Shown piece by piece: positions 1 through 64,000 of a stretch of DNA of 64,000 nucleotides. Origin of the DNA: Kineococcus mangrovi (GTDB lineage: Bacteria; Actinomycetota; Actinomycetes; Actinomycetales; Kineococcaceae); assembly GCF_041320705.1 (NCBI RefSeq), contig NZ_JBGGTQ010000001.1, positions 496,001-560,000 of the forward strand, in the 5' to 3' direction. The notes under the pieces were generated by a model. That model saw nothing but the letters and a program-made list of their open reading frames with translations, ran no database searches and had not been told where the DNA came from. Positions within the stretch are counted from its first letter, which is position 1, and each line of letters opens with the position of its first letter. Made by a program: the position numbers and the translations under genes.

Positions 1-560
1 ATCTGCTGGGAGACGTACCGCTGGTACCCGTGGGCGTCGGAGGTGGCCAGGGCCTTCATCAACTGCCAGCCGCAGTGGTTCGACACCCCGACGTAGCGGA
101 CCTTGCCCGAGCGGACGAGGGTGTCGAGCGCCTCGAGGGTCTCCTCCAGCGGGGTCTGCCCGTCCCACTCGTGGATCTGGTACAGGTCGACGTGGTCGGT
201 CCGCAGGCGGCGCAGGCTGCGCTCGACCGACCGGACCAGGTGGTGGCGCGAGGCGCCCCCGTCGTTGGGTCCGGGACCGACGACCATCCGTGCCTTCGTG
301 GCGACGAGGACGTCGTCGCGGCGGGACCCCACCCCCTCGAGCACCTCGCCGGTGATCTCCTCGCTGAGCCCGTCCGAGTAGGCGTCGGCGGTGTCGAGGA
401 GGTTCACGCCGGCGTCGAGCGCGATCTCGACCTGTCGGCGCGCCTGCGCCACGTCGGTGTTCCCCACGGCGGCGAAGACGCCCTTGCCGCCGAACGTCAT
501 CGTCCCCAGGGTGATCGTCGAGACGCGCAGCCCCGACCGTCCGAGTCGTCGGTACTCCAT
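1..560 (-). CDS. Aldo/keto reductase, C-terminus cut off by window edge
   Basis: NAD(P)H-dependent oxidoreductase of the aldo/keto reductase superfamily; the substrate cannot be read from sequence. The N-terminal 186 or so residues are present, starting at ATG 558-560 with MEYRRLGRSGLRVS, the usual beta-hairpin start of the family. Catalytic tetrad candidates are visible: Asp and Tyr in LDTADAYS, Lys in VATKAR and His in YQIHEWD. The gene runs off the left edge, so the C-terminal cofactor-binding loop is missing. No good Shine-Dalgarno precedes the ATG, so a leaderless or short-leader transcript is possible. It lies 9 bp downstream of the start-distal end of the next gene on the same strand (570-2024) and may share its transcript. 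Family is confident; substrate is unknown. Confidence 0.9.
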   Translation of the reverse strand, partial: MEYRRLGRSGLRVSTITLGTMTFGGKGVFAAVGNTDVAQARRQVEIALDAGVNLLDTADAYSDGLSEEITGEVLEGVGSRRDDVLVATKARMVVGPGPNDGGASRHHLVRSVERSLRRLRTDHVDLYQIHEWDGQTPLEETLEALDTLVRSGKVRYVGVSNHCGWQLMKALATSDAHGYQRYVSQQ

Positions 561-569
561 CCCCGGAGG

Positions 570-2024
570 CTAGCGCGCGCGCCGGGTCCGTTCCACGGAG
601 AGGGTGCGGACCTGCGCGGTCCCGCTGCGGACGCTGACCTGCCCGCCCTGGAAGTCCTGCACCAGCGCGCCACCGCTGACGCGGACGTCGGAGACGGGGT
701 AGCCGAGGGTCCCGCCCTCCCAGCCGCGCGCGGCCCACGCGTCGCGGACCGCGGCCGGGACGGCGTGCGTGCCCGCGGCCGGGGAGGAGTACACCGAGCC
801 GCCGGTGAAGTGCTGCCCGCCGCCACCCCCGACGAGCCCGCCGAACCACCCCGAGCTCGGGTAGCCCAGGCCCCCGCCCTCCCAGCCCTGCGCGGCCCAG
901 GCGTCCCGGACGGCGCCGGCGACGACGTGCGTGCCGGCGGGGCCGGCGTACACCGAGCCGTTCTGGAAGTGCGCGAAGGAGCCCGCGGGCAGCGCGGCCG
1001 ACGTGGTCGTGGGGAAGCCGAGCGCCCCGGTCTCCCAGCCGGTCGCGCCGTACCCGGCGAGCACCGCGCCGCCGAGGGCCTGCGCCCCGGTGGCCGCCGA
1101 CCAGTAGACGGTCCCGCCCTGGAACCGCTGCGCGACCCCGCCCCGGACGCCGAACTCGGCGCCCGTGGGGTACCCCAGCCAGCCGTTCTCCCAGCCGAGG
1201 GCGGCCCAGCGCTCACGGATGGCGCCGCGCACCGCGGCCGCTCCCGACGCCGCGCTCCAGTACACCGACCCGCCGGCGAAGTGCTGGCCGTAACCGCCGC
1301 CGCGCAGCGGGCCGAGCTCGCGTCCCACCGGCAGGCCGAGGTAGCCGCCGTTCGCGCCCGCCGCGGTGTAGGTCTGCAGGATCGCGCCCTTGACGGGGAC
1401 ACCGGCGTAGCTGCGCGAGCCGTCGGGGTTCTGCGCCACCAGCGGCGTGCGGCGCGGGGAGCCGAAGTCGGCCACCCAGTAGGAGCGCCAGACGGTCCGG
1501 CCGCGGGAGAACAGCGTCGTGTAGACGAGCCCGATGCCGACGGCGGTGTACTGCGGGTCCTGCAGCACGGCGCGGTGCGGGTCGGACTTCATCCAGGTGT
1601 CGACGGCGAGGTCGCCGTTCTCCAGGCCGCGGGTGTCGGCGTTGCCCATGTCGGCGGTCGCGACGATCTCGCCCCACCGGGGGAAGTCGGACAGCAGCCT
1701 GCCGAGGTCCGGGTTGTGCTTCATGCCGTCGCCCTGGCCGAGCACGTCGGCCCAGTCCTGGGCGACGGTCGCCAGCGTGGGGTCCAGCGTCAGCGCCGGG
1801 GCCCCGACGGCCGCGCGCTCGCGGTTGAGGCCGTCGAAGATCTGCTGCTGCTGGGTCGGCGCCGGGACGACCGGCTGCAGCACCTGGACGGGTCCGGCCG
1901 CGGCGGCGGGCGCGGCGGTCGCCACGTCGACGGCCACGCCTGCGCACGGCAGCGCCACGAGGGCGGCGAGCACGGGCGCCAGCACGGGGGCGAGCCGGGA
2001 GCGGCGCGGGGTCAGCCTGGTCAC
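570..2024 (-). CDS. Secreted CAP-domain protein with C-terminal LGFP repeats
   Basis: Predicted exported cell-wall protein of 484 residues. The N-terminus has RR, a hydrophobic stretch rich in Ala/Val/Leu and an Ala-rich cleavage region around residue 40, a Sec-type signal peptide. Residues about 55-190 resemble a CAP/SCP domain: NRERAAVGAPAL near its start, HNPDLG, and a WMKSDPHR segment. The C-terminal 280 residues contain five LGFP-type repeats, each with L-G-(L/Y/F)-P and a following GG(S/T/Q)VY-like strand. LGFP repeats are known from actinobacterial envelope proteins, where they are thought to hold the protein to the wall; CAP domains have varied binding or hydrolytic roles. No lipobox or sortase motif is seen. 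Enzymatic activity is not established. Confidence 0.85.
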   Translation of the reverse strand: MTRLTPRRSRLAPVLAPVLAALVALPCAGVAVDVATAAPAAAAGPVQVLQPVVPAPTQQQQIFDGLNRERAAVGAPALTLDPTLATVAQDWADVLGQGDGMKHNPDLGRLLSDFPRWGEIVATADMGNADTRGLENGDLAVDTWMKSDPHRAVLQDPQYTAVGIGLVYTTLFSRGRTVWRSYWVADFGSPRRTPLVAQNPDGSRSYAGVPVKGAILQTYTAAGANGGYLGLPVGRELGPLRGGGYGQHFAGGSVYWSAASGAAAVRGAIRERWAALGWENGWLGYPTGAEFGVRGGVAQRFQGGTVYWSAATGAQALGGAVLAGYGATGWETGALGFPTTTSAALPAGSFAHFQNGSVYAGPAGTHVVAGAVRDAWAAQGWEGGGLGYPSSGWFGGLVGGGGGQHFTGGSVYSSPAAGTHAVPAAVRDAWAARGWEGGTLGYPVSDVRVSGGALVQDFQGGQVSVRSGTAQVRTLSVERTRRAR

Positions 2025-2119
2025 CCAGGAGGTGTCGTCCCCGCACCGCGGTCACGACAGAGCCCGCCCGGGGTGCCTCCTCCCGGGCGAGCCGCCGTCA
2101 CCCCCCGTGACCACCTGCG

Positions 2120-3961
2120 CTACGCCTGCGCGGGTCCCTCGATCGCCGCGCGTCGCTGCTGGGCCGCCCGGACGCGGTCGACGTCGAGCTTGGTGGACCG
2201 GTCGAAGGAGTAGATCCCGTTCTGCTCCTGGAAGACGTCGGTCAGCTGCGTGTAGCAGTAGCCGAACACCAGCGGGTCGTCCAGCAGGACCCCGGTCAGC
2301 CCCTCGAAGCGGTGGTGGAACTCCTCCTCGGTGCGCGGCGGCTCGCCGTAGCCCCACGAGGACGCGGCACCGCGGTCGACGTCGGGGTCGCTCGCCGCCA
2401 CGTCGGGCCGCCACCAGATCCCGCCGAACTCGCTGCAGAACCACGGCTGCCCCTGGTAGGGCAGGGACCAGGGTTCGCCGTGGGCGCCGTGGTTGGTGTC
2501 GGGCTGCCCCACGGCCAGGCCCGACACCTCGCGGGCGAACCGGGCCGGGTCCTGCGTGTAGTTGTGCGAGTCCCACACGTCGGACTCCAGGACGCGGTGG
2601 GAGTAGCCGGAGGCGTCCAGCACCGGGCGGGAGGTGTCCATGGCCTTCGCGGCGAGGAACATCGCCCGGGTCACGTCGTCCAGCACCTGCCCGCGGTCGG
2701 TGAGCGGCTGGCGCGTCTCGTTGAGCCCGCACCACCCCACGATCGAGGGGTGGGAGTGGTCGCGTTCGAGGGCCTCCAGCCACTGGCTGACGAAGTTCGG
2801 CGTCGGGCGCTGGTGCTCGCCGCGCTCGGAGGTGCCCTCCTCGACCGCGCCCCAGTCGCCGAACTCCCCCCACACGAGGTACCCGAGCCGGTCGGCGTGG
2901 AACAGGAACCGCTCCTCGAACACCTTCTGGTGCAACCGGGCGCCGTTGAACCCCGCCGCCAGGGCCAGTTCGACGTCGCGGCGCAGCGCCTCGTCGCTCG
3001 GGGCGGTCATGATCCCGTCGGGGTAGTACCCCTGGTCGAGCACGAGGCGCTGGAACACCGGCCGGCCGTTGAGCAGGACGGCCTCGCCGTCGATGCTCAC
3101 CGACCGCAGGCCCGCGTACGTCTCGACGGTGTCCACCACCTCCCCGGCCGCGTCGGTCAGGGTGATCGTGACGTCGTACAGGTGCGGGTCGCCCGGTCCC
3201 CACAGCCGCACGCGGTCGGCGGGCACCGGCAGGGTCAGGCGGGGTGAGAGGTCCAGGTCGGCGCGCACGCTCGCCTCGGCCACGACGCCCGCACCGTCGC
3301 GGACCTGCGCGTGCAGCGTCCAGCCCGCGCGGTCCCCCACCGTCCCCGTCCCGCTGCGGCGCAGCGGCTGCTCGAGGTGGAACGTCGAGCCGGCCACGTC
3401 CGGGGTGATGCGGGGCCGGGCCAGGGACACGTCGGGCACGGGTTCGGCCCAGACGGTCTGCCAGATCCCGGTCGTCCGGGTGTAGAGGCACTCGTGGTTC
3501 TCGTAGCGGGTGGACTGCTTGCCGCGGGCCTGCGGCCCGTGCCGGTCGTCGCGGGCCCGCACGACGATGCCCACCTCGCCGCTGCGGTGGCCGAGGTCGG
3601 CGGTGAAGGGCGTGAAACCGCCGCGGTGCCGGACGACCTCCACCCCGTCCACCCACACCGTCGCGTCGTGGTCGACGGCACCGAAGTGCAGCAGCGTGCG
3701 GCGCCCGGCCCACCCGGGCGGGACGGTGAACGTGCGCCGGTACCAGACGGCCGACAGGAAGTCGGTGGCGCCGACGCCGGACAGCTCCGACTCCGGGGCG
3801 AACGGGACGGTGATGGTGCCGGCCAGCGGCCGGTCGCGCAGGCCGCGCTCGAGCCCGGAGTCCCCCGCGTCCACCTCGAACTCCCAGGGACCGTTGAGGG
3901 TCGACCAGTCGGCGCGGACCACCGAGGGCCGGGGGTGCTCGGGGCGCGGGGTGTCGGGCAC
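2120..3961 (-). CDS. Glycoside hydrolase family 2 protein
   Basis: Cytoplasmic glycoside hydrolase of 613 residues, the length of small GH2 enzymes (sugar-binding, immunoglobulin-like and TIM-barrel domains in order). The N-terminus after about residue 15 has LNGPWEFEVD, typical of the GH2 sugar-binding domain. The barrel has the acid/base Glu in WCGLNET and the nucleophile Glu in WFCSEFGG. No signal peptide is seen, so it should act on imported oligosaccharides. It is divergent from the ABC importer and GH51 operon at 4177-8967 and shares its operator-containing promoter region, so it probably trims the same arabinose- or galactose-containing oligomers. Beta-galactosidase, beta-glucuronidase or beta-L-arabinosidase specificity cannot be separated by eye. 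Confidence 0.88.
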   Translation of the reverse strand: MPDTPRPEHPRPSVVRADWSTLNGPWEFEVDAGDSGLERGLRDRPLAGTITVPFAPESELSGVGATDFLSAVWYRRTFTVPPGWAGRRTLLHFGAVDHDATVWVDGVEVVRHRGGFTPFTADLGHRSGEVGIVVRARDDRHGPQARGKQSTRYENHECLYTRTTGIWQTVWAEPVPDVSLARPRITPDVAGSTFHLEQPLRRSGTGTVGDRAGWTLHAQVRDGAGVVAEASVRADLDLSPRLTLPVPADRVRLWGPGDPHLYDVTITLTDAAGEVVDTVETYAGLRSVSIDGEAVLLNGRPVFQRLVLDQGYYPDGIMTAPSDEALRRDVELALAAGFNGARLHQKVFEERFLFHADRLGYLVWGEFGDWGAVEEGTSERGEHQRPTPNFVSQWLEALERDHSHPSIVGWCGLNETRQPLTDRGQVLDDVTRAMFLAAKAMDTSRPVLDASGYSHRVLESDVWDSHNYTQDPARFAREVSGLAVGQPDTNHGAHGEPWSLPYQGQPWFCSEFGGIWWRPDVAASDPDVDRGAASSWGYGEPPRTEEEFHHRFEGLTGVLLDDPLVFGYCYTQLTDVFQEQNGIYSFDRSTKLDVDRVRAAQQRRAAIEGPAQA

Positions 3962-4018
3962 GGACGTCTCCTCGTCGATGACGGTGTCGCTGCCCGGCCA
4001 GTCTCACCGACGTCCGTA

Positions 4019-4068
4019 CATCGTTGCAAGCGTGAGGTCGCACGAAGCTATGCAGCGTTGCAAACGCG
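4019..4068. promoter_or_regulatory. Two TTGCAA-centred operator-like sites in a divergent promoter region
   Basis: The 215-bp gap 3962-4176 separates the GH2 gene from the importer operon. It contains CGTTGCAAGCG at 4022-4032 and the near-perfect inverted repeat GCGTTGCAAACGC at 4055-4067 (arms GCGTT and AACGC). The two TTGCAA cores start 34 bp apart, about three helical turns. This resembles LacI-family operators, which typically have a central CG or GC dyad. No LacI-type regulator gene lies in the window. No convincing -10/-35 pair could be assigned. Confidence 0.55.
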
Positions 4069-4176
4069 TGCTAAGTTCCGCAGCACTGATCGGGACAGAG
4101 CGGTTCTCGGTTCTCGACCAGCCGGTGCCGCCACCCGGTGACCACCGACCGCCAACGACGGCAGGGACGGACACGC

Positions 4177-5544
4177 GTGAACAGTCATCCCCCGACACCG
4201 GGGCCCAGCAGCCCCCTCAGCCGACGCTCCCTCCTGCGCGGCGGGCTCGCCGCCGGGGGCCTCGGCCTGGTCGCCGGCACCGCGGGCTGCGGTTCCCCGC
4301 TGGCCGCCGGCCTGGCCGGCACGCAGCTGAACCCCGGGACCGTCACCTTCTGGAACCTCTTCGGGGGCGGCGACGGCGCCCGGCTGCAGACCATGCTGGA
4401 CGAGTACCGCCGCCAGCAGGGCAGCGCGGACTCCCTCGTCGCCGCCACCTTCGCCTGGGGCAACCCCTACTACACGAAGGTGTCGCTGGCCACGTTGGGG
4501 AACAAGCCGCCGGACGTCGCGGTCTCCCACCTGACCCGGGCCTCGAACCTCGCGGCGGCGGGCCTGCTGGAACCGATCACCGACGAGGTGCTGGCCCTCG
4601 CCGGCCTGTCGGCCGACGACTTCAGCCAGACGGCGTGGGAGGCCTCGCAGTACGAGGGCACGGTCTACGCCATCCCGATGGACACCCACCCCTGGGTCCT
4701 CTTCTACAACACCGACGTGTGCCGTGCCGCCGGTCTCCTCGGCCCGGACGGGCTCCTGGCCCCGATCCAGGGGGTGCAGGGCTGGGAGGACGCGCTGACG
4801 GCGGGCAAGGAGGCCTCCGGCGGGTTCGGGGCGACGACGGCCACGGTGGCCGACGACTCGAACAACTGGCGCTTCTTCAGCACCCTCTACCACCAGCGGG
4901 ACGGCAGCACACCCCTCATCGACGACGACGGGTTGTCGGTGACCATGGACGACGCCCTGGCGACCGACACCCTGGCGACGATGCGCAGCTGGGTGGAGAA
5001 GGGGCTCATGCCGGCGACCGTCGACACGCCCGGCGCCGAGACCCTCATGTTCACCGGCCGGTCCGCGTTCTTCATGAACGGGGAGTGGGAGGTGACGACC
5101 GCCCAGAGCATCGAGGGCCTGGACTTCGGCATGACGGCCTTCCCCACGCTCTACGACACCCCGGCCGTGCAGGCGGACTCGCACGCCTTCATCCTCCCGC
5201 GCATGGAGCGCTCGACCGAGCAGCTCCAGCGCGCCATGGGGTTCGTCAAGTCGATGCTCGACCAGGGGATCACCTGGGCCGAGGGCGGGCACGTCCCCAC
5301 GTACCTGCCGATCTACGACAGTCCCGGGTACCGGGCCATCGAGCCCCAGTCGAGCTACGCCGACACGGTCGACTACGCCGTCTACGACCCGGCCGCCTGG
5401 TACTCCGGCTCGGGGTCGAACTTCGAGACCGTGGTGGGTTCGACCGTCGGGTTGGTGCAGCAGGGGCTCACGACCCCGCAGGCCGCGGTCGCCAGCATCC
5501 GCTCGACGCTGGAGACCTACGCGAACACCCCGAACCCGCTGTGA
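4177..5544 (+). CDS. Sugar ABC transporter substrate-binding lipoprotein
   Basis: Extracellular solute-binding protein, 455 residues, of the carbohydrate-uptake (family 1) type. The start is placed at GTG 4177, which gives MNSHPPT followed by SRRSLLRGG, a twin-arginine motif, then a hydrophobic run and the lipobox VAGTAGC; an upstream in-frame start at 4138 would only lengthen the leader. The mature part has the usual TFWNLFGGGDG opening and NGEWEVT ligand-lobe sequence. It is the first gene of an operon with two permeases and GH51 arabinofuranosidase, and is likely to bind arabinose-containing oligosaccharides. It is probably regulated by the operator sites just upstream. Confidence 0.9.
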   Translation: MNSHPPTPGPSSPLSRRSLLRGGLAAGGLGLVAGTAGCGSPLAAGLAGTQLNPGTVTFWNLFGGGDGARLQTMLDEYRRQQGSADSLVAATFAWGNPYYTKVSLATLGNKPPDVAVSHLTRASNLAAAGLLEPITDEVLALAGLSADDFSQTAWEASQYEGTVYAIPMDTHPWVLFYNTDVCRAAGLLGPDGLLAPIQGVQGWEDALTAGKEASGGFGATTATVADDSNNWRFFSTLYHQRDGSTPLIDDDGLSVTMDDALATDTLATMRSWVEKGLMPATVDTPGAETLMFTGRSAFFMNGEWEVTTAQSIEGLDFGMTAFPTLYDTPAVQADSHAFILPRMERSTEQLQRAMGFVKSMLDQGITWAEGGHVPTYLPIYDSPGYRAIEPQSSYADTVDYAVYDPAAWYSGSGSNFETVVGSTVGLVQQGLTTPQAAVASIRSTLETYANTPNPL

Positions 5545-5581
5545 CGACCCCGCCCGCCCCCGCCCCTGGAGACGACCACCG

Positions 5582-6523
5582 ATGAGTGCACACACCGTCG
5601 GCGCACAGCCGGCTGTCCCGACCACCCCGAGCCGTGACGCGGGTGCGGCCGGAGGCCGGCAACGCTCGGCCTGGCTGTTCATCGCCCCGTTCGCGTTCTT
5701 CTACCTCTGCTTCCTGTTCGGCCCGGCGCTCTACATGTTCGTCGCGAGCTTCTTCGACGCCTCCATCGTCAAGAGCGGCCTGGGCAACTTCATCGGCCTG
5801 GAGAACTACGCCTCGCTCGTGCAGTCGAGCGCCTTCTGGTCCTCGATGTGGCACACCCTGCAGTTCACGCTGTACACGGTGCCCCCGCTGGTGGTCCTGT
5901 CGTTCGTCTTCGCCGTCCTGGCCAACCGGATGCCGCGCGGGCAGACGTTCTGGCGGCTCGCCTTCTTCACCCCCTACATCCTCCCCTCGGCCGCGATCTC
6001 CCTGATCTGGGTGTTCATCTACACCGCGGACACCGGGCTGTGGGCGACGGTGCAGAAGTGGTTCGGCGACGACACGCCGACGCCCGTCCTGGGGACACCG
6101 AGCATCGCCATGGTCGGCATCGCGGTCGCGACCGTGTGGTGGACGATCGGCTTCAACTTCATCCTCTACCTGGCCGGTCTGCAGGACATCCCCCGCGAGC
6201 TGTACGAAGCCGCCGCGATCGACGGCGCGACCCCGTGGCAGCAGATCCGGCACCTCACGATCCCGCTGCTGAGCCGCACGACGACGCTCGTCCTGCTGCT
6301 GCAGATCATCGCCAGCCTGAAGATCTTCGACCAGGTCTACCTCATGACCAACGGGGGCCCGGGCACCAGCACCCGCACCGCCCTGCTCTTCATCACCGAC
6401 ACCGGTTTCACCGACTACCGCATCGGCGCGGCGGCCGCGGCCTCGTTCCTGCTCTTCCTGGTCATCGTGACCATCGCCGTGATCCGCCAGCTCGTCGAGC
6501 GCGCTCAGCAGAAGGGAGCCTGA
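5582..6523 (+). CDS. Sugar ABC transporter permease, MalF/AraP type
   Basis: Inner-membrane permease of 313 residues with six predicted transmembrane helices after a 25-residue cytoplasmic N-terminus. The ATPase-contacting EAA loop is readable as YEAAAIDGATPWQQI near residue 220, followed by the conserved G-G-P in TNGGPGTSTR. It begins with ATG 37 bp after the binding-protein stop and ends one base before the next permease ATG, so the two permeases are surely co-translated. It forms the heterodimeric channel with the product of 6525-7433. No ATPase gene is in the operon. Confidence 0.93.
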   Translation: MSAHTVGAQPAVPTTPSRDAGAAGGRQRSAWLFIAPFAFFYLCFLFGPALYMFVASFFDASIVKSGLGNFIGLENYASLVQSSAFWSSMWHTLQFTLYTVPPLVVLSFVFAVLANRMPRGQTFWRLAFFTPYILPSAAISLIWVFIYTADTGLWATVQKWFGDDTPTPVLGTPSIAMVGIAVATVWWTIGFNFILYLAGLQDIPRELYEAAAIDGATPWQQIRHLTIPLLSRTTTLVLLLQIIASLKIFDQVYLMTNGGPGTSTRTALLFITDTGFTDYRIGAAAAASFLLFLVIVTIAVIRQLVERAQQKGA

Positions 6524-6524
6524 C

Positions 6525-7433
6525 ATGGCGACCACGGACGTCCCCGGCAGCCGCCGTTCCGGCATCTCGGCCGCAGCGCCGCCACGTCGAGCGGGCCGGG
6601 TCGGCACCAACGGCGGCAAGAACTTCAACCGCGTGGCCGGGGTCCTCCTCGCGGTCTGCGCCGTCATCTGGCTGATCCCCAGCCTGTGGGCGATCAAGAC
6701 CTCCTTCACCGCCAACGCGGTGTCCGCCCTGGGCACCCAGGCGATCCTGCGCGACCTCAACCCGACGTTGGCGTCCTACTCGTCCCTGCTGGGCGGCGGT
6801 GACCTGTGGAACTGGTACCTGGCCAGCTTCATCACCTCGACCCTGTCCGCGGCGCTCGTCGTGACCTTCGCCTCGATGGCGGCGTTCGCGATCTCCCGGA
6901 TGCGCTTCCGCGGCCGCAACGTCGTCTTCGTGCTGCTACTGGCCGGGATCATGGTCCCGGCCGACGTGCTGATCATCCCGATCTTCCAGCTGCTGAACTC
7001 GGTGGGCCTGCTCAACACCTACTGGGCGGTCATCTTCCCGCAGGTCTCCAGCGTCATCGCGCTGTTCGTCTTCAAGCAGTTCTTCGACGGGCTCCCCAAG
7101 GAGCTGGAGGAGGCCGCCCGGCTGGACGGCGCGTCGAACTGGCGCATCTACCGCTCGGTCATCATGCCCCTGTCGCGTCCGGTCCTGTCCGCGATGGCGA
7201 TCGTCACGTTCGTGGGCGTCTGGAACAACCTCATCCTGCCGCTGTTCGTCCTGTCCAACCCCGACCTCATGACCATCCCCGTGGGCCTGGCCACCGTCCA
7301 GGGCTCCTTCGGGCAGCGGTTCTCCGACATCCAGGCCAGCACCATCCTGGGCGCGTTGCCGCTGGTCGTCCTGTTCGTCATCTTCCAGCGCCGCATCGTC
7401 GAAGGTGTGGCCGGAACCGGTCTGAAGGGCTGA
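6525..7433 (+). CDS. Sugar ABC transporter permease, MalG/AraQ type
   Basis: Second channel subunit, 302 residues. A Gly/Arg-rich 40-residue cytoplasmic N-terminus precedes six hydrophobic helices. The EAA loop is LEEAARLDGASNWRIYR and the C-terminus is the typical VEGVAGTGLKG, matching the MalG family. The ATG follows GAAGGGAGCCTGAC, a good Shine-Dalgarno inside the end of the preceding gene. It is followed after 7 bp by the GH51 gene, tying import to intracellular arabinoside hydrolysis. Confidence 0.93.
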   Translation: MATTDVPGSRRSGISAAAPPRRAGRVGTNGGKNFNRVAGVLLAVCAVIWLIPSLWAIKTSFTANAVSALGTQAILRDLNPTLASYSSLLGGGDLWNWYLASFITSTLSAALVVTFASMAAFAISRMRFRGRNVVFVLLLAGIMVPADVLIIPIFQLLNSVGLLNTYWAVIFPQVSSVIALFVFKQFFDGLPKELEEAARLDGASNWRIYRSVIMPLSRPVLSAMAIVTFVGVWNNLILPLFVLSNPDLMTIPVGLATVQGSFGQRFSDIQASTILGALPLVVLFVIFQRRIVEGVAGTGLKG

Positions 7434-7440
7434 ACCACCC

Positions 7441-8967
<1,527 letters not shown>

Positions 8968-8970
8968 GCC

Positions 8971-9834
8971 TCAGACCGTCGTGAGCTCACGGGTCCGCAG
9001 GACCCCGGCCAGCGCCCCGGACGGCAGCCCCCTGCCGTCCGGGCGCGGCCAGTGCACGCACACCTCGTCGTAGCCGGCCTCGGCGAGCGCCGTCGCGAAC
9101 CGCGGCCAGTCCGCGTACGCGCCGCGCTCGTCGAGGCCGAGCAGCGCCACCCGGCGCACGTCCCCCGCTCCACCCAGCGCGGCGAACCGCGCGATCGGCG
9201 CCGTGAACCGGTCGATCGCCTCCTGCGCCCCGTCCCCGGGCGCGGGTTCGCCCTCCCCGTAGGTGACCCACCCCTGACCGAGCCCGGCGGCGAAGCGCAT
9301 CCCGCGGGGTCCGGCGGCCGCCACCGTCAGCGGCACCCCGGCGACCGGACCGGGGACGTTCCGCGCGTCGTGCGCGGTGTAGCGCTCCCCCCGCACGTCG
9401 GTGACCCGCTGCGACAGCAGCGTGCGCAGCAGCAGCGTCCACTCCTCGAAACGGTCCTGCCGCTCGCGCGGCGTCAACGGCGGCACCCCGAGGACCGACG
9501 CGTCGTGCGCGGACGTCCCCGCCCCCACCCCCAGCTCGACGCGGCCGCCCGAGAGCTGGTCCAGCGTCATGACCTCGGCGGCGAACGTCACCGGGTGGCG
9601 GTAGTTCGGCGACGCCACGAGCGTGCCCAGGCGGACCCGGTCCGTCGCGGTCGCGGCGGCCGCCAGCAGGGGCACGGCGGCGTACCAGGGGCCGTCGCGC
9701 AGGTCCCGCCAGGAGAGGTGGTCGTAGCTGAAGACGGTCCGGACCCCGCCGTCCTCGGCGGTCCGGGCGGTGTCGGCGAAGGCGTGCGGGTGCAGGTCGT
9801 TGAGCACGACGCAGGAGAGGTCCACCCCCCGCAC
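8971..9834 (-). CDS. LLM-class flavin-dependent oxidoreductase
   Basis: Luciferase-like monooxygenase-family protein of 287 residues using FMN or F420; the substrate is unknown. Supporting segments are FSYDHLSWRD after strand 1, a VRLGTLVASPNYRHP strand and LSGGRVELGVGAG, which are the common core of F420/FMN LLM proteins. The GTG at 9832-9834 is preferred to the in-frame GTG 9 bp later because the latter has no room for a ribosome site. Only one base separates it from the stop of the DUF1992 gene, indicating translational coupling. Confidence 0.85.
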   Translation of the reverse strand: MRGVDLSCVVLNDLHPHAFADTARTAEDGGVRTVFSYDHLSWRDLRDGPWYAAVPLLAAAATATDRVRLGTLVASPNYRHPVTFAAEVMTLDQLSGGRVELGVGAGTSAHDASVLGVPPLTPRERQDRFEEWTLLLRTLLSQRVTDVRGERYTAHDARNVPGPVAGVPLTVAAAGPRGMRFAAGLGQGWVTYGEGEPAPGDGAQEAIDRFTAPIARFAALGGAGDVRRVALLGLDERGAYADWPRFATALAEAGYDEVCVHWPRPDGRGLPSGALAGVLRTRELTTV

Positions 9835-9835
9835 G

Positions 9836-10324
9836 CTAGCCCCGGCGCCGCCACCACCGGCGGGTCCACCGGCGGGGCCGGGGTTCCGGTGCCGCCACGG
9901 GCTCGGGCGGGGCCGGCCGGGCCGCGAGCCACTGCCCCACGAGGACGTCCGGGTCCAGCAGCCCCACGACCACGAGCGGCCCGTCCGCCGGTCGCCGGTA
10001 CAGCTCGCGGACGCGGTCGTTGAAGTCGCCGGCGACGGCGCGCACCGCGGCCTCGGAGACGAGCTGGTGGACGTCGCGCAGCAGGACCTCGCGCTCGCGG
10101 CGCAGCGCCAGCGGGGGCGGCAGCATGGCGCTGACGTCGAACCCCTCGCGGCGGGCCTTGTCCGCGGCCCACTGCTCGGCGGAGAACTCCCGGTCCAGCC
10201 CGGCCAGGGGTTTGCCGGCACCGGGCAGGTTCGAGAAGTCACCGCGCTCGTGCGCCTCCCTCACCTGCCGCTCGACCCAGTCCTCGAAGGAGGTGCCGAA
10301 CGGTTTGCGTCCGCCCGTGCTCAC
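9836..10324 (-). CDS. DUF1992 (DnaJ subfamily C member 28-like) protein
   Basis: A 162-residue protein with the DUF1992 domain: FEDWVERQVREAHERGDFSNLPGAGKPL, followed by the conserved EREVLLRDVHQLV helix region. The function of this family is not established. The C-terminus is Pro/Arg/Trp-rich (ending RRWWRRRG) and probably disordered. The start is taken at GTG 10322-10324 (MSTGGRKPFGTS), since the longer reading adds only weakly conserved sequence. It is co-directional and nearly abutting with the flavin oxidoreductase downstream. Confidence 0.82.
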   Translation of the reverse strand: MSTGGRKPFGTSFEDWVERQVREAHERGDFSNLPGAGKPLAGLDREFSAEQWAADKARREGFDVSAMLPPPLALRREREVLLRDVHQLVSEAAVRAVAGDFNDRVRELYRRPADGPLVVVGLLDPDVLVGQWLAARPAPPEPVAAPEPRPRRWTRRWWRRRG

Positions 10325-10432
10325 GCCTGCGACGCTAACCCGCACCGGCGCCCGCCGCGTTCTCGGCACCGCGCCCGGCGCGGACCGCGGCGACGACCGA
10401 CCGGGCGCGGCAGCGGCCGCCCGGGCCCGGCC

Positions 10433-11554
10433 CTACCCCTGCCCGTCCTCCGGCCGGAAGAACCCCTCCACGACGTCGAGCACGGCCCCCGCGGTGCCCG
10501 GCCGGGCGGCCCACGGCTCCACCGGGGACAGCACGCCGAGGTCGACCAGGCGCCGGACGACCGCCAGCGCCGCGGGCAGTTCGGACTCCTCCCCCGTCTC
10601 CTCCAGGGAGGAGCGGACCTCCCCGGCCGTCATGGGCTGCAGGACGGCGCTCGTGACGACCGACAGCGCCGCGACGATCGCCGCCGGCGACGGGCACGCG
10701 GCCAGCACGCCGGTGACGAGCGAGGCCAGGAAGAACGTGGCGACCCGGTAGCGGCGGTCGGGGTCGGTGGCCTCCGGCACGACGGCGCGGCCACCCTCGA
10801 CGACGAGCACCCCGTCGGCGAACAGGTCCAGCAGCAGGGCGACCGGGTCGACCTCGGGGACGTCGGTGAGGCGGGAGCGCAGCACCTCGGCGGCCGGGCC
10901 GTCGGGCAGCTCGGCCCCGGCCAGGTCCACCCCGCCGGCGAGCTCGTCGAGCCCGGCGAGGAAGGCGGCGACGACGTCGAGGGCCTGCAGGTCCGCCAGC
11001 CGGTCGGCCGGGAGCACGGCGGCCTCGGCGGCCTGCAGCGCGTCCAGGACGCTGCCCCGCCCCGCGAGCGCACCGCCCACCCCGCCGGAGGCGACGTCGA
11101 GGCAGTCGGCCAGCTGCTCCGGTTCGGCGGACCACTGCTCGGTCTCCCCGAGGAACATCAGGTACGACGTCCACGCGAGCCGCGTCTCGTCGACGAGCTC
11201 CTGCGGGTCCAGGCCGTTGTGCTCGGCGACGGCGGGCACGATCCCGGTGAACAGCTCGGCGAGGTCCGCGGGGTCGAACTCGCGCGCGGCGGCCGGGCCG
11301 AGGTCGGCCTCCAGGCTCAGGACGAGCCAGCCGAGCGATTCCATGAGCCGGGCCTCGACGTCCTCCACCGGCACCTCCCCGGGCAGCTCGCCGGGGTCCT
11401 GCTCGCCGTCCTCGGCGCGCTCGGCCTCGAGGAACCGCCGGAACGGCACCTGCAGGTCGCCCAGGACGCGACCGCCGGCCCGCAGGGGCGAGAGCTGGTT
11501 CCCGGCGGCGGGCTGACGGGCCGGGTGGCCGCGCGGCTTCTTCTTCTTGGGCAC
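10433..11554 (-). CDS. Conserved hypothetical protein, lysine-rich start
   Basis: I do not recognise a family for this 373-residue, mostly alpha-helical, acidic protein. The start at GTG 11552-11554 gives MPKKKKPRGHPARQP, a basic tail, before an Ala/Leu/Glu-rich body without signal peptide or obvious membrane span. The longer open frame upstream reads through the divergent gene and is unlikely. The body has segments such as AWTSYLMFLGETEQW and DRRYRVATFFLASLVTGV that would serve as search anchors. It is divergent from the GH114-like lipoprotein with only 34 bp between starts. Confidence 0.6.
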   Translation of the reverse strand: MPKKKKPRGHPARQPAAGNQLSPLRAGGRVLGDLQVPFRRFLEAERAEDGEQDPGELPGEVPVEDVEARLMESLGWLVLSLEADLGPAAAREFDPADLAELFTGIVPAVAEHNGLDPQELVDETRLAWTSYLMFLGETEQWSAEPEQLADCLDVASGGVGGALAGRGSVLDALQAAEAAVLPADRLADLQALDVVAAFLAGLDELAGGVDLAGAELPDGPAAEVLRSRLTDVPEVDPVALLLDLFADGVLVVEGGRAVVPEATDPDRRYRVATFFLASLVTGVLAACPSPAAIVAALSVVTSAVLQPMTAGEVRSSLEETGEESELPAALAVVRRLVDLGVLSPVEPWAARPGTAGAVLDVVEGFFRPEDGQG

Positions 11555-11588
11555 CGTCCTGAGCGTAGACGGCGGGCAGGATGGGTTC

Positions 11589-12464
11589 GTGCGCACGACG
11601 TGGCCGGCCGTGGCCCTGCTGCTCCTCACCTCCTGCACGAGCACCGCACCCCCCGGCCCGTCGTCCGGTCCCGCCCCGACCAGCTCACCGAGCGCGAGCA
11701 CGAGCGCGACCCCGAGCGCGAGCACGAGCCCACGGGTGACCCCGCCCCCGCCGGGCGTCGTCGCCGACTACCAGCTCGGCGGTCCCTACCCCCCGGCGGA
11801 CGACGTGCGCCTCGTCGTGCGCGACCGCACGGCCGAACCGGCCGCCGGGCTGTACTCGGTCTGCTACGTCAACGCCTTCCAGACCCAGCCGGACGAGACG
11901 GACGACTGGCTGCGCGAGCACCCGGACCTGCTGCTGCGCGTGGACGGCAGCCCCGTCGAGGACCCCGGCTGGCCCGGGGAGCTCCTCCTGGACACCTCCA
12001 CGGCCGGCAAGCGCGCCGCGCTCGCCGACGTCGTCGGGGCGTGGATCGACGGCTGCGCGGACGCCGGGTTCGAGGCCGTCGAGGCGGACAACCTGGACTC
12101 GGCGACCCGCAGCGACGGCGCCCTGACGATGGCGGACGCCTACGCGTACTCGGCGCTGCTGTCGGCGCGGGCGCACGCGCGGGGGCTGGCCTACGCGCAG
12201 AAGAACACCGCCGAGACGACGGCCGAGCAGGCCCGCGCGGCGGGGTTCGACTTCGCCGTGGCCGAGAGCTGCGAGCTGTACGCCGAGTGCGACGACTACA
12301 CGGCCGTCCACGGCGACCGCGTCATCGAGGTCGAGTACTCCGACGACGGCCGAGAACCGTTCGAGGCGGCCTGCGCCGCGCGCGGGGGCGAGGTGTCGGT
12401 CGTCTACCGCGACCGGGAACTGCTGCCCCGCGGGGTCCCCGGGTACGAGTTCGACCACTGCTGA
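11589..12464 (+). CDS. GH114-like endo-alpha-1,4-polygalactosaminidase-family lipoprotein
   Basis: Predicted surface lipoprotein of 291 residues. GTG 11589 gives MRTTWPAVALLLLTSC with a lipobox cysteine at residue 16, then about 45 residues of Ser/Thr/Pro linker. The catalytic domain resembles the GH114/TM1410 fold: YQLGG near the start, GLYSVCYVNAFQTQPDE, and FEAVEADNLDS, where the Asp/Glu residues match the putative active site of the family. GH114 enzymes were described acting on galactosamine polymers, but many homologues are uncharacterised. Codon use in the linker creates short GAGCGCGAGCAC-type repeats. A good AGGATGGG ribosome site precedes the GTG. Confidence 0.72.
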   Translation: MRTTWPAVALLLLTSCTSTAPPGPSSGPAPTSSPSASTSATPSASTSPRVTPPPPGVVADYQLGGPYPPADDVRLVVRDRTAEPAAGLYSVCYVNAFQTQPDETDDWLREHPDLLLRVDGSPVEDPGWPGELLLDTSTAGKRAALADVVGAWIDGCADAGFEAVEADNLDSATRSDGALTMADAYAYSALLSARAHARGLAYAQKNTAETTAEQARAAGFDFAVAESCELYAECDDYTAVHGDRVIEVEYSDDGREPFEAACAARGGEVSVVYRDRELLPRGVPGYEFDHC

Positions 12465-12579
12465 GCCGCGTCCTGCCCCGGGGCCCGTCCACGCCGCCCG
12501 GAGCCGGGGAGGTTTGCCCGTCAGCGGCCGCGAAGGTAGCGTCCGACGACGGCCTGGACCGAGCAGGAGCGGTGGCGCG

Positions 12580-12960
12580 ATGGATCCGCACGGCGAGCAC
12601 GGCCACGGCGCGGTGGGTCTGGACGACCTGGCCACCCGGGCCAGGGCCGAGGGCGTGGTCCGGTTCGTGGTCGACGGCACGCCCCTGGTCTGCCTCACCG
12701 AGGAGACGTTCGACCGCCTCACCCGCCTGCACCCCGGTGTCCCCGACGTCGTGGACGCTTCCCGCGCGGTGCGCCTGACCCCGCGGGAGGAGCAGGCGCT
12801 GCGACTGGTGGGGACGGGCCTGACGGCGGCGGAGACCGCCGCGGTGCTCGGGGTGGCCGTCAACACGGTGAGCCAGCACCTCGTGGGAGCACGACGGAAG
12901 TTCGGGGTCTCGAGCACCCGGGCGGCCGTGGAACGTGCCCGGCAGGACGGTCTGCTGTGA
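12580..12960 (+). CDS. Small LuxR-type HTH regulator
   Basis: A 126-residue protein whose last 60 residues form a LuxR/GerE helix-turn-helix: LTPREEQALRLVGTG, then AAETAAVLGVAVNTVSQHL as the recognition region. The N-terminal 65 residues have no receiver phosphorylation site or recognisable sensor domain. It stands alone, so what activates it is unclear. ATG 12580 is preceded by AGGAGCGG. Confidence 0.8.
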   Translation: MDPHGEHGHGAVGLDDLATRARAEGVVRFVVDGTPLVCLTEETFDRLTRLHPGVPDVVDASRAVRLTPREEQALRLVGTGLTAAETAAVLGVAVNTVSQHLVGARRKFGVSSTRAAVERARQDGLL

Positions 12961-13115
12961 GGACGGCACCCGTCGGCGGGACCACCGCGCGCGCCTCCCC
13001 GTGATCCTCCCCGGGCGCTCGGGACACGGACCGTCCAGGCACGCCGGAAGACCGCCGCGGCCGGCGACGGCACGGGACCCGGGGTCCGGCACCCCGGGTG
13101 CCGCGTGGCGCGGGG

Positions 13116-13448
13116 TCAGACGAGCCGGCGCTCCGAGTGGTTCAGACGGGCCAGCAGGACCGTCGAGACCACGTCCCGCGAGGCGATCCCCCGTCGCACC
13201 CGGCGACCGTCCTCGGTCACCACCACCTCCGGGGACACGACCCCGATCTCGTGCAGCGCCCGCGCCGCCTCCCGCGGCAGGACCTGCCCCGGGCGCAGGC
13301 CCGCCAGCTCCACCCGCGTCGCCTCCGGCAGCGCCTGCCACCAGCGCACCACCACCGGGTCCGGTTCCCTGCGCACGTACCCGGTGCCACCCCAGGCACC
13401 CGCCTCCTCGTGCTCGGCTTCCGCGTTCCTCTGCTCGTGCTCACTCAC
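13116..13448 (-). CDS. Hypothetical protein
   Basis: Unrecognised 110-residue protein with start GTG 13446-13448 (MSEHEQRNAEAEHEE). The body, from EPDPVVVRWWQALPEATRVELAG onward, is helical with alternating hydrophobic and charged residues, ending LLARLNHSERRLV. No membrane span or signal is seen. It is divergent from the GGDEF-EAL gene, with 120 bp between starts. Support is coding pattern and a sensible start only. Confidence 0.5.
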   Translation of the reverse strand: MSEHEQRNAEAEHEEAGAWGGTGYVRREPDPVVVRWWQALPEATRVELAGLRPGQVLPREAARALHEIGVVSPEVVVTEDGRRVRRGIASRDVVSTVLLARLNHSERRLV

Positions 13449-13568
13449 CCCGGAAGCGTGCTGGACCGGGCCCGATCCCGCACCCCGACCCGTTCGGGCG
13501 ATCACGAGGACCCGCCGGTCTGCCGAGGACCGGACGAGAGCTGCCCCACCCCCCGGAAGGAGCGTCGC

Positions 13569-15857
13569 GTGCTGCACCTGCTGTCCGTGCTCATCGTGCT
13601 GCGCACGCTCGCCATCGCCGGCGCCCTCGTGCTGCTCGTGCGCCGGATGCGCCGGGAGACCGTCGCGCGCCCCGTGTGGCGGCACTACGTCACCGCCTTC
13701 GCCCTGCTGACCGGCGCGAGCGTCCTGGAGTCGGTCGTCGTGGTGGGCGGCAGCCGCGTCGGGTCCAGCGGTCTGTGGCTGGTCCTGCCCCTGCGGCTCA
13801 CGAGCACGCTGGCCAGCTTCCACCTGTACCGGGGCGTGGCCACCTGGATGCAGCTGCGGGAGAAGTCCCGGCCGGCCGGCCGGGTGGACTGGCTCGTGGG
13901 CCTCAGCTGCATCCTCGGCCTCGCGGGGGTCCTCAACCTCGCCGTCGAGGTCCCCCACGGGCTCGCCGGGCTGATCGTCCAGCTGCGCTGGCTGCACGTG
14001 TCCTCCTGCGTGCTCCTCCTCGGTGCGCTGGTCCTCGCCGCGTGGCGGATGCCGCGGGAGGTCCGCGGCCGGGCCCGGGCCGTCGCCCTGACCGTGCTCT
14101 ACGTGCTCCTCACCCAGGTGCTGTTCGTCGTCCTCGGCCCCCGCACCGGCGTGATCCTCGCCGCCTGGGCCGGGTGGGTCCTGCTCGCCGCGGCCTTCGG
14201 CGGCCTGTCGCTGCTGCGCCCCAAGCAGGTCGTCCGCGAGCACCCGACGAGCGTGGCGGTGCCCGCCGCGAGCTCGGTGGGCCTCGTGCTCGGCCTCGTC
14301 GCCGTCGCCGGGGCCGGTCTGCACGTGGCCCCGACCCACTGGGCGCTGGGCCTGGGCACCGCCGCGATCGCCGGCTCCTCCGTGCGGCTCGTGCGTCTGG
14401 TCCGCGACCTCGCCGACCACGACCGGGCCCGCCGGCAGGCCGGCACCGACGACCTGACGGGGCTGGCCAACCGCCGCGAGTTCCTGCTCCGCCTCGGTCA
14501 GCAGTCGCACAGCGGTGCGGGTTTCGGCGTGCTGCTCCTCGACCTCGACCGGTTCAAGGAGGTCAACGACCAGCACGGGCACGCCGTGGGGGACGAACTG
14601 CTCGCCGCGACCGCCGTCCGGCTGGAGGGGGCGCTGCCCCCCGGCGCGCTGCTCGCCCGTCTCGGCGGTGACGAGTTCGCCGCCATCGTGCCCGGCTGCG
14701 GCGCTGAGGAGGCCGTGGCCGTCGCGAGCTCCCTGCTCACCGCGATCGAGGTCGGTGCCAGCGTGGGCGTGGCGACCTCCACGGGCGCCGACCCGTTGTC
14801 CGGCACCGAGCTCCTGCGCCGGGCCGACGCCGCGATGTACGCGGCGAAGTCGACGGGGCAGGGCGTGGCCCTCCACGACGACGCCGCCGACCGCGCGTGG
14901 CGGCAGCGGTTGGCCCTGTCCGACGACCTGCACCTGGCCCTCGGCCCGGACGCCCCGGCCGAGGCCGCCGGGCAGTTCGAGGTCCACTACCAACCGCAGG
15001 TGTCGGCGACCGGCGCCGGCGACGTCGTCGGCGTGGAGGCCCTCGTGCGCTGGCAGCACCCCCGCCTGGGTCTGCTCGCGCCGGGCGCGTTCCTCGACGT
15101 GCTGGAGGAGCGGCGGCTCATGCCCGCCCTCACCGCCCTCGTGGCCCGCCGCGCCGTCGCCGACCTCGCCCGGTGGCGGGCCACCGGCCACGACCTGCGG
15201 CTGTCGTTCAACCTCTCGAGCACGCACCTGTCCGACCCCGGGCTGCTGACGCTGCTCGACGAGCTCGTGGCCGGCGGCGCCGACCCCGAGCGCGTCGTCG
15301 TCGAGGTGACCGAGACGTCCCTCATGAACGACCCCGACCGCGCGCTCACGACCTGCCAGGAGATCACCGCGCGCGGGTTCTGCCTCAGCATCGACGACTT
15401 CGGGACGGGGTACTCCTCCCTCGCCTACCTCGCGAACCTGCCCGCCGACGAGCTGAAGATCGACCGCACGTTCACCTCGCGCGCCCTGGCCGACGAGCGC
15501 ATCGCCGCCATCGTGGCGGGGACCGTCGAACTGGCCCACCACCTCGGGCTGCGCGTGGTCGCCGAGGGCGTGGAGGACCCGGCGACGCTGGACCTGCTGC
15601 GCGAGCTCGGCTGCGACGAGTCCCAGGGGTACCTGCACAGCCGCCCCGTGCCCGCGGCGGAGTTCCTGCGCTGGCTGCAGGCCCGGCAGGGGGTCCCCGC
15701 CGCCGTCCTGCGCGACCAGGGTGTCGAGGACGCCCGGCCGGCTCCGACCCCGGGGTGCGCGGCGGCCACCGGGTCGCCGGCGGGGCTCGACGAGGGAGAC
15801 CGCAGGTGGCCGAGCACCTGCTGCTCGAGCACTACCGCGGCGCACCGCAGGGCGTGA
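13569..15857 (+). CDS. Membrane-bound GGDEF-EAL cyclic-di-GMP protein
   Basis: A 762-residue protein with about seven or eight N-terminal transmembrane helices (residues 1-290), then GGDEF and EAL domains. The GGDEF motif (residues about 366-370) is intact, so diguanylate cyclase activity is possible; no RxxD inhibitory site precedes it. The EAL motif is intact at residues about 490-492 in GVEALVRWQHP, with the IDDFGTGYSSL loop and ELKIDRTF, so phosphodiesterase activity is likely. The start is GTG 13569 behind GGAAGGAG; the open frame extends further upstream, but without sensible sequence. The last 20 or so residues read through the start of the decayed YCII gene, so the true C-terminus may once have been different. 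Confidence 0.9.
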   Translation: MLHLLSVLIVLRTLAIAGALVLLVRRMRRETVARPVWRHYVTAFALLTGASVLESVVVVGGSRVGSSGLWLVLPLRLTSTLASFHLYRGVATWMQLREKSRPAGRVDWLVGLSCILGLAGVLNLAVEVPHGLAGLIVQLRWLHVSSCVLLLGALVLAAWRMPREVRGRARAVALTVLYVLLTQVLFVVLGPRTGVILAAWAGWVLLAAAFGGLSLLRPKQVVREHPTSVAVPAASSVGLVLGLVAVAGAGLHVAPTHWALGLGTAAIAGSSVRLVRLVRDLADHDRARRQAGTDDLTGLANRREFLLRLGQQSHSGAGFGVLLLDLDRFKEVNDQHGHAVGDELLAATAVRLEGALPPGALLARLGGDEFAAIVPGCGAEEAVAVASSLLTAIEVGASVGVATSTGADPLSGTELLRRADAAMYAAKSTGQGVALHDDAADRAWRQRLALSDDLHLALGPDAPAEAAGQFEVHYQPQVSATGAGDVVGVEALVRWQHPRLGLLAPGAFLDVLEERRLMPALTALVARRAVADLARWRATGHDLRLSFNLSSTHLSDPGLLTLLDELVAGGADPERVVVEVTETSLMNDPDRALTTCQEITARGFCLSIDDFGTGYSSLAYLANLPADELKIDRTFTSRALADERIAAIVAGTVELAHHLGLRVVAEGVEDPATLDLLRELGCDESQGYLHSRPVPAAEFLRWLQARQGVPAAVLRDQGVEDARPAPTPGCAAATGSPAGLDEGDRRWPSTCCSSTTAAHRRA

Positions 15858-16308
15858 ACGACGTCCCGGTGGACCGCTGGACGCCGGAGGAGGTCAGCGC
15901 CCACCTTGCGGTACGTGGACGAGTTCGCCGAGCGCCTGCGGGCGAGCGGGGAGCACGTCGACGGGCAGGCCCTGGCCCCGACCGGGGCGTGGGTGCGCTA
16001 CGACGGCGAGGGCCGGCCACCGGCGGAGCAAGACCACAGCCGGTGGGACGCGGCGCTGCACGCCGACGCCAGCCGGGCGAAGGAGACCGACCGGGTGCAG
16101 ATCGTCGAGTGTTGCGACGAGCTCCTACGCCTGGACGACTCCCCGGTATGCCGCCGTCACCGCGCACCTGCACGAGAAGTGCGGGGACACCCGCACCGCT
16201 GCCCGCCGGTACGCCGAGGCGGTACGCCGGGCGACGAACGCGCGCGAGCGCGACCACCTCGTCCGGCAGACGGGGCGCCTGAACCGAACGCCCGGCCCCG
16301 GGACGTGA
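15806..16308 (+). pseudogene. Remnant of a YCII-domain gene fused to the tail of a sigma factor gene
   Basis: Three reading frames join to give parts of two proteins that usually neighbour one another in actinobacteria. Frame one from GTG 15806 reads AEHLLLEHYRGAPQGVNDVPVD and ends EEVSAHL. One inserted base near 15905 moves the frame to RYVDEFAERLRASGEHVDGQ, an ordinary YCII-related N-terminus. Shortly after GRPP the match jumps to EQDHSRWDAALHADASR and LLRLDDSP, which resemble the C-terminal region of YCII-associated (SigJ-like/DUF6596) sigma factors. A second inserted base near 16146 gives YAAVTAHLHEKCGDTRTAARRY up to the stop. The YCII C-terminus and the whole sigma2/sigma4 part are deleted. 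The start overlaps the GGDEF-EAL gene by 52 bp. Confidence 0.8.
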
Positions 16309-16317
16309 ACCCCGGCG

Positions 16318-17220
16318 TCAGGGCGTCGGCATGCCCCCGTTGACGTTGAGCACCTCGCCGACGACGTAGCTCGACTCGCCGGAGGAGAGGAACACGAACG
16401 GGGGCGCGAGCTCGGCCGGCTGCCCGGCCCGGCCCAGCGGGGTCGAGGTCCCGAACTCCGGCATCGCGTCGTCCGGCTGCCCGCCGGCGACCTGCAGCGG
16501 CGTCCAGACCGGCCCGGGGGCGACGACGTTCACGCGGATCCCCTTCGGCGCGAGCTGCTGGGCCAGCGCCTGGGACATGGCGATGATCGCGGACTTCGTG
16601 GTGGCGTAGTCGACGAGGTTCGGCGAGGGCTGGTACCCCTGGATCGAGGACGTCGTGACGATCGTCGAGCCCGGCGGCAGGTGCGGCACGGCTTCCTGGA
16701 CGATCCAGAACAGCGAGTGGACGTTGGTGCGCATCGTCTCGTCGAACTGCTGCGACGTGATGTCGGCGACGTCCTCGGCGTGCTGCTGCTTGCCGGCGAC
16801 GACGGCGAGGGCGTCCAGCCCCCCGAGCTCGCGCACGGCGGTGGCGACGAGACCGCGGGCGTACTGCTCGTCGGTCAGGTCCCCCGGGGCCAGCACGGCC
16901 TTGCGGCCGGCCTGCTCGACGAGGTCGGCGACCTCGCGGGCGTCGGACTCCTCCGAGGGCAGGAACGAGAGGACGACGTCGGCGCCCTCGCGGGCGAACG
17001 CGATCGCCGTCGCACGGCCGATCCCGGAGTCCGCACCGGTCACGAGGGCCTTGCGGCCCTCCAGGCGCCCGGTGCCGCGGTAGGTCGCCTCCCCGTGGTC
17101 GGGGCGGGGTGAGAGCTCCGAGGCCAGGCCGGGGCCGTCCTGCGGCTGCGGCTCGAAACCCCCCTGGTGGTAGCGGGTGACGGGGTTGCCGAAGGTGTAC
17201 TGGTCGGTCACGGGGTTCAC
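16318..17220 (-). CDS. SDR-family oxidoreductase, YghA/general-stress type
   Basis: Short-chain dehydrogenase of 300 residues with the long N-terminal extension (about 55 residues) typical of YghA- and YdaD-type stress dehydrogenases. The cofactor loop is [15 protein letters not shown] and the catalytic Ser-Tyr-Lys set is in TTSSIQGYQ and DYATTKSAI. The C-terminus [15 protein letters not shown] is standard. GTG 17218-17220 starts the gene. It is divergent from the SPL-like gene with 47 bp between starts, so the two may respond to the same stress signal. Substrate not known. Confidence 0.92.
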
Positions 17221-17267
17221 CGTAAGCAGCGTCTGCGCCGACCGCGCGCGGGAGGCAGGATGGTTGC

Positions 17268-18359
17268 GTGCCGGACCCCGCGCCAGTGCCCGAGAAGAAG
17301 ACGCCGGACCTCGTCGACGTCACGCGCATCTACTACGAGCCGGCCGCCGCGGAACTCCCCCGCGGCCGTCAGGTGCTGGAGCGCTGGCCCGAGGCCACCC
17401 GCGTCCCCGTCGAGAGCCACTGGCGGATCCCGGAACTGCACGGCGACGAGGCCAACGTCGACCGGTGGGTGCGGATCAAGCGGGAGGCGCTCGTCCTGGG
17501 GATCAAGAAGTCCCTGCAGGCCAGGCCGAACGGCCGTTCCGCCGACTTCATCGCCCCCTCGACCGCGAACGGTTGCGCGATGGCGTGCGCGTACTGCTAC
17601 GTCCCCCGCCGCAAGGGGTACAGCAACCCGATCACCGTGTTCGCCAACATCGAGCAGATCACCGGGTACCTCGCCCGGCACGTGGCCCGCCAGGGGACGA
17701 AACCCGAGCCGAACCAGTGCGACCCCGTCAGCTGGGTCTACGACCTGGGCGAGAACAGCGACTGCTCCGTCGACGCGGAGATCTCCGACAACGTGGACGA
17801 CCTCGTGACCCTGTTCCGCGGGCTGCCCACGGCGAAGGCGTCCTTCGCCACCAAGCACGTGAACCCCCGGCTGCTGACGCTGGACCCGCGGGGCCGGACC
17901 CGGGTGCGGTTCTCGCTCATGCCGGCCCGCGTCGCCAAGCTGCTGGACATCCGCACGTCCCCCGTCGCCGAGCGGCTCGCGGCCCTCGACGACTTCGCCG
18001 CCGCCGGGTACGAGGTGCACGTCAACCTCTCCCCCGTCGTCGTGCACGAGGGCTGGCTGCCGCTGTGGGCCGAGCTGCTCGACCAGCTCGGCGACGCCAC
18101 GAACGCGGCGACGAAGGCGCAGCTGCAGGCGGAGGTGATCTTCCTGACGCACGAGGAGAACCTGCACCGGGTGAACCTCGGCTGGCACCCGAAGGCCGAG
18201 GACCTGCTGTGGCGCCCGGCGCTGCAGGAGACCAAGCGGTCGCAGTCCGGGGGCCTGAACGTCCGCTACCGCGCAAGGGACAAGGCCCGCTACCTCGACC
18301 AGCTGCTCGGCCTGATCTCCGAGCGCGCCCCCTACCTGCGGGTGCGGTACGCCTTCTGA
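17268..18359 (+). CDS. Spore photoproduct lyase-family radical SAM protein
   Basis: A 363-residue member of the SPL-like radical SAM family. The iron-sulfur cluster motif CAMACAYC (Cys103, Cys107, Cys110) has the CxxxCxxC form, within a conserved [18 protein letters not shown] context. Downstream are [15 protein letters not shown], with a cysteine in the region where SPL enzymes carry their hydrogen-donor cysteine, and the [10 protein letters not shown] strand. SPL repairs the thymine dimer spore photoproduct in endospores. Homologues in actinobacteria without endospores are widespread and their substrate is unsettled. The next gene, DUF3140, follows after about 40 bp on the same strand. Confidence 0.88.
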
Positions 18360-18400
18360 ACCAGCAGGCTCGGCCCATGGCGCAGAGCGAGGACAGCACG

Positions 18401-18730
18401 ATGAGCGACGAGGACAGGAAGGACGCCGAGGAGCGGTTCGGCGACGCCGTGAACATGACGCCCAAGGAGCTCGAGGACTGGCTGGAGACCGACGAGTCGA
18501 AGTCCGTCGGCGTCGGGGACGGGGAATCGGTGGGGCACCGCTCCGGCCGGCGCATCGTCGAGATCCTGCGGACGAAGAAGGCCGACCGCACCGACGACGA
18601 CTACGAGCACATGCGCAAGGTCGCCGGCTACGTGGCGCGGCACGCGAAGCAGCGACCGGAGGGCGACGTCACCGACACCAAGTGGCGGTACTCCCTCATG
18701 AACTGGGGGAACGACCCCGAGAAGGGCTGA
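18401..18730 (+). CDS. DUF3140 family protein
   Basis: A small charged protein of 109 residues with the DUF3140 core AVNMTPKELEDWL followed by SVGHRSGRRIVEILRTKK and a C-terminal WRYSLMNWGNDP. The family is sometimes labelled DNA-binding, without firm evidence. The ATG at 18401 is chosen because GAGGACAG precedes it; an in-frame ATG at 18377 would add MAQSEDST. It is downstream of the SPL-like gene and probably in the same transcript. Its 3' end overlaps the convergent GAF-ANTAR gene by 35 bp. Confidence 0.8.
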   Translation: MSDEDRKDAEERFGDAVNMTPKELEDWLETDESKSVGVGDGESVGHRSGRRIVEILRTKKADRTDDDYEHMRKVAGYVARHAKQRPEGDVTDTKWRYSLMNWGNDPEKG

Positions 18731-19454
18731 GCGGGGCGGAGGCGGCGGCCGCCGCGGTCCTGACCACCTCCGCCACGACCTCCTCGGCCACCACGCGCAG
18801 TTTGCGGTTCCCGTGCTGCGACTGCGTCGCGAGCATCGTGAACGCCTCGTCGGCGTCCACACCGTGCCGGCCCATGAGCACGCCCTTGGCCTGTTCGATG
18901 ACCGCCCGGGACTGCAGGGCGATCTGCAGGTTGTCGGCCCGCTCCCCCACCTCGGCGAGCGCAGCGGCGTTGCCGAGAGCGACGGAGGCGAACGCGGCGA
19001 ACTGTTCCAGCGCGAGCTGCGCCTCGACCGTGATCGAGGGGTGTTCCGGGCGACCGAAGCAGTACGCGTTGATGGAGCCCTGTCGCCGGTCGGGGTCGGG
19101 CAACCCGACGCTGACGACGCTGCGGACACCCCGCCGGGCGGCTGTCGCCGAGAAGTCGGGGAAGGCGTCGTCGCGGGCCGTGTCGTCGATGCGCAGCGTC
19201 GCTCCCGCCTGGGCCGCGGCGACGCACGGGCCGTACCCCAGGGAGTACTGGCGCTCGTCCAGGTCGGCGGCGAGATCCCCGTGGAAGGCCACCGTGGAGG
19301 GTTTTCCCCCTCGCAGCAGCGTCACCGAGACGTCGTCGGCACCGGGAACAGCCTGGACGGCCAGGTCGGCCACCCGACGCAGCACGGCGGTCAGGGGCTG
19401 ATCGGCGACGATGCGACCCAGTTCCACCACAGCGGCCTCGAGCCCCAACGGCAT
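18696..19454 (-). CDS. GAF-ANTAR RNA-binding antiterminator-type regulator
   Basis: Regulator of 252 residues. A GAF sensor domain covers residues about 15-160. It is followed by an ANTAR domain around residues 175-230 with the signature SRAVIEQAKGVLMGRHGVDADEAF. ANTAR domains bind paired RNA hairpins and prevent transcription termination; the GAF ligand is unknown. There is no receiver domain. The C-terminal 25 residues are Ser/Pro/Arg-rich. It is a paralogue of 19807-20517, separated by a small acidic ORF. Confidence 0.92.
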   Translation of the reverse strand: MPLGLEAAVVELGRIVADQPLTAVLRRVADLAVQAVPGADDVSVTLLRGGKPSTVAFHGDLAADLDERQYSLGYGPCVAAAQAGATLRIDDTARDDAFPDFSATAARRGVRSVVSVGLPDPDRRQGSINAYCFGRPEHPSITVEAQLALEQFAAFASVALGNAAALAEVGERADNLQIALQSRAVIEQAKGVLMGRHGVDADEAFTMLATQSQHGNRKLRVVAEEVVAEVVRTAAAAASAPLSPSRGRSPSS

Positions 19455-19570
19455 CGAACGTTCCTCCCAGCCCGAGGTCCGCCTCTCCGGCGGGCCGGGG
19501 TGGAGCGGACGAGATGCAGGGCTGGCGGTTCAACCGGTGATCAGAACCTACACGACGTGACCGGCCTGGA

Positions 19571-19738
19571 TCACTCCGGGGCCGAGGCGCCCCGGGCGTC
19601 CCCCGCGCTCTCCTCGTCCTCGGCGTCCTCGGCGAAGCCGGTGTCGTTGCCGTAGCCGTCCAGGGCCGGCGACTCCGCCGCCTCCTGCGTGCCGGGGTTC
19701 TCCTGGCCGGGGTTCTCCTCGGGGGTGTGCTCGCTCAT
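19571..19738 (-). CDS. Small acidic hypothetical protein
   Basis: A 55-residue ORF starting at ATG 19736-19738 behind GTCGAGGGC. It is rich in Glu, Asp, Gly, Ala and Pro, contains PGQENPGTQEAAESPALDG, and ends ASAPE. It is likely disordered. Codon third positions look like those of true genes, and the ORF fits neatly between two co-directional GAF-ANTAR genes. It is too short to assign a function. Confidence 0.45.
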   Translation of the reverse strand: MSEHTPEENPGQENPGTQEAAESPALDGYGNDTGFAEDAEDEESAGDARGASAPE

Positions 19739-19806
19739 GCCCTCGACCGTAGGTGCGGTTCCCGACCGGCGCGCGCCGGGTCCGGTCCGCGGACGGCACG
19801 CGCGCG

Positions 19807-20517
19807 TCACCGGTCCAGGGACCCCGTGCGCGTCAGCTCGGCCGCCAGGACGTGCAGCTTGACGTTGCGGTCCTGGCTCACGCGCGTCAGCAGGGCGAAC
19901 GCCTGGTCGGCGTCGACCTTGAAGCGCTCCATGAGGATGCCCTTCGCCTGGCCGATGACGTCGCGGTTGAGCAGAGCCGTCCGCAGGTGGTCGAACCGCT
20001 GCGCCCCCGCCAGCGCCACGGCGGCGTGCGTGGCGACCATCGCGCCCACCGCCTCGGACTCCTCGTCGAAGGCCGCGGGTTTGGAGGCGAGCAGGTTCAG
20101 CGCCCCGAGGGTGTTCTCGTGGACGAAGAGCTGGAAGCACAGCATGCTCCGCACCCCCAGCTCGTCGGAGCGGGCGCCCAGCCGGGGCCAGCGGGTGTCC
20201 TCGGCCAGGTCGTCGGTGCGCACGACGAGTTCGGTGTACATCGCCGTCAGGCAGGGCCCCTCACCGAACTCGCCCTGCGAGGCGTCGAACTGGCGGGCGA
20301 CGTCGCTCGTGGCGGCCGCCGACAGAACGTGACGCCGCGCGCGCACCAGGCTGATCGACGCGTCCTCGGCCCCGGGGACGAGACCGACGGCGCTCGCCGC
20401 GCTCTGCGCCATGACGTCACCGGGGACCTGTTCGCGCTGCAGGTCCCGCGCCAGGTCGGCGAGGGCGCCCGCCAGGGACTGCTCCGGTCCGGACGCATCC
20501 GGCAGGGGTGTCGACAT
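19807..20517 (-). CDS. GAF-ANTAR regulator
   Basis: A 236-residue cytoplasmic regulator. Its GAF domain spans residues about 20-170 and contains GEGPCLTAM and LGVRSMLCFQLF. The ANTAR domain has NRDVIGQAKGILMERFKVDADQAF and ends near residue 230. It is a likely RNA-binding antiterminator whose signal is unknown. It is divergent from the sigma factor gene at 20747; the shared 229-bp gap contains an 11-bp tandem repeat. ATG at 20515-20517. Confidence 0.92.
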   Translation of the reverse strand: MSTPLPDASGPEQSLAGALADLARDLQREQVPGDVMAQSAASAVGLVPGAEDASISLVRARRHVLSAAATSDVARQFDASQGEFGEGPCLTAMYTELVVRTDDLAEDTRWPRLGARSDELGVRSMLCFQLFVHENTLGALNLLASKPAAFDEESEAVGAMVATHAAVALAGAQRFDHLRTALLNRDVIGQAKGILMERFKVDADQAFALLTRVSQDRNVKLHVLAAELTRTGSLDR

Positions 20518-20582
20518 GGTTCCTCACAGACCGCGCAGGAGGTGGCCGGCTGTTCGACCTCGTGCCCTCCACCAGACCCTAT

Positions 20583-20637
20583 CCCCGGACCAGCCCCGGA
20601 CCAGCCCCGGACCAGCCCCGGACCAGCCCCCGACCAG
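20583..20637. repeat. Five tandem copies of an 11-bp unit
   Basis: Unit CCCCGGACCAG is repeated five times from 20583 to 20637; the first four copies are identical and the fifth has one change (CCCCCGACCAG). The array lies in the divergent gap between the GAF-ANTAR and sigma factor genes. The 11-bp period is close to one helical turn, so a factor binding each unit would sit on one face of the DNA. No gene covers the array. Confidence 0.9.
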
Positions 20638-20746
20638 CCCCCGCGGTTCCCGGTTGCCGGGGCCGCCGACCGGTGCTGCAGTGAGGCGCGTCGGGTGCAG
20701 CAGCGACCGCCCGGGCACCCCGCAGAGGAACGCTCGGAGGCACCCG

Positions 20747-21493
20747 ATGCCCGGGACACGTCACGACCTCGTCGAGGGCCACCTGGGCCTGGCCCGGGGG
20801 CTCGCCGCCCGCTACCGCCACCGCGGCGTCCCGACGGAGGACCTGGAGCAGATCGCCTACCTCGGTCTCGTCAAGGCCGCCGAGCGGTTCCGCGAGGACG
20901 GCGGCCACGACTTCGGGGCCTACGCCACCCCCACCGTCACCGGTGAGATCCGGCGCTACTTCCGCGACCACGGGTGGGCCGTGCGCCCGCCCCGCCGGCT
21001 GCAGGAACTGCGCACGCGGCTCGTCCACGAGGACACGACGGGCCTGACGGACGTGCAGGTCGCGGAGAAGCTGGGCGCGACCCTCGACGAGCTGCGCGAG
21101 GTGCACCGCGCCACGAACGCCTACTCCGCCCTGTCCCTCGACGTCCCCCGGCACGACGTGGCCGCCGACCACGACGCCACGACCACCGTCGACGACCTCG
21201 TCTCGCTCAAGGGGGCCGTGGCCGGGCTGGACGACCGCGAACGGCGGATCCTCGAGCTCCGGTTCTCCGAGGAGGCCACGCAGTCGGAGATCGCCGCCGA
21301 CCTCGGCATCAGCCAGATGCAGGTCTCCCGCCTGCTGGCCTCGATCATCGGCCGGCTGCGCGGCGACCTCGGGGTTCACGTCCCCGTGCGGGAGGTGACC
21401 AGGCCCGTCCGGCGGCGCAGCGCCCCGGACGGTGCGCCCGCGTGGTCGCGGACGCCGTCGAGCAGCTCCACCAGGACGTCCCGGGCCGCGTGA
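20747..21493 (+). CDS. RNA polymerase sigma factor, SigB/SigF type
   Basis: Alternative sigma factor of 248 residues. It lacks region 1, as in the B/F/G class. Region 2 has EDLEQIAYLGLVKAAERF and FGAYATPTVTGEIRRYFRD, matching the FxxYAxPTIxGEIkRyFRD signature. Region 4 contains DDRERRILELRF and an HTH ending in SQMQVSRLLA. Such factors are normally released by anti-sigma/anti-anti-sigma partner switching, and the STAS, HATPase and SpoIIE proteins elsewhere in the window are of the right kind. ATG 20747 follows a perfect GGAGG. The last 35 residues overlap the convergent epimerase gene by 118 bp. Confidence 0.9.
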   Translation: MPGTRHDLVEGHLGLARGLAARYRHRGVPTEDLEQIAYLGLVKAAERFREDGGHDFGAYATPTVTGEIRRYFRDHGWAVRPPRRLQELRTRLVHEDTTGLTDVQVAEKLGATLDELREVHRATNAYSALSLDVPRHDVAADHDATTTVDDLVSLKGAVAGLDDRERRILELRFSEEATQSEIAADLGISQMQVSRLLASIIGRLRGDLGVHVPVREVTRPVRRRSAPDGAPAWSRTPSSSSTRTSRAA

Positions 21494-22455
21494 GCCGGGC
21501 GCCAGCCGAGCTCTCGCCGCGCCCTGGTGGTGTCCATGACGGGGACGCCGAACCCCAGGTCCAGCCACCCCGGCTGGACGGGGTGCACGCGCGCCCGGTA
21601 GGTGACGTCCGCCGACGCCCGCACCAGCCGTCGGGAGACCGGCACGAACCGGGGGGCGTTCAGGGACAGCGCCAGGTCCCGGGCCCGCAGGACGGGTTCG
21701 TCCGCCACGTTGAACGCACCCCCCGGTGTCCGTTCGAGGATGCGCGCGAGCGCGTCGGCGAGGTCGTCGGCGTGCACGACCTGGAACCGCAGGCCCTCGG
21801 GCAGCGGCAGGACGGGCAGCCGGACGCGGCGCAGCAGCCGGGTCGGCACGAACGGCCCGAGGAAGTACCGGGCGATCTCGCTGCCCGCGTCGCGCTGGAA
21901 CACCAGGGCGGGCCGGACCCGCGTGACGAGGAGTTCGGGGTGGTCGCGCTCCACGCCGTCCAGGTGCGACTCGACCGCCGCCTTCTCGCGCGAGTACTGC
22001 GACGGGGTGATCCCGTCCGCCGGCCACGACTCGTCCACCCGGCCGTCGTCCGCGGGGTGGGTGGCGTACGCGCCGACCGAGGACAGGTGGACGAGGTGCG
22101 GCACCCCCGCGGCGAGCGCCGCGCGGACGACGTTCGCGCTGCCCGTGAGGTTCACCCGCTCCATCTCCTGCGGGTCTCGCGCGGGCTGGATGAGCCACGC
22201 GGTGTGCACGACGGCGTCCACGCCCGCGAAGGCGTCGGTGAGGCGCTGGACGGCGTCGGGCCCGGCGACGTCCTGCTGGACCCAGCGCACGCCCGCCCAC
22301 GGACCGGTGGGTTCGGGCAGCCGCCGGCAGATCCCCACCACCTCGGTCCCCACCACCTCGGTCCCCGCCACCTCGGTGCCCGCCGCCCCGCCCAGGAGGC
22401 GGCGCAGCAGCGCGGTCCCCACGTTCCCCGTCGCACCGGTGACGGCGACCCTCAT
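21376..22455 (-). CDS. NAD-dependent epimerase/dehydratase family protein
   Basis: Extended SDR protein of 359 residues. The NAD-binding loop VTGATGNVGTALLRR starts at residue 5. The HLSSVGAYA strand and YSREKAAVE supply the Ser and Tyr-x3-Lys active-site residues. An in-frame 15-bp repeat inserts GTEVAGTEVVGTEVVG between the first helix and second strand, which is unusual. The C-terminus ends with RRELGWRPAHAA plus a 30-residue basic tail that overlaps the sigma factor gene. Substrate unknown; sugar-nucleotide or steroid-like SDRs are equally possible. Confidence 0.88.
   Translation of the reverse strand: MRVAVTGATGNVGTALLRRLLGGAAGTEVAGTEVVGTEVVGICRRLPEPTGPWAGVRWVQQDVAGPDAVQRLTDAFAGVDAVVHTAWLIQPARDPQEMERVNLTGSANVVRAALAAGVPHLVHLSSVGAYATHPADDGRVDESWPADGITPSQYSREKAAVESHLDGVERDHPELLVTRVRPALVFQRDAGSEIARYFLGPFVPTRLLRRVRLPVLPLPEGLRFQVVHADDLADALARILERTPGGAFNVADEPVLRARDLALSLNAPRFVPVSRRLVRASADVTYRARVHPVQPGWLDLGFGVPVMDTTRARRELGWRPAHAARDVLVELLDGVRDHAGAPSGALRRRTGLVTSRTGT
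22333..22377. repeat. Three in-frame copies of a 15-bp unit inside the epimerase gene
   Basis: CCCCACCACCTCGGT occurs twice exactly (22333-22347, 22348-22362) and once with one change (22363-22377). On the coding strand each unit encodes five residues, giving repeated G-T-E-V-V/A. The period keeps the reading frame, so copy-number change would lengthen or shorten a surface loop without breaking the protein. Confidence 0.9.
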
Positions 22456-22574
22456 GCCGAACTCCCCCGCTCGTCCTGCCGCTCTGGCGTTCGGGGGTTC
22501 ATACCCCGGGGGCAGCTCGGCAAACCGGCGCGGTTCACCGCGCGCGGCGGGGCGTCAGGGCGTAGCACGGACCC

Positions 22575-23456
22575 GTGCCCCTCCTCAGTTCACTCTTCGA
22601 CGCCCCCTCGCGGTGGACCGCCCTGGACCCGGTCGCGGCGCGGGCCAAGGACACCGCCGACCGCCTGCTGCCCGGTGGGGCGGTGCGCGGGCTGCTGCAC
22701 GGCCGCCCGGCCGGGCACCCCGCCCACCCGGCGCTGGCCATGGTGCCGGTCGGCACCTCGGTCTCGGCCCTGCTGCTCGACGTCGCGTCCGTGCTGCCGG
22801 GTGGCCGCCTCCTGGACGTCCCCGCCCGCGGGCTGGCCGCCGTCAGCGTGGCCACCGTGGCCCCGACGGCGCTCGCGGGCTGGGCCGACTACGTCGACCT
22901 GCACCCCGACCAGCAGCGCACGGCGATCGTCCACGCGGCCGGGAACGCCGTGGCCGCCACCTTCTGGACCGCCTCGCTGCTCTCCCGCCGGCACGCCCGG
23001 CTGCTGCGCACGGCGGGGACGGTCGTGGCGGGAGCGGCCGGGGCCCTCGGCGGCCACCTCGCCTACCGGTGGGCCGCCGGCCCGAACCACGCCGAGCACC
23101 TCCTCCACCTCGCCGGTGACGGGCAGGAGTTCGCCGACGTCGGGGCCCTGGCCGACCTGCCCGAGAACCGGCCGGTCCAGCGCTGGATCGGCGACGCCCC
23201 GCTGTGCGTCCTGCGCCGCGGGGACGACGTGCTGGCCCTCACCGACACGTGCACCCACCTCGGGGCGGCCCTGCACGAGGGCGAGGTCTCCGGCGAGGGC
23301 GGGGCGACGGCGGTCACCTGCCCGTGGCACGGCAGCCGGTTCCGGTTCGCCGACGGCGACGTCCTCGACGGCCCGGCGACCGCACCGCAGCCGACGGTCG
23401 CCACGCGCGTGGCCGACGGCCGCGTCCAGGCCCGCGTCGTCGGTCCGCCGCTGTGA
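22575..23456 (+). CDS. DUF2231 membrane domain fused to Rieske 2Fe-2S domain
   Basis: A 293-residue fusion. Residues about 45-175 form the DUF2231 membrane domain (GHPAHPALAMVPVG and four hydrophobic helices). Residues about 185-290 form a Rieske ferredoxin domain with cluster ligands Cys226, His228, Cys249 and His252 in CTHLG and CPWHGS. It should move electrons at the membrane; the partner is not known. It starts at GTG 22575 and is followed 37 bp later by a zinc alcohol dehydrogenase gene on the same strand. It is divergent from the epimerase gene. Confidence 0.88.
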   Translation: MPLLSSLFDAPSRWTALDPVAARAKDTADRLLPGGAVRGLLHGRPAGHPAHPALAMVPVGTSVSALLLDVASVLPGGRLLDVPARGLAAVSVATVAPTALAGWADYVDLHPDQQRTAIVHAAGNAVAATFWTASLLSRRHARLLRTAGTVVAGAAGALGGHLAYRWAAGPNHAEHLLHLAGDGQEFADVGALADLPENRPVQRWIGDAPLCVLRRGDDVLALTDTCTHLGAALHEGEVSGEGGATAVTCPWHGSRFRFADGDVLDGPATAPQPTVATRVADGRVQARVVGPPL

Positions 23457-23493
23457 GGGGTTTGCGAGGCGCCCCGGCGGGCAGGTCCCCGTC

Positions 23494-24690
23494 GTGAGAG
23501 CGCTGACGTGGCAGGGGAAGCGGTCGGTGCGCGTCGAGGACGTGCCCGACCCCGAGGTCGTCGACCCGACCGACGCGGTCGTGCGGATCACCTCGACGGC
23601 GATCTGCGGGTCCGACCTGCACCTGTACGAGGTCCTGGCCCCCTACCTGGCCCGGGGCGACGTCCTCGGCCACGAACCCATGGGGGTCGTCGAGGCCGTC
23701 GGCCCGGAGGTGGCGAACCTCGCCCCCGGCGACCGGGTGGTGGTCCCGTTCACGATCTCCTGCGGCCGGTGCTGGATGTGCGAGCGGGGCCTGACGACCC
23801 AGTGCGAGACGACGCAGGTGCGGGAGAAGGGCAGCGGCGCGGCCCTGTACGGGTACACCTCGCTGTACGGCTCGGTCCCCGGCGGGCAGGCCCAGTACCT
23901 GCGGGTGCGGCACGCCGACTACAACCCGATCAAGGTCGGGGACGAGCTGCCCGACGACCGGTACCTGTTCCTGTCCGACATCCTGCCCACCGCCTGGCAG
24001 GGCGTCCGCTACGCCGGCGTGCCCGAGGGCGGGACCCTGGCCGTGCTCGGTCTGGGGCCGGTCGGGCAGTTCGCCGCCCGCATCGGCCGGCACCTCGGCT
24101 ACGACGTCGTCGCCGTCGACCCGGTCCCGGAGCGGCGTGCGATGGCGGCGCGGCACGGCGTGACGGCGATCGACCTCACCGACTCCTCCGGCGCCGACGT
24201 CCCCGCCCAGCTGCGCGAGCGCACCGACGGCCGCGGACCCGACGCCGTCCTGGACGCCGTCGGGATGGAGGCCCACGGCGGAGCCGAGGGGGCCATCGCC
24301 AAGGCCGCGCAGACCGCGGTCGGGCTGCTGCCGGACGCGGTGGCGCAGAAGGTGATGGAGACCGGCGGGATCGACCGGCTGTGGGCCGTGCGGACCGCCG
24401 TCGACGCGGTCCGCCGCGGCGGGACGATCTCCCTGTCCGGGGTCTACGGCGGTGAGGCGGACCCGATGCCGATGATGACGATGTTCGACAAGCAGTTGCA
24501 GCTGCGGATGGGCCAGTGCAACGTCAAGGCGTGGATCGACGACCTCCTCCCGCTCGTGGAGGACCCGGCCGACCCGCTCGGCGTGATGGACCTGACGACG
24601 CACCGCCTCCCCCTGGAGGACGCGGCCGACGCCTACGCGACGTTCCAGGCGAAGGACGACGGGTGCGTCAAGGTCGTGCTCGAGCCCTGA
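23494..24690 (+). CDS. Zinc-dependent alcohol dehydrogenase (formaldehyde dehydrogenase-like)
   Basis: Medium-chain dehydrogenase of 398 residues. Catalytic zinc ligands are Cys in STAICGSDLH and His in LGHEPMG; the structural zinc site has four cysteines in CGRCWMCERGLTTQC. The Rossmann loop is VLGLGPVGQFAA. The extra segment GKGSGAALYGYTSLYG-like (EKGSGAALYGYTSLYG) and the overall length match the group that includes glutathione-independent formaldehyde dehydrogenases. GTG 23494 gives MRALTWQGKRSVRVEDVPDP. It is followed by the FUSC-like gene, which overlaps its end by 28 bp. Confidence 0.93.
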   Translation: MRALTWQGKRSVRVEDVPDPEVVDPTDAVVRITSTAICGSDLHLYEVLAPYLARGDVLGHEPMGVVEAVGPEVANLAPGDRVVVPFTISCGRCWMCERGLTTQCETTQVREKGSGAALYGYTSLYGSVPGGQAQYLRVRHADYNPIKVGDELPDDRYLFLSDILPTAWQGVRYAGVPEGGTLAVLGLGPVGQFAARIGRHLGYDVVAVDPVPERRAMAARHGVTAIDLTDSSGADVPAQLRERTDGRGPDAVLDAVGMEAHGGAEGAIAKAAQTAVGLLPDAVAQKVMETGGIDRLWAVRTAVDAVRRGGTISLSGVYGGEADPMPMMTMFDKQLQLRMGQCNVKAWIDDLLPLVEDPADPLGVMDLTTHRLPLEDAADAYATFQAKDDGCVKVVLEP

Positions 24691-25856
24691 CGTTCCTCGC
24701 ACGCCGGCCCCGGGTGGGGCTGGCGCTGCGGACGGCGCTCGCGGCCACCCTCGCCTGGATCATCGCTCTCGCACTGCCCGGGGCGATCCCGGGCACCTAC
24801 CCGTACTTCGCCCCGCTCGGCGCCGTCGTCGGCTCCTACTCGACGGTGCGCAGTTCGGTGCGCAACTCCGCGCGGGCGGTCGCGGCCATCGTGTGCGGGG
24901 CCCTGCTGGCGGTGGCCACCGCGGAACTCCTCGGCCGCGACCTGGTGGTCATCCCGGTCGTGGTGTTCCTCGCGACGCTGCTCGCGGGGTGGCGCCTGTT
25001 CGCCGACCAGGGCAGCTGGGTCCTCACCGTGGGGTTGTTCGTCCTCGTCGTGGGCGTGGAGCACCCCGTGCAGTACGCCGTCGGGTACACGACCCTGACG
25101 CTGCTCGGCGGGTGCGTGGCCGTCGCGGTGAACACGCTGCTCCCCTCGTTCCCGCTGGCGCAGTCCCGCGACGCCCTGAGCGCGCTGTCGACCACCCTGG
25201 CCGACCAGCTCGACGACCTCGCCGAAGGGCTGCGGCGCGACGAACCACCCGGCCCGCACGAGTGGGCCGAGCGGCTGAGCTCCGTCGCCCCCGTGCGGGA
25301 GTCGCTGCGCCGCAGCCGCGAGGAGACCGAGGAATCCCTGGCCGGGAACCTGCGGGCGCGGCGGTACGTGGAGAGCGTCCGGGAGCAGCACGTCCGCGGG
25401 GTCGCGCTGGGCAACGTGGCGGTCCGGGTGGAGGAACTCACCGAACTGCTCGTCGAGGCCCTCACCCCGCGCGAGGACGAGGTCGCCCTCCCGACCGGTC
25501 TGCGGGGACCGACGGCCGAGACGCTCACCGCGCTGGCCGGTCTGCTGCGCGAGGAGGACGGGACGGACGCGGACCGGGTTGCGCTGCGGGAGGCGCTGCG
25601 GCGGTTGTCGGGCGCGGAGGCGGCCGCGCGGTTCACCACCGACCGCGACCGCCAGGCGGCCGGTGCCGTGGTGACGGCACTGCGCCGCTGCCTCGGCGCC
25701 CTCGACGTGCGCGACCCCGAGGTCGACGCCCCCGACGAGGAGGCGTTCGTGCCCACGCCGTGGGTGCGGCCGGACACCGGTGGCCCCCGGCCGAGCGGTT
25801 CGCGCCCCGGGGTCCTGGGTAGGTGGCGGGCACGACTCCGACGCCCCCGACGCTGA
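24663..25856 (+). CDS. FUSC-family-like membrane protein
   Basis: A 397-residue protein with an N-terminal basic segment and about five or six transmembrane helices (residues 20-165), starting LALRTALAATLAWIIAL and including YFAPLGAVVGSYSTV. A cytoplasmic alpha-helical domain rich in Arg/Glu follows. This is the half-size aromatic acid exporter/FUSC layout; the transported compound is unknown. GTG 24663 behind AAGGACG is chosen and overlaps the dehydrogenase gene; an internal GTG at 24714 is the alternative. The C-terminus is Pro/Arg-rich. Confidence 0.78.
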   Translation: MRQGRARALTFLARRPRVGLALRTALAATLAWIIALALPGAIPGTYPYFAPLGAVVGSYSTVRSSVRNSARAVAAIVCGALLAVATAELLGRDLVVIPVVVFLATLLAGWRLFADQGSWVLTVGLFVLVVGVEHPVQYAVGYTTLTLLGGCVAVAVNTLLPSFPLAQSRDALSALSTTLADQLDDLAEGLRRDEPPGPHEWAERLSSVAPVRESLRRSREETEESLAGNLRARRYVESVREQHVRGVALGNVAVRVEELTELLVEALTPREDEVALPTGLRGPTAETLTALAGLLREEDGTDADRVALREALRRLSGAEAAARFTTDRDRQAAGAVVTALRRCLGALDVRDPEVDAPDEEAFVPTPWVRPDTGGPRPSGSRPGVLGRWRARLRRPRR

Positions 25857-25866
25857 GAGGTGCCCC

Positions 25867-26793
25867 GTGTACCGGCACACCCGAGAACTCCAGTTCACCA
25901 CCAAGCCCGAGAAGCCCGACGCCCTGTTCGCCATGAAGTTCCAGGAGATCCTGGGCGGGCAGTTCGGTGAGATGACCGTCATGATGCAGTACCTGTTCCA
26001 GGGCTGGAACTGCCGCGTCCCCGGCAAGTACAAGGACATGATCATGGACATCGGGGCCGAGGAGATCTCGCACGTCGAGATGCTCACCGTCATGCTCGCC
26101 CGGCTCCTGGAGGGCGCACCCGGTGAGGCGACGGACGAGGCCGCAGCGGCCAACCCCGCCCTCGCGGCCGTCCTGGGCGGGCAGAACCCGCAGCACGCCA
26201 TCGTCTCCGGCGGCGGTGCACGCCCGACCGACTCGCTCGGCAACCCCTGGAACGCCGGGTACGTCGCCGCGAGCGGGAACCTCCTGACCGACTTCCGCTC
26301 CAACGTCGCCGCCGAGGCGCAGAGCCGGCTCATGACCAGCCGCATCGCGAACATGACCGACGACCGCGGCGTCAAGGAGATGCTCGCGTTCAACCTGGCC
26401 CGGGACACCTACCACCAGCAGCAGTGGCTGCTGGGCATCCAGATGCTCGTCGAGGACGGGTTCACCGAGACCGAGGTCGAGCAGTCCAACGGGGACTGGG
26501 AGGACGCGGACGCCGCCCACGTGTTCTACACCTCGACCGACGGCAGCGCCGCCGGGGAGGGCCTGTGGGCGACGGGCAACAGCCTCGTCGACGGTGAACC
26601 GTTCCGCACCGAGGAGCTGCGCCCGCTGACAGACGACGACGGCACGCTGCCCGCCCCGGACCCGCTGCAGTTCGTCACGTACGACGGCAACGCCGGCCCG
26701 GGCAAGCCGGGAACGGGCGCCGGGGCCCACGCGCAGGGGGCGCAGAACGTCGTGACGAAGGTGAAGGACGCGATCACCGGCGACGACCGCTGA
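25867..26793 (+). CDS. Manganese catalase
   Basis: Non-haem dimanganese catalase of 308 residues that decomposes hydrogen peroxide. Metal ligands Glu35, Glu66 and His69 are visible in GEMTVMMQ and EEISHVEM, and the later Glu and His in NVAAEAQSRL and RDTYHQQQW complete the site. Numbering matches the lactobacillus enzyme. Residue 1 is GTG 25867 behind GAGAGGTG. The last 30 residues (GPGKPGTGAGAHAQGAQN) are Gly-rich and flexible. It stands 10 bp after the FUSC-like gene, probably co-transcribed. Confidence 0.95.
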   Translation: MYRHTRELQFTTKPEKPDALFAMKFQEILGGQFGEMTVMMQYLFQGWNCRVPGKYKDMIMDIGAEEISHVEMLTVMLARLLEGAPGEATDEAAAANPALAAVLGGQNPQHAIVSGGGARPTDSLGNPWNAGYVAASGNLLTDFRSNVAAEAQSRLMTSRIANMTDDRGVKEMLAFNLARDTYHQQQWLLGIQMLVEDGFTETEVEQSNGDWEDADAAHVFYTSTDGSAAGEGLWATGNSLVDGEPFRTEELRPLTDDDGTLPAPDPLQFVTYDGNAGPGKPGTGAGAHAQGAQNVVTKVKDAITGDDR

Positions 26794-27137
26794 CCCCGGC
26801 CCTGCCGGACGACCGCCGGGGGGCGGCCACCGCTCTCGCGACCTCCCCACCGGTCCCGGTGACGACCACGCCGCCCACCGGCTCCGGCGACCACCCCGGG
26901 GCCGGGGCGCAGGACCCCGGCTGCGCCGCGGTCCGCTCCGGTCGCCCGCCGGGGACGGCCCGGCCGGTGACCGGCTCTGGACCGCACCCGCCGCCGGGCG
27001 CTCTCGGCGGCGGGTGACCGACCTGACGTTTGGTCAGGGGCGTGGCGGGAGGAGCAGCGCCCGGTGCCGCACCTGACCGGCGCCCCGTGGACCACCGCGT
27101 CGAGTCCACGCAGGGCCCCGCCGTGCCCGGGCGGAGC
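26794..27137. other. Convergent intergenic region
   Basis: About 340 bp between the Mn catalase and the convergent glycosyltransferase. I see no credible gene; open frames here are shadows with no sensible start. Just after the catalase stop there is an inverted repeat CCCCGGC (26794-26800) and GCCGGGG (26815-26821) with a 14-nt loop, a possible terminator without a U-run. Confidence 0.4.
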
Positions 27138-27809
27138 TCACGCGCAGTGCCGGACCCCCGCCAGGTCCTGCGCCACCCCCGCGGGGGCCCGGCCCAGCGT
27201 CCGGTCGCTCGTGAGGACCGGGTACGCCCGGGTGTGCGCGACGCGGGCACCCGGCACCGCGCGCACCCGCTCGGCCAGCAACCGGTCCTCGTGCGCCGGC
27301 ACGGGCGGGAATCCCCCGGCCGCCCGGTAGGTCGAGGCGCGGACCCCGAGGTTCGCCCCGTGCACGTGCTCTCGCTGCGCGGCGTACCGCTCGCGCCAGA
27401 GCGCGTGCCGCGTGGCGGGGCCGGTCAGCCGGACGGTCCCGAGCAGCAGGTCCGTGCCCGCGGTGGCCGTGCGTTCGTGGTGGGCCAGCCAACCGCGGGG
27501 CACGACGGAGTCGGCGTCCGTGCAGGCGATCCACCAGTGCGCCCAGGCCACCGGTTCGACCTCCGCCAGGGCCGCGGCGACGCCGGCCGCGCGGGTGGCC
27601 CCGACGCTGCCGAGGGAGACCGGCAGGACCCGGGCCCCGGCCCCGCGAGCGAGGTCGGCGGTCGAGTCGGTGCACCGGTCCGCGACGAGGAGCACCTCGA
27701 CGTCCACGGCGACCCGGCGGGCCGCGGCCCGCACCGACGCCACGCACGCCGAGACCGTGGCGGCCTCGTCGCGGGCAGGCACCACGACGACGATCCGGTC
27801 GAGCCTCAC
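27138..27809 (-). CDS. Glycosyltransferase family 2
   Basis: A 223-residue GT-A fold transferase. It opens with RIVVVVPARDEAATVSACV, followed by LLVADRCTDSTADLA, and has the metal-binding acidic pair in ACTDADSVVP. The usual family-2 C-terminal half is short. It starts at GTG 27807-27809 within a GTGA that also holds the stop of the upstream PIG-L/methyltransferase gene. It is third in a three-gene operon. Donor and acceptor sugars are unknown. Confidence 0.87.
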   Translation of the reverse strand: MRLDRIVVVVPARDEAATVSACVASVRAAARRVAVDVEVLLVADRCTDSTADLARGAGARVLPVSLGSVGATRAAGVAAALAEVEPVAWAHWWIACTDADSVVPRGWLAHHERTATAGTDLLLGTVRLTGPATRHALWRERYAAQREHVHGANLGVRASTYRAAGGFPPVPAHEDRLLAERVRAVPGARVAHTRAYPVLTSDRTLGRAPAGVAQDLAGVRHCA

Positions 27810-29218
27810 GCCAGTCCCCCGGCCCGGGCGACCGAGACCGCGGGGGCGGGGACGAGGACGTCGAGCAGGAAGTCCTCCTCCTCGTGGCGCACGAGGACGT
27901 CCAGACCCGGCACCCCGCGCAGGGCGCGGTGCACCTCGTCCCCCGTCAGCGGGTACCCCTGGACGAGGTGCCGCCAGTGGCAGGCCACCAGGACACCGTC
28001 GGGGGTCAGGCACCCGCGCAACCGCGCCAGCAGCACGCGCAGGTCGTCCGGGTCGCAGTAGTAGGCGACCTCGGAGAGCACGACGAGGTCGAACGTGCCG
28101 TCGGGGAACTCCTGCGGGACCCGCGCCACCCGGGTGCTGACCCCCTCGCCCACCCCGGCCCCGAGCAGGCGCTCCCGGGCCCGCTCCAGCGCCTGCGCCG
28201 CGACGTCCACGGCGAGCAGACGTTCGGTGCGGCGCGCCAGCTCCACCGTGAGGACCCCTGTGCTGCAGCCGATCTCCAGGCCGTCGCGGAACTGCTGCCG
28301 GGGCAGGACGGCGAGGGTCAGGGCCCGTTTGCGCGCCTCGTACCAGCGGTCCTCGAAACCCCACGGGTCCGCGCCGTGGGCCGCGTAGAAGTCGTCGAAG
28401 AAACCGGCTCCCAGGCTGCCGGTCGACGCGGCCGCACCGGGGCGCAGGAAGAACTCCACCGCGCGCTCGAAGTGCGCCAGCACCCCGGCCGGCAGCAGCA
28501 CCTCGTCACCCGGTCGCGCGGACAGGGGCGTCGTCTGCGAGGCGTGCCGGGCCATGGCCACGCCCTTGCGCCTGCGCGCGCTCCCGTCCAGCTCGAGCCG
28601 CGTCCCGCGCTGCCACGGGACGCGGACGTCACCGGGGTGGGCCCAGTGCCACAGCCACACCGGGTAGAGCAGACAGGTGGCCCCGGTCTCGCCGGCCACC
28701 TGGACGGCCACCGCCCCGGCCGCGTCGTGGTCGGGGTGGCCGTCCGCCGTCCAGGGCGCGACCAGCAGCGTGGTCGCACCGGCCAGGGCGCGCACCGTCG
28801 CGGCGAGCGTCCCCACCGCGGCGGTGACGCCGCCGTCGGGCAGCGCGAGGCGGTGCACGCGCGCGTCGGGGGCCAGGGCGCGGACCGCGTCGTGCACCTC
28901 CCGGGCCCGGACCTCGGCCAGCGCCTGCGGGGTCGTCGTGGGCGAGCGGGGGTGCGACCCCTCCCCGTCGGTGGCCACGACGACGTCGACCGCGAGCCCC
29001 CGGGCGGCGGCGGTGGCGATCAACCCGCCCGCGCCCAGGGTCTCGTCGTCGGGGTGGGCCGCCACGACGAGCACGTGCCCGGTCCCGGACCAGTCCAGCT
29101 CCGCGACGTCGCGCAGCCCCGGCCAGCGCTGCCACTGGGTCTCGGCGGTGCCGGGCCCGTCGTGGGTGAACGCCGGGTCCTCGCCGGGGGTCGTGCCGGG
29201 GGTCGTGCCGGGGGTCAC
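27806..29218 (-). CDS. PIG-L deacetylase / SAM methyltransferase fusion
   Basis: A 470-residue two-domain enzyme. Residues about 35-235 are a PIG-L/LmbE zinc deacetylase with AAHPDDETLGAGG and the second metal motif DGHPDHDAAG. Residues about 265-460 are a class I methyltransferase with DGLEIGCSTGVLTVEL as SAM motif I, similar to NodS-type methyltransferases. One polypeptide could thus remove an N-acetyl group from a glycan precursor and methylate the product; that order is inference. GTG 29216-29218 overlaps the upstream stop by 4 nt. The N-terminus has a short PGTTPGTTPG repeat. Confidence 0.88.
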   Translation of the reverse strand: MTPGTTPGTTPGEDPAFTHDGPGTAETQWQRWPGLRDVAELDWSGTGHVLVVAAHPDDETLGAGGLIATAAARGLAVDVVVATDGEGSHPRSPTTTPQALAEVRAREVHDAVRALAPDARVHRLALPDGGVTAAVGTLAATVRALAGATTLLVAPWTADGHPDHDAAGAVAVQVAGETGATCLLYPVWLWHWAHPGDVRVPWQRGTRLELDGSARRRKGVAMARHASQTTPLSARPGDEVLLPAGVLAHFERAVEFFLRPGAAASTGSLGAGFFDDFYAAHGADPWGFEDRWYEARKRALTLAVLPRQQFRDGLEIGCSTGVLTVELARRTERLLAVDVAAQALERARERLLGAGVGEGVSTRVARVPQEFPDGTFDLVVLSEVAYYCDPDDLRVLLARLRGCLTPDGVLVACHWRHLVQGYPLTGDEVHRALRGVPGLDVLVRHEEEDFLLDVLVPAPAVSVARAGGLA

Positions 29219-30156
29219 TGCGCGGCCAGCTCGGCGAGGGCGACCAGGTCGTGGTCGGCGTGGTGCTGGCGGACGTAGACGGTGAGGTCGGCGACGCGGG
29301 CCGCGTGCGCCGCGTCCGCGGTCAGGGGGCGCGGACCGAGCGCGTGGCCGACCTCGCTGAGCACGACCTCGGCGGTCTCGGCGAGCAGGGCGCGCACCCG
29401 CGCGGCGAGCAGCTCGCCCTCGACGCCGGTGGCGCGTCCGGCGTCGACCGTCGCGGCGGCCGCGTCGAGCGCGGTCCGCGCCGACCACAGCCGCAGGTCG
29501 ACGAGCCCGCGGGAGCGCTGGGTCAGGGGGTCGGTGCGGCCGGTCTCCCGCAGCGCCCGGGCGACGCCGACGGCGCCGCCGTACCAGCAGGCCGCGACGC
29601 CGATCCCGCCGTGGGCGAACCCGGGCCGGCGCAGGTACCAGCCGGCGTCGCCGACGGGCCGGGCCGGGACGTCGCGCAGGACGACGGGCCCGCTGGGGAC
29701 GTCGACGAGCCCGCGGCTGTGCCAGCGGTCCGGCAGCACCTCCAGCCGGCCGGCGGCGCGGGCCGCCTCGAGGTCGACGGCGAACAGCCGGCGGCCGGCC
29801 CCGGTGCGGGCGGTGACGAGGGCGTGCGTGAGCACCCCGGCCAGGGAGCACCAGGGTTTGGTGCCCTCCAGCGACCACTGCCCGCCGGGGGTCTCGCGGG
29901 CCTCGAGCCGGGCGTCGGGGGCCTCGGCGGCGAACACGCCCCACGTGCTGCCCGGTGGCGGTTCCCGCCCCGCCTCGGCGAGCACCGCGACGGCGTCCAG
30001 GTGCGCCTCGACGACGCGGGCGAGCGTGAGGTCCTGCTCGGCCAGGGTCGCCAGGACGTCCCACCGGCGACGGGTGTCGCCGGCACCGGGCAGGGGGACC
30101 TCGCGGGTCAGCCGCCGGCACAGGGCGAGGGCGGCGTCGACGAGGGGTGTGGGCAC
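29215..30156 (-). CDS. Acyl-CoA dehydrogenase-like protein
   Basis: A 313-residue flavoprotein homologue, shorter than typical acyl-CoA dehydrogenases (about 380). It has the middle-domain segment LEGTKPWCSLAGVLTHALV, resembling the family's SGxKxxxTNA strand, and a C-terminal helical bundle with ETAEVVLSEVGHALGP. I cannot identify the catalytic glutamate. GTG 30154-30156 follows GGAGAGCC. It is the first gene of the operon with the deacetylase/methyltransferase and glycosyltransferase genes, all overlapping by 4 nt. Confidence 0.75.
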   Translation of the reverse strand: MPTPLVDAALALCRRLTREVPLPGAGDTRRRWDVLATLAEQDLTLARVVEAHLDAVAVLAEAGREPPPGSTWGVFAAEAPDARLEARETPGGQWSLEGTKPWCSLAGVLTHALVTARTGAGRRLFAVDLEAARAAGRLEVLPDRWHSRGLVDVPSGPVVLRDVPARPVGDAGWYLRRPGFAHGGIGVAACWYGGAVGVARALRETGRTDPLTQRSRGLVDLRLWSARTALDAAAATVDAGRATGVEGELLAARVRALLAETAEVVLSEVGHALGPRPLTADAAHAARVADLTVYVRQHHADHDLVALAELAAQ

Positions 30157-30288
30157 GGTGGCTCTCCAGCGGCGAGGTCGCGACGGTGACCGCGAAGGGG
30201 ACGGAGTGGCGCCCGCGCCGGTCTGCACGGAGTGGTCCCCCGCACGCTAGGCGGGGTGGGCGGTCCCGGCACCTCGGACCGGCACCCG

Positions 30289-30666
30289 TCAGACGACGAG
30301 CCGGCTCCAGACGGTCTTGCCCCCGGGGCGGGTGCGCACGCCCCACTCGTCGCTGAGCACCTCGACGAGGTTCGTCGTGTGCGCCTCGTCGGGCCCCACG
30401 GCCTGGAACCGGGGCCCGTTGGGGTCGCGGTCGCTGACCTCGATGACGACGCCGTCGGGTCCCTCGCAGGCGACCCGCAGCACCACGGGCGGCGTCCCGC
30501 GGGACACGGCCTCGGTGACGAGCTCGCTGACGACGAGGTCGGCGTGACCGCGCAGGAGCGCGGCGTGCTCGACGCACCAGTGGTCGTCGAGGAAGCGCCG
30601 CGCGTGGCGGGCCGCGGACCGGTCCACCACGACGGCGGACTCGGCGCTCGGAGACCACTCGCACAT
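30289..30666 (-). CDS. Degenerate anti-sigma-type HATPase-like protein
   Basis: A 125-residue homologue of RsbW/SpoIIAB-type ATPases. ATG 30664-30666 is chosen because it aligns with the paralogue at 51658-52056 (both begin Met-Cys). The helix with catalytic Glu48 is kept (VVSELVTEAV), but the N-box Asn52 is Glu, and the glycine-rich ATP lid (GGRG in the paralogue) is replaced by EAHTTN. ATP binding is therefore doubtful. It might still bind sigma factors or STAS proteins. It lies 38 bp downstream of the STAS gene on the same strand. An alternative TTG start at 30708 would overlap the STAS stop codon. Confidence 0.75.
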   Translation of the reverse strand: MCEWSPSAESAVVVDRSAARHARRFLDDHWCVEHAALLRGHADLVVSELVTEAVSRGTPPVVLRVACEGPDGVVIEVSDRDPNGPRFQAVGPDEAHTTNLVEVLSDEWGVRTRPGGKTVWSRLVV

Positions 30667-30704
30667 GGAGACCGATCGTGGCCGACGATCGCCCGGCGCG
30701 CTCG

Positions 30705-31073
30705 TCAAGACCCCTGCACGTCCACGACGTCGGCCAACCGGGTCACCTCGAGCAGGAACCCGACGGGTTCGCTGGGCCGCACCGCGATGCGCGCGGGCCG
30801 CACGGCGACGGCGAGCCTGGCCAGGAACGCGGCGCCCGCGGAGTCCATGAAGGTGACGGCGGTGGCGTCGACGACGACGGGCCGGACGGCGGCGCGGACC
30901 TCCCGGTCGACCTCGGCGACGACGGCGTCGAGACCGGGGCGGAGCTCGTCGTCGACCTCCCCCGTGAGGCGCACGGTGAGGACGTCGTCGAGGCCCAGCA
31001 GCTGCACGTCACCGGGGGGACCGTCGCCGGCCGGCGAGGGGTCGGGGAAGGGTTCGGGGAAGGGTGTGGCCAC
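30705..31073 (-). CDS. STAS-domain anti-anti-sigma factor
   Basis: A 122-residue RsbV/SpoIIAA-type protein. After a Pro-rich 20-residue leader it has a STAS fold with the phosphorylatable Ser78 in VTFMDSAGAAFL. In partner switching the unphosphorylated form binds the HATPase anti-sigma factor and frees the sigma factor; SpoIIE phosphatases reactivate it. It is the only STAS protein in the window, although three SpoIIE phosphatases are present. It starts at GTG 31071-31073 and is followed by the degenerate HATPase. Confidence 0.88.
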   Translation of the reverse strand: MATPFPEPFPDPSPAGDGPPGDVQLLGLDDVLTVRLTGEVDDELRPGLDAVVAEVDREVRAAVRPVVVDATAVTFMDSAGAAFLARLAVAVRPARIAVRPSEPVGFLLEVTRLADVVDVQGS

Positions 31074-31380
31074 GCTGGTCCTCCCTGCTCGGCCGCCGAC
31101 GTGCGCTCTCCCGCCCTGTGCTCGAGCCGGACCCCCGACGTTACCCCCCGCTCCCCCCGGGCGGACCCGTCAGCTCCTCGCACCGCAGGTCGGCGAGGGC
31201 CGCGGCACCGGCCGGGACGTCGTCGGAGGGGGCTGTGGACACAACACGCCCCCTCCCACCGGGCTCTGGCGGGTGCTGCGGCCGTCCCCGCGACCGGCGT
31301 CGACGGCAGGTCCGCCCACGCAGCCGGTCCAGCCCGTGCTTGACTGACGGTGCTCGAAGCGACGGGCAGAGCTCGACGAC
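31074..31380. other. Divergent intergenic region
   Basis: About 307 bp between the STAS operon (leftward) and the 31381 gene (rightward), so it should hold promoters for both. I could not assign a convincing -10/-35 or a B/F-type promoter. Long open frames crossing it are shadows of neighbouring genes. Confidence 0.4.
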
Positions 31381-31701
31381 GTGCGTGGTGATCGCGTGTT
31401 CCCACCCGACGACCTGACCGACCGGCTGCGGGCCGAGCTCGACGGGCCCGGCCGGCTCGACGGGCCCGTGCCCCGGGTGCTGCGCGAGCTGGGCTGGACC
31501 CCACCGCCCCGGCCCCGCACCCGCCTCCCCGAGGCCGGTGACCTGCTGGACCTGCTCGCCGGCGGTTGCAGCGTCCACGAGGCCGCCGCCCGGCTCCGGA
31601 CCCCCGTCGCCGTGCTGTGCGACGAGCTCGTGGCGCTGCGCCGCGACCACGCCTGCACGAGCACGGCCGAGGTCGTCCGCCGGACCCGTGCCGGTCACTA
31701 G
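31381..31701 (+). CDS. Hypothetical protein upstream of cheB-like gene
   Basis: Unrecognised 106-residue protein. GTG 31381 gives MRGDRVFPPDDLTDRLRAELDG. The C-terminal half, LPEAGDLLDLLAGGCSVHEAAARL onward, resembles a helix-turn-helix-like arrangement, but I cannot assign a family. It ends 10 bp before the methylesterase start on the same strand, suggesting co-expression with the CheB/CheR-PAS pair. Confidence 0.5.
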   Translation: MRGDRVFPPDDLTDRLRAELDGPGRLDGPVPRVLRELGWTPPPRPRTRLPEAGDLLDLLAGGCSVHEAAARLRTPVAVLCDELVALRRDHACTSTAEVVRRTRAGH

Positions 31702-31711
31702 GGTGAGCGCC

Positions 31712-32758
31712 GTGACCACCCGTGACGTCGTCCTCGTGGGCGCCAGCGCGGGCGGGGTCGAGGCGCTCCGCGCCCTCGTCGCCGGGTTGCCCGCCGACCT
31801 GCCCGCCGCGGTGCTCGTCGTCCTGCACGTGCCACCGACCGGCACGAACGCGCTCGCGGCCATCCTCGACCGCTCCGGCCCGCTGCCGGCCCGCGCCGCC
31901 GAGCACGGCGTCCCGCTGCGGCGCGGGGAGGTCGTCGTCGCCGTGCCGGACCGGCACCTCCTGCTCACCGACGACCACGTCGCCCTCAGCAGCGGGCCGC
32001 GCGAGAACGGGCACCGGCCCGCCGTCGACACCCTCTTCCGGTCCGCGGCGCGCGCGGTGGGCCCGCGGGCGGTCGGCGTCGTCCTCACCGGCGCGCTCGA
32101 CGACGGCGCCGCCGGTCTCGTCGCCCTGCGCGCCCGGGGTGGGGTGGGGGTCGTGCAGGACCCCGACGACGCCCTGTACGACGGCATGCCGCGGGCGGCG
32201 CTGGAGGCGGCCCGCCCCGAGCACGTCGTCCCCCTGGCCGACCTGCCGGACCTGCTGGTGCGGCTCACCGGCGAGGAGGCACCAGCCTGGCCCCTCGAGG
32301 CGGCCGGGAACGGACGGATGCGCCAGGAGGTCGCGATGGCGGAGTTCGACCTGCGCCCCCTGGAGGGCGACGACCACCCCGGGGAGCCGTCGGGCTACTC
32401 CTGCCCCGACTGCTCGGGGGTGCTGTGGCGGATCGAGGACCACGGGCTGCTGCGGTTCCGCTGCCGGGTGGGCCACGCCTGGAGCCCGGAGAGCCTGCAG
32501 GACCAGCAGACCGCCGAACTCGACGGCGCCCTGTGGATCGCCCTGCGCAGCCTGGAGGAGCGCGCCGCGCTGTCCCGCGAGATGGCCGACCGCGCGCGCG
32601 AGGCCGGGCACGCGCTGACGGCGGACCGGTTCGCCGACCGGGCCGTCGAGACCGGTGACGCGGCGCGCACGATCCGCCGGCTGCTCACCTCGCGCACGCT
32701 GCGCGGGCCGGCGGGACCCCGGACGACGGGGCAGGCGCAGGACGAGACGGACGGCTGA
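31712..32758 (+). CDS. cheB: CheB-type methylesterase without receiver domain
   Basis: A 348-residue protein. Residues about 5-190 are a CheB catalytic domain: Ser in LVGASAGGVEAL, His in VVLHVPPTGTN, and Asp in LTGALDDGAAG. No receiver domain is present. The C-terminal part has a Cys-rich segment SCPDCSGVLWRIEDHGLL followed by RFRCRVGHAW, a possible zinc site, and a helical tail. GTG 31712 follows AGGGTGAG. Three bases separate it from the CheR-PAS gene. No chemoreceptor, CheA or CheW lies nearby, so it may act in a non-chemotaxis pathway. Confidence 0.88.
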   Translation: MTTRDVVLVGASAGGVEALRALVAGLPADLPAAVLVVLHVPPTGTNALAAILDRSGPLPARAAEHGVPLRRGEVVVAVPDRHLLLTDDHVALSSGPRENGHRPAVDTLFRSAARAVGPRAVGVVLTGALDDGAAGLVALRARGGVGVVQDPDDALYDGMPRAALEAARPEHVVPLADLPDLLVRLTGEEAPAWPLEAAGNGRMRQEVAMAEFDLRPLEGDDHPGEPSGYSCPDCSGVLWRIEDHGLLRFRCRVGHAWSPESLQDQQTAELDGALWIALRSLEERAALSREMADRAREAGHALTADRFADRAVETGDAARTIRRLLTSRTLRGPAGPRTTGQAQDETDG

Positions 32759-32761
32759 GGG

Positions 32762-34663
32762 ATGGACGAGGAAGACGGCGGGGCAGTGCGCGAGGCGGCG
32801 GAACCGGGGACGGGGTACGGGACGGCGGAGGAGTTCGAGGGCCTGCTCGAGCACCTCAAGGAGGCCCGGGGGTTCGACTTCACCGGGTACAAGCGGGCGA
32901 GCCTGCTGCGGCGCGTGCACCGGCGGATGGACGACGTCGGCGTCGGGCGGTACGAGGAGTACCACGACCGGCTCGAGGTCGACGCCGACGAGTTCACGGC
33001 GCTGTTCAACACGATCCTCATCAACGTCACGTCGTTCTTCCGCGACCTCGAGGCGTGGGACCGGTTGCGCTCGGACCTGCTGCCGCAGGTGCTCTCGCAC
33101 CGACCGTCCGGCCCGATCCGCGCGTGGAGCGCCGGGTGCGCCTCGGGGCAGGAGGCGTACACGGTCGCGATCTGCCTCGCCGAGGCGCTGGGCCCCGAGG
33201 AGTTCCGCGAGCGGGTGAAGATCTACGCCACCGACGCCGACGAGGACGCGCTGGCGCAGGCCCGGACCGCGACGTACACCGACCGCGAGGTCCGCAGCCT
33301 GCCGCCGGAACTGCTGGAGAAGTACTTCGAGCAGCACGGCACCCGCTACACGTTCCGGCAGGACCTGCGCCGGTCGGTCATCTTCGGCCGGGCCGACCTC
33401 GTCCAGGACGCCCCCATCTCCCACGTCGACCTGCTGACGTGCCGGAACACCCTCATGTACCTGACGGCCGAGACGCAGGCGCGGATCGCGGAGCGGCTGC
33501 ACTACTCCCTCAAACCCGAGGGGCTGCTGTTCCTGGGCAAGGCGGAGATGCTGCTCAGCCAGTCGTCGCTGTTCTCCCCCGTCGACCTGAAGAACCGGTT
33601 CTTCCGGCGCGTGGGCGGCGCGCGGACGCCCTCGCGGATCACCGCGACCGTGGCCCCGGCCGTGTACCCGCCGGCCGGGGACGACGCGACGACGTTGCGG
33701 GCCGAGGCGCTCGCCGCGAGCCCGGTCGCGCAGATCGTGCTCAACCAGGCCGGTGAGGTGGTGCTGTCCAACCACCGCGCGGACACCCTGTTCGGCCTGT
33801 CGGCCTCCGACACCGGCCGGCCGTTCCAGGACCTCGAGGTCAGCTACCGGCCCGTCGAACTGCGCTCGGCCGTCGAGCAGGCCCACACCCAGCGGCGCAC
33901 CGTGTGGATCCGGGACGTGGAGTTCACCCGGCCCCGGGCCGACCGCACGTTCTTCGACGTCCAGGTCGTGCCGCTGCGCAACCCCCAGGGGCACACCCTC
34001 GGCACGGCCGTCGTCTTCATCGACGTCAGCCGGTCGCGGCAGCTGCAGGACGAGCTCGAGGACGCCCACCGCCAGCTGGAGACCGCGTACGAGGAGCTGC
34101 AGTCCACGAACGAGGAGCTGGAGACCACGAACGAGGAGCTGCAGTCCACGGTCGAGGAGCTGGAGACCACGAACGAGGAGCTGCACTCCACGAACGAGGA
34201 GCTCGAGACGATGAACGAGGAGCTGCAGTCGATGAACGACGAGCTGCAGAACTCCAACCACGAGCTGCGGCTGCGCACCGACGAGGTCAGCGCCCTCAAC
34301 GGGTACATGGAGGGCGTCTTCGCCAGCCTGCGCGTCGGCGTCGCCGTCGTGGACGCCGACATGCGCGTCACGGTGTGGAACGCCTGGGCCGCCGACCTGT
34401 GGGGCGTGCGCGCCGACGAGGCGGCCGGTGAGCACCTGCTCAACCTCGACATCGGGTTGCCCCTGCACGAGGTCGGGCCCGTCGTGCGGACCGTCCTCGC
34501 CGGCGAGGTGCTCGCCGGGGAGGACGCCGTGTTCGAGCTCGCCGCGGTGAACCGGCGGGGCCGGTCCATCCGGGTCCAGGTGACGGTCAGCTCACTGGCG
34601 GGCACCCCGGGCAGCTCCGGGGCCCTCGTCGTCATGGATCAGCTCGACGACGACGCGCCCTGA
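32762..34663 (+). CDS. cheR: CheR-type methyltransferase with PAS domains and long coiled coil
   Basis: A 633-residue multidomain protein. A CheR N-domain (FTGYKRASLLRRVHRRM) and SAM methyltransferase domain (IRAWSAGCASGQEAYTVAI; LLTCRNTLMYL) fill residues about 20-285. A PAS domain follows at about 320-430, then a striking coiled coil at about 438-505 made of repeated E-E-L heptads, then a second PAS domain to the C-terminus. Partners of this shape are usually co-encoded with CheB-like enzymes and may work with histidine kinases instead of chemoreceptors. ATG 32762 is preceded by GAGG. The 3' end overlaps the convergent PAS-GAF-ANTAR gene by 25 bp. Confidence 0.9.
   Translation: MDEEDGGAVREAAEPGTGYGTAEEFEGLLEHLKEARGFDFTGYKRASLLRRVHRRMDDVGVGRYEEYHDRLEVDADEFTALFNTILINVTSFFRDLEAWDRLRSDLLPQVLSHRPSGPIRAWSAGCASGQEAYTVAICLAEALGPEEFRERVKIYATDADEDALAQARTATYTDREVRSLPPELLEKYFEQHGTRYTFRQDLRRSVIFGRADLVQDAPISHVDLLTCRNTLMYLTAETQARIAERLHYSLKPEGLLFLGKAEMLLSQSSLFSPVDLKNRFFRRVGGARTPSRITATVAPAVYPPAGDDATTLRAEALAASPVAQIVLNQAGEVVLSNHRADTLFGLSASDTGRPFQDLEVSYRPVELRSAVEQAHTQRRTVWIRDVEFTRPRADRTFFDVQVVPLRNPQGHTLGTAVVFIDVSRSRQLQDELEDAHRQLETAYEELQSTNEELETTNEELQSTVEELETTNEELHSTNEELETMNEELQSMNDELQNSNHELRLRTDEVSALNGYMEGVFASLRVGVAVVDADMRVTVWNAWAADLWGVRADEAAGEHLLNLDIGLPLHEVGPVVRTVLAGEVLAGEDAVFELAAVNRRGRSIRVQVTVSSLAGTPGSSGALVVMDQLDDDAP
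34075..34275. repeat. Degenerate 21-bp repeat encoding coiled-coil heptads
   Basis: Within the CheR-PAS gene the DNA repeats GAGGAGCTGCAGTCCACGAA-like units every 21 bp. About eight to nine tandem seven-residue units result (NEELQST, NEELETT and variants). The amino-acid heptad and the DNA period coincide, so units could be gained or lost in frame, changing the linker between the PAS domains. Confidence 0.85.
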
Positions 34664-35964
34664 ACCCGCTCCCGGGCCCGTTCCTGAGCCCGGCGTTCGA
34701 GGAGCCGGTCGTGCGCGTGCACCAGGACGGGGCGCAGGTCGTGCCGTGAGGGGTCGGCGACCGCGAGGGCGGCCAGCTCGCGCAGCTTGACGTTGCGGTC
34801 CTGGCTCAGCCGGGTCAGCACCTCGAAGGCCTCCTCGACGCTGCACCCCACCCAGCCGGCGACGAGACCCTTGGCCTGCTCGATCGTCGCGCGCGAGCGC
34901 ATCGCCACCGTGAGGTTCTCCGCGGTGGCGCGCAGCTCGGCGATGCGGTCCAGGTCGTGCAGCAGGGCCGAGGCCGCCTCGGCGAAGACGAGGGCGCGGT
35001 CGAGGTGCTCGTCGCCCGCGAAGGCGCCCGGTTCCGGTCCGTACACGGTGAGCACCCCGCGCACGGCAGCCGCCGCGGACACGTCGCGCGCGCGGACGGG
35101 CAGCGCGAGCGCGCTGCGCACCCGGGTCCGCCCGGCCGGTACCGCGAGCGCCGGCCACCGCTCGTCCTGGCGCAGGTCGGCGCTGCGGACCGGGACCCCG
35201 TCGCGGTGGGCCGTCACCGCGGGTCCCTGCCCCACGCGGAACTGGGCGCCGTCGATGCGCTGGGCCTCCTCGGAGTCGGCGGCCAGCTCGGACGGTTCGG
35301 CCGGGTCGCCGAGGACGACGCTCGCCCACGACGCGCCCGTCACGGCCCGCGTCGCCAGGCCCGCCACCTCGGTGAGGAGCTCGTGCTGCGACAGGTCCCC
35401 CACGGGCAGGGCCGTCAAGGCGGCGACGGCCTGCAGGACCGCGGGGTCCGCCGCGACCTGCGCAGGGGTGACGTCCCCCAGGACCCACGTCAGGACGGAC
35501 CGGTCCTCGCCGCGGTGGACCCCGCCGGTGATGAGGACCCGCACGGTGCGCTCGGGACCGTTGCGCGGGCTCACCGCGACGGTGGCGCCCACCGTGCGGG
35601 CCCCGGCGGCGGCCGTGACCAGGTCGCGGACGGCCGGGCGGACCTGCGGCGGCACGAGGGCCTGCACCGGTTTGCGCGCGAGCCGGGCGGCGGGCACCCC
35701 GAACAGGGCGGAGGCGGCGACGTTGGCCTCGACGATCCCGCCGGTGGCGTCGGTCACGAGGACCGGGACGGGGACGCTGCGGATCACGGCGCTCGCCGTC
35801 CGGCGGGCGTCGACCTCGCGCGCGAGGAGCTCGTCGATCTGCCGCTGCTGGGCGGCCAGCTCGTCGTCGGCGACGGCCAGCTCCTCGGTGACGACCTGCA
35901 GCTGCAGCGACAGGTCGTCGTCGGCGACCGCGTGCTCGCGGGGCAGGGCCCGGTCGGCGCGCAT
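34639..35964 (-). CDS. PAS-GAF-ANTAR regulator
   Basis: A 441-residue regulator. ATG 35962-35964 is chosen because GGAGGGAG precedes it. A coiled-coil N-terminus (about 1-60) leads to a PAS domain (PVLVTDATGGIVEANVAASALFG), a GAF domain (about 190-345) and a C-terminal ANTAR domain with SRATIEQAKGLVAGWVGCSVEEAF and LSQDRNVKLREL. It could link two sensory inputs to RNA antitermination. It overlaps the end of the CheR-PAS gene tail to tail and is upstream of nothing on its strand. Confidence 0.9.
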   Translation of the reverse strand: MRADRALPREHAVADDDLSLQLQVVTEELAVADDELAAQQRQIDELLAREVDARRTASAVIRSVPVPVLVTDATGGIVEANVAASALFGVPAARLARKPVQALVPPQVRPAVRDLVTAAAGARTVGATVAVSPRNGPERTVRVLITGGVHRGEDRSVLTWVLGDVTPAQVAADPAVLQAVAALTALPVGDLSQHELLTEVAGLATRAVTGASWASVVLGDPAEPSELAADSEEAQRIDGAQFRVGQGPAVTAHRDGVPVRSADLRQDERWPALAVPAGRTRVRSALALPVRARDVSAAAAVRGVLTVYGPEPGAFAGDEHLDRALVFAEAASALLHDLDRIAELRATAENLTVAMRSRATIEQAKGLVAGWVGCSVEEAFEVLTRLSQDRNVKLRELAALAVADPSRHDLRPVLVHAHDRLLERRAQERARERVQGASSSS

Positions 35965-36017
35965 CTCGGCTCCCTCCGACGACGGACACCGGCTGTTCGA
36001 TGTAGCCCCGCATCCTG

Positions 36018-36611
36018 TCACGTTCTAGAGCGTCCGGGCGACCGGTCCCGCGCCAGGGCCCGCAGACCGGTGGCGACGTCCGCCGGCACACCCCGGCCGC
36101 TGCCCACGTGGGCGGCGAGGGCCTCGGCCACGACGCGGACCTTGACGTTGGTGTGCTGGGACAGCCCGCTCAGCAGCTCCCACGCGACGGTCTCGTCGCA
36201 GCCGACGAGCTGCATGACGATGCCGACGGCGTGCTCGATGCGGGGGCGGTTGTCCAGGGCGGCCCGCAGCCGGGCGACCTCCTGCTCGAGCGCGGCCACC
36301 CGGGCGTCCTCCTCCCCCACCCGCACCTCCCGGCGCAGCTCGCCCGCGCGGGCCAGCGCGGCGTCGGTGCGCCGTCGCAGGTCACGGCTGCGCTCGGCCG
36401 CGGTGCGGGCCCGGGTGCGGGCGACGGCGAGGTCCTCGGCGAAGGAGCGCACGGCCTGCTCCCGCCCCAGCCGGGCCTCGACGCGGTCCGGCTCGACCCA
36501 GCCGAGGTCGAGCAGGACGCGCAGGGCCGCGACCGCCTCCTCCCCGTGCGGGTCGGGATCGGCCAGCACCGTGCGCAGCTGGTCGGCCAGCGTGTCCTGC
36601 GTCTCCTGCAC
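36018..36611 (-). CDS. ANTAR-domain regulator with coiled coil
   Basis: A 197-residue protein without a GAF or receiver domain. The N-terminal 100 residues are helical, with a heptad-rich stretch ARVAALEQEVARLRAAL. The ANTAR domain follows with RIEHAVGIVMQLVGCDETVAWELL and SQHTNVKVRVVAEAL; the usual Gln of the first helix is His. GTG 36609-36611 lies behind GGGAGACGAC. It is on the same strand as, and upstream of, the PAS-GAF-ANTAR gene, and divergent from the small gene at 36879 across 267 bp that hold no visible gene. Confidence 0.82.
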   Translation of the reverse strand: MQETQDTLADQLRTVLADPDPHGEEAVAALRVLLDLGWVEPDRVEARLGREQAVRSFAEDLAVARTRARTAAERSRDLRRRTDAALARAGELRREVRVGEEDARVAALEQEVARLRAALDNRPRIEHAVGIVMQLVGCDETVAWELLSGLSQHTNVKVRVVAEALAAHVGSGRGVPADVATGLRALARDRSPGRSRT

Positions 36612-36878
36612 GTCGTCTCCCGTCCGGCGGTGGCCGCCGGGTGGCACCCCGACGACACGTGCTGCCACCCGGTGGTTGGAGCGGCGGTCGGCCCGGGGTC
36701 CGGGGGCCGTCCCACCACCGTACCCACGTCGGGACCGCTGCCCACCGCCTGGACCGGGGCGTCGGGAAGGACCCCGACCTCCGGCGGGTGGCGTTCCCCC
36801 CGCCACCCCGGCAGACTCGACCCGACGGTCCACGAGCAGCGCCGTCCCGCCCCCGCGACGAGGAAGAAGGAGGAGCCC

Positions 36879-37274
36879 GTGGACACCGGTCCCACCCCTG
36901 TCCCCCCGGCCCGGCCCCCCGTCCTGCCCCACGTGCTGCGGCTCGACCTGCTGGGCGAGGACGAACCCCTGCGCCAGGCCCGCCGGTTCGTGCGCCTGCA
37001 GGCCGAGCAGCTGGGCCTGGCCGACGCCGCCGACGACGCCGTCCAGGTCACCGCCGAACTGCTCGGCGGCCTGGGCGCCGGGTCCAGCCCGACCGCCCTG
37101 CGGGTCGGGGAGGACGCCGGCTGCCTCGTCGTGGGGGTGGACGTCCGGTTCGCCGACGGCCGGACCCGCCCGGTCCTGTCCGGCCACACCCGCGACCTCC
37201 TGGCGCAGCTGTCCGCCGCCACCGGGTGGTCCCCCACCGACGACGGCGCGCAGCTGTGGTGCCGCGTGCCCTGA
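36879..37274 (+). CDS. Small protein resembling a degenerate HATPase anti-sigma fold
   Basis: A 131-residue protein starting at GTG 36879 with a perfect GAAGGAGGAG. From residue 17 it follows the order of HATPase_c_2 proteins: RQARRFVRLQAEQLG helix, DDAVQVTAELLGGLG where the N-box helix would be, two strands with VGEDAGCLVVGVDV, and a C-terminal LLAQLSAATGWSP then DDGAQLWCRV. The N-box Asn and glycine-rich lid are absent. The fold assignment is tentative. It is 40 bp upstream of the diguanylate cyclase gene. Confidence 0.55.
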   Translation: MDTGPTPVPPARPPVLPHVLRLDLLGEDEPLRQARRFVRLQAEQLGLADAADDAVQVTAELLGGLGAGSSPTALRVGEDAGCLVVGVDVRFADGRTRPVLSGHTRDLLAQLSAATGWSPTDDGAQLWCRVP

Positions 37275-37314
37275 CCGGGGGTGTGACCTCAAGCAACGGG
37301 TCCGGTCGGCCGAC

Positions 37315-39315
37315 GTGGAACGGGTGGACCGGAACGACTGGATCGCCCTCGCGCAGGCGGACCGGGTCGACGACGCCGTGCTCGTCGCCCCCGCCGCCGT
37401 CCCGTCCGTGCCCGCGCCGTCCCCGCGGGAGGCGGCGCGGCTGGCCGTGCTGCACGGGTACCGCCTGCTCGACGCACCCGCCGACGACGAGCTGTCCGCG
37501 GTCGTGCGCGCCGCGGCGGTCGTCGCGGACGTGCCGCACGCGACCTTGAACCTCATCGCCGAGGACCGCCAGTGCCAGCTGACGACCGTCGGCTTCGAGG
37601 GCACCGACTCGGCGCGGGCCGACTCCATGTGCGCGCTGCACTTCGAGGAGGGGTTGCTCGTCCACGTCCCGGACGCCTCGCAGGACCCGCGCTTCGCGCG
37701 CAACCCGTGGGTCGACGGCCGGCTGGGCCGGGTGCGCTCCTACGCCTCGGCCCCCCTCGTCAGCCCCGAGGGCCACGCCCTCGGCTCGCTGTGCGTCTTC
37801 GACACCGTGCCCGGCCACGTCGTGCCGGAGCGGCTGTCCGTCCTGCAGGACCTCGCCGGGGTGCTCGTGGCCCTCTTCGAACGCCGCCGGCAGGCCCGCG
37901 AGGCCGCCGAGCAGGGCCGGCGCGCCGGGGAGGCGCGCGAGCTGGCCGTCCTGGCGATGGCCGAGGCCGAGGCCCGCTGGGAGCAGAGCGAGGCCGTCGC
38001 CGAGACCGTCGACGTCGGCCTGGTCGTCGTCGACGCCGCCGGGCACGTGACCTCCCTGAACCGGACCGCCCGGCAGTGGCACGGGGAGTCCCCCGCCCAC
38101 CTCGCCGCCGACGGCCGCGCACCGCTCGCCCCCGGGGACCTGCCGTGGTCGCGCGCGCTGCGGGACGGCTCGGTCGAGGACGTCGAGCTCGTCCTGACCA
38201 CGCCCGGGCAGGCCCCGCGCACCCTGGTCTGCTCCGGCCGGTCGATGCGCAGCGGCGACGGGACCCCGCTGGGCGCGGTCGTGGCCCTGCACGACGTGAC
38301 GGAGGCCCGGCAGCGGGAGAAGGCGCTCGCCCGGGCGCACGCGACCCTCGCCGAGCACACCGCCCGGGTCCAGGCCCTGGCCGACGCCTCGCGCACGCTG
38401 GCCGCGGCGCGGGACCCGCAGCAGGCCGTCTGCCACCTCGTGCGCGAGCTGACCGGGGCCGACGCGGCGTACCTGCTGCGTCCCGCCCCGGCGGACGACG
38501 GCGCCGAGCTGCGCGCCGTGGCCACGGTGGGGTTCCCGTCGCTGGAGATCACCTACCCCCTCGACGAACCCTCGCTGGCCGGTCTGACCTTCACCTCCGC
38601 CGAACCCGTCTTCGTCGGTGACGTCGCGACCCACCCCCGCGCCTCCCAGCGGTGGGTGGACCTGACGGGGGTGGTCTCCGGCGCCTGGCACCCCGTCGTG
38701 CTCTCCGGGCAGCGCACCGTGGGGGTCCTCGGCGTCTTCTGGCGCCAGACCCGCCAGGAGCTGGGCGAGCACGTGCTGCCCGTCCTGCAGACCCTCACCG
38801 GCGAGGTCGCCCACGCCGCCGAACGCACCGAACTGCTGCAGCGCCTGGCGGAGGCGGCCGAGCGGGACACGCTGACGGGGCTGGCCAACCGCCGCCGCTG
38901 GGACGAGGTCATCGCCACCGAGGTGGCCCGCGCCGCGCGCACCGGGGAGCCCCTGAGCGTCGCCGTCATCGACCTCGACCACTTCAAGCGGTACAACGAC
39001 ACCCACGGCCACCTCGGCGGGGACGTCCTGCTGCGCGAGTTCGCCGACGCCGCCCTGGCGTGCCTGCGCGAGGTCGACGTCATCGCCCGGTGGGGCGGGG
39101 AGGAGTTCGTCGTGGCCCTGCCCGGGTGCGCGGCCGAGGACGCCGTCACCGTCGCCGACCGGATCCGCGCCGTGGTGCCCCGCGGTCAGAGCTGCACGAT
39201 CGGCGTCGCCCGGTGGCGGCCCGGCCTGCTCGCGCAGGACGTCGTGCGGCTGGCCGACGCGGCCCTGTACGCCGGCAAGGAGCAGGGCCGCGACCGCACG
39301 GTGGTCCACCCGTGA
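37315..39315 (+). CDS. GAF-PAS-GAF diguanylate cyclase
   Basis: Soluble cyclic-di-GMP synthase of 666 residues. The order is GAF (about 35-190; LLDAPADDELS, then SYASAPLVSPEGHALG), PAS (about 230-335; VGLVVVDAAGHVTSLNRTA), GAF (about 360-510) and GGDEF. The active-site motif is GGEEF at residues about 594-598. The RxxD product-inhibition site (REVD) lies five residues before it, so the enzyme should be active and feedback-controlled. GTG 37315 is used; GTG 37324 is nearly equal. Its stop overlaps the start of the MASE1 kinase gene in GTGA, so the two are co-translated. Confidence 0.9.
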   Translation: MERVDRNDWIALAQADRVDDAVLVAPAAVPSVPAPSPREAARLAVLHGYRLLDAPADDELSAVVRAAAVVADVPHATLNLIAEDRQCQLTTVGFEGTDSARADSMCALHFEEGLLVHVPDASQDPRFARNPWVDGRLGRVRSYASAPLVSPEGHALGSLCVFDTVPGHVVPERLSVLQDLAGVLVALFERRRQAREAAEQGRRAGEARELAVLAMAEAEARWEQSEAVAETVDVGLVVVDAAGHVTSLNRTARQWHGESPAHLAADGRAPLAPGDLPWSRALRDGSVEDVELVLTTPGQAPRTLVCSGRSMRSGDGTPLGAVVALHDVTEARQREKALARAHATLAEHTARVQALADASRTLAAARDPQQAVCHLVRELTGADAAYLLRPAPADDGAELRAVATVGFPSLEITYPLDEPSLAGLTFTSAEPVFVGDVATHPRASQRWVDLTGVVSGAWHPVVLSGQRTVGVLGVFWRQTRQELGEHVLPVLQTLTGEVAHAAERTELLQRLAEAAERDTLTGLANRRRWDEVIATEVARAARTGEPLSVAVIDLDHFKRYNDTHGHLGGDVLLREFADAALACLREVDVIARWGGEEFVVALPGCAAEDAVTVADRIRAVVPRGQSCTIGVARWRPGLLAQDVVRLADAALYAGKEQGRDRTVVHP

Positions 39316-42257
39316 GCGGGGTGGCCGTGCTGCGCAGCACCGCCTTCGCGGCCGTCTTCAGCGTCGCGGTCCTGCTGGGCCGGGCGACCGTCATGGACGG
39401 CACGAGCCTGAGCCTGGTCTGGCCCGCGGCCGGGGTGGCCGTCGTCTGGTTCGCCGCCCAGCGGGCGGCCGGGACCCGGTGGCTGGACCTGGCCCTGCTG
39501 TCCGCGGCCACGTTCGCCCTCAACGCCGTCACCGGCGCCTCCCCGGCGCTCGCCGCCTCCTTCGTCGTGGCGAACGTGCTGCAGGTCCTCCTCTTCGGCC
39601 TGCTCTTCGCCCGCTGGTGCCCCACGGCCTGGGGTGCGGGCGGACGCGAACCGCTCACCGGTGTCGCCCAGCTCATGCGGCTGCTCGCGGCGGCCGCCCT
39701 GGCCACGGGGGCCGGTGCCGTGCTCGGCCCGGCGGCCGTGTGGGCGCTGACCGGCCACTGGTCGTGGGTGACGACGCTGGTCTGGCTGACCCGCAACACC
39801 GCGAGCATCCTGCTCATCGCCTCGGTGGCCTTCCGCGTGGGCTGCCTGCTGGGCGCCCGGCGCCCCGCTGCGGACGGGACAGTCGTCGTGGTCCCCGTGC
39901 GACCGCTGCGCGGCTGGCAACGGGTGGAACTGGTGGCGGTGCTGGCCTGCGCGGTCGCGGCGTACGCGCTCGTCTTCGGCGTCTACGACGGCCTGCCCGT
40001 CGCGTTCCCGCTCATCGCGCTGGCGGCCTGGGCCGCGCTGCGCTTCGACACGACCGTCGTCCTCGTCCTCGACCTGGCCCTGGGGGTCTCGGCGGTGCTG
40101 CTCACCCTCGGTGGGCACGGCCCGTTCGCGCTCATCCCCGACGACTCGACCCGCGCGATCGTCGTCCAGCTCTACGTGGCGATGCTCGCGGTCCTGGGTC
40201 TGGCGCTGGCGATGAGCCGCGACGAGCGCGACGTCCTGCTCGCCTCGATGGCGCGCTCGACGGCCGCGAGCGAACGCCTGGCCGCCGCGGCCGCGGCGCA
40301 CCGGGCCGAGGCGGAGGCCCGCGGCGAGCTGACCGCCGCGGTGCTGGAGTCCGTGGACGTCGGCATCGTCGTGGCCGACGAGCGGGGGCGGCTGACGATG
40401 TTCAACCGGACCGCGCAGCACTGGCACGGGCTCGACGCCGACTCCGGGCTCGACCCCGCCCAGCACGCCGGCCGCTACGACCTGTTCGCCGCGGACGGGC
40501 GCACCCCCCTGGACGCCGGAGAGGTGCCGCTGCACCGCGTGCTGCGCGAGGGGTCCGTCGCCGACACCGAGATCGTCCTGGCCCCGGCCGGGCGGGCGGC
40601 CCTGACGGTCGTGTGCTCGGGCCGGCGGATGACCCGCGCGGACGGCAGCGCGCTCGGCGCCGTCGTCGTCATGGCCGACGTGAGCGCCGACCGCGCGCTG
40701 CGCCGGGACCTGGAGGAGGCCCGGGCGCGGGCCCGCGAGCAGGCCGACCGGTTGCAGGCCGCGTTCGACGCCTCCCTCGTCGGCAACGTCGACCTGGGCC
40801 TGGACGGCACGGTGCTGCGGGCGAACCCCGCCGCCGCATCGATGCTCGGGCGCACCCCGGCGGACCTGGTGGGGCAGCGCTGGACCGCGCACGTGCACCC
40901 CGACGACCGGGCCGCGGGAGGCGAGGTCGTGACCCGCTCCCTCGAGGGTGGGCCCGCCGGGTCCGGGCGGGACGGGGGCGTGGACCTGCGCCACCTGCAC
41001 CGCGACGGGCACGTCGTGCACACCCACGTCTCCGCGGCCGTCGTCCGCGACGGCGAGGGCCGCCCCGCGCACCTGACCTGCCAGTTGCTGGACGTCAGCA
41101 GCCGGGTCGCCGCCGAGGAGGGGGTGCGCCGGCAGCGCGACGTCTCCGCCCGTCTCCTGCAGGCCCTCAGCGACCTCGGCGAGGGGGTCCTCGTCGAGCA
41201 CGACGAGCAGATCACCTACGCCAACGACGCCCTCGCCCGCCTGACCGGGCGGCGCACGACGAGCCTGCTCACGCTGTCGACCTCGCTCCTGCTGGTGCCC
41301 GAGCCGGAGCAGGCCGCCTGGGTGGCCCGGCGCACGTTCGTGCCCGGGCAGGTCCGCGCCGACCAGAGCTCGGTGACGGCGCTGCGCCACGCCGACGGGT
41401 CGACCGTGCCGGTGGAGGTCACGTGCGTGCCCCTGCCCGACGCCGGTGGACGCGCCACCCTCACCCTCGTGCGCGACCTGTCGGAGCAGCGCCGCGCCCA
41501 GGACGCGCTGGCGCGGTCCAACGAGCGGCTGCGCGAGGCCAACCGGCTCAAGGACGACCTCGTGGCCACCCTCAGCCACGACCTGCGCCAGCCGCTGTCG
41601 ACGACGACCGGGTTCGCCGAACTGCTGCTCGACGACTGGGACGGGCTGAGCGAGCAGGACCGGCACGAGCACCTCACCCGCATCCGGAAGGCCGGCCGCT
41701 GGGCCAACGACCTGCTCGAGGACATCCTCGCGATGGCCCAGCTCGACGCCGGCCCGCCGGTCCCGCGGACCACCCGCGTGCACGTGCCGGCGCTCGTCGC
41801 CGACGTCCTGGACCGCACCGGGGCGCCGCGCGGGCTCGTCGACACCACGGGTGTCCAGGACGTGACCGTCCTGGCCGACCGCGGGCACGTGGAGCAGGTC
41901 CTGGCCAACCTCGTGGGCAACGCGTTCAAGTACGGCCGCCCCCCGGTGCGGGTGAGCGCCCGGCGCCGCGGGGACGACGTGCTCCTCGAGGTGGTCGACG
42001 CCGGCGAGGGCGTGCCGCCGGAGTTCGTGCCGCACCTGTTCGACCGCTTCGCGCGCGCCACCACCGGTGCCGCGGCCGGGCAGAAGGGGACGGGGCTGGG
42101 GTTGTTCATCGCCCGGGCCCTCGTCAACGCCAACGGCGGCGACCTGACCTACCGGCCCGCGGGAGGGGGCGGGTCGCGGTTCACGCTGAGCCTCAACGCG
42201 CTGGCGGCCCCCGCGGGGGCCCGGGACGGGCTCGGCGAGGCCGTCGACCTGCCGTGA
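39312..42257 (+). CDS. MASE1-PAS hybrid sensor histidine kinase
   Basis: A 981-residue membrane kinase. Eight or so transmembrane helices of MASE1 type fill residues 1-300 (SLVWPAAGVAVVWFAA). Three PAS-like domains follow; the first (VGIVVADERGRLTMFNRTAQ) is clearly related to the PAS domain of the upstream cyclase gene. The HisKA domain has the phospho-acceptor His in ATLSHDLRQPLS. The HATPase domain has the N-box VLANLVGNAFKYG and the lid GTGLGLFIARAL. No receiver domain or response-regulator gene is adjacent. GTG 39312 overlaps the upstream stop by 4 nt. Confidence 0.9.
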   Translation: MSGVAVLRSTAFAAVFSVAVLLGRATVMDGTSLSLVWPAAGVAVVWFAAQRAAGTRWLDLALLSAATFALNAVTGASPALAASFVVANVLQVLLFGLLFARWCPTAWGAGGREPLTGVAQLMRLLAAAALATGAGAVLGPAAVWALTGHWSWVTTLVWLTRNTASILLIASVAFRVGCLLGARRPAADGTVVVVPVRPLRGWQRVELVAVLACAVAAYALVFGVYDGLPVAFPLIALAAWAALRFDTTVVLVLDLALGVSAVLLTLGGHGPFALIPDDSTRAIVVQLYVAMLAVLGLALAMSRDERDVLLASMARSTAASERLAAAAAAHRAEAEARGELTAAVLESVDVGIVVADERGRLTMFNRTAQHWHGLDADSGLDPAQHAGRYDLFAADGRTPLDAGEVPLHRVLREGSVADTEIVLAPAGRAALTVVCSGRRMTRADGSALGAVVVMADVSADRALRRDLEEARARAREQADRLQAAFDASLVGNVDLGLDGTVLRANPAAASMLGRTPADLVGQRWTAHVHPDDRAAGGEVVTRSLEGGPAGSGRDGGVDLRHLHRDGHVVHTHVSAAVVRDGEGRPAHLTCQLLDVSSRVAAEEGVRRQRDVSARLLQALSDLGEGVLVEHDEQITYANDALARLTGRRTTSLLTLSTSLLLVPEPEQAAWVARRTFVPGQVRADQSSVTALRHADGSTVPVEVTCVPLPDAGGRATLTLVRDLSEQRRAQDALARSNERLREANRLKDDLVATLSHDLRQPLSTTTGFAELLLDDWDGLSEQDRHEHLTRIRKAGRWANDLLEDILAMAQLDAGPPVPRTTRVHVPALVADVLDRTGAPRGLVDTTGVQDVTVLADRGHVEQVLANLVGNAFKYGRPPVRVSARRRGDDVLLEVVDAGEGVPPEFVPHLFDRFARATTGAAAGQKGTGLGLFIARALVNANGGDLTYRPAGGGGSRFTLSLNALAAPAGARDGLGEAVDLP

Positions 42258-42349
42258 CGGGACGCGCCGCGGTGCCGCCGAGCGCCGGGCACCGGGCAGC
42301 GGGGCGGCGTGGTGGTGCGGGACGCGGCGCCGGCGGTTAGAACGGGGAC

Positions 42350-43363
42350 GTGACCCCGGGCGACCCCCAGCACGAGACGTACCTGCGCGCCGCGCAGGCC
42401 GTCGCCGCCGAGGACGCGGAACGGGCGGGCGTCGCCACGTACCTGCGCGTCGACCCCGGCGGGCCGGCCCCCGACCCCGCCGCGGGCGAGCCGGAGCTGG
42501 CCGCCCGCGTGCGCGCGGTGTGGGACGTGCTGAGCGGGGCCGACGCCGACGTCACCGTCCAGGACGTGCTCGCCGTCCTGGGCGACCTGGAGCTGCGCCC
42601 GGAAACGGCCCGGACGCCGTCCGAGCCACCCCCGCGCCTGGCCGCCTGGCGACCGCCGGGCACCCCCCTGCCACCGCGGGCCGTGCGGGCGGGGGAGGTG
42701 GGGCAGGTCGCCGACGCCTTCGTCGCCGGCCGGCTCCTGCGCGTCGTCAACCACCACGACACCCCCGCGTCGCGGGCCGAGGAGTTCCGCCGCGACCTGC
42801 ACTGGTACGCCGAGCGCTTCGCCCCGGTGACGGCCGAGGACGTGCACGCCTTCTGCCGCACCGGGCGCTGGCCCGACGCCTCCCGGCCCGGGATCGTGCC
42901 CGCGTTCTACGACGGGTTCGCGAGCGCCGTGCAGGTCGCGGTGCCCGCGCTGGAGGAGGTGGGGCTGGTCGGCTGGTTCTACCCGCCGACGGACTTCCTC
43001 GACGTCCCGCCGCCGCACCAGCGGGAGTTCGCCCGGGCCCACGAGTACGGCGTGCTGGAGCACCCCTCGGGCCGGCTGGCGATGACGTGGGAGGAGCTGA
43101 CGGCACTGGCCGGCCGCCACGAGGTGTGCGCGCACACCGCCACGCACGCGGCGTCGGAGGACGTGACCTCCCCCGCGCGGGTGCTCGCCGAGGTGCTGGA
43201 ACCCGTCCGCCGCCTGAGCGCGGCGATCGGCCGTCCGCCCGCGTCGTGGGCGTGGCTGGGCGGGACGGACCACGACCCGGCCCGTCCGGGTGACGCGGCG
43301 CTGGCCGCGACGGGGGTCCGGCTGTGGACGTCGAACACGGGGTTGCGACGCCTGCACCCCTGA
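42350..43363 (+). CDS. Polysaccharide deacetylase (NodB-like) family protein, unusual motifs
   Basis: A 337-residue protein with a likely NodB-type barrel. RLLRVVNHHDTPAS precedes the first strand, and VPAFYDGFASAV replaces the usual TFDDG motif 1. The metal-binding His pair may lie in HTATHAASEDV. No signal peptide is present, so it would act inside the cell. The N-terminal 100 residues, Pro/Ala-rich, are not part of the fold. Family membership is an inference from these motifs. GTG 42350 is the start. Confidence 0.5.
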   Translation: MTPGDPQHETYLRAAQAVAAEDAERAGVATYLRVDPGGPAPDPAAGEPELAARVRAVWDVLSGADADVTVQDVLAVLGDLELRPETARTPSEPPPRLAAWRPPGTPLPPRAVRAGEVGQVADAFVAGRLLRVVNHHDTPASRAEEFRRDLHWYAERFAPVTAEDVHAFCRTGRWPDASRPGIVPAFYDGFASAVQVAVPALEEVGLVGWFYPPTDFLDVPPPHQREFARAHEYGVLEHPSGRLAMTWEELTALAGRHEVCAHTATHAASEDVTSPARVLAEVLEPVRRLSAAIGRPPASWAWLGGTDHDPARPGDAALAATGVRLWTSNTGLRRLHP

Positions 43364-43430
43364 CCGTCTGGGATGCTCGACCCGCTCGAACCACGGGCGA
43401 GCAGGAACAGGCACCGACCCGGGGGGACGA

Positions 43431-45857
43431 GTGGACGCGCACGACGGCCCGCAGCACCCCCACGAGCCCCTGGCCCCCGACGCGGCCGCGCTCTTCGACT
43501 CCCTGCTGGCCGGGGCGCCGCTGGGGATCGGCGTCTTCGACCTCGACCTGCGCCACGTGCGGGTCAACGCCGTCCTCGCCGAGATGAACGGCCGACCCGT
43601 CGAGGAACTCGTCGGCCGGACCCCCGGCGAGGTCAACGGCGAGACCGGGGCGCGCGCCGAGGAGCTGTACCGGCGCGTCATCGCCGACGGCGTGCCCGTG
43701 CGGGACGTGCGCCTGACCGGTGAGGTCAGCGCCCGCCCCGGGCGGCGGCGGCACTGGTCGCTGACGTTCCACCCGGTCCACCGCCCGGGGTCGGCGGAGG
43801 TCACGGGCCTGTGCGTCATCGTCGACGACGTCACCGCCGAGGAGGAGCTGACCCGGTCGCTGGTGGACAGCCGGCGCCGCGTCGAGCAGATCACCGAGAC
43901 GATGGCCGCCGGGTACCTCGTCATGGACACCTCCGTGGACTCCTGGCCGATCACGTACGCCAACCGGCAGGCCGAGGTCGCGCTGGGTCTGCCGCGCGAG
44001 CAGCTCGTGGGCGGGTCGTTGTGGGGCCTGTTCCCGGCCACCGTCGGCACCGCGTTCGAGGCCGGGTACCGCCGGGCGCTGGCGACGGGGTCCCCGTACG
44101 TCTTCGACGCCTACTACCCCCCGCCCCTGGACGCCTGGTACGAGGTGCGGGCGATCCCGGACGGGACGACCCTGACGCTGTACTTCTTGGACGTCAGCGA
44201 GCGGGTCGAGGCGCAGCGCGCGGCCGAGACGGCCGCCGAGCGGGCCGAGCTGCTGGCCCGGGTGAGCGAGCAGCTGAGCGCGCACCGCGACCCGGCCGCG
44301 GCGCTGGGGCTGGTCCCGGGGCTGCTGGTGCCCGCCGTGGCCGACTGGTGCGTGGTCACGGTGCTGGAGGAGTCCGACCGCGCCGACGCCGCGGTGGACG
44401 CCCTCGCCGGCGCAGCCAGCGGGGGCACCCTGGAGGACGCGGACGCGGGTGCGGTGACCCTGGTGCTGGAACACCTCCGCGACGTCGCGGCCCGGCACGC
44501 CGACCCGGTGCTCGACGAGGCCGTGCAGGCGTACTCCGGCGCCCGGCTCGACGCCTACCGCGACCACGCGCGGGCGGGGGCGCAGCACGGCGGCCGGGTC
44601 GCTCCCCCGTTCCTGGTCCGGGCCCTGGTCTCCGGCCGGGCCCAGGTGGTCGAGACCGACCCCACCGGCAGCGTGCAGCGGACGATGGCGCCCGGTGGCG
44701 CCGCGACCGCCCTGCAGCGGTTGCGCCCGCGCACGGCGGTGGCCGTGGCGGTCCGGGCCCGCGGCCGGGCCCTGGGGGTGCTGTCCCTGTGCTGGGACGC
44801 CTCGGGCCCGGCGGACCCGCCGGCCGCCCACCCCGTCGACGCGGCCACCCCCGTCGACGAGCTGGGTGCGGACCCCCGGGCGACCGCCACGGCCCGGCGC
44901 CGTCCCGGGCCGGGGGCCGACGTCCTCACGTTCGTCCAGACGCTGGCCGACCGCATCGGGGCCGCGGTCGACGAGGCCCGGCTGGTGCGGGCGCAGCTGC
45001 AGATCGCCGAGACCCTGCAACGGGCCCTGCTGACCGAGCCGCCGCAGCCGGACCACGCCCACGTCGTCGCCCGGTACCTGCCCGCCGCGGAGGCCGCGCA
45101 GGTCGGCGGCGACTGGTACGACGCGTTCCTGCAGGAGGACGGCGCCAGCGTGCTCGTCATCGGGGACGTCCTCGGGCACGACCGGCGGGCCGCCGCAGCG
45201 ATGGGCCAGGTCCGCACCCTCGTCCGCGCCGCCGCCGTCATGACCGGCCGGGGCCCGGCCGGCGTCCTCGCCGCGACGGACGCGGCCATGACCACGTTGC
45301 AGGTCGGGACGATCGCCACCTGCGTGATCGCCCGGCTGGAGCAGGACGAGGACCTGACCCGGCGCGGGCTGACCCGGGTGCGGTGGTCGGCGGCGGGTCA
45401 CCCGCCGCCGGTCCTCGTCCCGCGGGAGGGTCCCCCCCGGCTGCTGGACGAGCCCGGTCAGCGCGACCTGCTGCTCGGCGTGGCCCCGGGCACGGCGCGG
45501 CACGAGCACGTGGTGGAGGTCGAGCGCGGCAGCACCGTGCTGCTCTACACCGACGGGCTCGTCGAGCGGCGGGGTGAGTCCCTGCAGGTGGGCCTGGAGC
45601 GCCTCCTGGCGGCCGTCGCGGACGCGGTCGCCCGCGAACCGCGCGACGAGGACGGGTACCCCCAGGACGTCGACGCGACCTGCGACGAGGTGCTGCGCCG
45701 CCTGCTGCCCGACCAGCCCGGCGACGACGTCGCCCTCGTGGCGATCCGGCTGCACCGCCAGGACCGGCCGCGGCCGGCGAGCGCCGGTCCGCGCCGGGTG
45801 CCGCCGGTGGTGCCGGACGAGCCCGCCGTGCTGCCGGGCGCGGGGACCGGGGGGTGA
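43431..45857 (+). CDS. PAS-PAS-GAF SpoIIE-type protein phosphatase
   Basis: An 808-residue PP2C-like Ser/Thr phosphatase. Two PAS domains (IGVFDLDLRHVRVNAVLAEM at about 30; then ITYANRQAEVALGLP at about 180) and a GAF-like domain precede the SpoIIE domain (about 530-770). Metal-binding Asp residues appear in GGDWYDAF, VIGDVLGHD and LLYTDGLVERR, so it should be active. Such phosphatases dephosphorylate STAS anti-anti-sigma factors. GTG 43431 is used. Its TGA overlaps the next gene's start (GTGA), coupling it to a histidine kinase. Confidence 0.9.
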   Translation: MDAHDGPQHPHEPLAPDAAALFDSLLAGAPLGIGVFDLDLRHVRVNAVLAEMNGRPVEELVGRTPGEVNGETGARAEELYRRVIADGVPVRDVRLTGEVSARPGRRRHWSLTFHPVHRPGSAEVTGLCVIVDDVTAEEELTRSLVDSRRRVEQITETMAAGYLVMDTSVDSWPITYANRQAEVALGLPREQLVGGSLWGLFPATVGTAFEAGYRRALATGSPYVFDAYYPPPLDAWYEVRAIPDGTTLTLYFLDVSERVEAQRAAETAAERAELLARVSEQLSAHRDPAAALGLVPGLLVPAVADWCVVTVLEESDRADAAVDALAGAASGGTLEDADAGAVTLVLEHLRDVAARHADPVLDEAVQAYSGARLDAYRDHARAGAQHGGRVAPPFLVRALVSGRAQVVETDPTGSVQRTMAPGGAATALQRLRPRTAVAVAVRARGRALGVLSLCWDASGPADPPAAHPVDAATPVDELGADPRATATARRRPGPGADVLTFVQTLADRIGAAVDEARLVRAQLQIAETLQRALLTEPPQPDHAHVVARYLPAAEAAQVGGDWYDAFLQEDGASVLVIGDVLGHDRRAAAAMGQVRTLVRAAAVMTGRGPAGVLAATDAAMTTLQVGTIATCVIARLEQDEDLTRRGLTRVRWSAAGHPPPVLVPREGPPRLLDEPGQRDLLLGVAPGTARHEHVVEVERGSTVLLYTDGLVERRGESLQVGLERLLAAVADAVAREPRDEDGYPQDVDATCDEVLRRLLPDQPGDDVALVAIRLHRQDRPRPASAGPRRVPPVVPDEPAVLPGAGTGG

Positions 45858-46909
45858 GCAGGCGCGTCGTCCTCGAGGCGGGGCTGGTGCTGCTGGCCGT
45901 CGTCGACGCCCTCATCGGTCTGCCGTACGCCTCGACGGGTGCCCTGGTCTCCGCGCTGGTGGCCGCCGCCGTCCTGCCCCTGCGCCGCCGCTTCCCGTGG
46001 CCGACGGCGCTCGTGGTCGCGGTCGGCCTGTTCTACGGGTACGCCCTCGTGGCGGCGATGGTCGCGGTCTTCACGCTCGCCGTGGCCACGCGGGCCAGGC
46101 GGCGCGTGGGGGTGGTCGCCGCGGTCGTCGTCCTCGTCGGGAACCTCGTGGCCCTGGGGCTGCCCTCGGGGGTCGACGCGTGGGTCAGCGCCGTCCTGTA
46201 CGGCCTGCTGTTCGCGGTCGCCCCGTGGGCGCTGGGGGAACTGGTGGTCACCCGCCGGGAGCTGTCGCGCCGGCTCGCCGAGATCGACGAGCGCGCCGCC
46301 CGCGAGGCGCTGGAACGCGAACGGGCCGTGCTGGCCCGGGAGATGCACGACGTCGTCTCCCACCAGGTGAGCCTCATCGCCGTGCAGGCCGGGGCGTTGC
46401 AGGTGACGTCGTCGGACGAGGCGACGCGGTCGGCGGCGCGGACCATCCGCCGGCTGAGCGTGACGACGCTGGAGGAGTTGCGGGCGATGGTGCAGGTGCT
46501 GCGCGCGGCCGGCGGTTCCGCGCGCGACGACGCCCCGCAGCCGGGGGTCCAGGACCTCCCGGCGCTGACCGAGGGGTGCGGTCTGGACGTGCGCAGCACG
46601 GTCGGCGTCCCCGTGGACCTGCCGGCGCCGGTGCAGCGGGCGGTGTTCCGCGTCGTGCAGGAGGGCCTGACCAACGTCCGCAAGCACGCTCCGGGGGCGG
46701 CGGTGTCCGTCGCGGTGACCCACGACGGTGCCCGGACGCGCGTGGAGGTCCGCAACGGCCCGGCGACCGGTCCCGTGCACGCGCTGCCCAGCGCGCGGCA
46801 CGGGCTGCTCGGCCTGCGCGAGCGGGCCGCGCTCCTCGACGGGCAGGTGGACGCCGACCCGACGCAGGACGGCGGCTTCCGCCTCGTGGTGACGATCCCG
46901 GACCCCTGA
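45854..46909 (+). CDS. NarL-type sensor histidine kinase without a response regulator
   Basis: A 351-residue kinase with about four or five N-terminal transmembrane helices (residues 5-130). The HisKA_3 site is in LAREMHDVVSHQVSLIAV, and the HATPase has FRVVQEGLTNVRKHAPGA and HGLLGLRERAALL. The usual partner is a LuxR-type response regulator in the next gene, but here the next gene is convergent YcaO. It overlaps the PAS-SpoIIE phosphatase by 4 nt. A response regulator elsewhere in the genome is expected. Confidence 0.9.
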   Translation: MSRRVVLEAGLVLLAVVDALIGLPYASTGALVSALVAAAVLPLRRRFPWPTALVVAVGLFYGYALVAAMVAVFTLAVATRARRRVGVVAAVVVLVGNLVALGLPSGVDAWVSAVLYGLLFAVAPWALGELVVTRRELSRRLAEIDERAAREALERERAVLAREMHDVVSHQVSLIAVQAGALQVTSSDEATRSAARTIRRLSVTTLEELRAMVQVLRAAGGSARDDAPQPGVQDLPALTEGCGLDVRSTVGVPVDLPAPVQRAVFRVVQEGLTNVRKHAPGAAVSVAVTHDGARTRVEVRNGPATGPVHALPSARHGLLGLRERAALLDGQVDADPTQDGGFRLVVTIPDP

Positions 46910-46939
46910 GCCCCGGGCACCACGTCGCGGGGCGCCGGA

Positions 46940-46957
46940 GCACCGCTGGAGCGGTGC
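46940..46957. terminator. Hairpin between convergent genes
   Basis: Inverted repeat GCACCGC (46940-46946), loop TGGA, GCGGTGC (46951-46957) in the 74-bp gap between the kinase and the convergent YcaO gene. The stem is perfect, but there is no U-run on either strand. Position and symmetry suit a bidirectional terminator. Confidence 0.5.
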
Positions 46958-46983
46958 GTCACGTCCCACCCCCGTTCCTCGTG

Positions 46984-48456
46984 CTACCGCCCCAGCCGCT
47001 GCGGGGCGTGCCGGACGGGTTCGCGGTAGAGCGGGTACAGCTCCCCCACCGTGGCGTCGGCGGCCTCGGTGTCGAACCACGCCGGGCCGCCGACCCGTTC
47101 GCGCGCCGCGGCGGTCAGCAGGACGGGTCGGCGCGGTCCCGCCGGCTCCCCGAGGCCGACGAGGGGTGAGCCGCGCTCCAGCAGCCGCCGCAGCACGCGC
47201 TCGCCGATGCGGTGGTAGGACAGCGTCTCGACCTCCAACCCCGGCACGGCCACCTTGGCGACGTGCACCGGGCCCCGGGAGGTCTGCACGGCGACGGCGT
47301 GGACGAGGACGTCGAACGCCGCGAGCCGCGCCAGCAGCTCGGTGAGCTCCTCGCCCGGTTCCCGCTCCGGCGCGGTGGGCAGCCCGTGCAGCCCGACGTG
47401 CGACGCGACGCGCAGCATCGGCTCCACCAGCCGGGCCAGCTCGGTCCCGGAGCGGTGCGTCCAGTCCGCCGTCGCCGCCAGCGCGCGGGGTTCGGACTCC
47501 GGCAGCGGGGCGCGCTCCTCGGCGGCCCAGTACGGCCCCAGCCGGGTCCGCACCGGGTCCAGGGGGCCGAACGCGAACGCGCGCCGGGCCCGGGAACTGG
47601 CCAGTTCCAGCAGCGCCTTGCGGGCCGCGCTCGCCGCGTCCAGGGCGGCGGCCTCCCCCACGGCGGTGACGGCCATCGGCGTCCGCTCGGGTGCGGTGTC
47701 GCGGGCGACCGCGTGCACGACGACGGCGAACTCGGTGCTGTCGAGCTTGACCTGCGGTTCCAGGCCCGCGGCCACGAGCGCGGCCCACACGTCGGCGGTC
47801 GCCGGGTGCTCGGCCACCCCGTCCACGAGGACGCCCTGTTCCAGGGCGCGGAAGGAGACGGTGTCGCCGTCGCGCTGCAACAGTTCACCGATGCCGTGGG
47901 CCACGGCGCGCTCCAGGGTGTCCCCGGCCCCCATGCCGTTGGTGATGGGGGTCGTGAGGAAACCCCCGCCCGGGGGCCCGCCGCGGACCCCGCCCGCGTG
48001 CGGGGCGACGAACTCGGCGGGCACGAGCACCTCCTCCCCCGTGCGCCAGCGCCGCATCGGCAGCCAGCGCAGGGGCAGGTCCGGGGAGTACCGGCTGCCC
48101 GCGGGCAGGACGAGTTCGACGGGGTCGACGACGCCGCCGGGACCGCGGGCGGCGAGCAGGTCGGCGAACGTGGCCTCGACGGGGGCGAGGGTGCGCAGGT
48201 GCCGGTCCAGCAGCACCTGCTCGGCCAGTTCGCCGTGGGCGCCGCGACGGGCGGCGGCGGGGTCGGCGCCGTAGCCGACGCCGTGCCCCGACGTCGCCGC
48301 GCCGGGGTGGGGGCGCCACACGGTGCCGGTGACGGGCAGGCCGGTGCGGTCGAACCCCGTGAGGTCGAACTCGAGGAGCTCGGCGCCCGCCCCCACCCCC
48401 AGGGCCTCGGCGTAGCGGTCCGCCGTCGCGTGCGCGCCCGCTGCCGTCCCGCTCAC
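46984..48456 (-). CDS. YcaO-like protein coupled to an ABC importer
   Basis: A 490-residue YcaO-superfamily protein. YcaO enzymes use ATP to activate amide backbones. The signature helix reads TNGMGAGDTLERAVAHGIGE followed by LLQRDGD, so the typical E-x-x-E-R is E-x-x-Q-R. A second motif, ARKALLELASSRARR, resembles the A-L-x-E-x-x-x-R helix. The Pro-rich C-terminus of azoline-forming YcaOs is absent; the end is HAPQRLGR. No precursor peptide, TfuA, dehydrogenase or E1-like gene is nearby. GTG 48454-48456 overlaps the permease stop by 4 nt. Confidence 0.85.
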   Translation of the reverse strand: MSGTAAGAHATADRYAEALGVGAGAELLEFDLTGFDRTGLPVTGTVWRPHPGAATSGHGVGYGADPAAARRGAHGELAEQVLLDRHLRTLAPVEATFADLLAARGPGGVVDPVELVLPAGSRYSPDLPLRWLPMRRWRTGEEVLVPAEFVAPHAGGVRGGPPGGGFLTTPITNGMGAGDTLERAVAHGIGELLQRDGDTVSFRALEQGVLVDGVAEHPATADVWAALVAAGLEPQVKLDSTEFAVVVHAVARDTAPERTPMAVTAVGEAAALDAASAARKALLELASSRARRAFAFGPLDPVRTRLGPYWAAEERAPLPESEPRALAATADWTHRSGTELARLVEPMLRVASHVGLHGLPTAPEREPGEELTELLARLAAFDVLVHAVAVQTSRGPVHVAKVAVPGLEVETLSYHRIGERVLRRLLERGSPLVGLGEPAGPRRPVLLTAAARERVGGPAWFDTEAADATVGELYPLYREPVRHAPQRLGR

Positions 48457-49331
48457 CTCAGCCCGCTGCGGGCGATGCCGGCGACGAACTGCCGCTGGGC
48501 GATGCCGAACAGGACGAGGACGGGCAGCACCGAGACCAGCGCTCCCGCCATGAGCGCCGGGTAGTCCGTCGTGTACTGGGTCTGCAGGAACGACAACCCG
48601 ACGGGCAGGGTGTAGAGGCCGGGGTCGCGCAGCGCGACCAGCGGCCAGGCGAACTCGTTCCACCGGTACATGAACGTCATGACCACGAGCACGGCGACCA
48701 GCGGGCGCGACAACGGCAGCACGATCGACCACAGGGTCCGCAGCTGCCCGGCCCCGTCGAGCTGGGCGGCCTCCAGGAGCTCGTCGGGCAGCGACAGGAA
48801 GTACTGCCGCGCCAGGAACACCCCGAACGCCTCCGCCGACCGCGGGACGATCACCGCCCAGTAGGAGTTGATCCACCCGAGGGAGTTCACCAGGTCGAAC
48901 TGCGGGATGAGCAGCACCTGCACGGGGATCATCAGCGTGGCGATGATGAGGAAGAACACCACCGCCCGGCCCGGGAACCGGTGCTTGGCCAGGACGTACC
49001 CGGCGGTGACGTCGACGGCCACCGTGATGACCACGGCGACGACCGCGATGGCCAGGGAGTTCTGCGCCCACTGCAGCACGGGGAACTGCGTCAGCGCGCG
49101 GGAGAAACCCCCCGGGTCCAGCGTCGTGGGGAACAGGCCGATCCGGCCCGAGGCGAGGTCGTCGCGCGGGGACACGGCGGTGACGAGCATCCAGTACAGC
49201 GGGAACAGCCACAGGAGGCTGAGCACGACGAGGACGAGGACCTTGCCGCGCCGGGCACCCCGCCGCTGCCGCGGTCCGCGGCTCACCTCGACGTCGGGAC
49301 GCGAGCGCGGCGCGGTCCGCACGCCGGTCAC
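48453..49331 (-). CDS. Sugar-type ABC transporter permease, MalG type
   Basis: Channel subunit of 292 residues with six transmembrane helices after a 30-residue basic N-terminus. The EAA loop is LLEAAQLDGAGQLRTLW and the C-terminus VAGIARSGLR matches MalG-type permeases. GTG 49329-49331 overlaps the stop of the MalF-type permease, and its own stop overlaps the YcaO start. The substrate is unknown; the family usually carries carbohydrates. Confidence 0.92.
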   Translation of the reverse strand: MTGVRTAPRSRPDVEVSRGPRQRRGARRGKVLVLVVLSLLWLFPLYWMLVTAVSPRDDLASGRIGLFPTTLDPGGFSRALTQFPVLQWAQNSLAIAVVAVVITVAVDVTAGYVLAKHRFPGRAVVFFLIIATLMIPVQVLLIPQFDLVNSLGWINSYWAVIVPRSAEAFGVFLARQYFLSLPDELLEAAQLDGAGQLRTLWSIVLPLSRPLVAVLVVMTFMYRWNEFAWPLVALRDPGLYTLPVGLSFLQTQYTTDYPALMAGALVSVLPVLVLFGIAQRQFVAGIARSGLR

Positions 49332-50242
49332 TGCTCGTCCTCGCTGGAGCGCTGGGCCCGCCACCACAGGACGGTGGCGGCGAGCACCACGACGAACACG
49401 ACGACACCGATCGCCGATCCGTAGCCTTCGCGGCGGGCGGCGAAACCCTGGCCGTAGGCGTAGGTGACGAGCAGTTCGGTCGACCCGGCGGGCCCGCCCT
49501 TGGTCATGACCCACACGATGTCGAACACCTGGAACGTCTCGATGACCAGCATCACGGTGAGGAAGAACGTCGTGGGCCGCACGAGCGGCCACACGACGTC
49601 CTTGAGCCGCTGCCACGACGACGCCCCGTCCAGCTCGGCGGCCTCCAGGACGTCCCGGTCGATGCCCTGCAGGGCGCTGAGGTAGAGGATCACGGCCAGG
49701 CCGGTGCGGGCCCACAGCAGCACCAGGACGACGGAGACGGCGGCCGCCGTCCCGTCGGACTGCCAGTCCGGTTGCGGCAGACCGACTCCCGCCAGGACGC
49801 GGTCGACGATGCCGACGTTCTGGTCGAAGACCCAGCGGCCCGCCATCGCGACGACGACGCCGGAGATGACGTACGGGGCCAGGAACACGGCCCGGAACAA
49901 CCCCCCGCCGGGGACGCGGTCGCGCAGCAGGAGCGCGAGACCGAGACCGAGACCGAGACTGACCGGCACGGACACCACGGCCAGCAGCGCCGTGTTGCCG
50001 GCTGCCTGCCAGAACGTGGGGTCCGACAGCATGGCCCGGTAGTTGGCCAGCCCGACGAACTGCGCCTGCCCGATGCCGGTCGAGTTCGTCAGCGAGATCC
50101 GCACCGCCCCCACGAGCGGGTACAGCACGAAGACCCCGAACAGCAGCAGGGCCGGGGCGAGCATGAGGTACGACGTCGCCCAGCGGCGCACCGCGGGCCG
50201 GTGGGACGTCGTGGTCCCGGGGTGCGCAGCGGCGGTGCTCAC
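49328..50242 (-). CDS. Sugar-type ABC transporter permease, MalF type
   Basis: Channel subunit of 304 residues with six transmembrane helices. LNSTGIGQ-like N-terminal loop sequence (SLTNSTGIGQAQFVGLANY) and the EAA loop LEAAELDGASSWQRLKDV are as expected, with TKGGPAGSTE following. GTG 50240-50242 overlaps the stop of the binding-protein gene by 4 nt. It pairs with the 48453-49331 product. Confidence 0.92.
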   Translation of the reverse strand: MSTAAAHPGTTTSHRPAVRRWATSYLMLAPALLLFGVFVLYPLVGAVRISLTNSTGIGQAQFVGLANYRAMLSDPTFWQAAGNTALLAVVSVPVSLGLGLGLALLLRDRVPGGGLFRAVFLAPYVISGVVVAMAGRWVFDQNVGIVDRVLAGVGLPQPDWQSDGTAAAVSVVLVLLWARTGLAVILYLSALQGIDRDVLEAAELDGASSWQRLKDVVWPLVRPTTFFLTVMLVIETFQVFDIVWVMTKGGPAGSTELLVTYAYGQGFAARREGYGSAIGVVVFVVVLAATVLWWRAQRSSEDEQ

Positions 50243-51552
50243 GACGTCTGCAGCACCGACGCGACGCCGTCGGTGATCCGCTCCAGCGCCGCGGCGTCGT
50301 CCTCGGAGCCGAGGAACACCTCGTCCAGCCGGTCGCGCAGCTGGGCGTTGATCGCGCTGAAGCTCGGCACGACGACCTGCTGCACGAGCGGTTCGCGGAT
50401 GGCCTTGGCCTGCTCGACGTACAGGGCCATGAGGTCGGGCCGCACGGGGTACTGCAACGTGGTGGCGTCGATGTCGCTGCGGGTGGGCAGCACGGACGCC
50501 TCGGTGCAGAACGCGGACATCTGCTCGGCCTGGGCGCAGTAGGTGAGGAAGGCCAGGGCCTTGTCCTTGTTCGCGCTCGCCTCGACGGCGACGAGGGCGT
50601 TGCCGCCGAGGTCGGCCGACGCGTTGACGTCGCGCGGCAGGAAGGTCGCGGAGTACTCGAACCCGCCGCCTTCGATCTCGCTGAGCAGGAAGTCCCCCGC
50701 GAACGCCGTGGCGACGGTCTGGTTGAGGAACAGGTCGCTGGCCGCCTGCCCGCGGGCGGAGGCGTTCTGCGGGGTGAGCTGGTTGCGGAACAGGTCGCGG
50801 GTGAAGGTGACCGCCTTCAGCGCCCCCGCGTCCCCGGTGGCCACGGACTGCAGGTCCTCGGTGAGCAACCGCCCGCCGGCCTGGTCCACGAAGTTCAGCC
50901 AGCGGTAGGCGCCGGCGTTCTGCCAGTTCGCCGCGAAGGCGTACGTGTCGGCCCGGGAGGGCTGGATGCGTCCGAGGGCGTCGGCGAACTGCTCCCACGT
51001 CCAGGCGTCCTGCAGCGTGGTGGGCAGCGTCCCGAGGCCGGCGGAGGCGACCGCCGCGGTGTTCAGCAGCACCATCGACGTGTCGGTGTGGTGCGGGATC
51101 CCGAACGTGCCGTCGTCGTCGGTGACGGCCGCCCAGAAGGCGGGCAGGAAGGACGGCTCCAGCGTGCTCGCGTCGGTGAGGTCGGCCAGCACCTGTTGGC
51201 GCCGGTAGGCGGCGACGTCGGTGTAGCTGACGCGGAACAGGTCCGGCGGGGAGTCGGTGCGCAGCCCGGTGTCGACGGCCGTGAGGACCTCCGAGTACGG
51301 CACGACCTGCAGGTTCACCGTCGTGCCGGTCTGGGCCGCGAAACCGTCCGCGAGCTTCCTGAACGCGCTCGCCTCGGCGTCCGAGGCCCAGGTGATCATC
51401 GTGAGCGCGTCACCGCCGGAGGATTCCCCGGACCCGCCGGAGCCGGGGGTGGAGAAGCCGCTGCAGGCGGACAGGGCACCGGTCGCGGCGGCGGCGCCGG
51501 CGGCGCCGAGGACCCGCCGGCGGCTGGGGGTGTTCTGGGCAGGGGTGACCAT
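50239..51552 (-). CDS. ABC transporter substrate-binding lipoprotein
   Basis: A 437-residue extracellular binding protein. The leader has PSRRRVLGAAGA, a twin-arginine motif, and the lipobox ALSAC, then a Gly/Ser linker. The mature domain starts LTMITWASDAEASAFRKLAD and has the family-1 carbohydrate-binding fold pattern. It is the first gene of the operon with two permeases and YcaO. The ligand cannot be predicted; the YcaO partner raises the possibility of a modified peptide or unusual glycan. Confidence 0.9.
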   Translation of the reverse strand: MVTPAQNTPSRRRVLGAAGAAAATGALSACSGFSTPGSGGSGESSGGDALTMITWASDAEASAFRKLADGFAAQTGTTVNLQVVPYSEVLTAVDTGLRTDSPPDLFRVSYTDVAAYRRQQVLADLTDASTLEPSFLPAFWAAVTDDDGTFGIPHHTDTSMVLLNTAAVASAGLGTLPTTLQDAWTWEQFADALGRIQPSRADTYAFAANWQNAGAYRWLNFVDQAGGRLLTEDLQSVATGDAGALKAVTFTRDLFRNQLTPQNASARGQAASDLFLNQTVATAFAGDFLLSEIEGGGFEYSATFLPRDVNASADLGGNALVAVEASANKDKALAFLTYCAQAEQMSAFCTEASVLPTRSDIDATTLQYPVRPDLMALYVEQAKAIREPLVQQVVVPSFSAINAQLRDRLDEVFLGSEDDAAALERITDGVASVLQTS

Positions 51553-51608
51553 GGGAACTCCGAATGTCCACGCAGGCGGCTGTCTGCACCTGCTGGTTCT
51601 CGCGCGGG

Positions 51609-51633
51609 ACGGGCACCTCTGGGAAAGGTGTGC
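51609..51633. promoter_or_regulatory. Hairpin upstream of ABC-YcaO operon
   Basis: GGGCAC (51609-51614) and GTGCCC (51628-51633) form a stem whose inner part (CCT and AGG) can pair further. It lies in the 105-bp gap between the HATPase stop (51658) and the binding-protein ATG. It may terminate the photoreceptor operon or act as an operator for the importer operon. Confidence 0.4.
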
Positions 51634-51657
51634 CCAACGTAGCCACGTCGGTCCGGG

Positions 51658-52056
51658 TCAGCCCGTCGGAGTTCTCCCCACGAGGCGGGACCACACGGTC
51701 TTGCCGTCGGCGGCGGGGTCGACCCCCCACTGCGCGCTCAGCACGTCGACGAGGGCGATGCCGCGGCCGCCGAGGGCCCCGGGGTCGACGTGCCGCAGCT
51801 GGGGGGCGTGCGGGTCGGCGTCGTGGACCCGGACCACGACCCCGGCCTCCCCCTCGCACTCCAGGCGCAGGGCCGCCGGCGGTGCGCCGTGCCGGACGGC
51901 GTTGGTGACCAGCTCGGTCACCACCAGGTCGCCCTGGGGTCGCAGCGCGGAGGCGTGGGGACGGCACCAGTGCTCGTCGAGGAACCGCCGGGCGAGACGG
52001 CCCGCCGTCTCGTCCATGACGAGGACGATCTCGGCGGGTGGGGTGAGCTGGCACAT
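51658..52056 (-). CDS. Anti-sigma-type HATPase (RsbW/SpoIIAB-like)
   Basis: A 132-residue serine-kinase-type ATPase. The start at ATG 52054-52056 (MCQLTPPAEI) matches the degenerate paralogue. The canonical site is intact: Glu48 and Asn52 in VTELVTNAVRHG, and the lid GALGGRGIALVD. It should bind a sigma factor and phosphorylate a STAS protein. It lies 52 bp downstream of the LOV phosphatase and is the last gene of a three-gene operon with two photoreceptor phosphatases. No STAS gene is adjacent; the nearest is at 30705. Confidence 0.92.
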   Translation of the reverse strand: MCQLTPPAEIVLVMDETAGRLARRFLDEHWCRPHASALRPQGDLVVTELVTNAVRHGAPPAALRLECEGEAGVVVRVHDADPHAPQLRHVDPGALGGRGIALVDVLSAQWGVDPAADGKTVWSRLVGRTPTG

Positions 52057-52108
52057 CACCTGAACCTTCCCCCGGAAACCCGCGCCCGGCGACCGGAGGG
52101 CCGGGACC

Positions 52109-54253
52109 TCAGAGCCGGACGGCGAGCAGGGCGATGTCGTCGTGGCTGTCGCCGAGCTCGGCGAGCAGGTGCTCGCACAGCGCCTCGGGCTCGTGCGGTG
52201 CCGCGGCGGCCACGCGCGCGAGCCGGTCCATCCCCACGCTGAGCACCTCACCGCGCCGCTCGACGAGCCCGTCGGTGTAGCACAGCAGCAACGACCCCGC
52301 CGGCAACCGCTCGGTGAGCGTGGCCCGCGGGAGGGTGGGTTCGACGCCCAGCGGGATGCCCGAGGCGTCGGGGAGGTACCGCACCGTCCCGTCGGCGTGG
52401 CGCACGAGCAGGGGCGGGTGCCCGGCCGAGGAGTGCTCCACCGACCAGTGGTCCGGACCGTCGGGCGTGAGCCGGGCGTAGCTGACGGTCGCCATGGTCG
52501 TCATGCCGAGGGCGGCGATCAGCTCGTCGACGCGGGTGAGCACGGCGGCCGGGGTCGCCAGCGTCCGGTCCCACGCGCACGCGCGCAGCAGGCCCTTGAG
52601 GTGCCCCATGGCCGCGGCCGCGTACACGTCGTGCCCGGCGACGTCACCGATGACGACGGCGGTCCCGTCCCCCGGCACGTCGATGAGCTCGTAGAAGTCG
52701 CCGCCGACGTCGTTGCCGTCCTGGCCGGCGTGGTAGCGCGCCGCCACCTGCAGACCGGCCACCGTCGGCAGATCCGGCAGCAGGCTGCGCTGCAGCTCGG
52801 TGGCGATGTGGTGCTGCTCCTCGTACAGCCGGGCGTTGTCCAGGAGCAGGCCCGCGCGGCGGCCGAGGTCGACGGCGATGCCCAGGTCGTCGTCGGTGTG
52901 CGCGGGCGCACCCGTGACCCGGACGAGGACCATGAGGTCGTTGTCGGAGCGCCGGCCGGGCAGCGGGACGACGAGCACGGAGGAGACGCCCAGCTCGTCG
53001 GACAGGTCCAGGACGTGCTGGTCCTCCACCCAGCCGCGGCGCAGCTCCCGCACCTGCGGGGAGCCGTAGTCGCCGATGCGGCGGGCGGGGGCCCCCTGCA
53101 GCAGGAGCTCGTGCAGCGGCCCGCGCAGGGTGGTGCGGCGCAGGGCGTCGAGGTAGGCCTCGAACCGGCCGGCGTCCGCCGGGCGCGCGTGCAGCGCGGT
53201 GACCTGACCGATCTGGCCCTTCTCGTCCGGGCTGACGACGACGGCCCAGTCCGCGAGCTGCGGCACGACCAGCTGCAGCAGGCGACGTCGGCACTCGGCG
53301 ACGTCCAGGGTGCCGGACAGCCGGTGGGTCGCCTCGGCGAGCAGGTCGAGCCGGGCCCGGTGCTCCTCGGCCCGGTGCCGCGCCTGCTCGGCCTCGGCGC
53401 GGGCGGCCCGCTCGGCGGCCAGCGCCTCGTCGCGGGCGCGGTCGGCCGCGACGCGGCCGCTGACGTCGGTCTGGATGCCGACGTAGTGCGTGAGCGTCCC
53501 GTCGGGTCCAAAGATCGGGCTCATGGCGACCTGGTTCCAGAAGCCCAGACCGTCCTTGCGGTAGTTCAGCAGCGTCACGGTGACGGGCTCGCCGGCCTCC
53601 AGCGCGTCGCGCATCTGCTGGCGCACCGCGGGGTCGCTGCCGGGCCCCTGCAGGAACCGGCAGTTGCGGCCCACCACCTCCTCGATCGAGTAGCCCGTGG
53701 TGGCGGTGAAGGCGGGGTTGACCCAGACCAGCGGCAGGTCGGGGTCGCGGGCGTCCGCGACGGTGAAGGACAGTCCCGTGGCGAGCACCGCGCGGTCGCG
53801 CAGCACCGCCTGCTCCGTCGCCGCGTCCATGGCCGCCCGGGCGGCGCGCTGGTCGCGCAGGGGCAGGAAGACGACGAGGGCGTGGTCCTCGAGCATCGGG
53901 GCCCCGGCCATCGGCAGCGCCACGACCCACAGGGGTTCGCGCCGGCCACCGAGGTCGCTGCCGGCGGCCGCCGAGACCGCCTGCCCCACCACGGGTTCGG
54001 ACCGCGCGACCCGGGACAGCGGGTGCTCGGTCTCCGACAGCTCCGCCCCGTCGAGGTCGACCAGCCCCGCCGCGTCCGACCAGTCGTCGACCGTGAGCGG
54101 GAGGTCCGCCGCGGGTGCGAGCTGGCGGGCGACGGGGTTGACGTGGACCACCGTCCGCTCGGCCAGGTGCACGAGCAGGACCGCGGCGGGGGCGTCACCG
54201 GTGATGGCGGACACGTCGGCGACGGCGACGTCGTCGCGCGCGGTTCCCTGCAC
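52109..54253 (-). CDS. PAS-LOV-GAF SpoIIE phosphatase, blue-light sensor
   Basis: A 714-residue PP2C-like phosphatase with a flavin-binding LOV domain at about residues 155-265. The photo-adduct Cys198 lies in GRNCRFLQGPGSDP, with Asn230, Asn240 (NYRKDGLGFWN) and Gln261 (YVGIQTDV) as flavin contacts. An N-terminal PAS-like domain precedes it; a coiled coil and GAF domain (about 300-490) follow. The SpoIIE domain carries VGGDFYEL, VIGDVAGHD and CYTDGLVERR. Blue light should therefore control STAS dephosphorylation. GTG 54251-54253 follows GGAGGGGG. It is in an operon with the phytochrome phosphatase upstream and the HATPase downstream. Confidence 0.93.
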   Translation of the reverse strand: MQGTARDDVAVADVSAITGDAPAAVLLVHLAERTVVHVNPVARQLAPAADLPLTVDDWSDAAGLVDLDGAELSETEHPLSRVARSEPVVGQAVSAAAGSDLGGRREPLWVVALPMAGAPMLEDHALVVFLPLRDQRAARAAMDAATEQAVLRDRAVLATGLSFTVADARDPDLPLVWVNPAFTATTGYSIEEVVGRNCRFLQGPGSDPAVRQQMRDALEAGEPVTVTLLNYRKDGLGFWNQVAMSPIFGPDGTLTHYVGIQTDVSGRVAADRARDEALAAERAARAEAEQARHRAEEHRARLDLLAEATHRLSGTLDVAECRRRLLQLVVPQLADWAVVVSPDEKGQIGQVTALHARPADAGRFEAYLDALRRTTLRGPLHELLLQGAPARRIGDYGSPQVRELRRGWVEDQHVLDLSDELGVSSVLVVPLPGRRSDNDLMVLVRVTGAPAHTDDDLGIAVDLGRRAGLLLDNARLYEEQHHIATELQRSLLPDLPTVAGLQVAARYHAGQDGNDVGGDFYELIDVPGDGTAVVIGDVAGHDVYAAAAMGHLKGLLRACAWDRTLATPAAVLTRVDELIAALGMTTMATVSYARLTPDGPDHWSVEHSSAGHPPLLVRHADGTVRYLPDASGIPLGVEPTLPRATLTERLPAGSLLLCYTDGLVERRGEVLSVGMDRLARVAAAAPHEPEALCEHLLAELGDSHDDIALLAVRL

Positions 54254-54339
54254 TGCGTTCCCCCTCCGGCCGAACACCTCCCGGCCCCGGTCCGGGGCAC
54301 AACCCACTGCGGCGCCTGGTCCCGACACCGATCACGACC

Positions 54340-56631
54340 CTAGGTGAGCGCGGCGGGCGGGGCGAGCCGGACCAGGACGAGGGTGGTGTCGTCCTCGGCG
54401 CGGCCGGGGACGGCCCCCAGCAGGCGGTCGGCCACGTCGGGCGGGCTCAGCCCCTCGGCCACCGCGCGGACGGCCTCGTGACCGAGCTGCTCGGTCGTCG
54501 TGGACAGGCTGGCGCCGCGGCGCTCGACGAGGCCGTCGGTGAAGAAGAGCAGCGAGGCCTCGACCGGCACCTGCGCGCTCACCACCTCCCCGGCCGTGCC
54601 GCTGGTCGGGCCGAAGCCGAGGCCGAGCATCGGCCGGGTGGGGACCACGAGCGGGTCCGCGCCCGCCGCCGTGACGAGCAGCGGGGCCGGGTGGCCGGCG
54701 CTGGCGAGCTCCACCGCGGCCGGGGCGCCCGGGCGGGCGGGGTCGGGGCGGCCGACGACGCCCACCACCGCGGTCGCGGTGTGGTTGCCGTTCAGGGTGG
54801 TCACGAGCGCGTCGAGCCGGTCGAGCGCGGCCGCGGGGCTGTGCCCCTCGAGCAGGTAGGCGCGCAGGGCCGTGCGCAGCTGCGCCATGGCCGCGGCCGC
54901 GTGCACGCCGTGGCCGGCCACGTCGCCGACGACCACCGCCACGCGGTCCCCCGGCAGCGGCAGCAGGTCCCACCAGTCCCCGCCGAGCTGGCCCCCGGCG
55001 GCGGGGCGGTACCGCGCGTGCACGTCGAAACCGGGCACCTCCGGCGCCTCGTCGAGGACGACGGCGCGCTGCAGGGACTCCGCGATCGCGATCTGCCCCC
55101 GGGAGCGGCCGAGCATGATCGCGGTGAGCTGGCTCCGCAGCCGTTCGGCCGTCGAGGCGTGCCAGGGCCGCCAGGGCAGGCTGCGGCCCCGCACGACCTC
55201 CTGCCACTTCTCGAAGCTCTTGCGAGGGCTGATCCGCACCTCCGGACCCTCGCCCTCGACGGTCGCGGCCTTCTCGGGGTCCCCGCCCCAGGAGACCGTC
55301 TCGGGCTGTTCGGGGCGGAACCACAGCAGCCAGCCGTCGCCGTCCAGCCCGATGCGCAGCGCCCCCGCGGCCGCCTCGGCGACCTCGCGCAGGCGCGGGT
55401 CGAGGGTGGAGAGGCGGTCGGTGAACGTGACCGCGCCGTCGGCCCGCCCGAGCAACCGCGCCGTGCGCTGGACCTGCGCCCACGGCGGCACCCGCCCGGA
55501 CGTCAGCAGCCGGTGCCCGTCCCAGACCGCGACACCACCGGCACCGAGCAGGTCGACCACGCGCCCGTCCTCCACGAGGGCCGTCAGCGGGTCGCGGCTC
55601 TGCGCCGAGACCCCGGCCAGCACGTCGGACATCAGTTCCTGGGCGGCCAGGGCCTCGTCGCGCTCGCGCGAGCGCGAGCGCTCCCCGACGAGCTGGGACG
55701 TCGTCTGCCCCAGGAACTCCGCCGCGGACCGGGCGTCGTACCCGGGCCGGTGCGGGCCGGAGTAGTGGTGGCAGGCGACCAGGCCCCACAGCCGCCCGTC
55801 GACCAGCAGCGAGATCGACATGGACGAGGTGACGCCCATGTTGTGCAGGTACTCCAGGTGGATCGGCGAGACGCTGCGCAGCACCGACCCGGACAGGTCC
55901 AGGGGGGCGCCCGTGCCCGGGTCGACCAGGGGTTCGAGGCGGACCGGGCGGTAGTCGACGTCCGCGATGAGCCGCGTCCAGTTCAGGGTGTACAGCCGGC
56001 GGGCCTGGGCGGGGATGTCGCTGGCGGGGTAGCGCAGGCCGTGGAAGGGCTCGAGGTCGTCCCGGCGGTCCTCGGCGGCGACCTCCCCGTTCCACTGCGC
56101 GTCGAACCGGTAGACCATGACGCGGTCGAACCCCAGGACGGCGCGGACCTCCCGGGCCAGCCGGCGGCACAGCGCGTCGACGTCCGTCGTCCCCGCCAGG
56201 CGCGCCACCGCGCCGCGGGTGGCGCGGTAGGAGACCGGCTCGACGCCGTGGCCGACGGGTTCGACCTCCACGACCGTCCGGTCGCCGCTGACGTGCACGA
56301 CGACGTCGACGTCGACCTCCGCACCGCCCAGGACCAGGCGCGCGTGCAGGGCCTCGTCCCGGGCGTCGTCGTCCTCGCGCGCCCCGCGCACCCGCGCGGC
56401 CACGTCCTGGCCCAGCAGGTCGGCCAGGTCCGCGCCCAGCACCGACCCCGGCGCCCGGCCGAGCAGCTCGGCGGTGTTCTCCGAGGCGACGACGACGCGG
56501 TGGGACGGCTCCTCGAGGGCGAGCAGGAGGCCGTGGGGCTGGATGGCCCCCGGCACGTGGATGGGTTCGCTCTCGCAGGTCGTCAGGTCGACCTCGCCGT
56601 AGGCGGGGACGTGCTCCTGCGGCTGGGACAC
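54340..56631 (-). CDS. Bacteriophytochrome SpoIIE phosphatase, red/far-red sensor
   Basis: A 763-residue PAS-GAF-PHY photoreceptor with a PP2C output. The biliverdin-attachment Cys19 is in LTTCESEPIHVPG. GAF residues include the DIP motif at 205-207 (RYPASDIPAQARRLY) and His258 (SPIHLEYLHNMG). The PHY tongue has WGG at 448-450 and PRKSF at 469-473. Numbering is within a few residues of the Deinococcus phytochrome. The SpoIIE domain (about 530-755) has LGGDWWDLLPL, VVGDVAGHG and FFTDGLVERR. It should switch phosphatase activity with red and far-red light. No haem oxygenase gene is in the window, so biliverdin must come from elsewhere. Confidence 0.95.
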   Translation of the reverse strand: MSQPQEHVPAYGEVDLTTCESEPIHVPGAIQPHGLLLALEEPSHRVVVASENTAELLGRAPGSVLGADLADLLGQDVAARVRGAREDDDARDEALHARLVLGGAEVDVDVVVHVSGDRTVVEVEPVGHGVEPVSYRATRGAVARLAGTTDVDALCRRLAREVRAVLGFDRVMVYRFDAQWNGEVAAEDRRDDLEPFHGLRYPASDIPAQARRLYTLNWTRLIADVDYRPVRLEPLVDPGTGAPLDLSGSVLRSVSPIHLEYLHNMGVTSSMSISLLVDGRLWGLVACHHYSGPHRPGYDARSAAEFLGQTTSQLVGERSRSRERDEALAAQELMSDVLAGVSAQSRDPLTALVEDGRVVDLLGAGGVAVWDGHRLLTSGRVPPWAQVQRTARLLGRADGAVTFTDRLSTLDPRLREVAEAAAGALRIGLDGDGWLLWFRPEQPETVSWGGDPEKAATVEGEGPEVRISPRKSFEKWQEVVRGRSLPWRPWHASTAERLRSQLTAIMLGRSRGQIAIAESLQRAVVLDEAPEVPGFDVHARYRPAAGGQLGGDWWDLLPLPGDRVAVVVGDVAGHGVHAAAAMAQLRTALRAYLLEGHSPAAALDRLDALVTTLNGNHTATAVVGVVGRPDPARPGAPAAVELASAGHPAPLLVTAAGADPLVVPTRPMLGLGFGPTSGTAGEVVSAQVPVEASLLFFTDGLVERRGASLSTTTEQLGHEAVRAVAEGLSPPDVADRLLGAVPGRAEDDTTLVLVRLAPPAALT

Positions 56632-56687
56632 CGGGCTCCTCGGGCGACGTGGCGGCGGTCCTGGCCAGACCGTCGTCCTCCCCCACC

Positions 56688-57557
56688 CTACGTGCGGCTC
56701 CCCCCACCCCGGCGGACGTCGGTGTCGGCGCGCTGCGCACGGCGCACGACGTGGACCCGGGGCCCGGCCCGCTCGATGGCGCGCAGGTCGGCCTCGGCGG
56801 CACCGTCGTCGGTCACCACGTCGTCGACCGCCGCGAGGTCCGCGACCGGTGCCAGCGTGACCCGCCCGATCTTGGAGGAGTCGACGACGACGACGGACCG
56901 CTGGGCCCCGGCGACCATCGCGGCGTTCGTGCGGGCCTCCACCTCGTCGTGGGTGGTGACGCCGCCAGCGGCGCTCACCCCGTCGGCCCCGAGGAAGGCG
57001 ATCCCGGTGTTGAGGGCCGAGAACGAGCTCTCGGCGAGGGCGCCGACGATCTCGAGGGAGCTGGGCCGGACCGTGCCGCCCGTCACCAGGACCCGCAGGT
57101 TCTGCCGCCCCCCGATCTCGGCGGCGGTGGTGAGGGAGTTCGTGAGGATCGTCAGGTCGGCGCGGAACACCAGGGACCGCGCCACCTCGGCCGCGGTCGT
57201 CCCCCCGCCGATGGCCACCGCGAACGGACCCGGCGGCAGGAACGTCGCGGCCCGGCGGGCGATCAGCCGCTTCACCTCCGGGGAGGTGCCCGTGCGCAAC
57301 CGCACGGGGATCTCGACGGCCGCGGCGGTGGTCCGGGCCCCGCCGTGGGTCCGCACGACGAGGCCCTGCGCCTCCAGGTCGGCGAGGTCGCGGCGCACGG
57401 TGGCGACCGAGACGGACAGCTCCTCCACGAGCCGGTGGAGGCTGACCGGCGCCTGCGCGGCGCCGAGCTCGGCCAGCAACCGCAGTTCGGCGCGGAGCCG
57501 GTGGGCGCGCTTGCCGGGACCCAGCGGGTGGTCCGCCTCCGGCGTCGTGGGGGTCAT
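56688..57557 (-). CDS. DeoR-family transcriptional regulator
   Basis: A 289-residue repressor-type protein. The winged HTH at about residues 20-75 has SVSVATVRRDLADLEAQGLV, and the C-terminal DeoRC sugar-phosphate sensor has AIGGGTTAAEVAR and TNSLTTAAEIG, with a KIGR lysine loop (VVDSSKIGRVTLAPVA). ATG 57555-57557. It is divergent from the GH4-importer operon, with a palindrome between, and is likely its repressor, sensing a sugar phosphate made by the pathway. It is also 56 bp upstream of the phytochrome gene on the same strand. Confidence 0.92.
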   Translation of the reverse strand: MTPTTPEADHPLGPGKRAHRLRAELRLLAELGAAQAPVSLHRLVEELSVSVATVRRDLADLEAQGLVVRTHGGARTTAAAVEIPVRLRTGTSPEVKRLIARRAATFLPPGPFAVAIGGGTTAAEVARSLVFRADLTILTNSLTTAAEIGGRQNLRVLVTGGTVRPSSLEIVGALAESSFSALNTGIAFLGADGVSAAGGVTTHDEVEARTNAAMVAGAQRSVVVVDSSKIGRVTLAPVADLAAVDDVVTDDGAAEADLRAIERAGPRVHVVRRAQRADTDVRRGGGSRT

Positions 57558-57568
57558 CGGGAATCCGA

Positions 57569-57581
57569 TCAGAAGTTCTGA
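57569..57581. promoter_or_regulatory. Perfect palindrome in DeoR/GH4 divergent region
   Basis: TCAGAAGTTCTGA is a perfect inverted repeat with arms TCAGAA and TTCTGA around one base. It lies 11 bp upstream of the regulator ATG and 53 bp upstream of the GH4 ATG. The position suits an operator for the adjacent DeoR protein controlling both directions. Confidence 0.6.
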
Positions 57582-57634
57582 GCGCTTCGCGCAGATCGTT
57601 GCACGGGACTGCGCGACCCGCTCACCATCGGGCC

Positions 57635-58963
57635 ATGACACGAGTGACCTTCGTCGGGGCGGGCAGCGTGGTCTTCACCCGGCAGCTCGTCGCCGACCTC
57701 GTCCGGTTCGACGACCTGGGCCCCCTCGACCTCGTCCTCCTCGACGTCGACGAGCGGCGGCTGCGGGTGGCCGACGGCACCGCGCGCCAGGTCGTCGAAC
57801 GCCTCGGCGGGAACCGCCGCACCGGGGTGTCCATCACGTCCACCACCGAGCGCCGGCGAGCGCTCGCGGACGCCGACGTCGTCGTCGACATGGTGCAGGT
57901 CGGCGGGATCGAGGCGACCCGCCGCGACCTGGAGATCCCGGCCCGGTACGGCCTGCGGCAGACGATCGGCGACACGACGGGGGTCGGCGGGGTGTTCCGG
58001 GCCCTGCGCACCTTCCCGTTCCTGTCCGCCCTGGCCGCCGACGTGCGCGACGTCGCCCCCGGCGCGGTCCTGCTGAACTACACGAACCCGATGGCGATGA
58101 ACGTCTGGTGGCTGGACGTCGTCGCCCCCGAGCTGACCACCCTGGGCCTGTGCCACAGCGTGTACTGGACCGCGCACGACCTCGCTGAACTCGTCGGCGT
58201 CCCCGTCGAGCGGACCCGCTTCCGCGCCGCCGGCGTGAACCACCAGTCGTGGCTGCTGGAGTGGACGCACGAGGGCCGCGACCTGTACCCGGTGCTGCGC
58301 GAGCGGATCGCCGCCGACCCCGGGCTCGGGCGTCGCGTCCGCGTCGAGGTGTTCCGCCGGATCGGGTACTACCCGACCGAGACGAGCGAGCACTCCTCGG
58401 AGTACCTGCCGTGGTTCCTGCGCTCGGACGAGCAGGTGGAGCGGTTCCGCCTGCAACCCCTGGAGTACCTCGGCGTCTCCGAGGCCAACGTCCAGGAGTT
58501 CCTCACCGCCGAGCGGGTCCTGGCCGCGGGTGGCGCCCTGGAGCTGGAGGACGGGGCCACGGAGTACGCGCCGCAGGTCATCCACTCCCTGGTCACGGGG
58601 ACCTCGCGGGAGATCCACGCCAACGTCGTCAACCGCGGGCTGGTCGACAACCTGCCGGCGGGGTGCGTCGTGGAGGTCCCGACGCTCGTCGGCGCCGACG
58701 GCGTCCGGCCGGTCCCGATGGGGTCCCTGCCGGTGCAGGCCGCCGCGGTGAACCGCCCGTACGTGTCGGTCGCCGAGCTGACCGTCGAGGCGGCCCGGAC
58801 CGGGGACCCGCGCCTGCTGCGCCAGGCGGTGCTCGTCGACCCCAACGCCTCCTCGACGCTCACCCCCGAGCAGATCTGGTCGATGTGCGACGAGCTCGTC
58901 CTCGCCCACGGCGACCTCCTGCCCGAAGCCCTGCGCGAGACGCTGCCGGCGGACGCGCTGTGA
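57635..58963 (+). CDS. Glycoside hydrolase family 4 protein
   Basis: A 442-residue NAD- and metal-dependent glycosidase. The Rossmann start VTFVGAGSVVFTRQL, the metal-binding Cys in GLCHSVYW and the GVNHQSWLLE His are GH4 signatures. The QTIGDTTGVGGVFRALRTFP segment is of the alpha-galactosidase/alpha-glucosidase (MelA/LplD-like) branch. GH4 enzymes act on imported, sometimes phosphorylated, sugars. It starts at ATG 57635 and is the first gene of the operon with the importer, AgaS-like and kinase genes. Exact specificity cannot be read. Confidence 0.9.
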   Translation: MTRVTFVGAGSVVFTRQLVADLVRFDDLGPLDLVLLDVDERRLRVADGTARQVVERLGGNRRTGVSITSTTERRRALADADVVVDMVQVGGIEATRRDLEIPARYGLRQTIGDTTGVGGVFRALRTFPFLSALAADVRDVAPGAVLLNYTNPMAMNVWWLDVVAPELTTLGLCHSVYWTAHDLAELVGVPVERTRFRAAGVNHQSWLLEWTHEGRDLYPVLRERIAADPGLGRRVRVEVFRRIGYYPTETSEHSSEYLPWFLRSDEQVERFRLQPLEYLGVSEANVQEFLTAERVLAAGGALELEDGATEYAPQVIHSLVTGTSREIHANVVNRGLVDNLPAGCVVEVPTLVGADGVRPVPMGSLPVQAAAVNRPYVSVAELTVEAARTGDPRLLRQAVLVDPNASSTLTPEQIWSMCDELVLAHGDLLPEALRETLPADAL

Positions 58964-58987
58964 CCGGACCGAGTGGAGGAGCCCGCC

Positions 58988-60292
58988 GTGCGCGCCACCC
59001 GTAGGACCGTCCTGTCCGTTGCCGCCGCGCTCGGCGTCTCGTCCCTGCTCGGTGGATGCGGCCGGGAGGAGATCACCGTCCTGGACACCGACGCCGAGGT
59101 GCAGCTGGTGTTCTGGTCCGGGCAGAGCGACGAGGCGCAGGACCTCCTGCAGGGTCTCGTCGAGGAGTTCCAGCAGCTGCACCCCAACGTCCGGATCGAC
59201 CTGTCCCCCGGGGCCTCCTCCACGGAGGAACTGCTGCAGAAGCTGGCCGCGTCCTTCGCCGCCGACCAGGCCCCGGACATCTCGTACACGTTCGGGTCCT
59301 GGGCCAGCCAGCTCGAGCGCTCGAACCGCACCCTGGACATCACGAGCACCGCCCAGGACCCCGACGTGCGGTGGGAGGAGTTCCCCCGGGCCGCCCGGGA
59401 CACCGCCCGGCCCACCGGGCGGCGCACCATCGGCTTCCCGGCGGTGGTCGACAACATCTCGCTGTTCTACAACACCACCGTCTTCGACCGGGCCGGCGTC
59501 GACCACCCCACGCCGGAGTGGACCTGGGAGGACTTCCGCACCGCGGCGAAGGTCCTCACCGACCCGGCGACGAACACCTTCGGCTACGCCTACTCCGTCT
59601 CCGGCAGCGAGGAGACGACCTGGCAGTTGTGGCCGCACCTGTGGCAGAACGGCGGGGCCGTCCTGGAGGAGAGCACCGGCCGGTCGGCCTTCCAGTCGCA
59701 GGCCGGTGTCGACGCGCTGGAGTTCCTGCGGTCGATGGCGGTCGAGGACCGCAGCGTCTACCTGGACCAGACCGACACGAAGTTCGCCCAGCTGTTCGCG
59801 AGCGACCGGGTCGCCATGATGACCTCCGGCCCGTGGGAGTTGTCGGCCCTCAGGACCGCCGGGACCTCCTACGGGGTCGTCCAGCTCCCCGGGACCGACG
59901 GGGACCACCAGACGGTCTCCGGACCGGACCTGTGGACGTTGTTCGACAACCGCGACGTGAACCGCGCGCACTGGGCCACGGAGTTCACCCGGTGGCTGAC
60001 GTCGGCCGAGCAGGACGAGCGGTTCAACGTCGCCGTCGGGAACCTGCCGCTGCGGCTCAGCGAGGCGACCAGCCCGGCCTTCCTCGCCCAGGCCCGGGAA
60101 CTGCCCGGCCTGGACGTCATCGAGGCCAACGCGGCCAACGCCCGGCAGACGCGCCCCACCGTCCCCGGGTACAACGGGCTGTCCGAGGCCGTCGGGAACG
60201 CCGTGGCCCACGTCCTGCAGGGTCGAGGCGACCCGCGGACCGCCCTCCAGGACGCCGCCGAGGTGGCCGACCGTGCTCTGCGACGAGGTTGA
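58988..60292 (+). CDS. ABC transporter substrate-binding lipoprotein
   Basis: A 434-residue extracellular sugar-binding protein. GTG 58988 is chosen because GGAGGAG is 7 bp upstream; it gives MRATRRTVLSVAA, a twin-arginine-like signal, and the lipobox SLLGGC at residue about 21. The mature part begins VQLVFWSGQSDEAQDLL. It is second in the operon after GH4 and should deliver that enzyme's substrate to the permeases. Confidence 0.92.
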   Translation: MRATRRTVLSVAAALGVSSLLGGCGREEITVLDTDAEVQLVFWSGQSDEAQDLLQGLVEEFQQLHPNVRIDLSPGASSTEELLQKLAASFAADQAPDISYTFGSWASQLERSNRTLDITSTAQDPDVRWEEFPRAARDTARPTGRRTIGFPAVVDNISLFYNTTVFDRAGVDHPTPEWTWEDFRTAAKVLTDPATNTFGYAYSVSGSEETTWQLWPHLWQNGGAVLEESTGRSAFQSQAGVDALEFLRSMAVEDRSVYLDQTDTKFAQLFASDRVAMMTSGPWELSALRTAGTSYGVVQLPGTDGDHQTVSGPDLWTLFDNRDVNRAHWATEFTRWLTSAEQDERFNVAVGNLPLRLSEATSPAFLAQARELPGLDVIEANAANARQTRPTVPGYNGLSEAVGNAVAHVLQGRGDPRTALQDAAEVADRALRRG

Positions 60293-60313
60293 CGAGAAGG
60301 AGAGGAGTCGACG

Positions 60314-61243
60314 GTGACGACGTACCCGAGTCCCGTCCGCCCACCCACCCCACGCCCCGTCCGCCGTCGGCGGGTGCCGGGCGAGGCCCTCGCGGGCTGG
60401 GGGTTCGTGGCCCCCGCGCTCGTCGTGGTCGGCGGGCTCACGCTGTTCCCCGCCGTCTGGGCGCTGGTCCTGTCGTTCCGGAGGTGGGACGGCTTCAGCC
60501 CGCAGGTCGGGGTCGGGACGCAGAACTACCGCGACCTGTTCAGCGACCCCTCGCTGCTGGGCGCCGCGCTCCACACGGTCCTCTACACCGCCATGTTCGT
60601 ACCGGCCTCCCTGCTGCTGGGGCTGACGCTGGCGACGGCGCTGAACCGGCGCATCCGCTTCATCGGTTTCTACCGGACGGCGGTGTTCGTGCCCTTCGTC
60701 GTCTCCGCGGCGGCCACCGGCATCCTCACGACCTACCTGTTCAGCCCGCAGTTCGGCCTCGTCAACAACGTCCTGCGCGTCCTGCACCTGCCCCAGCAGG
60801 GCTGGCTGGAGGACAGCGGCCAGGCGATGGTCGTCATCACGATCATGTCGTTGTGGGGGCAGGCGGCGTTCACCACCGTCATCTACCTCGCGGCCCTGCA
60901 GGACGTCCCGCACGAGACGGTCGAGGCGGCCCGCATCGACGGCGCGAACTCGTTCCAGGTCACCTGGCGGGTGGTCTGGCCGCAGCTGCGGCCCGTGACG
61001 GTCTTCGTGGGCGTCTACCAGACCCTGCAGGCGCTGCAGCTGTTCGACCTCGTCTACGCCACCACGCGCGGCGGGCCGCTCGAGGCCACCCAGACGATCG
61101 TGTACCTCATCTGGACCACGGCCTTCCAGCAGCTGCAGTTCGGCTACGGCTCGGCGATCGCCTACGCCCTGTTCGTCGTCACCCTGGCGGTGACCGTCGC
61201 CGTGACCGTGACCCAACGACGCGCCGCCCGGAGGACCCGATGA
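60314..61243 (+). CDS. Sugar ABC transporter permease, MalF type
   Basis: A 309-residue permease with six transmembrane helices. The EAA loop is VEAARIDGANSFQVTWR and the following TRGGPLEATQ has the conserved Gly-Gly-Pro. GTG 60314 is preceded by GAAGGAGAGGAG. Its stop overlaps the ATG of the next permease. Confidence 0.93.
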   Translation: MTTYPSPVRPPTPRPVRRRRVPGEALAGWGFVAPALVVVGGLTLFPAVWALVLSFRRWDGFSPQVGVGTQNYRDLFSDPSLLGAALHTVLYTAMFVPASLLLGLTLATALNRRIRFIGFYRTAVFVPFVVSAAATGILTTYLFSPQFGLVNNVLRVLHLPQQGWLEDSGQAMVVITIMSLWGQAAFTTVIYLAALQDVPHETVEAARIDGANSFQVTWRVVWPQLRPVTVFVGVYQTLQALQLFDLVYATTRGGPLEATQTIVYLIWTTAFQQLQFGYGSAIAYALFVVTLAVTVAVTVTQRRAARRTR

Positions 61244-62145
61244 CGGACCCGACGAGGACCCCCACCTCCCCCACCGCCCGCCGGGTAGGTGCCCCGGCGG
61301 TCGAGGGACCGCCCCGGCCCCCCGCCCGCCGCCGCCTGCCCTTCAGCCCCTGGCACCTGCTGCTGCTGCCCGTGGCCGTGGTGTTCCTGCTGCCCTTCGC
61401 CGAGATGTTCCTGACCTCCTTCTCCCCGGCCTCCGACATCACCCGGATCCCGCCGGGGTTCTGGCCCTCGCGGTTCACCCTCGACGGGTACGAGCGCCTG
61501 TTCGCCGAGTCGGGGATCCTGCGCTGGCTGGGCAACACGGTCGTCGTCTCGGTCGTGTCCATCGCCTCGCACCTCGTGCTGTGCTCCCTGGCGGGCTACG
61601 GGTTCGCGCGACTGCGCTTCCCGGGGCGGGAACTGGGGTTCCTCGGCATCCTCGCCACCATCATGATCCCCTCGCAGCTGCTGATGGTCCCCACGTACGT
61701 CGTGTTCGCGAAGCTGGGTCTGGTCAACGACCTGGGCGCCGCCATCGTCCCGTGGCTCGCGTCGGCGTTCGGGATCTTCCTCATGCGCCAGTTCTTCCTG
61801 TCCCTGCCGGCGGAGCTGGAGGAGGCGGGGCGGGTCGACGGGTGCTCGCGGTTGCAGGTGTTCCTGCTCGTCGTGCTGCCGCTGGCCCGCCCGGCGATGG
61901 CGACCCTGGCGATCTTCACGCTGCTGGGCTCGTGGAACGACCTGGTCTGGCCGCTGGTCGCGATCAACGACGAGCAGAACTTCACCCTGCAGCTGGGGCT
62001 GACCACGTTCCAGGGGACCCGGCGGACCGACTGGTCGCTGCTCATGGCCGGCAACGTCGTGGCCACCGTCCCCCTCATCGTCCTCTTCCTCCTGGCCCAG
62101 AAGCAGTTCGTCGCCACCATGGCGTCGGCCGGCCTCAAGGGCTGA
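61240..62145 (+). CDS. Sugar ABC transporter permease, MalG type
   Basis: A 301-residue permease. ATG 61240 overlaps the previous stop (ATGA) and has GGAGG upstream. The EAA loop is LEEAGRVDGCSRLQVFLL and the end is VATMASAGLKG, typical of MalG-type subunits. It pairs with the 60314-61243 protein. As in the other two importers here, no ATPase gene follows. Confidence 0.93.
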   Translation: MTDPTRTPTSPTARRVGAPAVEGPPRPPARRRLPFSPWHLLLLPVAVVFLLPFAEMFLTSFSPASDITRIPPGFWPSRFTLDGYERLFAESGILRWLGNTVVVSVVSIASHLVLCSLAGYGFARLRFPGRELGFLGILATIMIPSQLLMVPTYVVFAKLGLVNDLGAAIVPWLASAFGIFLMRQFFLSLPAELEEAGRVDGCSRLQVFLLVVLPLARPAMATLAIFTLLGSWNDLVWPLVAINDEQNFTLQLGLTTFQGTRRTDWSLLMAGNVVATVPLIVLFLLAQKQFVATMASAGLKG

Positions 62146-62168
62146 CGCCACCACCCCTCTGGAGAACC

Positions 62169-63296
62169 GTGACCACCGACGCGACCACACCCACCGACGA
62201 CCTCACCAGCGCGACCCACGACGAGGTCCGGCAGCAGCCGCAAGCCTGGCGCGACCTGCACCGGGTCCTGCAGGGGCGCGGCCCGGCCCTGCGGGCGTTC
62301 CTCGACCCGCTGCTGGCCCGGCCGGACCTGCGCGTCGTGTTCACCGGCGCGGGCACGTCGGCGTTCGTGGGTGACATCGCGGCGGCCACGCTGCGCCGCC
62401 CGCTGCGGCGGCGCCTGGAGAGCATCGCGACGACCGACCTGGTGTCCGACCCCCGCACCGCCTTCGCCGAACCCCGGCCGGTCCTGCTGGTGTCCTTCGC
62501 CCGTTCCGGCAACAGCCCCGAGAGCGTGGCCGCCGTCCAGCTCGCCGACGAGCTCGCCCCCGAGGCGCACCACCTCGTCATCACCTGCAACGCAAGGGGC
62601 CGGCTGGCCCTCGACCGCGACGGGTCCGGCCGCTCCTTCGTCCTGCTCCTGCCCGAGCAGACCCACGACACCGGTTTCGCCATGACCTCCAGCTTCTCCA
62701 CGATGCTGCTCGCGGCGCTGTGCGCCTTCCAGGAGGACCACCTCGGCGCGGTGGAGCAGCTGGCCGCGGCCGCGGAGTCGGTCCTGGAGCGCACGGACGC
62801 CGTCGGGGAACTGCTCGACCCGCTGCCGCACCGGGTCGTCCACCTCGGCAGCGGCCCCCTGAAGGGGCTGGCCCAGGAGGGCGCGCTGAAGGTCCTCGAG
62901 CTGACCGCGGGCCGCACCGCGTCCTTCCACGACAGCCCGCTGGGGTTCCGCCACGGACCGAAGTCCGTCGTCGACGACCGCACCCTCGTCGTCGTCCTCG
63001 GCTCGGCCGACCCGCACACGGCGCGCTACGACGCGGACATGGCCGCCGAGCTGCGGGCGGACGGCACGGCCCGCGTCGTCCACGTCGGAGCGGACGGGGG
63101 TTTCGCGGTCCCCCACCTGGACGGCCTGCCGGACGGCCTGCGCGCCGTCGCGCTCGCGGTGTTCGTGCAGCTGCTCGCCCTGAGCGCCTCCGTGCGCCAC
63201 GGGTGCACGCCCGACGACCCGTTCCCGGCGGGCACGGTGAACCGCGTCGTCCAGGGCGTGCGCATCCACGCCCTGACCGGCGGTGGGGACGCGTGA
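62169..63296 (+). CDS. agaS: SIS-domain protein, AgaS-like sugar-phosphate isomerase/deaminase
   Basis: A 375-residue protein with two SIS domains. The phosphosugar site reads FTGAGTSAFVGDIAA and VSFARSGNSPESV; the second domain has LGSGPLKGLAQEGALKVLEL and FRHGPKSVV. This matches AgaS, which deaminates galactosamine 6-phosphate or isomerises related ketoses. GTG 62169 follows GGAGAACC. Its stop overlaps the kinase start by 4 nt, suggesting kinase and deaminase act in sequence on an amino sugar. Confidence 0.88.
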   Translation: MTTDATTPTDDLTSATHDEVRQQPQAWRDLHRVLQGRGPALRAFLDPLLARPDLRVVFTGAGTSAFVGDIAAATLRRPLRRRLESIATTDLVSDPRTAFAEPRPVLLVSFARSGNSPESVAAVQLADELAPEAHHLVITCNARGRLALDRDGSGRSFVLLLPEQTHDTGFAMTSSFSTMLLAALCAFQEDHLGAVEQLAAAAESVLERTDAVGELLDPLPHRVVHLGSGPLKGLAQEGALKVLELTAGRTASFHDSPLGFRHGPKSVVDDRTLVVVLGSADPHTARYDADMAAELRADGTARVVHVGADGGFAVPHLDGLPDGLRAVALAVFVQLLALSASVRHGCTPDDPFPAGTVNRVVQGVRIHALTGGGDA

Positions 63297-64000
63297 GGTA
63301 CCACCTGGGGATGGACGGGGGCGGGACGAAGACCGCCTTCGTCCTCCTCGACCCCGACGGCGGTGTCGTCGCCCGCAGCACCCAGCCGTCCTGCTACTAC
63401 TTCGGCAGCGCCGGAGGGCTCGCCGGGGTGGAACGCGTCGTCGCCGACGGCGTCCGCGAGGTCACCGCGCAGATCGCACCGCAGGACGTGGAGTTCGCGT
63501 TCTTCGCCTTCCCCGGCTACGGGGAGGTGAGCGGGGACGTCGCCGCGCTCGACGAGCTGCCCGCCCGGGTGCTGGGCCACCGCCGCTACCTGTGCGGCAA
63601 CGACATGGTCTCGGGCTGGGCCGGTGCGCTCGGGGGCCGCGACGGCGTCAACGTCGTCGCCGGGACGGGGTCGATCGCCTACGGCGAGCACGAGGGCCGC
63701 ACCCGGCGCACGGGGGGCTGGGGGGAGCTGTTCGGCGACGAGGGTTCGGCGCACTGGGTGGCCGTCGAGGGCCTGCGCGCGTTCTCCCGGATGGCCGACG
63801 GCCGCGCCCCCCGGACGCCCCTGCACGACGCGGTCCTGGCGGCCGCCGGCGTCCGGCACGCGCACGACGTCATCGGGGTCGTCCTGGACGACTGGGGCAG
63901 CCGGCGCGCCGACGTCGCCCGGCTGGCCCCGCTGGTCACCGAGGCCGCTGCGGCCGGGGACGACACGGCGCGCCGGATCGTCGGGGCGGCGGCCGCCGAA
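63293..64000 (+). CDS. BadF/BadG-type N-acetylhexosamine kinase, 3' end cut by window
   Basis: The first 236 residues of a sugar kinase of the BadF/BadG/NAGK ATPase family. GTG 63293 gives MRYHLGMDGGGTKTAFVLLD, whose DGGGTKT is the phosphate-1 motif; VVAGTGSIAYG is the phosphate-2 motif and GGWGELFGDEGSA follows. The frame is open to the window end. It likely phosphorylates an imported N-acetylated amino sugar before the AgaS-like enzyme acts. Confidence 0.9.
   Translation, partial: MRYHLGMDGGGTKTAFVLLDPDGGVVARSTQPSCYYFGSAGGLAGVERVVADGVREVTAQIAPQDVEFAFFAFPGYGEVSGDVAALDELPARVLGHRRYLCGNDMVSGWAGALGGRDGVNVVAGTGSIAYGEHEGRTRRTGGWGELFGDEGSAHWVAVEGLRAFSRMADGRAPRTPLHDAVLAAAGVRHAHDVIGVVLDDWGSRRADVARLAPLVTEAAAAGDDTARRIVGAAAAE

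Follow-up and report, generated by a model that had tools for sequence, protein, structure and literature searches.

Gene content of the locus

The window analysed here is a stretch of 64,000 nucleotides of Kineococcus mangrovi DNA (contig NZ_JBGGTQ010000001.1, positions 496,001 to 560,000). An open reading frame check of the window finds a cluster of three intact genes on the minus strand, in the places given by an earlier sequence-only reading, and Pfam assigns their domains. The genes and their neighbours are:

54340..56631, minus strand: bacteriophytochrome (PAS-GAF-PHY)-SpoIIE/PPM phosphatase, 763 aa, start GTG 56631 (Pfam, residues, alignment of nine proteins)
52109..54253, minus strand: LOV-SpoIIE/PPM phosphatase, 714 aa, start GTG 54253 (Pfam PAS_9 and SpoIIE, GRNCRFLQ)
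51658..52059, minus strand: KIN, HATPase_c_2 GHKL kinase with a predicted anti-sigma (SpoIIAB/UsfX/RsbW) fold, 132-133 aa (Pfam, model, N-box)
56688..57641, minus strand: regulator of the DeoR family, the gene immediately before the phytochrome gene (Pfam; same neighbour in genus genome G148)
50239..51552, minus strand: ABC substrate-binding protein (SBP_bac_1), after KIN, by inference of the sugar type (Pfam; gene order)

The phytochrome protein has Pfam matches to PAS_2, GAF, PHY and SpoIIE. The PAS-GAF-PHY core carries Cys19, DIP at 205-207 and PRKSF at 469-473, and the SpoIIE domain keeps the metal-binding aspartates in intact GGDW, GDVAGHG, TDGL and DDTT motifs. All nine aligned phytochrome-SpoIIE proteins share the chromophore residues, with variation at the K of PRKSF. 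Exactly 80 residues separate PRxSF from the GGDW of the PPM domain in all 28 phytochrome-SpoIIE proteins, the constant spacing that a rigid helical connection would need. The order yields 43 phytochrome matches, 30 of them retrieved as loci, with a SpoIIE output in 28 of the 30; three more were read, one with SpoIIE and two without.

Biliverdin would be supplied by a heme oxygenase gene elsewhere in the genome (C1:493970-494533, 1.5 kb outside the window), assigned by its 72% identity to the G078 gene that overlaps a phytochrome gene. Such a gene occurs in nine of the 11 genus genomes, exactly the nine that have this phytochrome. A Heme_oxygenase family search of the 11 genomes returned none, a false negative, and the genes were found by similarity; against the Pfam cut-off of 23 bits, those of G078, G048 and G162 score 28.5, 22.3 and 20.6 bits. 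Red/far-red control of the phytochrome phosphatase is, on these features, very likely.

The LOV protein matches PAS families (PAS_9) and SpoIIE, with a region between them that has no Pfam name. Counted from GTG 54253, a start picked by eye for the purine run that precedes it (with GTG 54328 as an alternative), it has the flavin residues Cys198, within GRNCRFLQ, Asn230, Asn240 and Gln261, which are invariant in nine of nine orthologues, the window protein included. Its SpoIIE motifs GGDF, GDVAGHD, TDGL and DDIA are intact, with the metal-binding aspartates. Every residue named by the sequence-only reading is at its stated position, and we regard blue-light control of the LOV phosphatase as highly probable.

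KIN matches HATPase_c_2 (PF13581) with 37 bits, over a cut-off of 27.4, and contains the N-box ELVTNAVRHG (ELVTN motif) with its Glu and Asn, the motifs HDADP and GKTVW, and a Gly-rich lid (GGRG). The G1 box consensus of SpoIIAB is DxGxG. That of KIN is DADP, a proline-containing form usual among its relatives in the genus. A model with pLDDT 89, built from a 36-row alignment without ATP2 rows (an earlier model, with pLDDT 68, was too poor), has as its 12 best PDB chains only chains from anti-sigma factor entries, the closest being entries of SpoIIAB, UsfX, the RsbW domain of Rv1364c, and RsbW. A PDB sequence search with a four-row KIN profile found no anti-sigma factor; its matches were two sensor ATPase domains of the DevS type (E 0.001-0.003). 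KIN is predicted to be a GHKL kinase with a fold closest to those of anti-sigma factors; in its earlier description as a canonical RsbW-like ATPase, "canonical" is too strong for a G1 box of this form.

Transcription units

Three promoter-like elements accompany the cluster:

56685..56690, minus strand: TAGGGT, -10-like, assigned to the phytochrome gene; it lies 59 bp ahead of the start codon and overlaps the end of the DeoR gene at its stop codon; in the same place in G148
54337..54342, minus strand: TAGGGT, -10-like, assigned to the LOV-KIN unit; it lies 89 bp ahead of the LOV start codon and overlaps the end of the phytochrome gene at its stop codon
51636..51641, minus strand: TACGTT, -10-like, ahead of the gene for the ABC substrate-binding protein (four of four genomes have TANNNT here, at 51-91 bp)

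No -10-like element precedes KIN. This arrangement suggests separate promoters for the phytochrome and LOV genes, with LOV and KIN as a two-gene unit. The TACGTT element may separate the ABC substrate-binding gene from KIN, and that gene is probably a separate transcript.

The sequence-only reading had proposed that the three genes form one polycistronic operon and gate a stress sigma factor by two colours of light. The genes are indeed co-directional, with gaps of 86 bp between phytochrome and LOV and about 50 bp between LOV and KIN (52 bp from KIN ATG 52056, 49 bp from GTG 52059). No terminator-like site lies between them (a scan of 50000-58200 found one terminator against 0.9 expected), and read-through from the phytochrome promoter could occur, making joint transcripts possible. 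Against this, LOV has its own promoter-like element, TAGG[CGA]T at 46-95 bp upstream, in nine of nine orthologues; the gate also meets the difficulties that no sigma gene is linked and that a SigB-like gene elsewhere in the genome has another HATPase-like gene beside it. With such elements before both the phytochrome and LOV genes the single operon is unsupported, and as a whole the proposal seems very improbable. A sigma-70 promoter scan of 50000-58200 found none. The SigB/SigF-type promoter consensus is G[GT]TT-N13-19-GGGTA; no such site precedes the cluster, and the window has two at other places, one of which can be read in two overlapping registers.

Distribution and history of the cluster

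All three genes occur together in two of 11 genus genomes (G000 and G148), which is what a search for the same gene order, as proposed earlier, brings to light. The two are close relatives, so the three-gene grouping counts as one evolutionary event. LOV and KIN are adjacent in four of 11 genomes, that is, in all four that have KIN. Few of the relatives examined have this grouping, and its parts were already known separately.

The LOV-KIN unit, with its own promoter, would predate the cluster. A phytochrome of another lineage in the genus would have come to lie directly upstream, bringing a promoter of its own, in the ancestor of the two species, and the phytochrome beside the heme oxygenase gene would have been lost. 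A search for a phytochrome remnant beside the heme oxygenase gene in G000 and G148 gave chance-level matches only.

In eight of 11 genomes, among the matches listed, a convergent KIN-like gene lies 0.7-0.8 kb past the sensor part of a LOV paralogue (45-50% identical). The distance is 3.3-3.4 kb in G106 and G078, where another SpoIIE-type match intervenes, and for G092 no such gene is seen nearby among the matches listed.

The claim that both phosphatases feed this one kinase finds no support in this distribution: among the matches listed, five of the 11 genomes have a phytochrome of the same clade (clade A) and five a LOV orthologue in the absence of KIN. LOV-KIN might be a blue-light module, and the phytochrome phosphatase might serve a different STAS protein or kinase and merely have landed upstream. 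This reading accords with the separate -10-like elements, with the phytochromes of the KIN-less genomes, which must serve other partners there, and with phytochrome gene contexts that vary across the genus. It has to contend with an adjacency kept since G000 and G148 split, their phytochromes now being 86% identical, and with the finding that the phytochrome next to LOV is the sole phytochrome match in each of the two genomes. We consider it a serious contender that falls somewhat short of an even chance.

Candidate substrate

A profile search finds no STAS_2 match among the three genes, as had been noted from the sequence. The only STAS_2 match of the window (30744-30974, C1:526744-526974) belongs to the first of two adjacent genes:

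30705..31073, minus strand: STAS2, STAS-domain protein with an FMDSAG site, candidate substrate (Pfam STAS, 32 bits)
30289..30666, minus strand: ATP2, a degenerate HATPase next to STAS2, with KIN as its sister paralogue

ATP2 matches no Pfam family at E 0.001; the N-box Asn is replaced by Glu and the G2 box is lost, and the protein is degenerate in four of four genomes. In a kinase tree of 42 rows, which leaves out fragments shorter than 95 residues, duplicate loci and some weak rows, ATP2 is the sister of KIN (support 98/97). Orthologues of STAS2 (56-77% identical, the next STAS protein at 53% at most) occur in the same four genomes as KIN, with the FMDSAG serine conserved in all four. STAS2 is the best candidate target because the ATP2 paired with it is the sister of KIN and is found in these four genomes only, which also makes this protein, proposed earlier as a test substrate, the best placed for that role.

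KIN, ATP2 and STAS2 are confined to one supported clade of four genomes, and the common ancestry of the four confounds the joint occurrence of KIN and STAS2. In the window genome SpoIIE has 23 matches at 22 loci (one frame is matched in two halves), and HATPase_c_2 has 28 matches, 21 over the cut-off and some of them histidine kinases; because such genes are so many, partners cannot be assigned by presence alone. A STAS protein is very probable as the class of substrate, and STAS2 in particular a tentative choice.

Proposed mechanism and output

The best explanation, and in our view a reasonably probable one, is a set of two light-gated PPM phosphatases of the RsbU/SpoIIE partner-switching type and one STAS kinase of anti-sigma fold, with LOV-KIN as the older unit and the phytochrome as a later upstream arrival. 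KIN would phosphorylate a STAS protein encoded outside the cluster, for which STAS2 is the best candidate. Blue light would act through LOV and red/far-red light by way of the phytochrome, each changing the geometry of the phosphatase dimers and with it the dephosphorylation of a STAS protein, whose state would set which partner KIN (or the degenerate ATP2) holds. That both colours act on the same STAS protein is plausible but somewhat doubtful.

KIN and ATP2 might further form a split kinase pair sharing STAS2, in which ATP2, its broken ATP site fixed in four species, would be a phosphorylation-blind sink; the active KIN and the blue and red phosphatases would set phosphorylation, and colour would divide STAS2 between a live and a dead partner. 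This elaboration is improbable, and a conserved dead ATPase with its own STAS protein poses a puzzle about pseudokinases in partner switches.

As to the output, no sigma factor gene lies near the cluster, which leaves the stress sigma factor of the sequence-only reading unsupported. Directly upstream of the SigB-like gene at C1:641933 lies an HATPase-like gene that belongs to another lineage and matches weakly (25.7 bits, cut-off 27.4). A sigma factor as output is a conjecture that we rate a little below even. KIN might also be a STAS kinase and not an anti-sigma factor, with its output elsewhere, for example in the adjacent ABC importer or another protein partner. The same importer genes, the substrate-binding gene among them, follow KIN in four of four genomes, and HATPase and STAS proteins are numerous in the genome, which has 13 STAS_2 matches, nine of them over the cut-off. 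However, a promoter-like element of their own precedes the importer genes in all four, wider synteny could explain their presence, and the closest solved folds to the predicted KIN model are anti-sigma factors. We consider such an output unlikely.

Comparison with known systems

Both fusion types are in the literature, in agreement with the earlier remark that each is known separately. Bacteriophytochrome-SpoIIE/PPM is a named class of bacteriophytochrome effector in the Fig. 2 legend of PMC9587094. The phytochrome protein has the same domain order as these fusions and differs in adjoining a LOV-SpoIIE gene and KIN, away from the heme oxygenase gene. At 18 phytochrome-SpoIIE loci of other families (20 minus two with GGDEF output), STAS and HATPase_c_2 genes, both over the Pfam cut-off, adjoin the phytochrome gene in four, all of one family; five have one of the two over the cut-off adjacent, one has a STAS gene just below it, and eight have neither. 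The four loci with both genes lend support to the partner-switching reading; their restriction to one family and the eight loci with neither gene speak against it. Phytochrome-SpoIIE proteins, whose connection has a constant length of 80 residues and whose genes in some relatives adjoin a STAS/kinase pair, would offer ready-made light-controlled partner switching.

A passage of PMC4844311 counts LOV-SpoIIE among the typical outputs of flavin blue-light receptors in prokaryotes. Of 80 named loci retrieved with a LOV alignment and kept from at least 587 relatives, 40 have LOV and SpoIIE domain matches in one frame (34 by strict motifs). None of the 80 has a phytochrome gene beside LOV-SpoIIE within the retrieved flanks, the one 17-bit match (L254) lying inside the LOV frame itself.

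The predicted fold of KIN resembles those of Rv1364c and UsfX/SigF of Mycobacterium tuberculosis and SpoIIAB and RsbW of Bacillus (3ke6, 8jzt, 8ih8, 1th8, 6m36), to which KIN is 16-23% identical; it differs in the proline of the G1 box and in having no adjacent sigma gene. The components resemble those of the RsbU/RsbP-RsbV-RsbW system of Bacillus subtilis, in which PPM phosphatases that carry sensor domains likewise go with a GHKL kinase and a STAS protein. Unlike in that system, the STAS and sigma genes lie outside the cluster. Both blue light (YtvA, a LOV-STAS protein) and red light (through RsbP/Q) are reported in a passage of PMC3019169 to reach SigB in B. subtilis, and the same passage states that no phytochrome was detected in Bacillus and Listeria genomes. 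In the Kineococcus cluster, by contrast, each phosphatase carries its own sensor, blue or red, as a fusion, and red light would use a true phytochrome. The cluster is a small, testable gene set for how blue and red light combine through protein phosphatases and not through two-component kinases.

Two predicted photosensory phosphatases and a small ATPase

Three intact genes stand side by side on the minus strand, as the sequence-only reading had proposed, and a residue check found every residue named there at its number:

54340-56631, minus strand, bacteriophytochrome-SpoIIE phosphatase (the phytochrome), intact gene
52109-54253, minus strand, LOV-SpoIIE phosphatase (LOV), intact gene
51658-52059, minus strand, small HATPase (KIN), intact gene

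The chromophore residues are invariant in an alignment of nine phytochrome-SpoIIE proteins and across nine LOV orthologues, the window's own included. Judged by sequence, both phosphatases are very likely light-gated, and KIN is very likely a switch kinase. PRxSF and the PPM motif GGDW lie 80 residues apart in all 28 phytochrome-SpoIIE proteins (L009-L038), whereas the LOV-to-PPM spacing takes 18 different values in 35 frames from named records. This constancy against the variability on the LOV side suggests a rigid helical connection to PPM in the phytochrome. The window's genome holds 22 SpoIIE loci; a further PAS-SpoIIE phosphatase is encoded at 43431-45854 (plus strand), and its neighbour looks like a histidine kinase by eye.

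KIN scores above the Pfam cut-off for HATPase_c_2. A PDB search with its sequence alone returned two sensor-kinase ATPase domains and nothing else. When a structure model based on 36 sequences from the genus (pLDDT 89) is compared with the PDB, the 12 best chains all belong to anti-sigma factor entries, at 16-23% identity: UsfX, SpoIIAB, RsbW and the RsbW portion of Rv1364c. KIN has an intact N-box and an intact Gly-rich lid; its G1 box is DADP, a Pro-containing form that is usual among its relatives in the genus. The description of KIN as a canonical RsbW-like ATPase thus holds for the modelled fold and, because of the G1 box, not for every motif. Nothing links KIN to the SigB-like sigma factor gene at contig position C1:641933 (268.6 bits, over the cut-off), since another, weak HATPase-like gene (25.7 bits against a cut-off of 27.4), not matched by the KIN profile, lies directly upstream of it. 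A SigB/F/G-like sigma factor gene occurs in the window at 20747-21490 (plus strand; 184 bits with TIGR02980, below the family cut-off), with no HATPase_c_2 match beside it.

Gene order and phytochrome history in the genus

Across 11 Kineococcus genomes we counted phytochromes at ≥65% identity in the sensor part, LOV orthologues at ≥62% and KIN at ≥72%. A phytochrome of this kind, each with SpoIIE, is present in nine genomes, exactly those that carry heme oxygenase, and a LOV orthologue is likewise found in nine. KIN occurs, among the matches listed, in four (the window's genome, G148, G162 and G078), where LOV, KIN and the ABC importer genes after them are always together. The phytochrome lies beside LOV-KIN in just two genomes, the window's and G148. 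In G078 and G162 it overlaps a heme oxygenase gene. The two genes are also neighbours in G048, in G106, in G064 of the sister genus and at one of the G120 copies. The heme oxygenase gene of G148 runs straight into the gene that comes after the phytochrome in G078, and no phytochrome remnant is detectable at the heme oxygenase locus of G148 or of the window's genome (C1:493970-494533, ~1.5 kb left of the window). A YcaO-domain gene follows the importer at 46987-48456 (minus strand), as it does in G148.

The LOV tree groups the four KIN genomes (96/98), while the phytochrome tree splits them: the copies of the window's genome and G148 fall in a clade with G032, G092, G048, G106 and one G120 copy (100/100), and the heme-oxygenase-linked copies of G078 and G162 fall outside it. 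So a different phytochrome seems to have been placed upstream of LOV-KIN, the heme-oxygenase-linked one having gone. Either transfer or differential loss from an ancient pair could have brought this about; both types occur in G120.

Transcription units

Counting both strands, the 64 kb (75% G+C) contain just 20 copies of the sequence TANNNT. Using gene starts called by our own script, we find 15 of the 20 at 4-105 bp upstream of a same-strand gene start, where 4.4% of strand positions lie; as a -10 marker the motif is very clean at this G+C content. Such -10-like elements precede the phytochrome by 59 bp, overlapping the DeoR stop codon, and LOV by 89 bp, overlapping the phytochrome stop codon. 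This pattern evidence weakens the case for the single three-gene operon proposed earlier. The LOV element recurs 46-95 bp upstream in all nine orthologues, also where a different gene lies upstream. The phytochrome element is also found in G148, with no conserved spacing among the other phytochromes looked at. In all four KIN genomes, TANNNT is absent within 150 bp before KIN and present before the ABC gene. Three units are predicted as likeliest: one of the phytochrome by itself, from which read-through may occur, one of LOV-KIN and one of the importer.

Partners of the kinase and the phosphatases

Among the matches listed, same-clade phytochromes without KIN occur in five genomes (G032, G092, G048, G106, G120), and LOV orthologues without KIN in five (G032, G120, G134, G106, G014). 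Both phosphatase types therefore probably use other partners elsewhere, and a gate joining two colours at a single kinase is not borne out; its basis would be adjacency in two close species. A second LOV-SpoIIE gene, near which a KIN-like HATPase gene lies in convergent orientation, occurs at L106 and L202 and in 8 of the 11 genomes and is more widespread than the window's LOV-KIN pair.

A candidate substrate lies elsewhere in the window:

30289-30666, minus strand, degenerate HATPase (ATP2), sister of KIN (98/97)
30705-31073, minus strand, STAS gene (STAS2) paired with ATP2

ATP2 has lost the N-box Asn (to Glu) and the lid in all four genomes, and the other three copies are 84-94% identical to the window's despite the lost ATP site. 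All four STAS2 copies retain the site FMDSAG. Since ATP2 is the sister of KIN, and since, among the matches listed, KIN, ATP2 and STAS2 occur only in these four genomes, STAS2 is a reasonable if tentative candidate for the KIN substrate; the four genomes form one clade, so the co-occurrence of KIN and STAS2 counts as a single event and is weak evidence.

Of 30 phytochrome loci retrieved across the order, 28 carry SpoIIE as the output. For 20 of these loci, which belong to other families, we surveyed wider regions; SpoIIE is present in 18. STAS and HATPase_c_2 genes, both over Pfam cut-offs, lie within ~2.3 kb of the phytochrome-SpoIIE gene in four of the 18, all in one family, f9 (L314, L316, L317, L318); these are compact candidate light-controlled partner-switch loci. 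One of the two adjoins over cut-off in five more: the STAS gene in L315, L328 and L319 (the last also with a HATPase just under cut-off), and the HATPase gene in L325 and L327. L320 has an adjacent STAS just under cut-off (28.5 of 29.2). Neither is adjacent in eight, two of which are short contigs and one of which has a STAS gene ~5.5 kb away. These adjoining genes in relatives support STAS/kinase partners for phytochrome-SpoIIE phosphatases, and the window's own phytochrome may have such partners too.

Comparison with known systems

Among the titles and abstracts listed from the open-access literature, none describes a cluster of phytochrome-SpoIIE, LOV-SpoIIE and a kinase. The fusion types are known separately: bacteriophytochrome-SpoIIE is named as an effector class (PMC9587094) and LOV-SpoIIE appears in PMC4844311. 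PPM phosphatases carry varied sensor domains (PMC12143880), links with proteins of STAS and SpoIIE type are predicted for a B12/bilin photoreceptor (PMC10979010), and SigB of Bacillus is activated by both blue and red light (PMC3019169).
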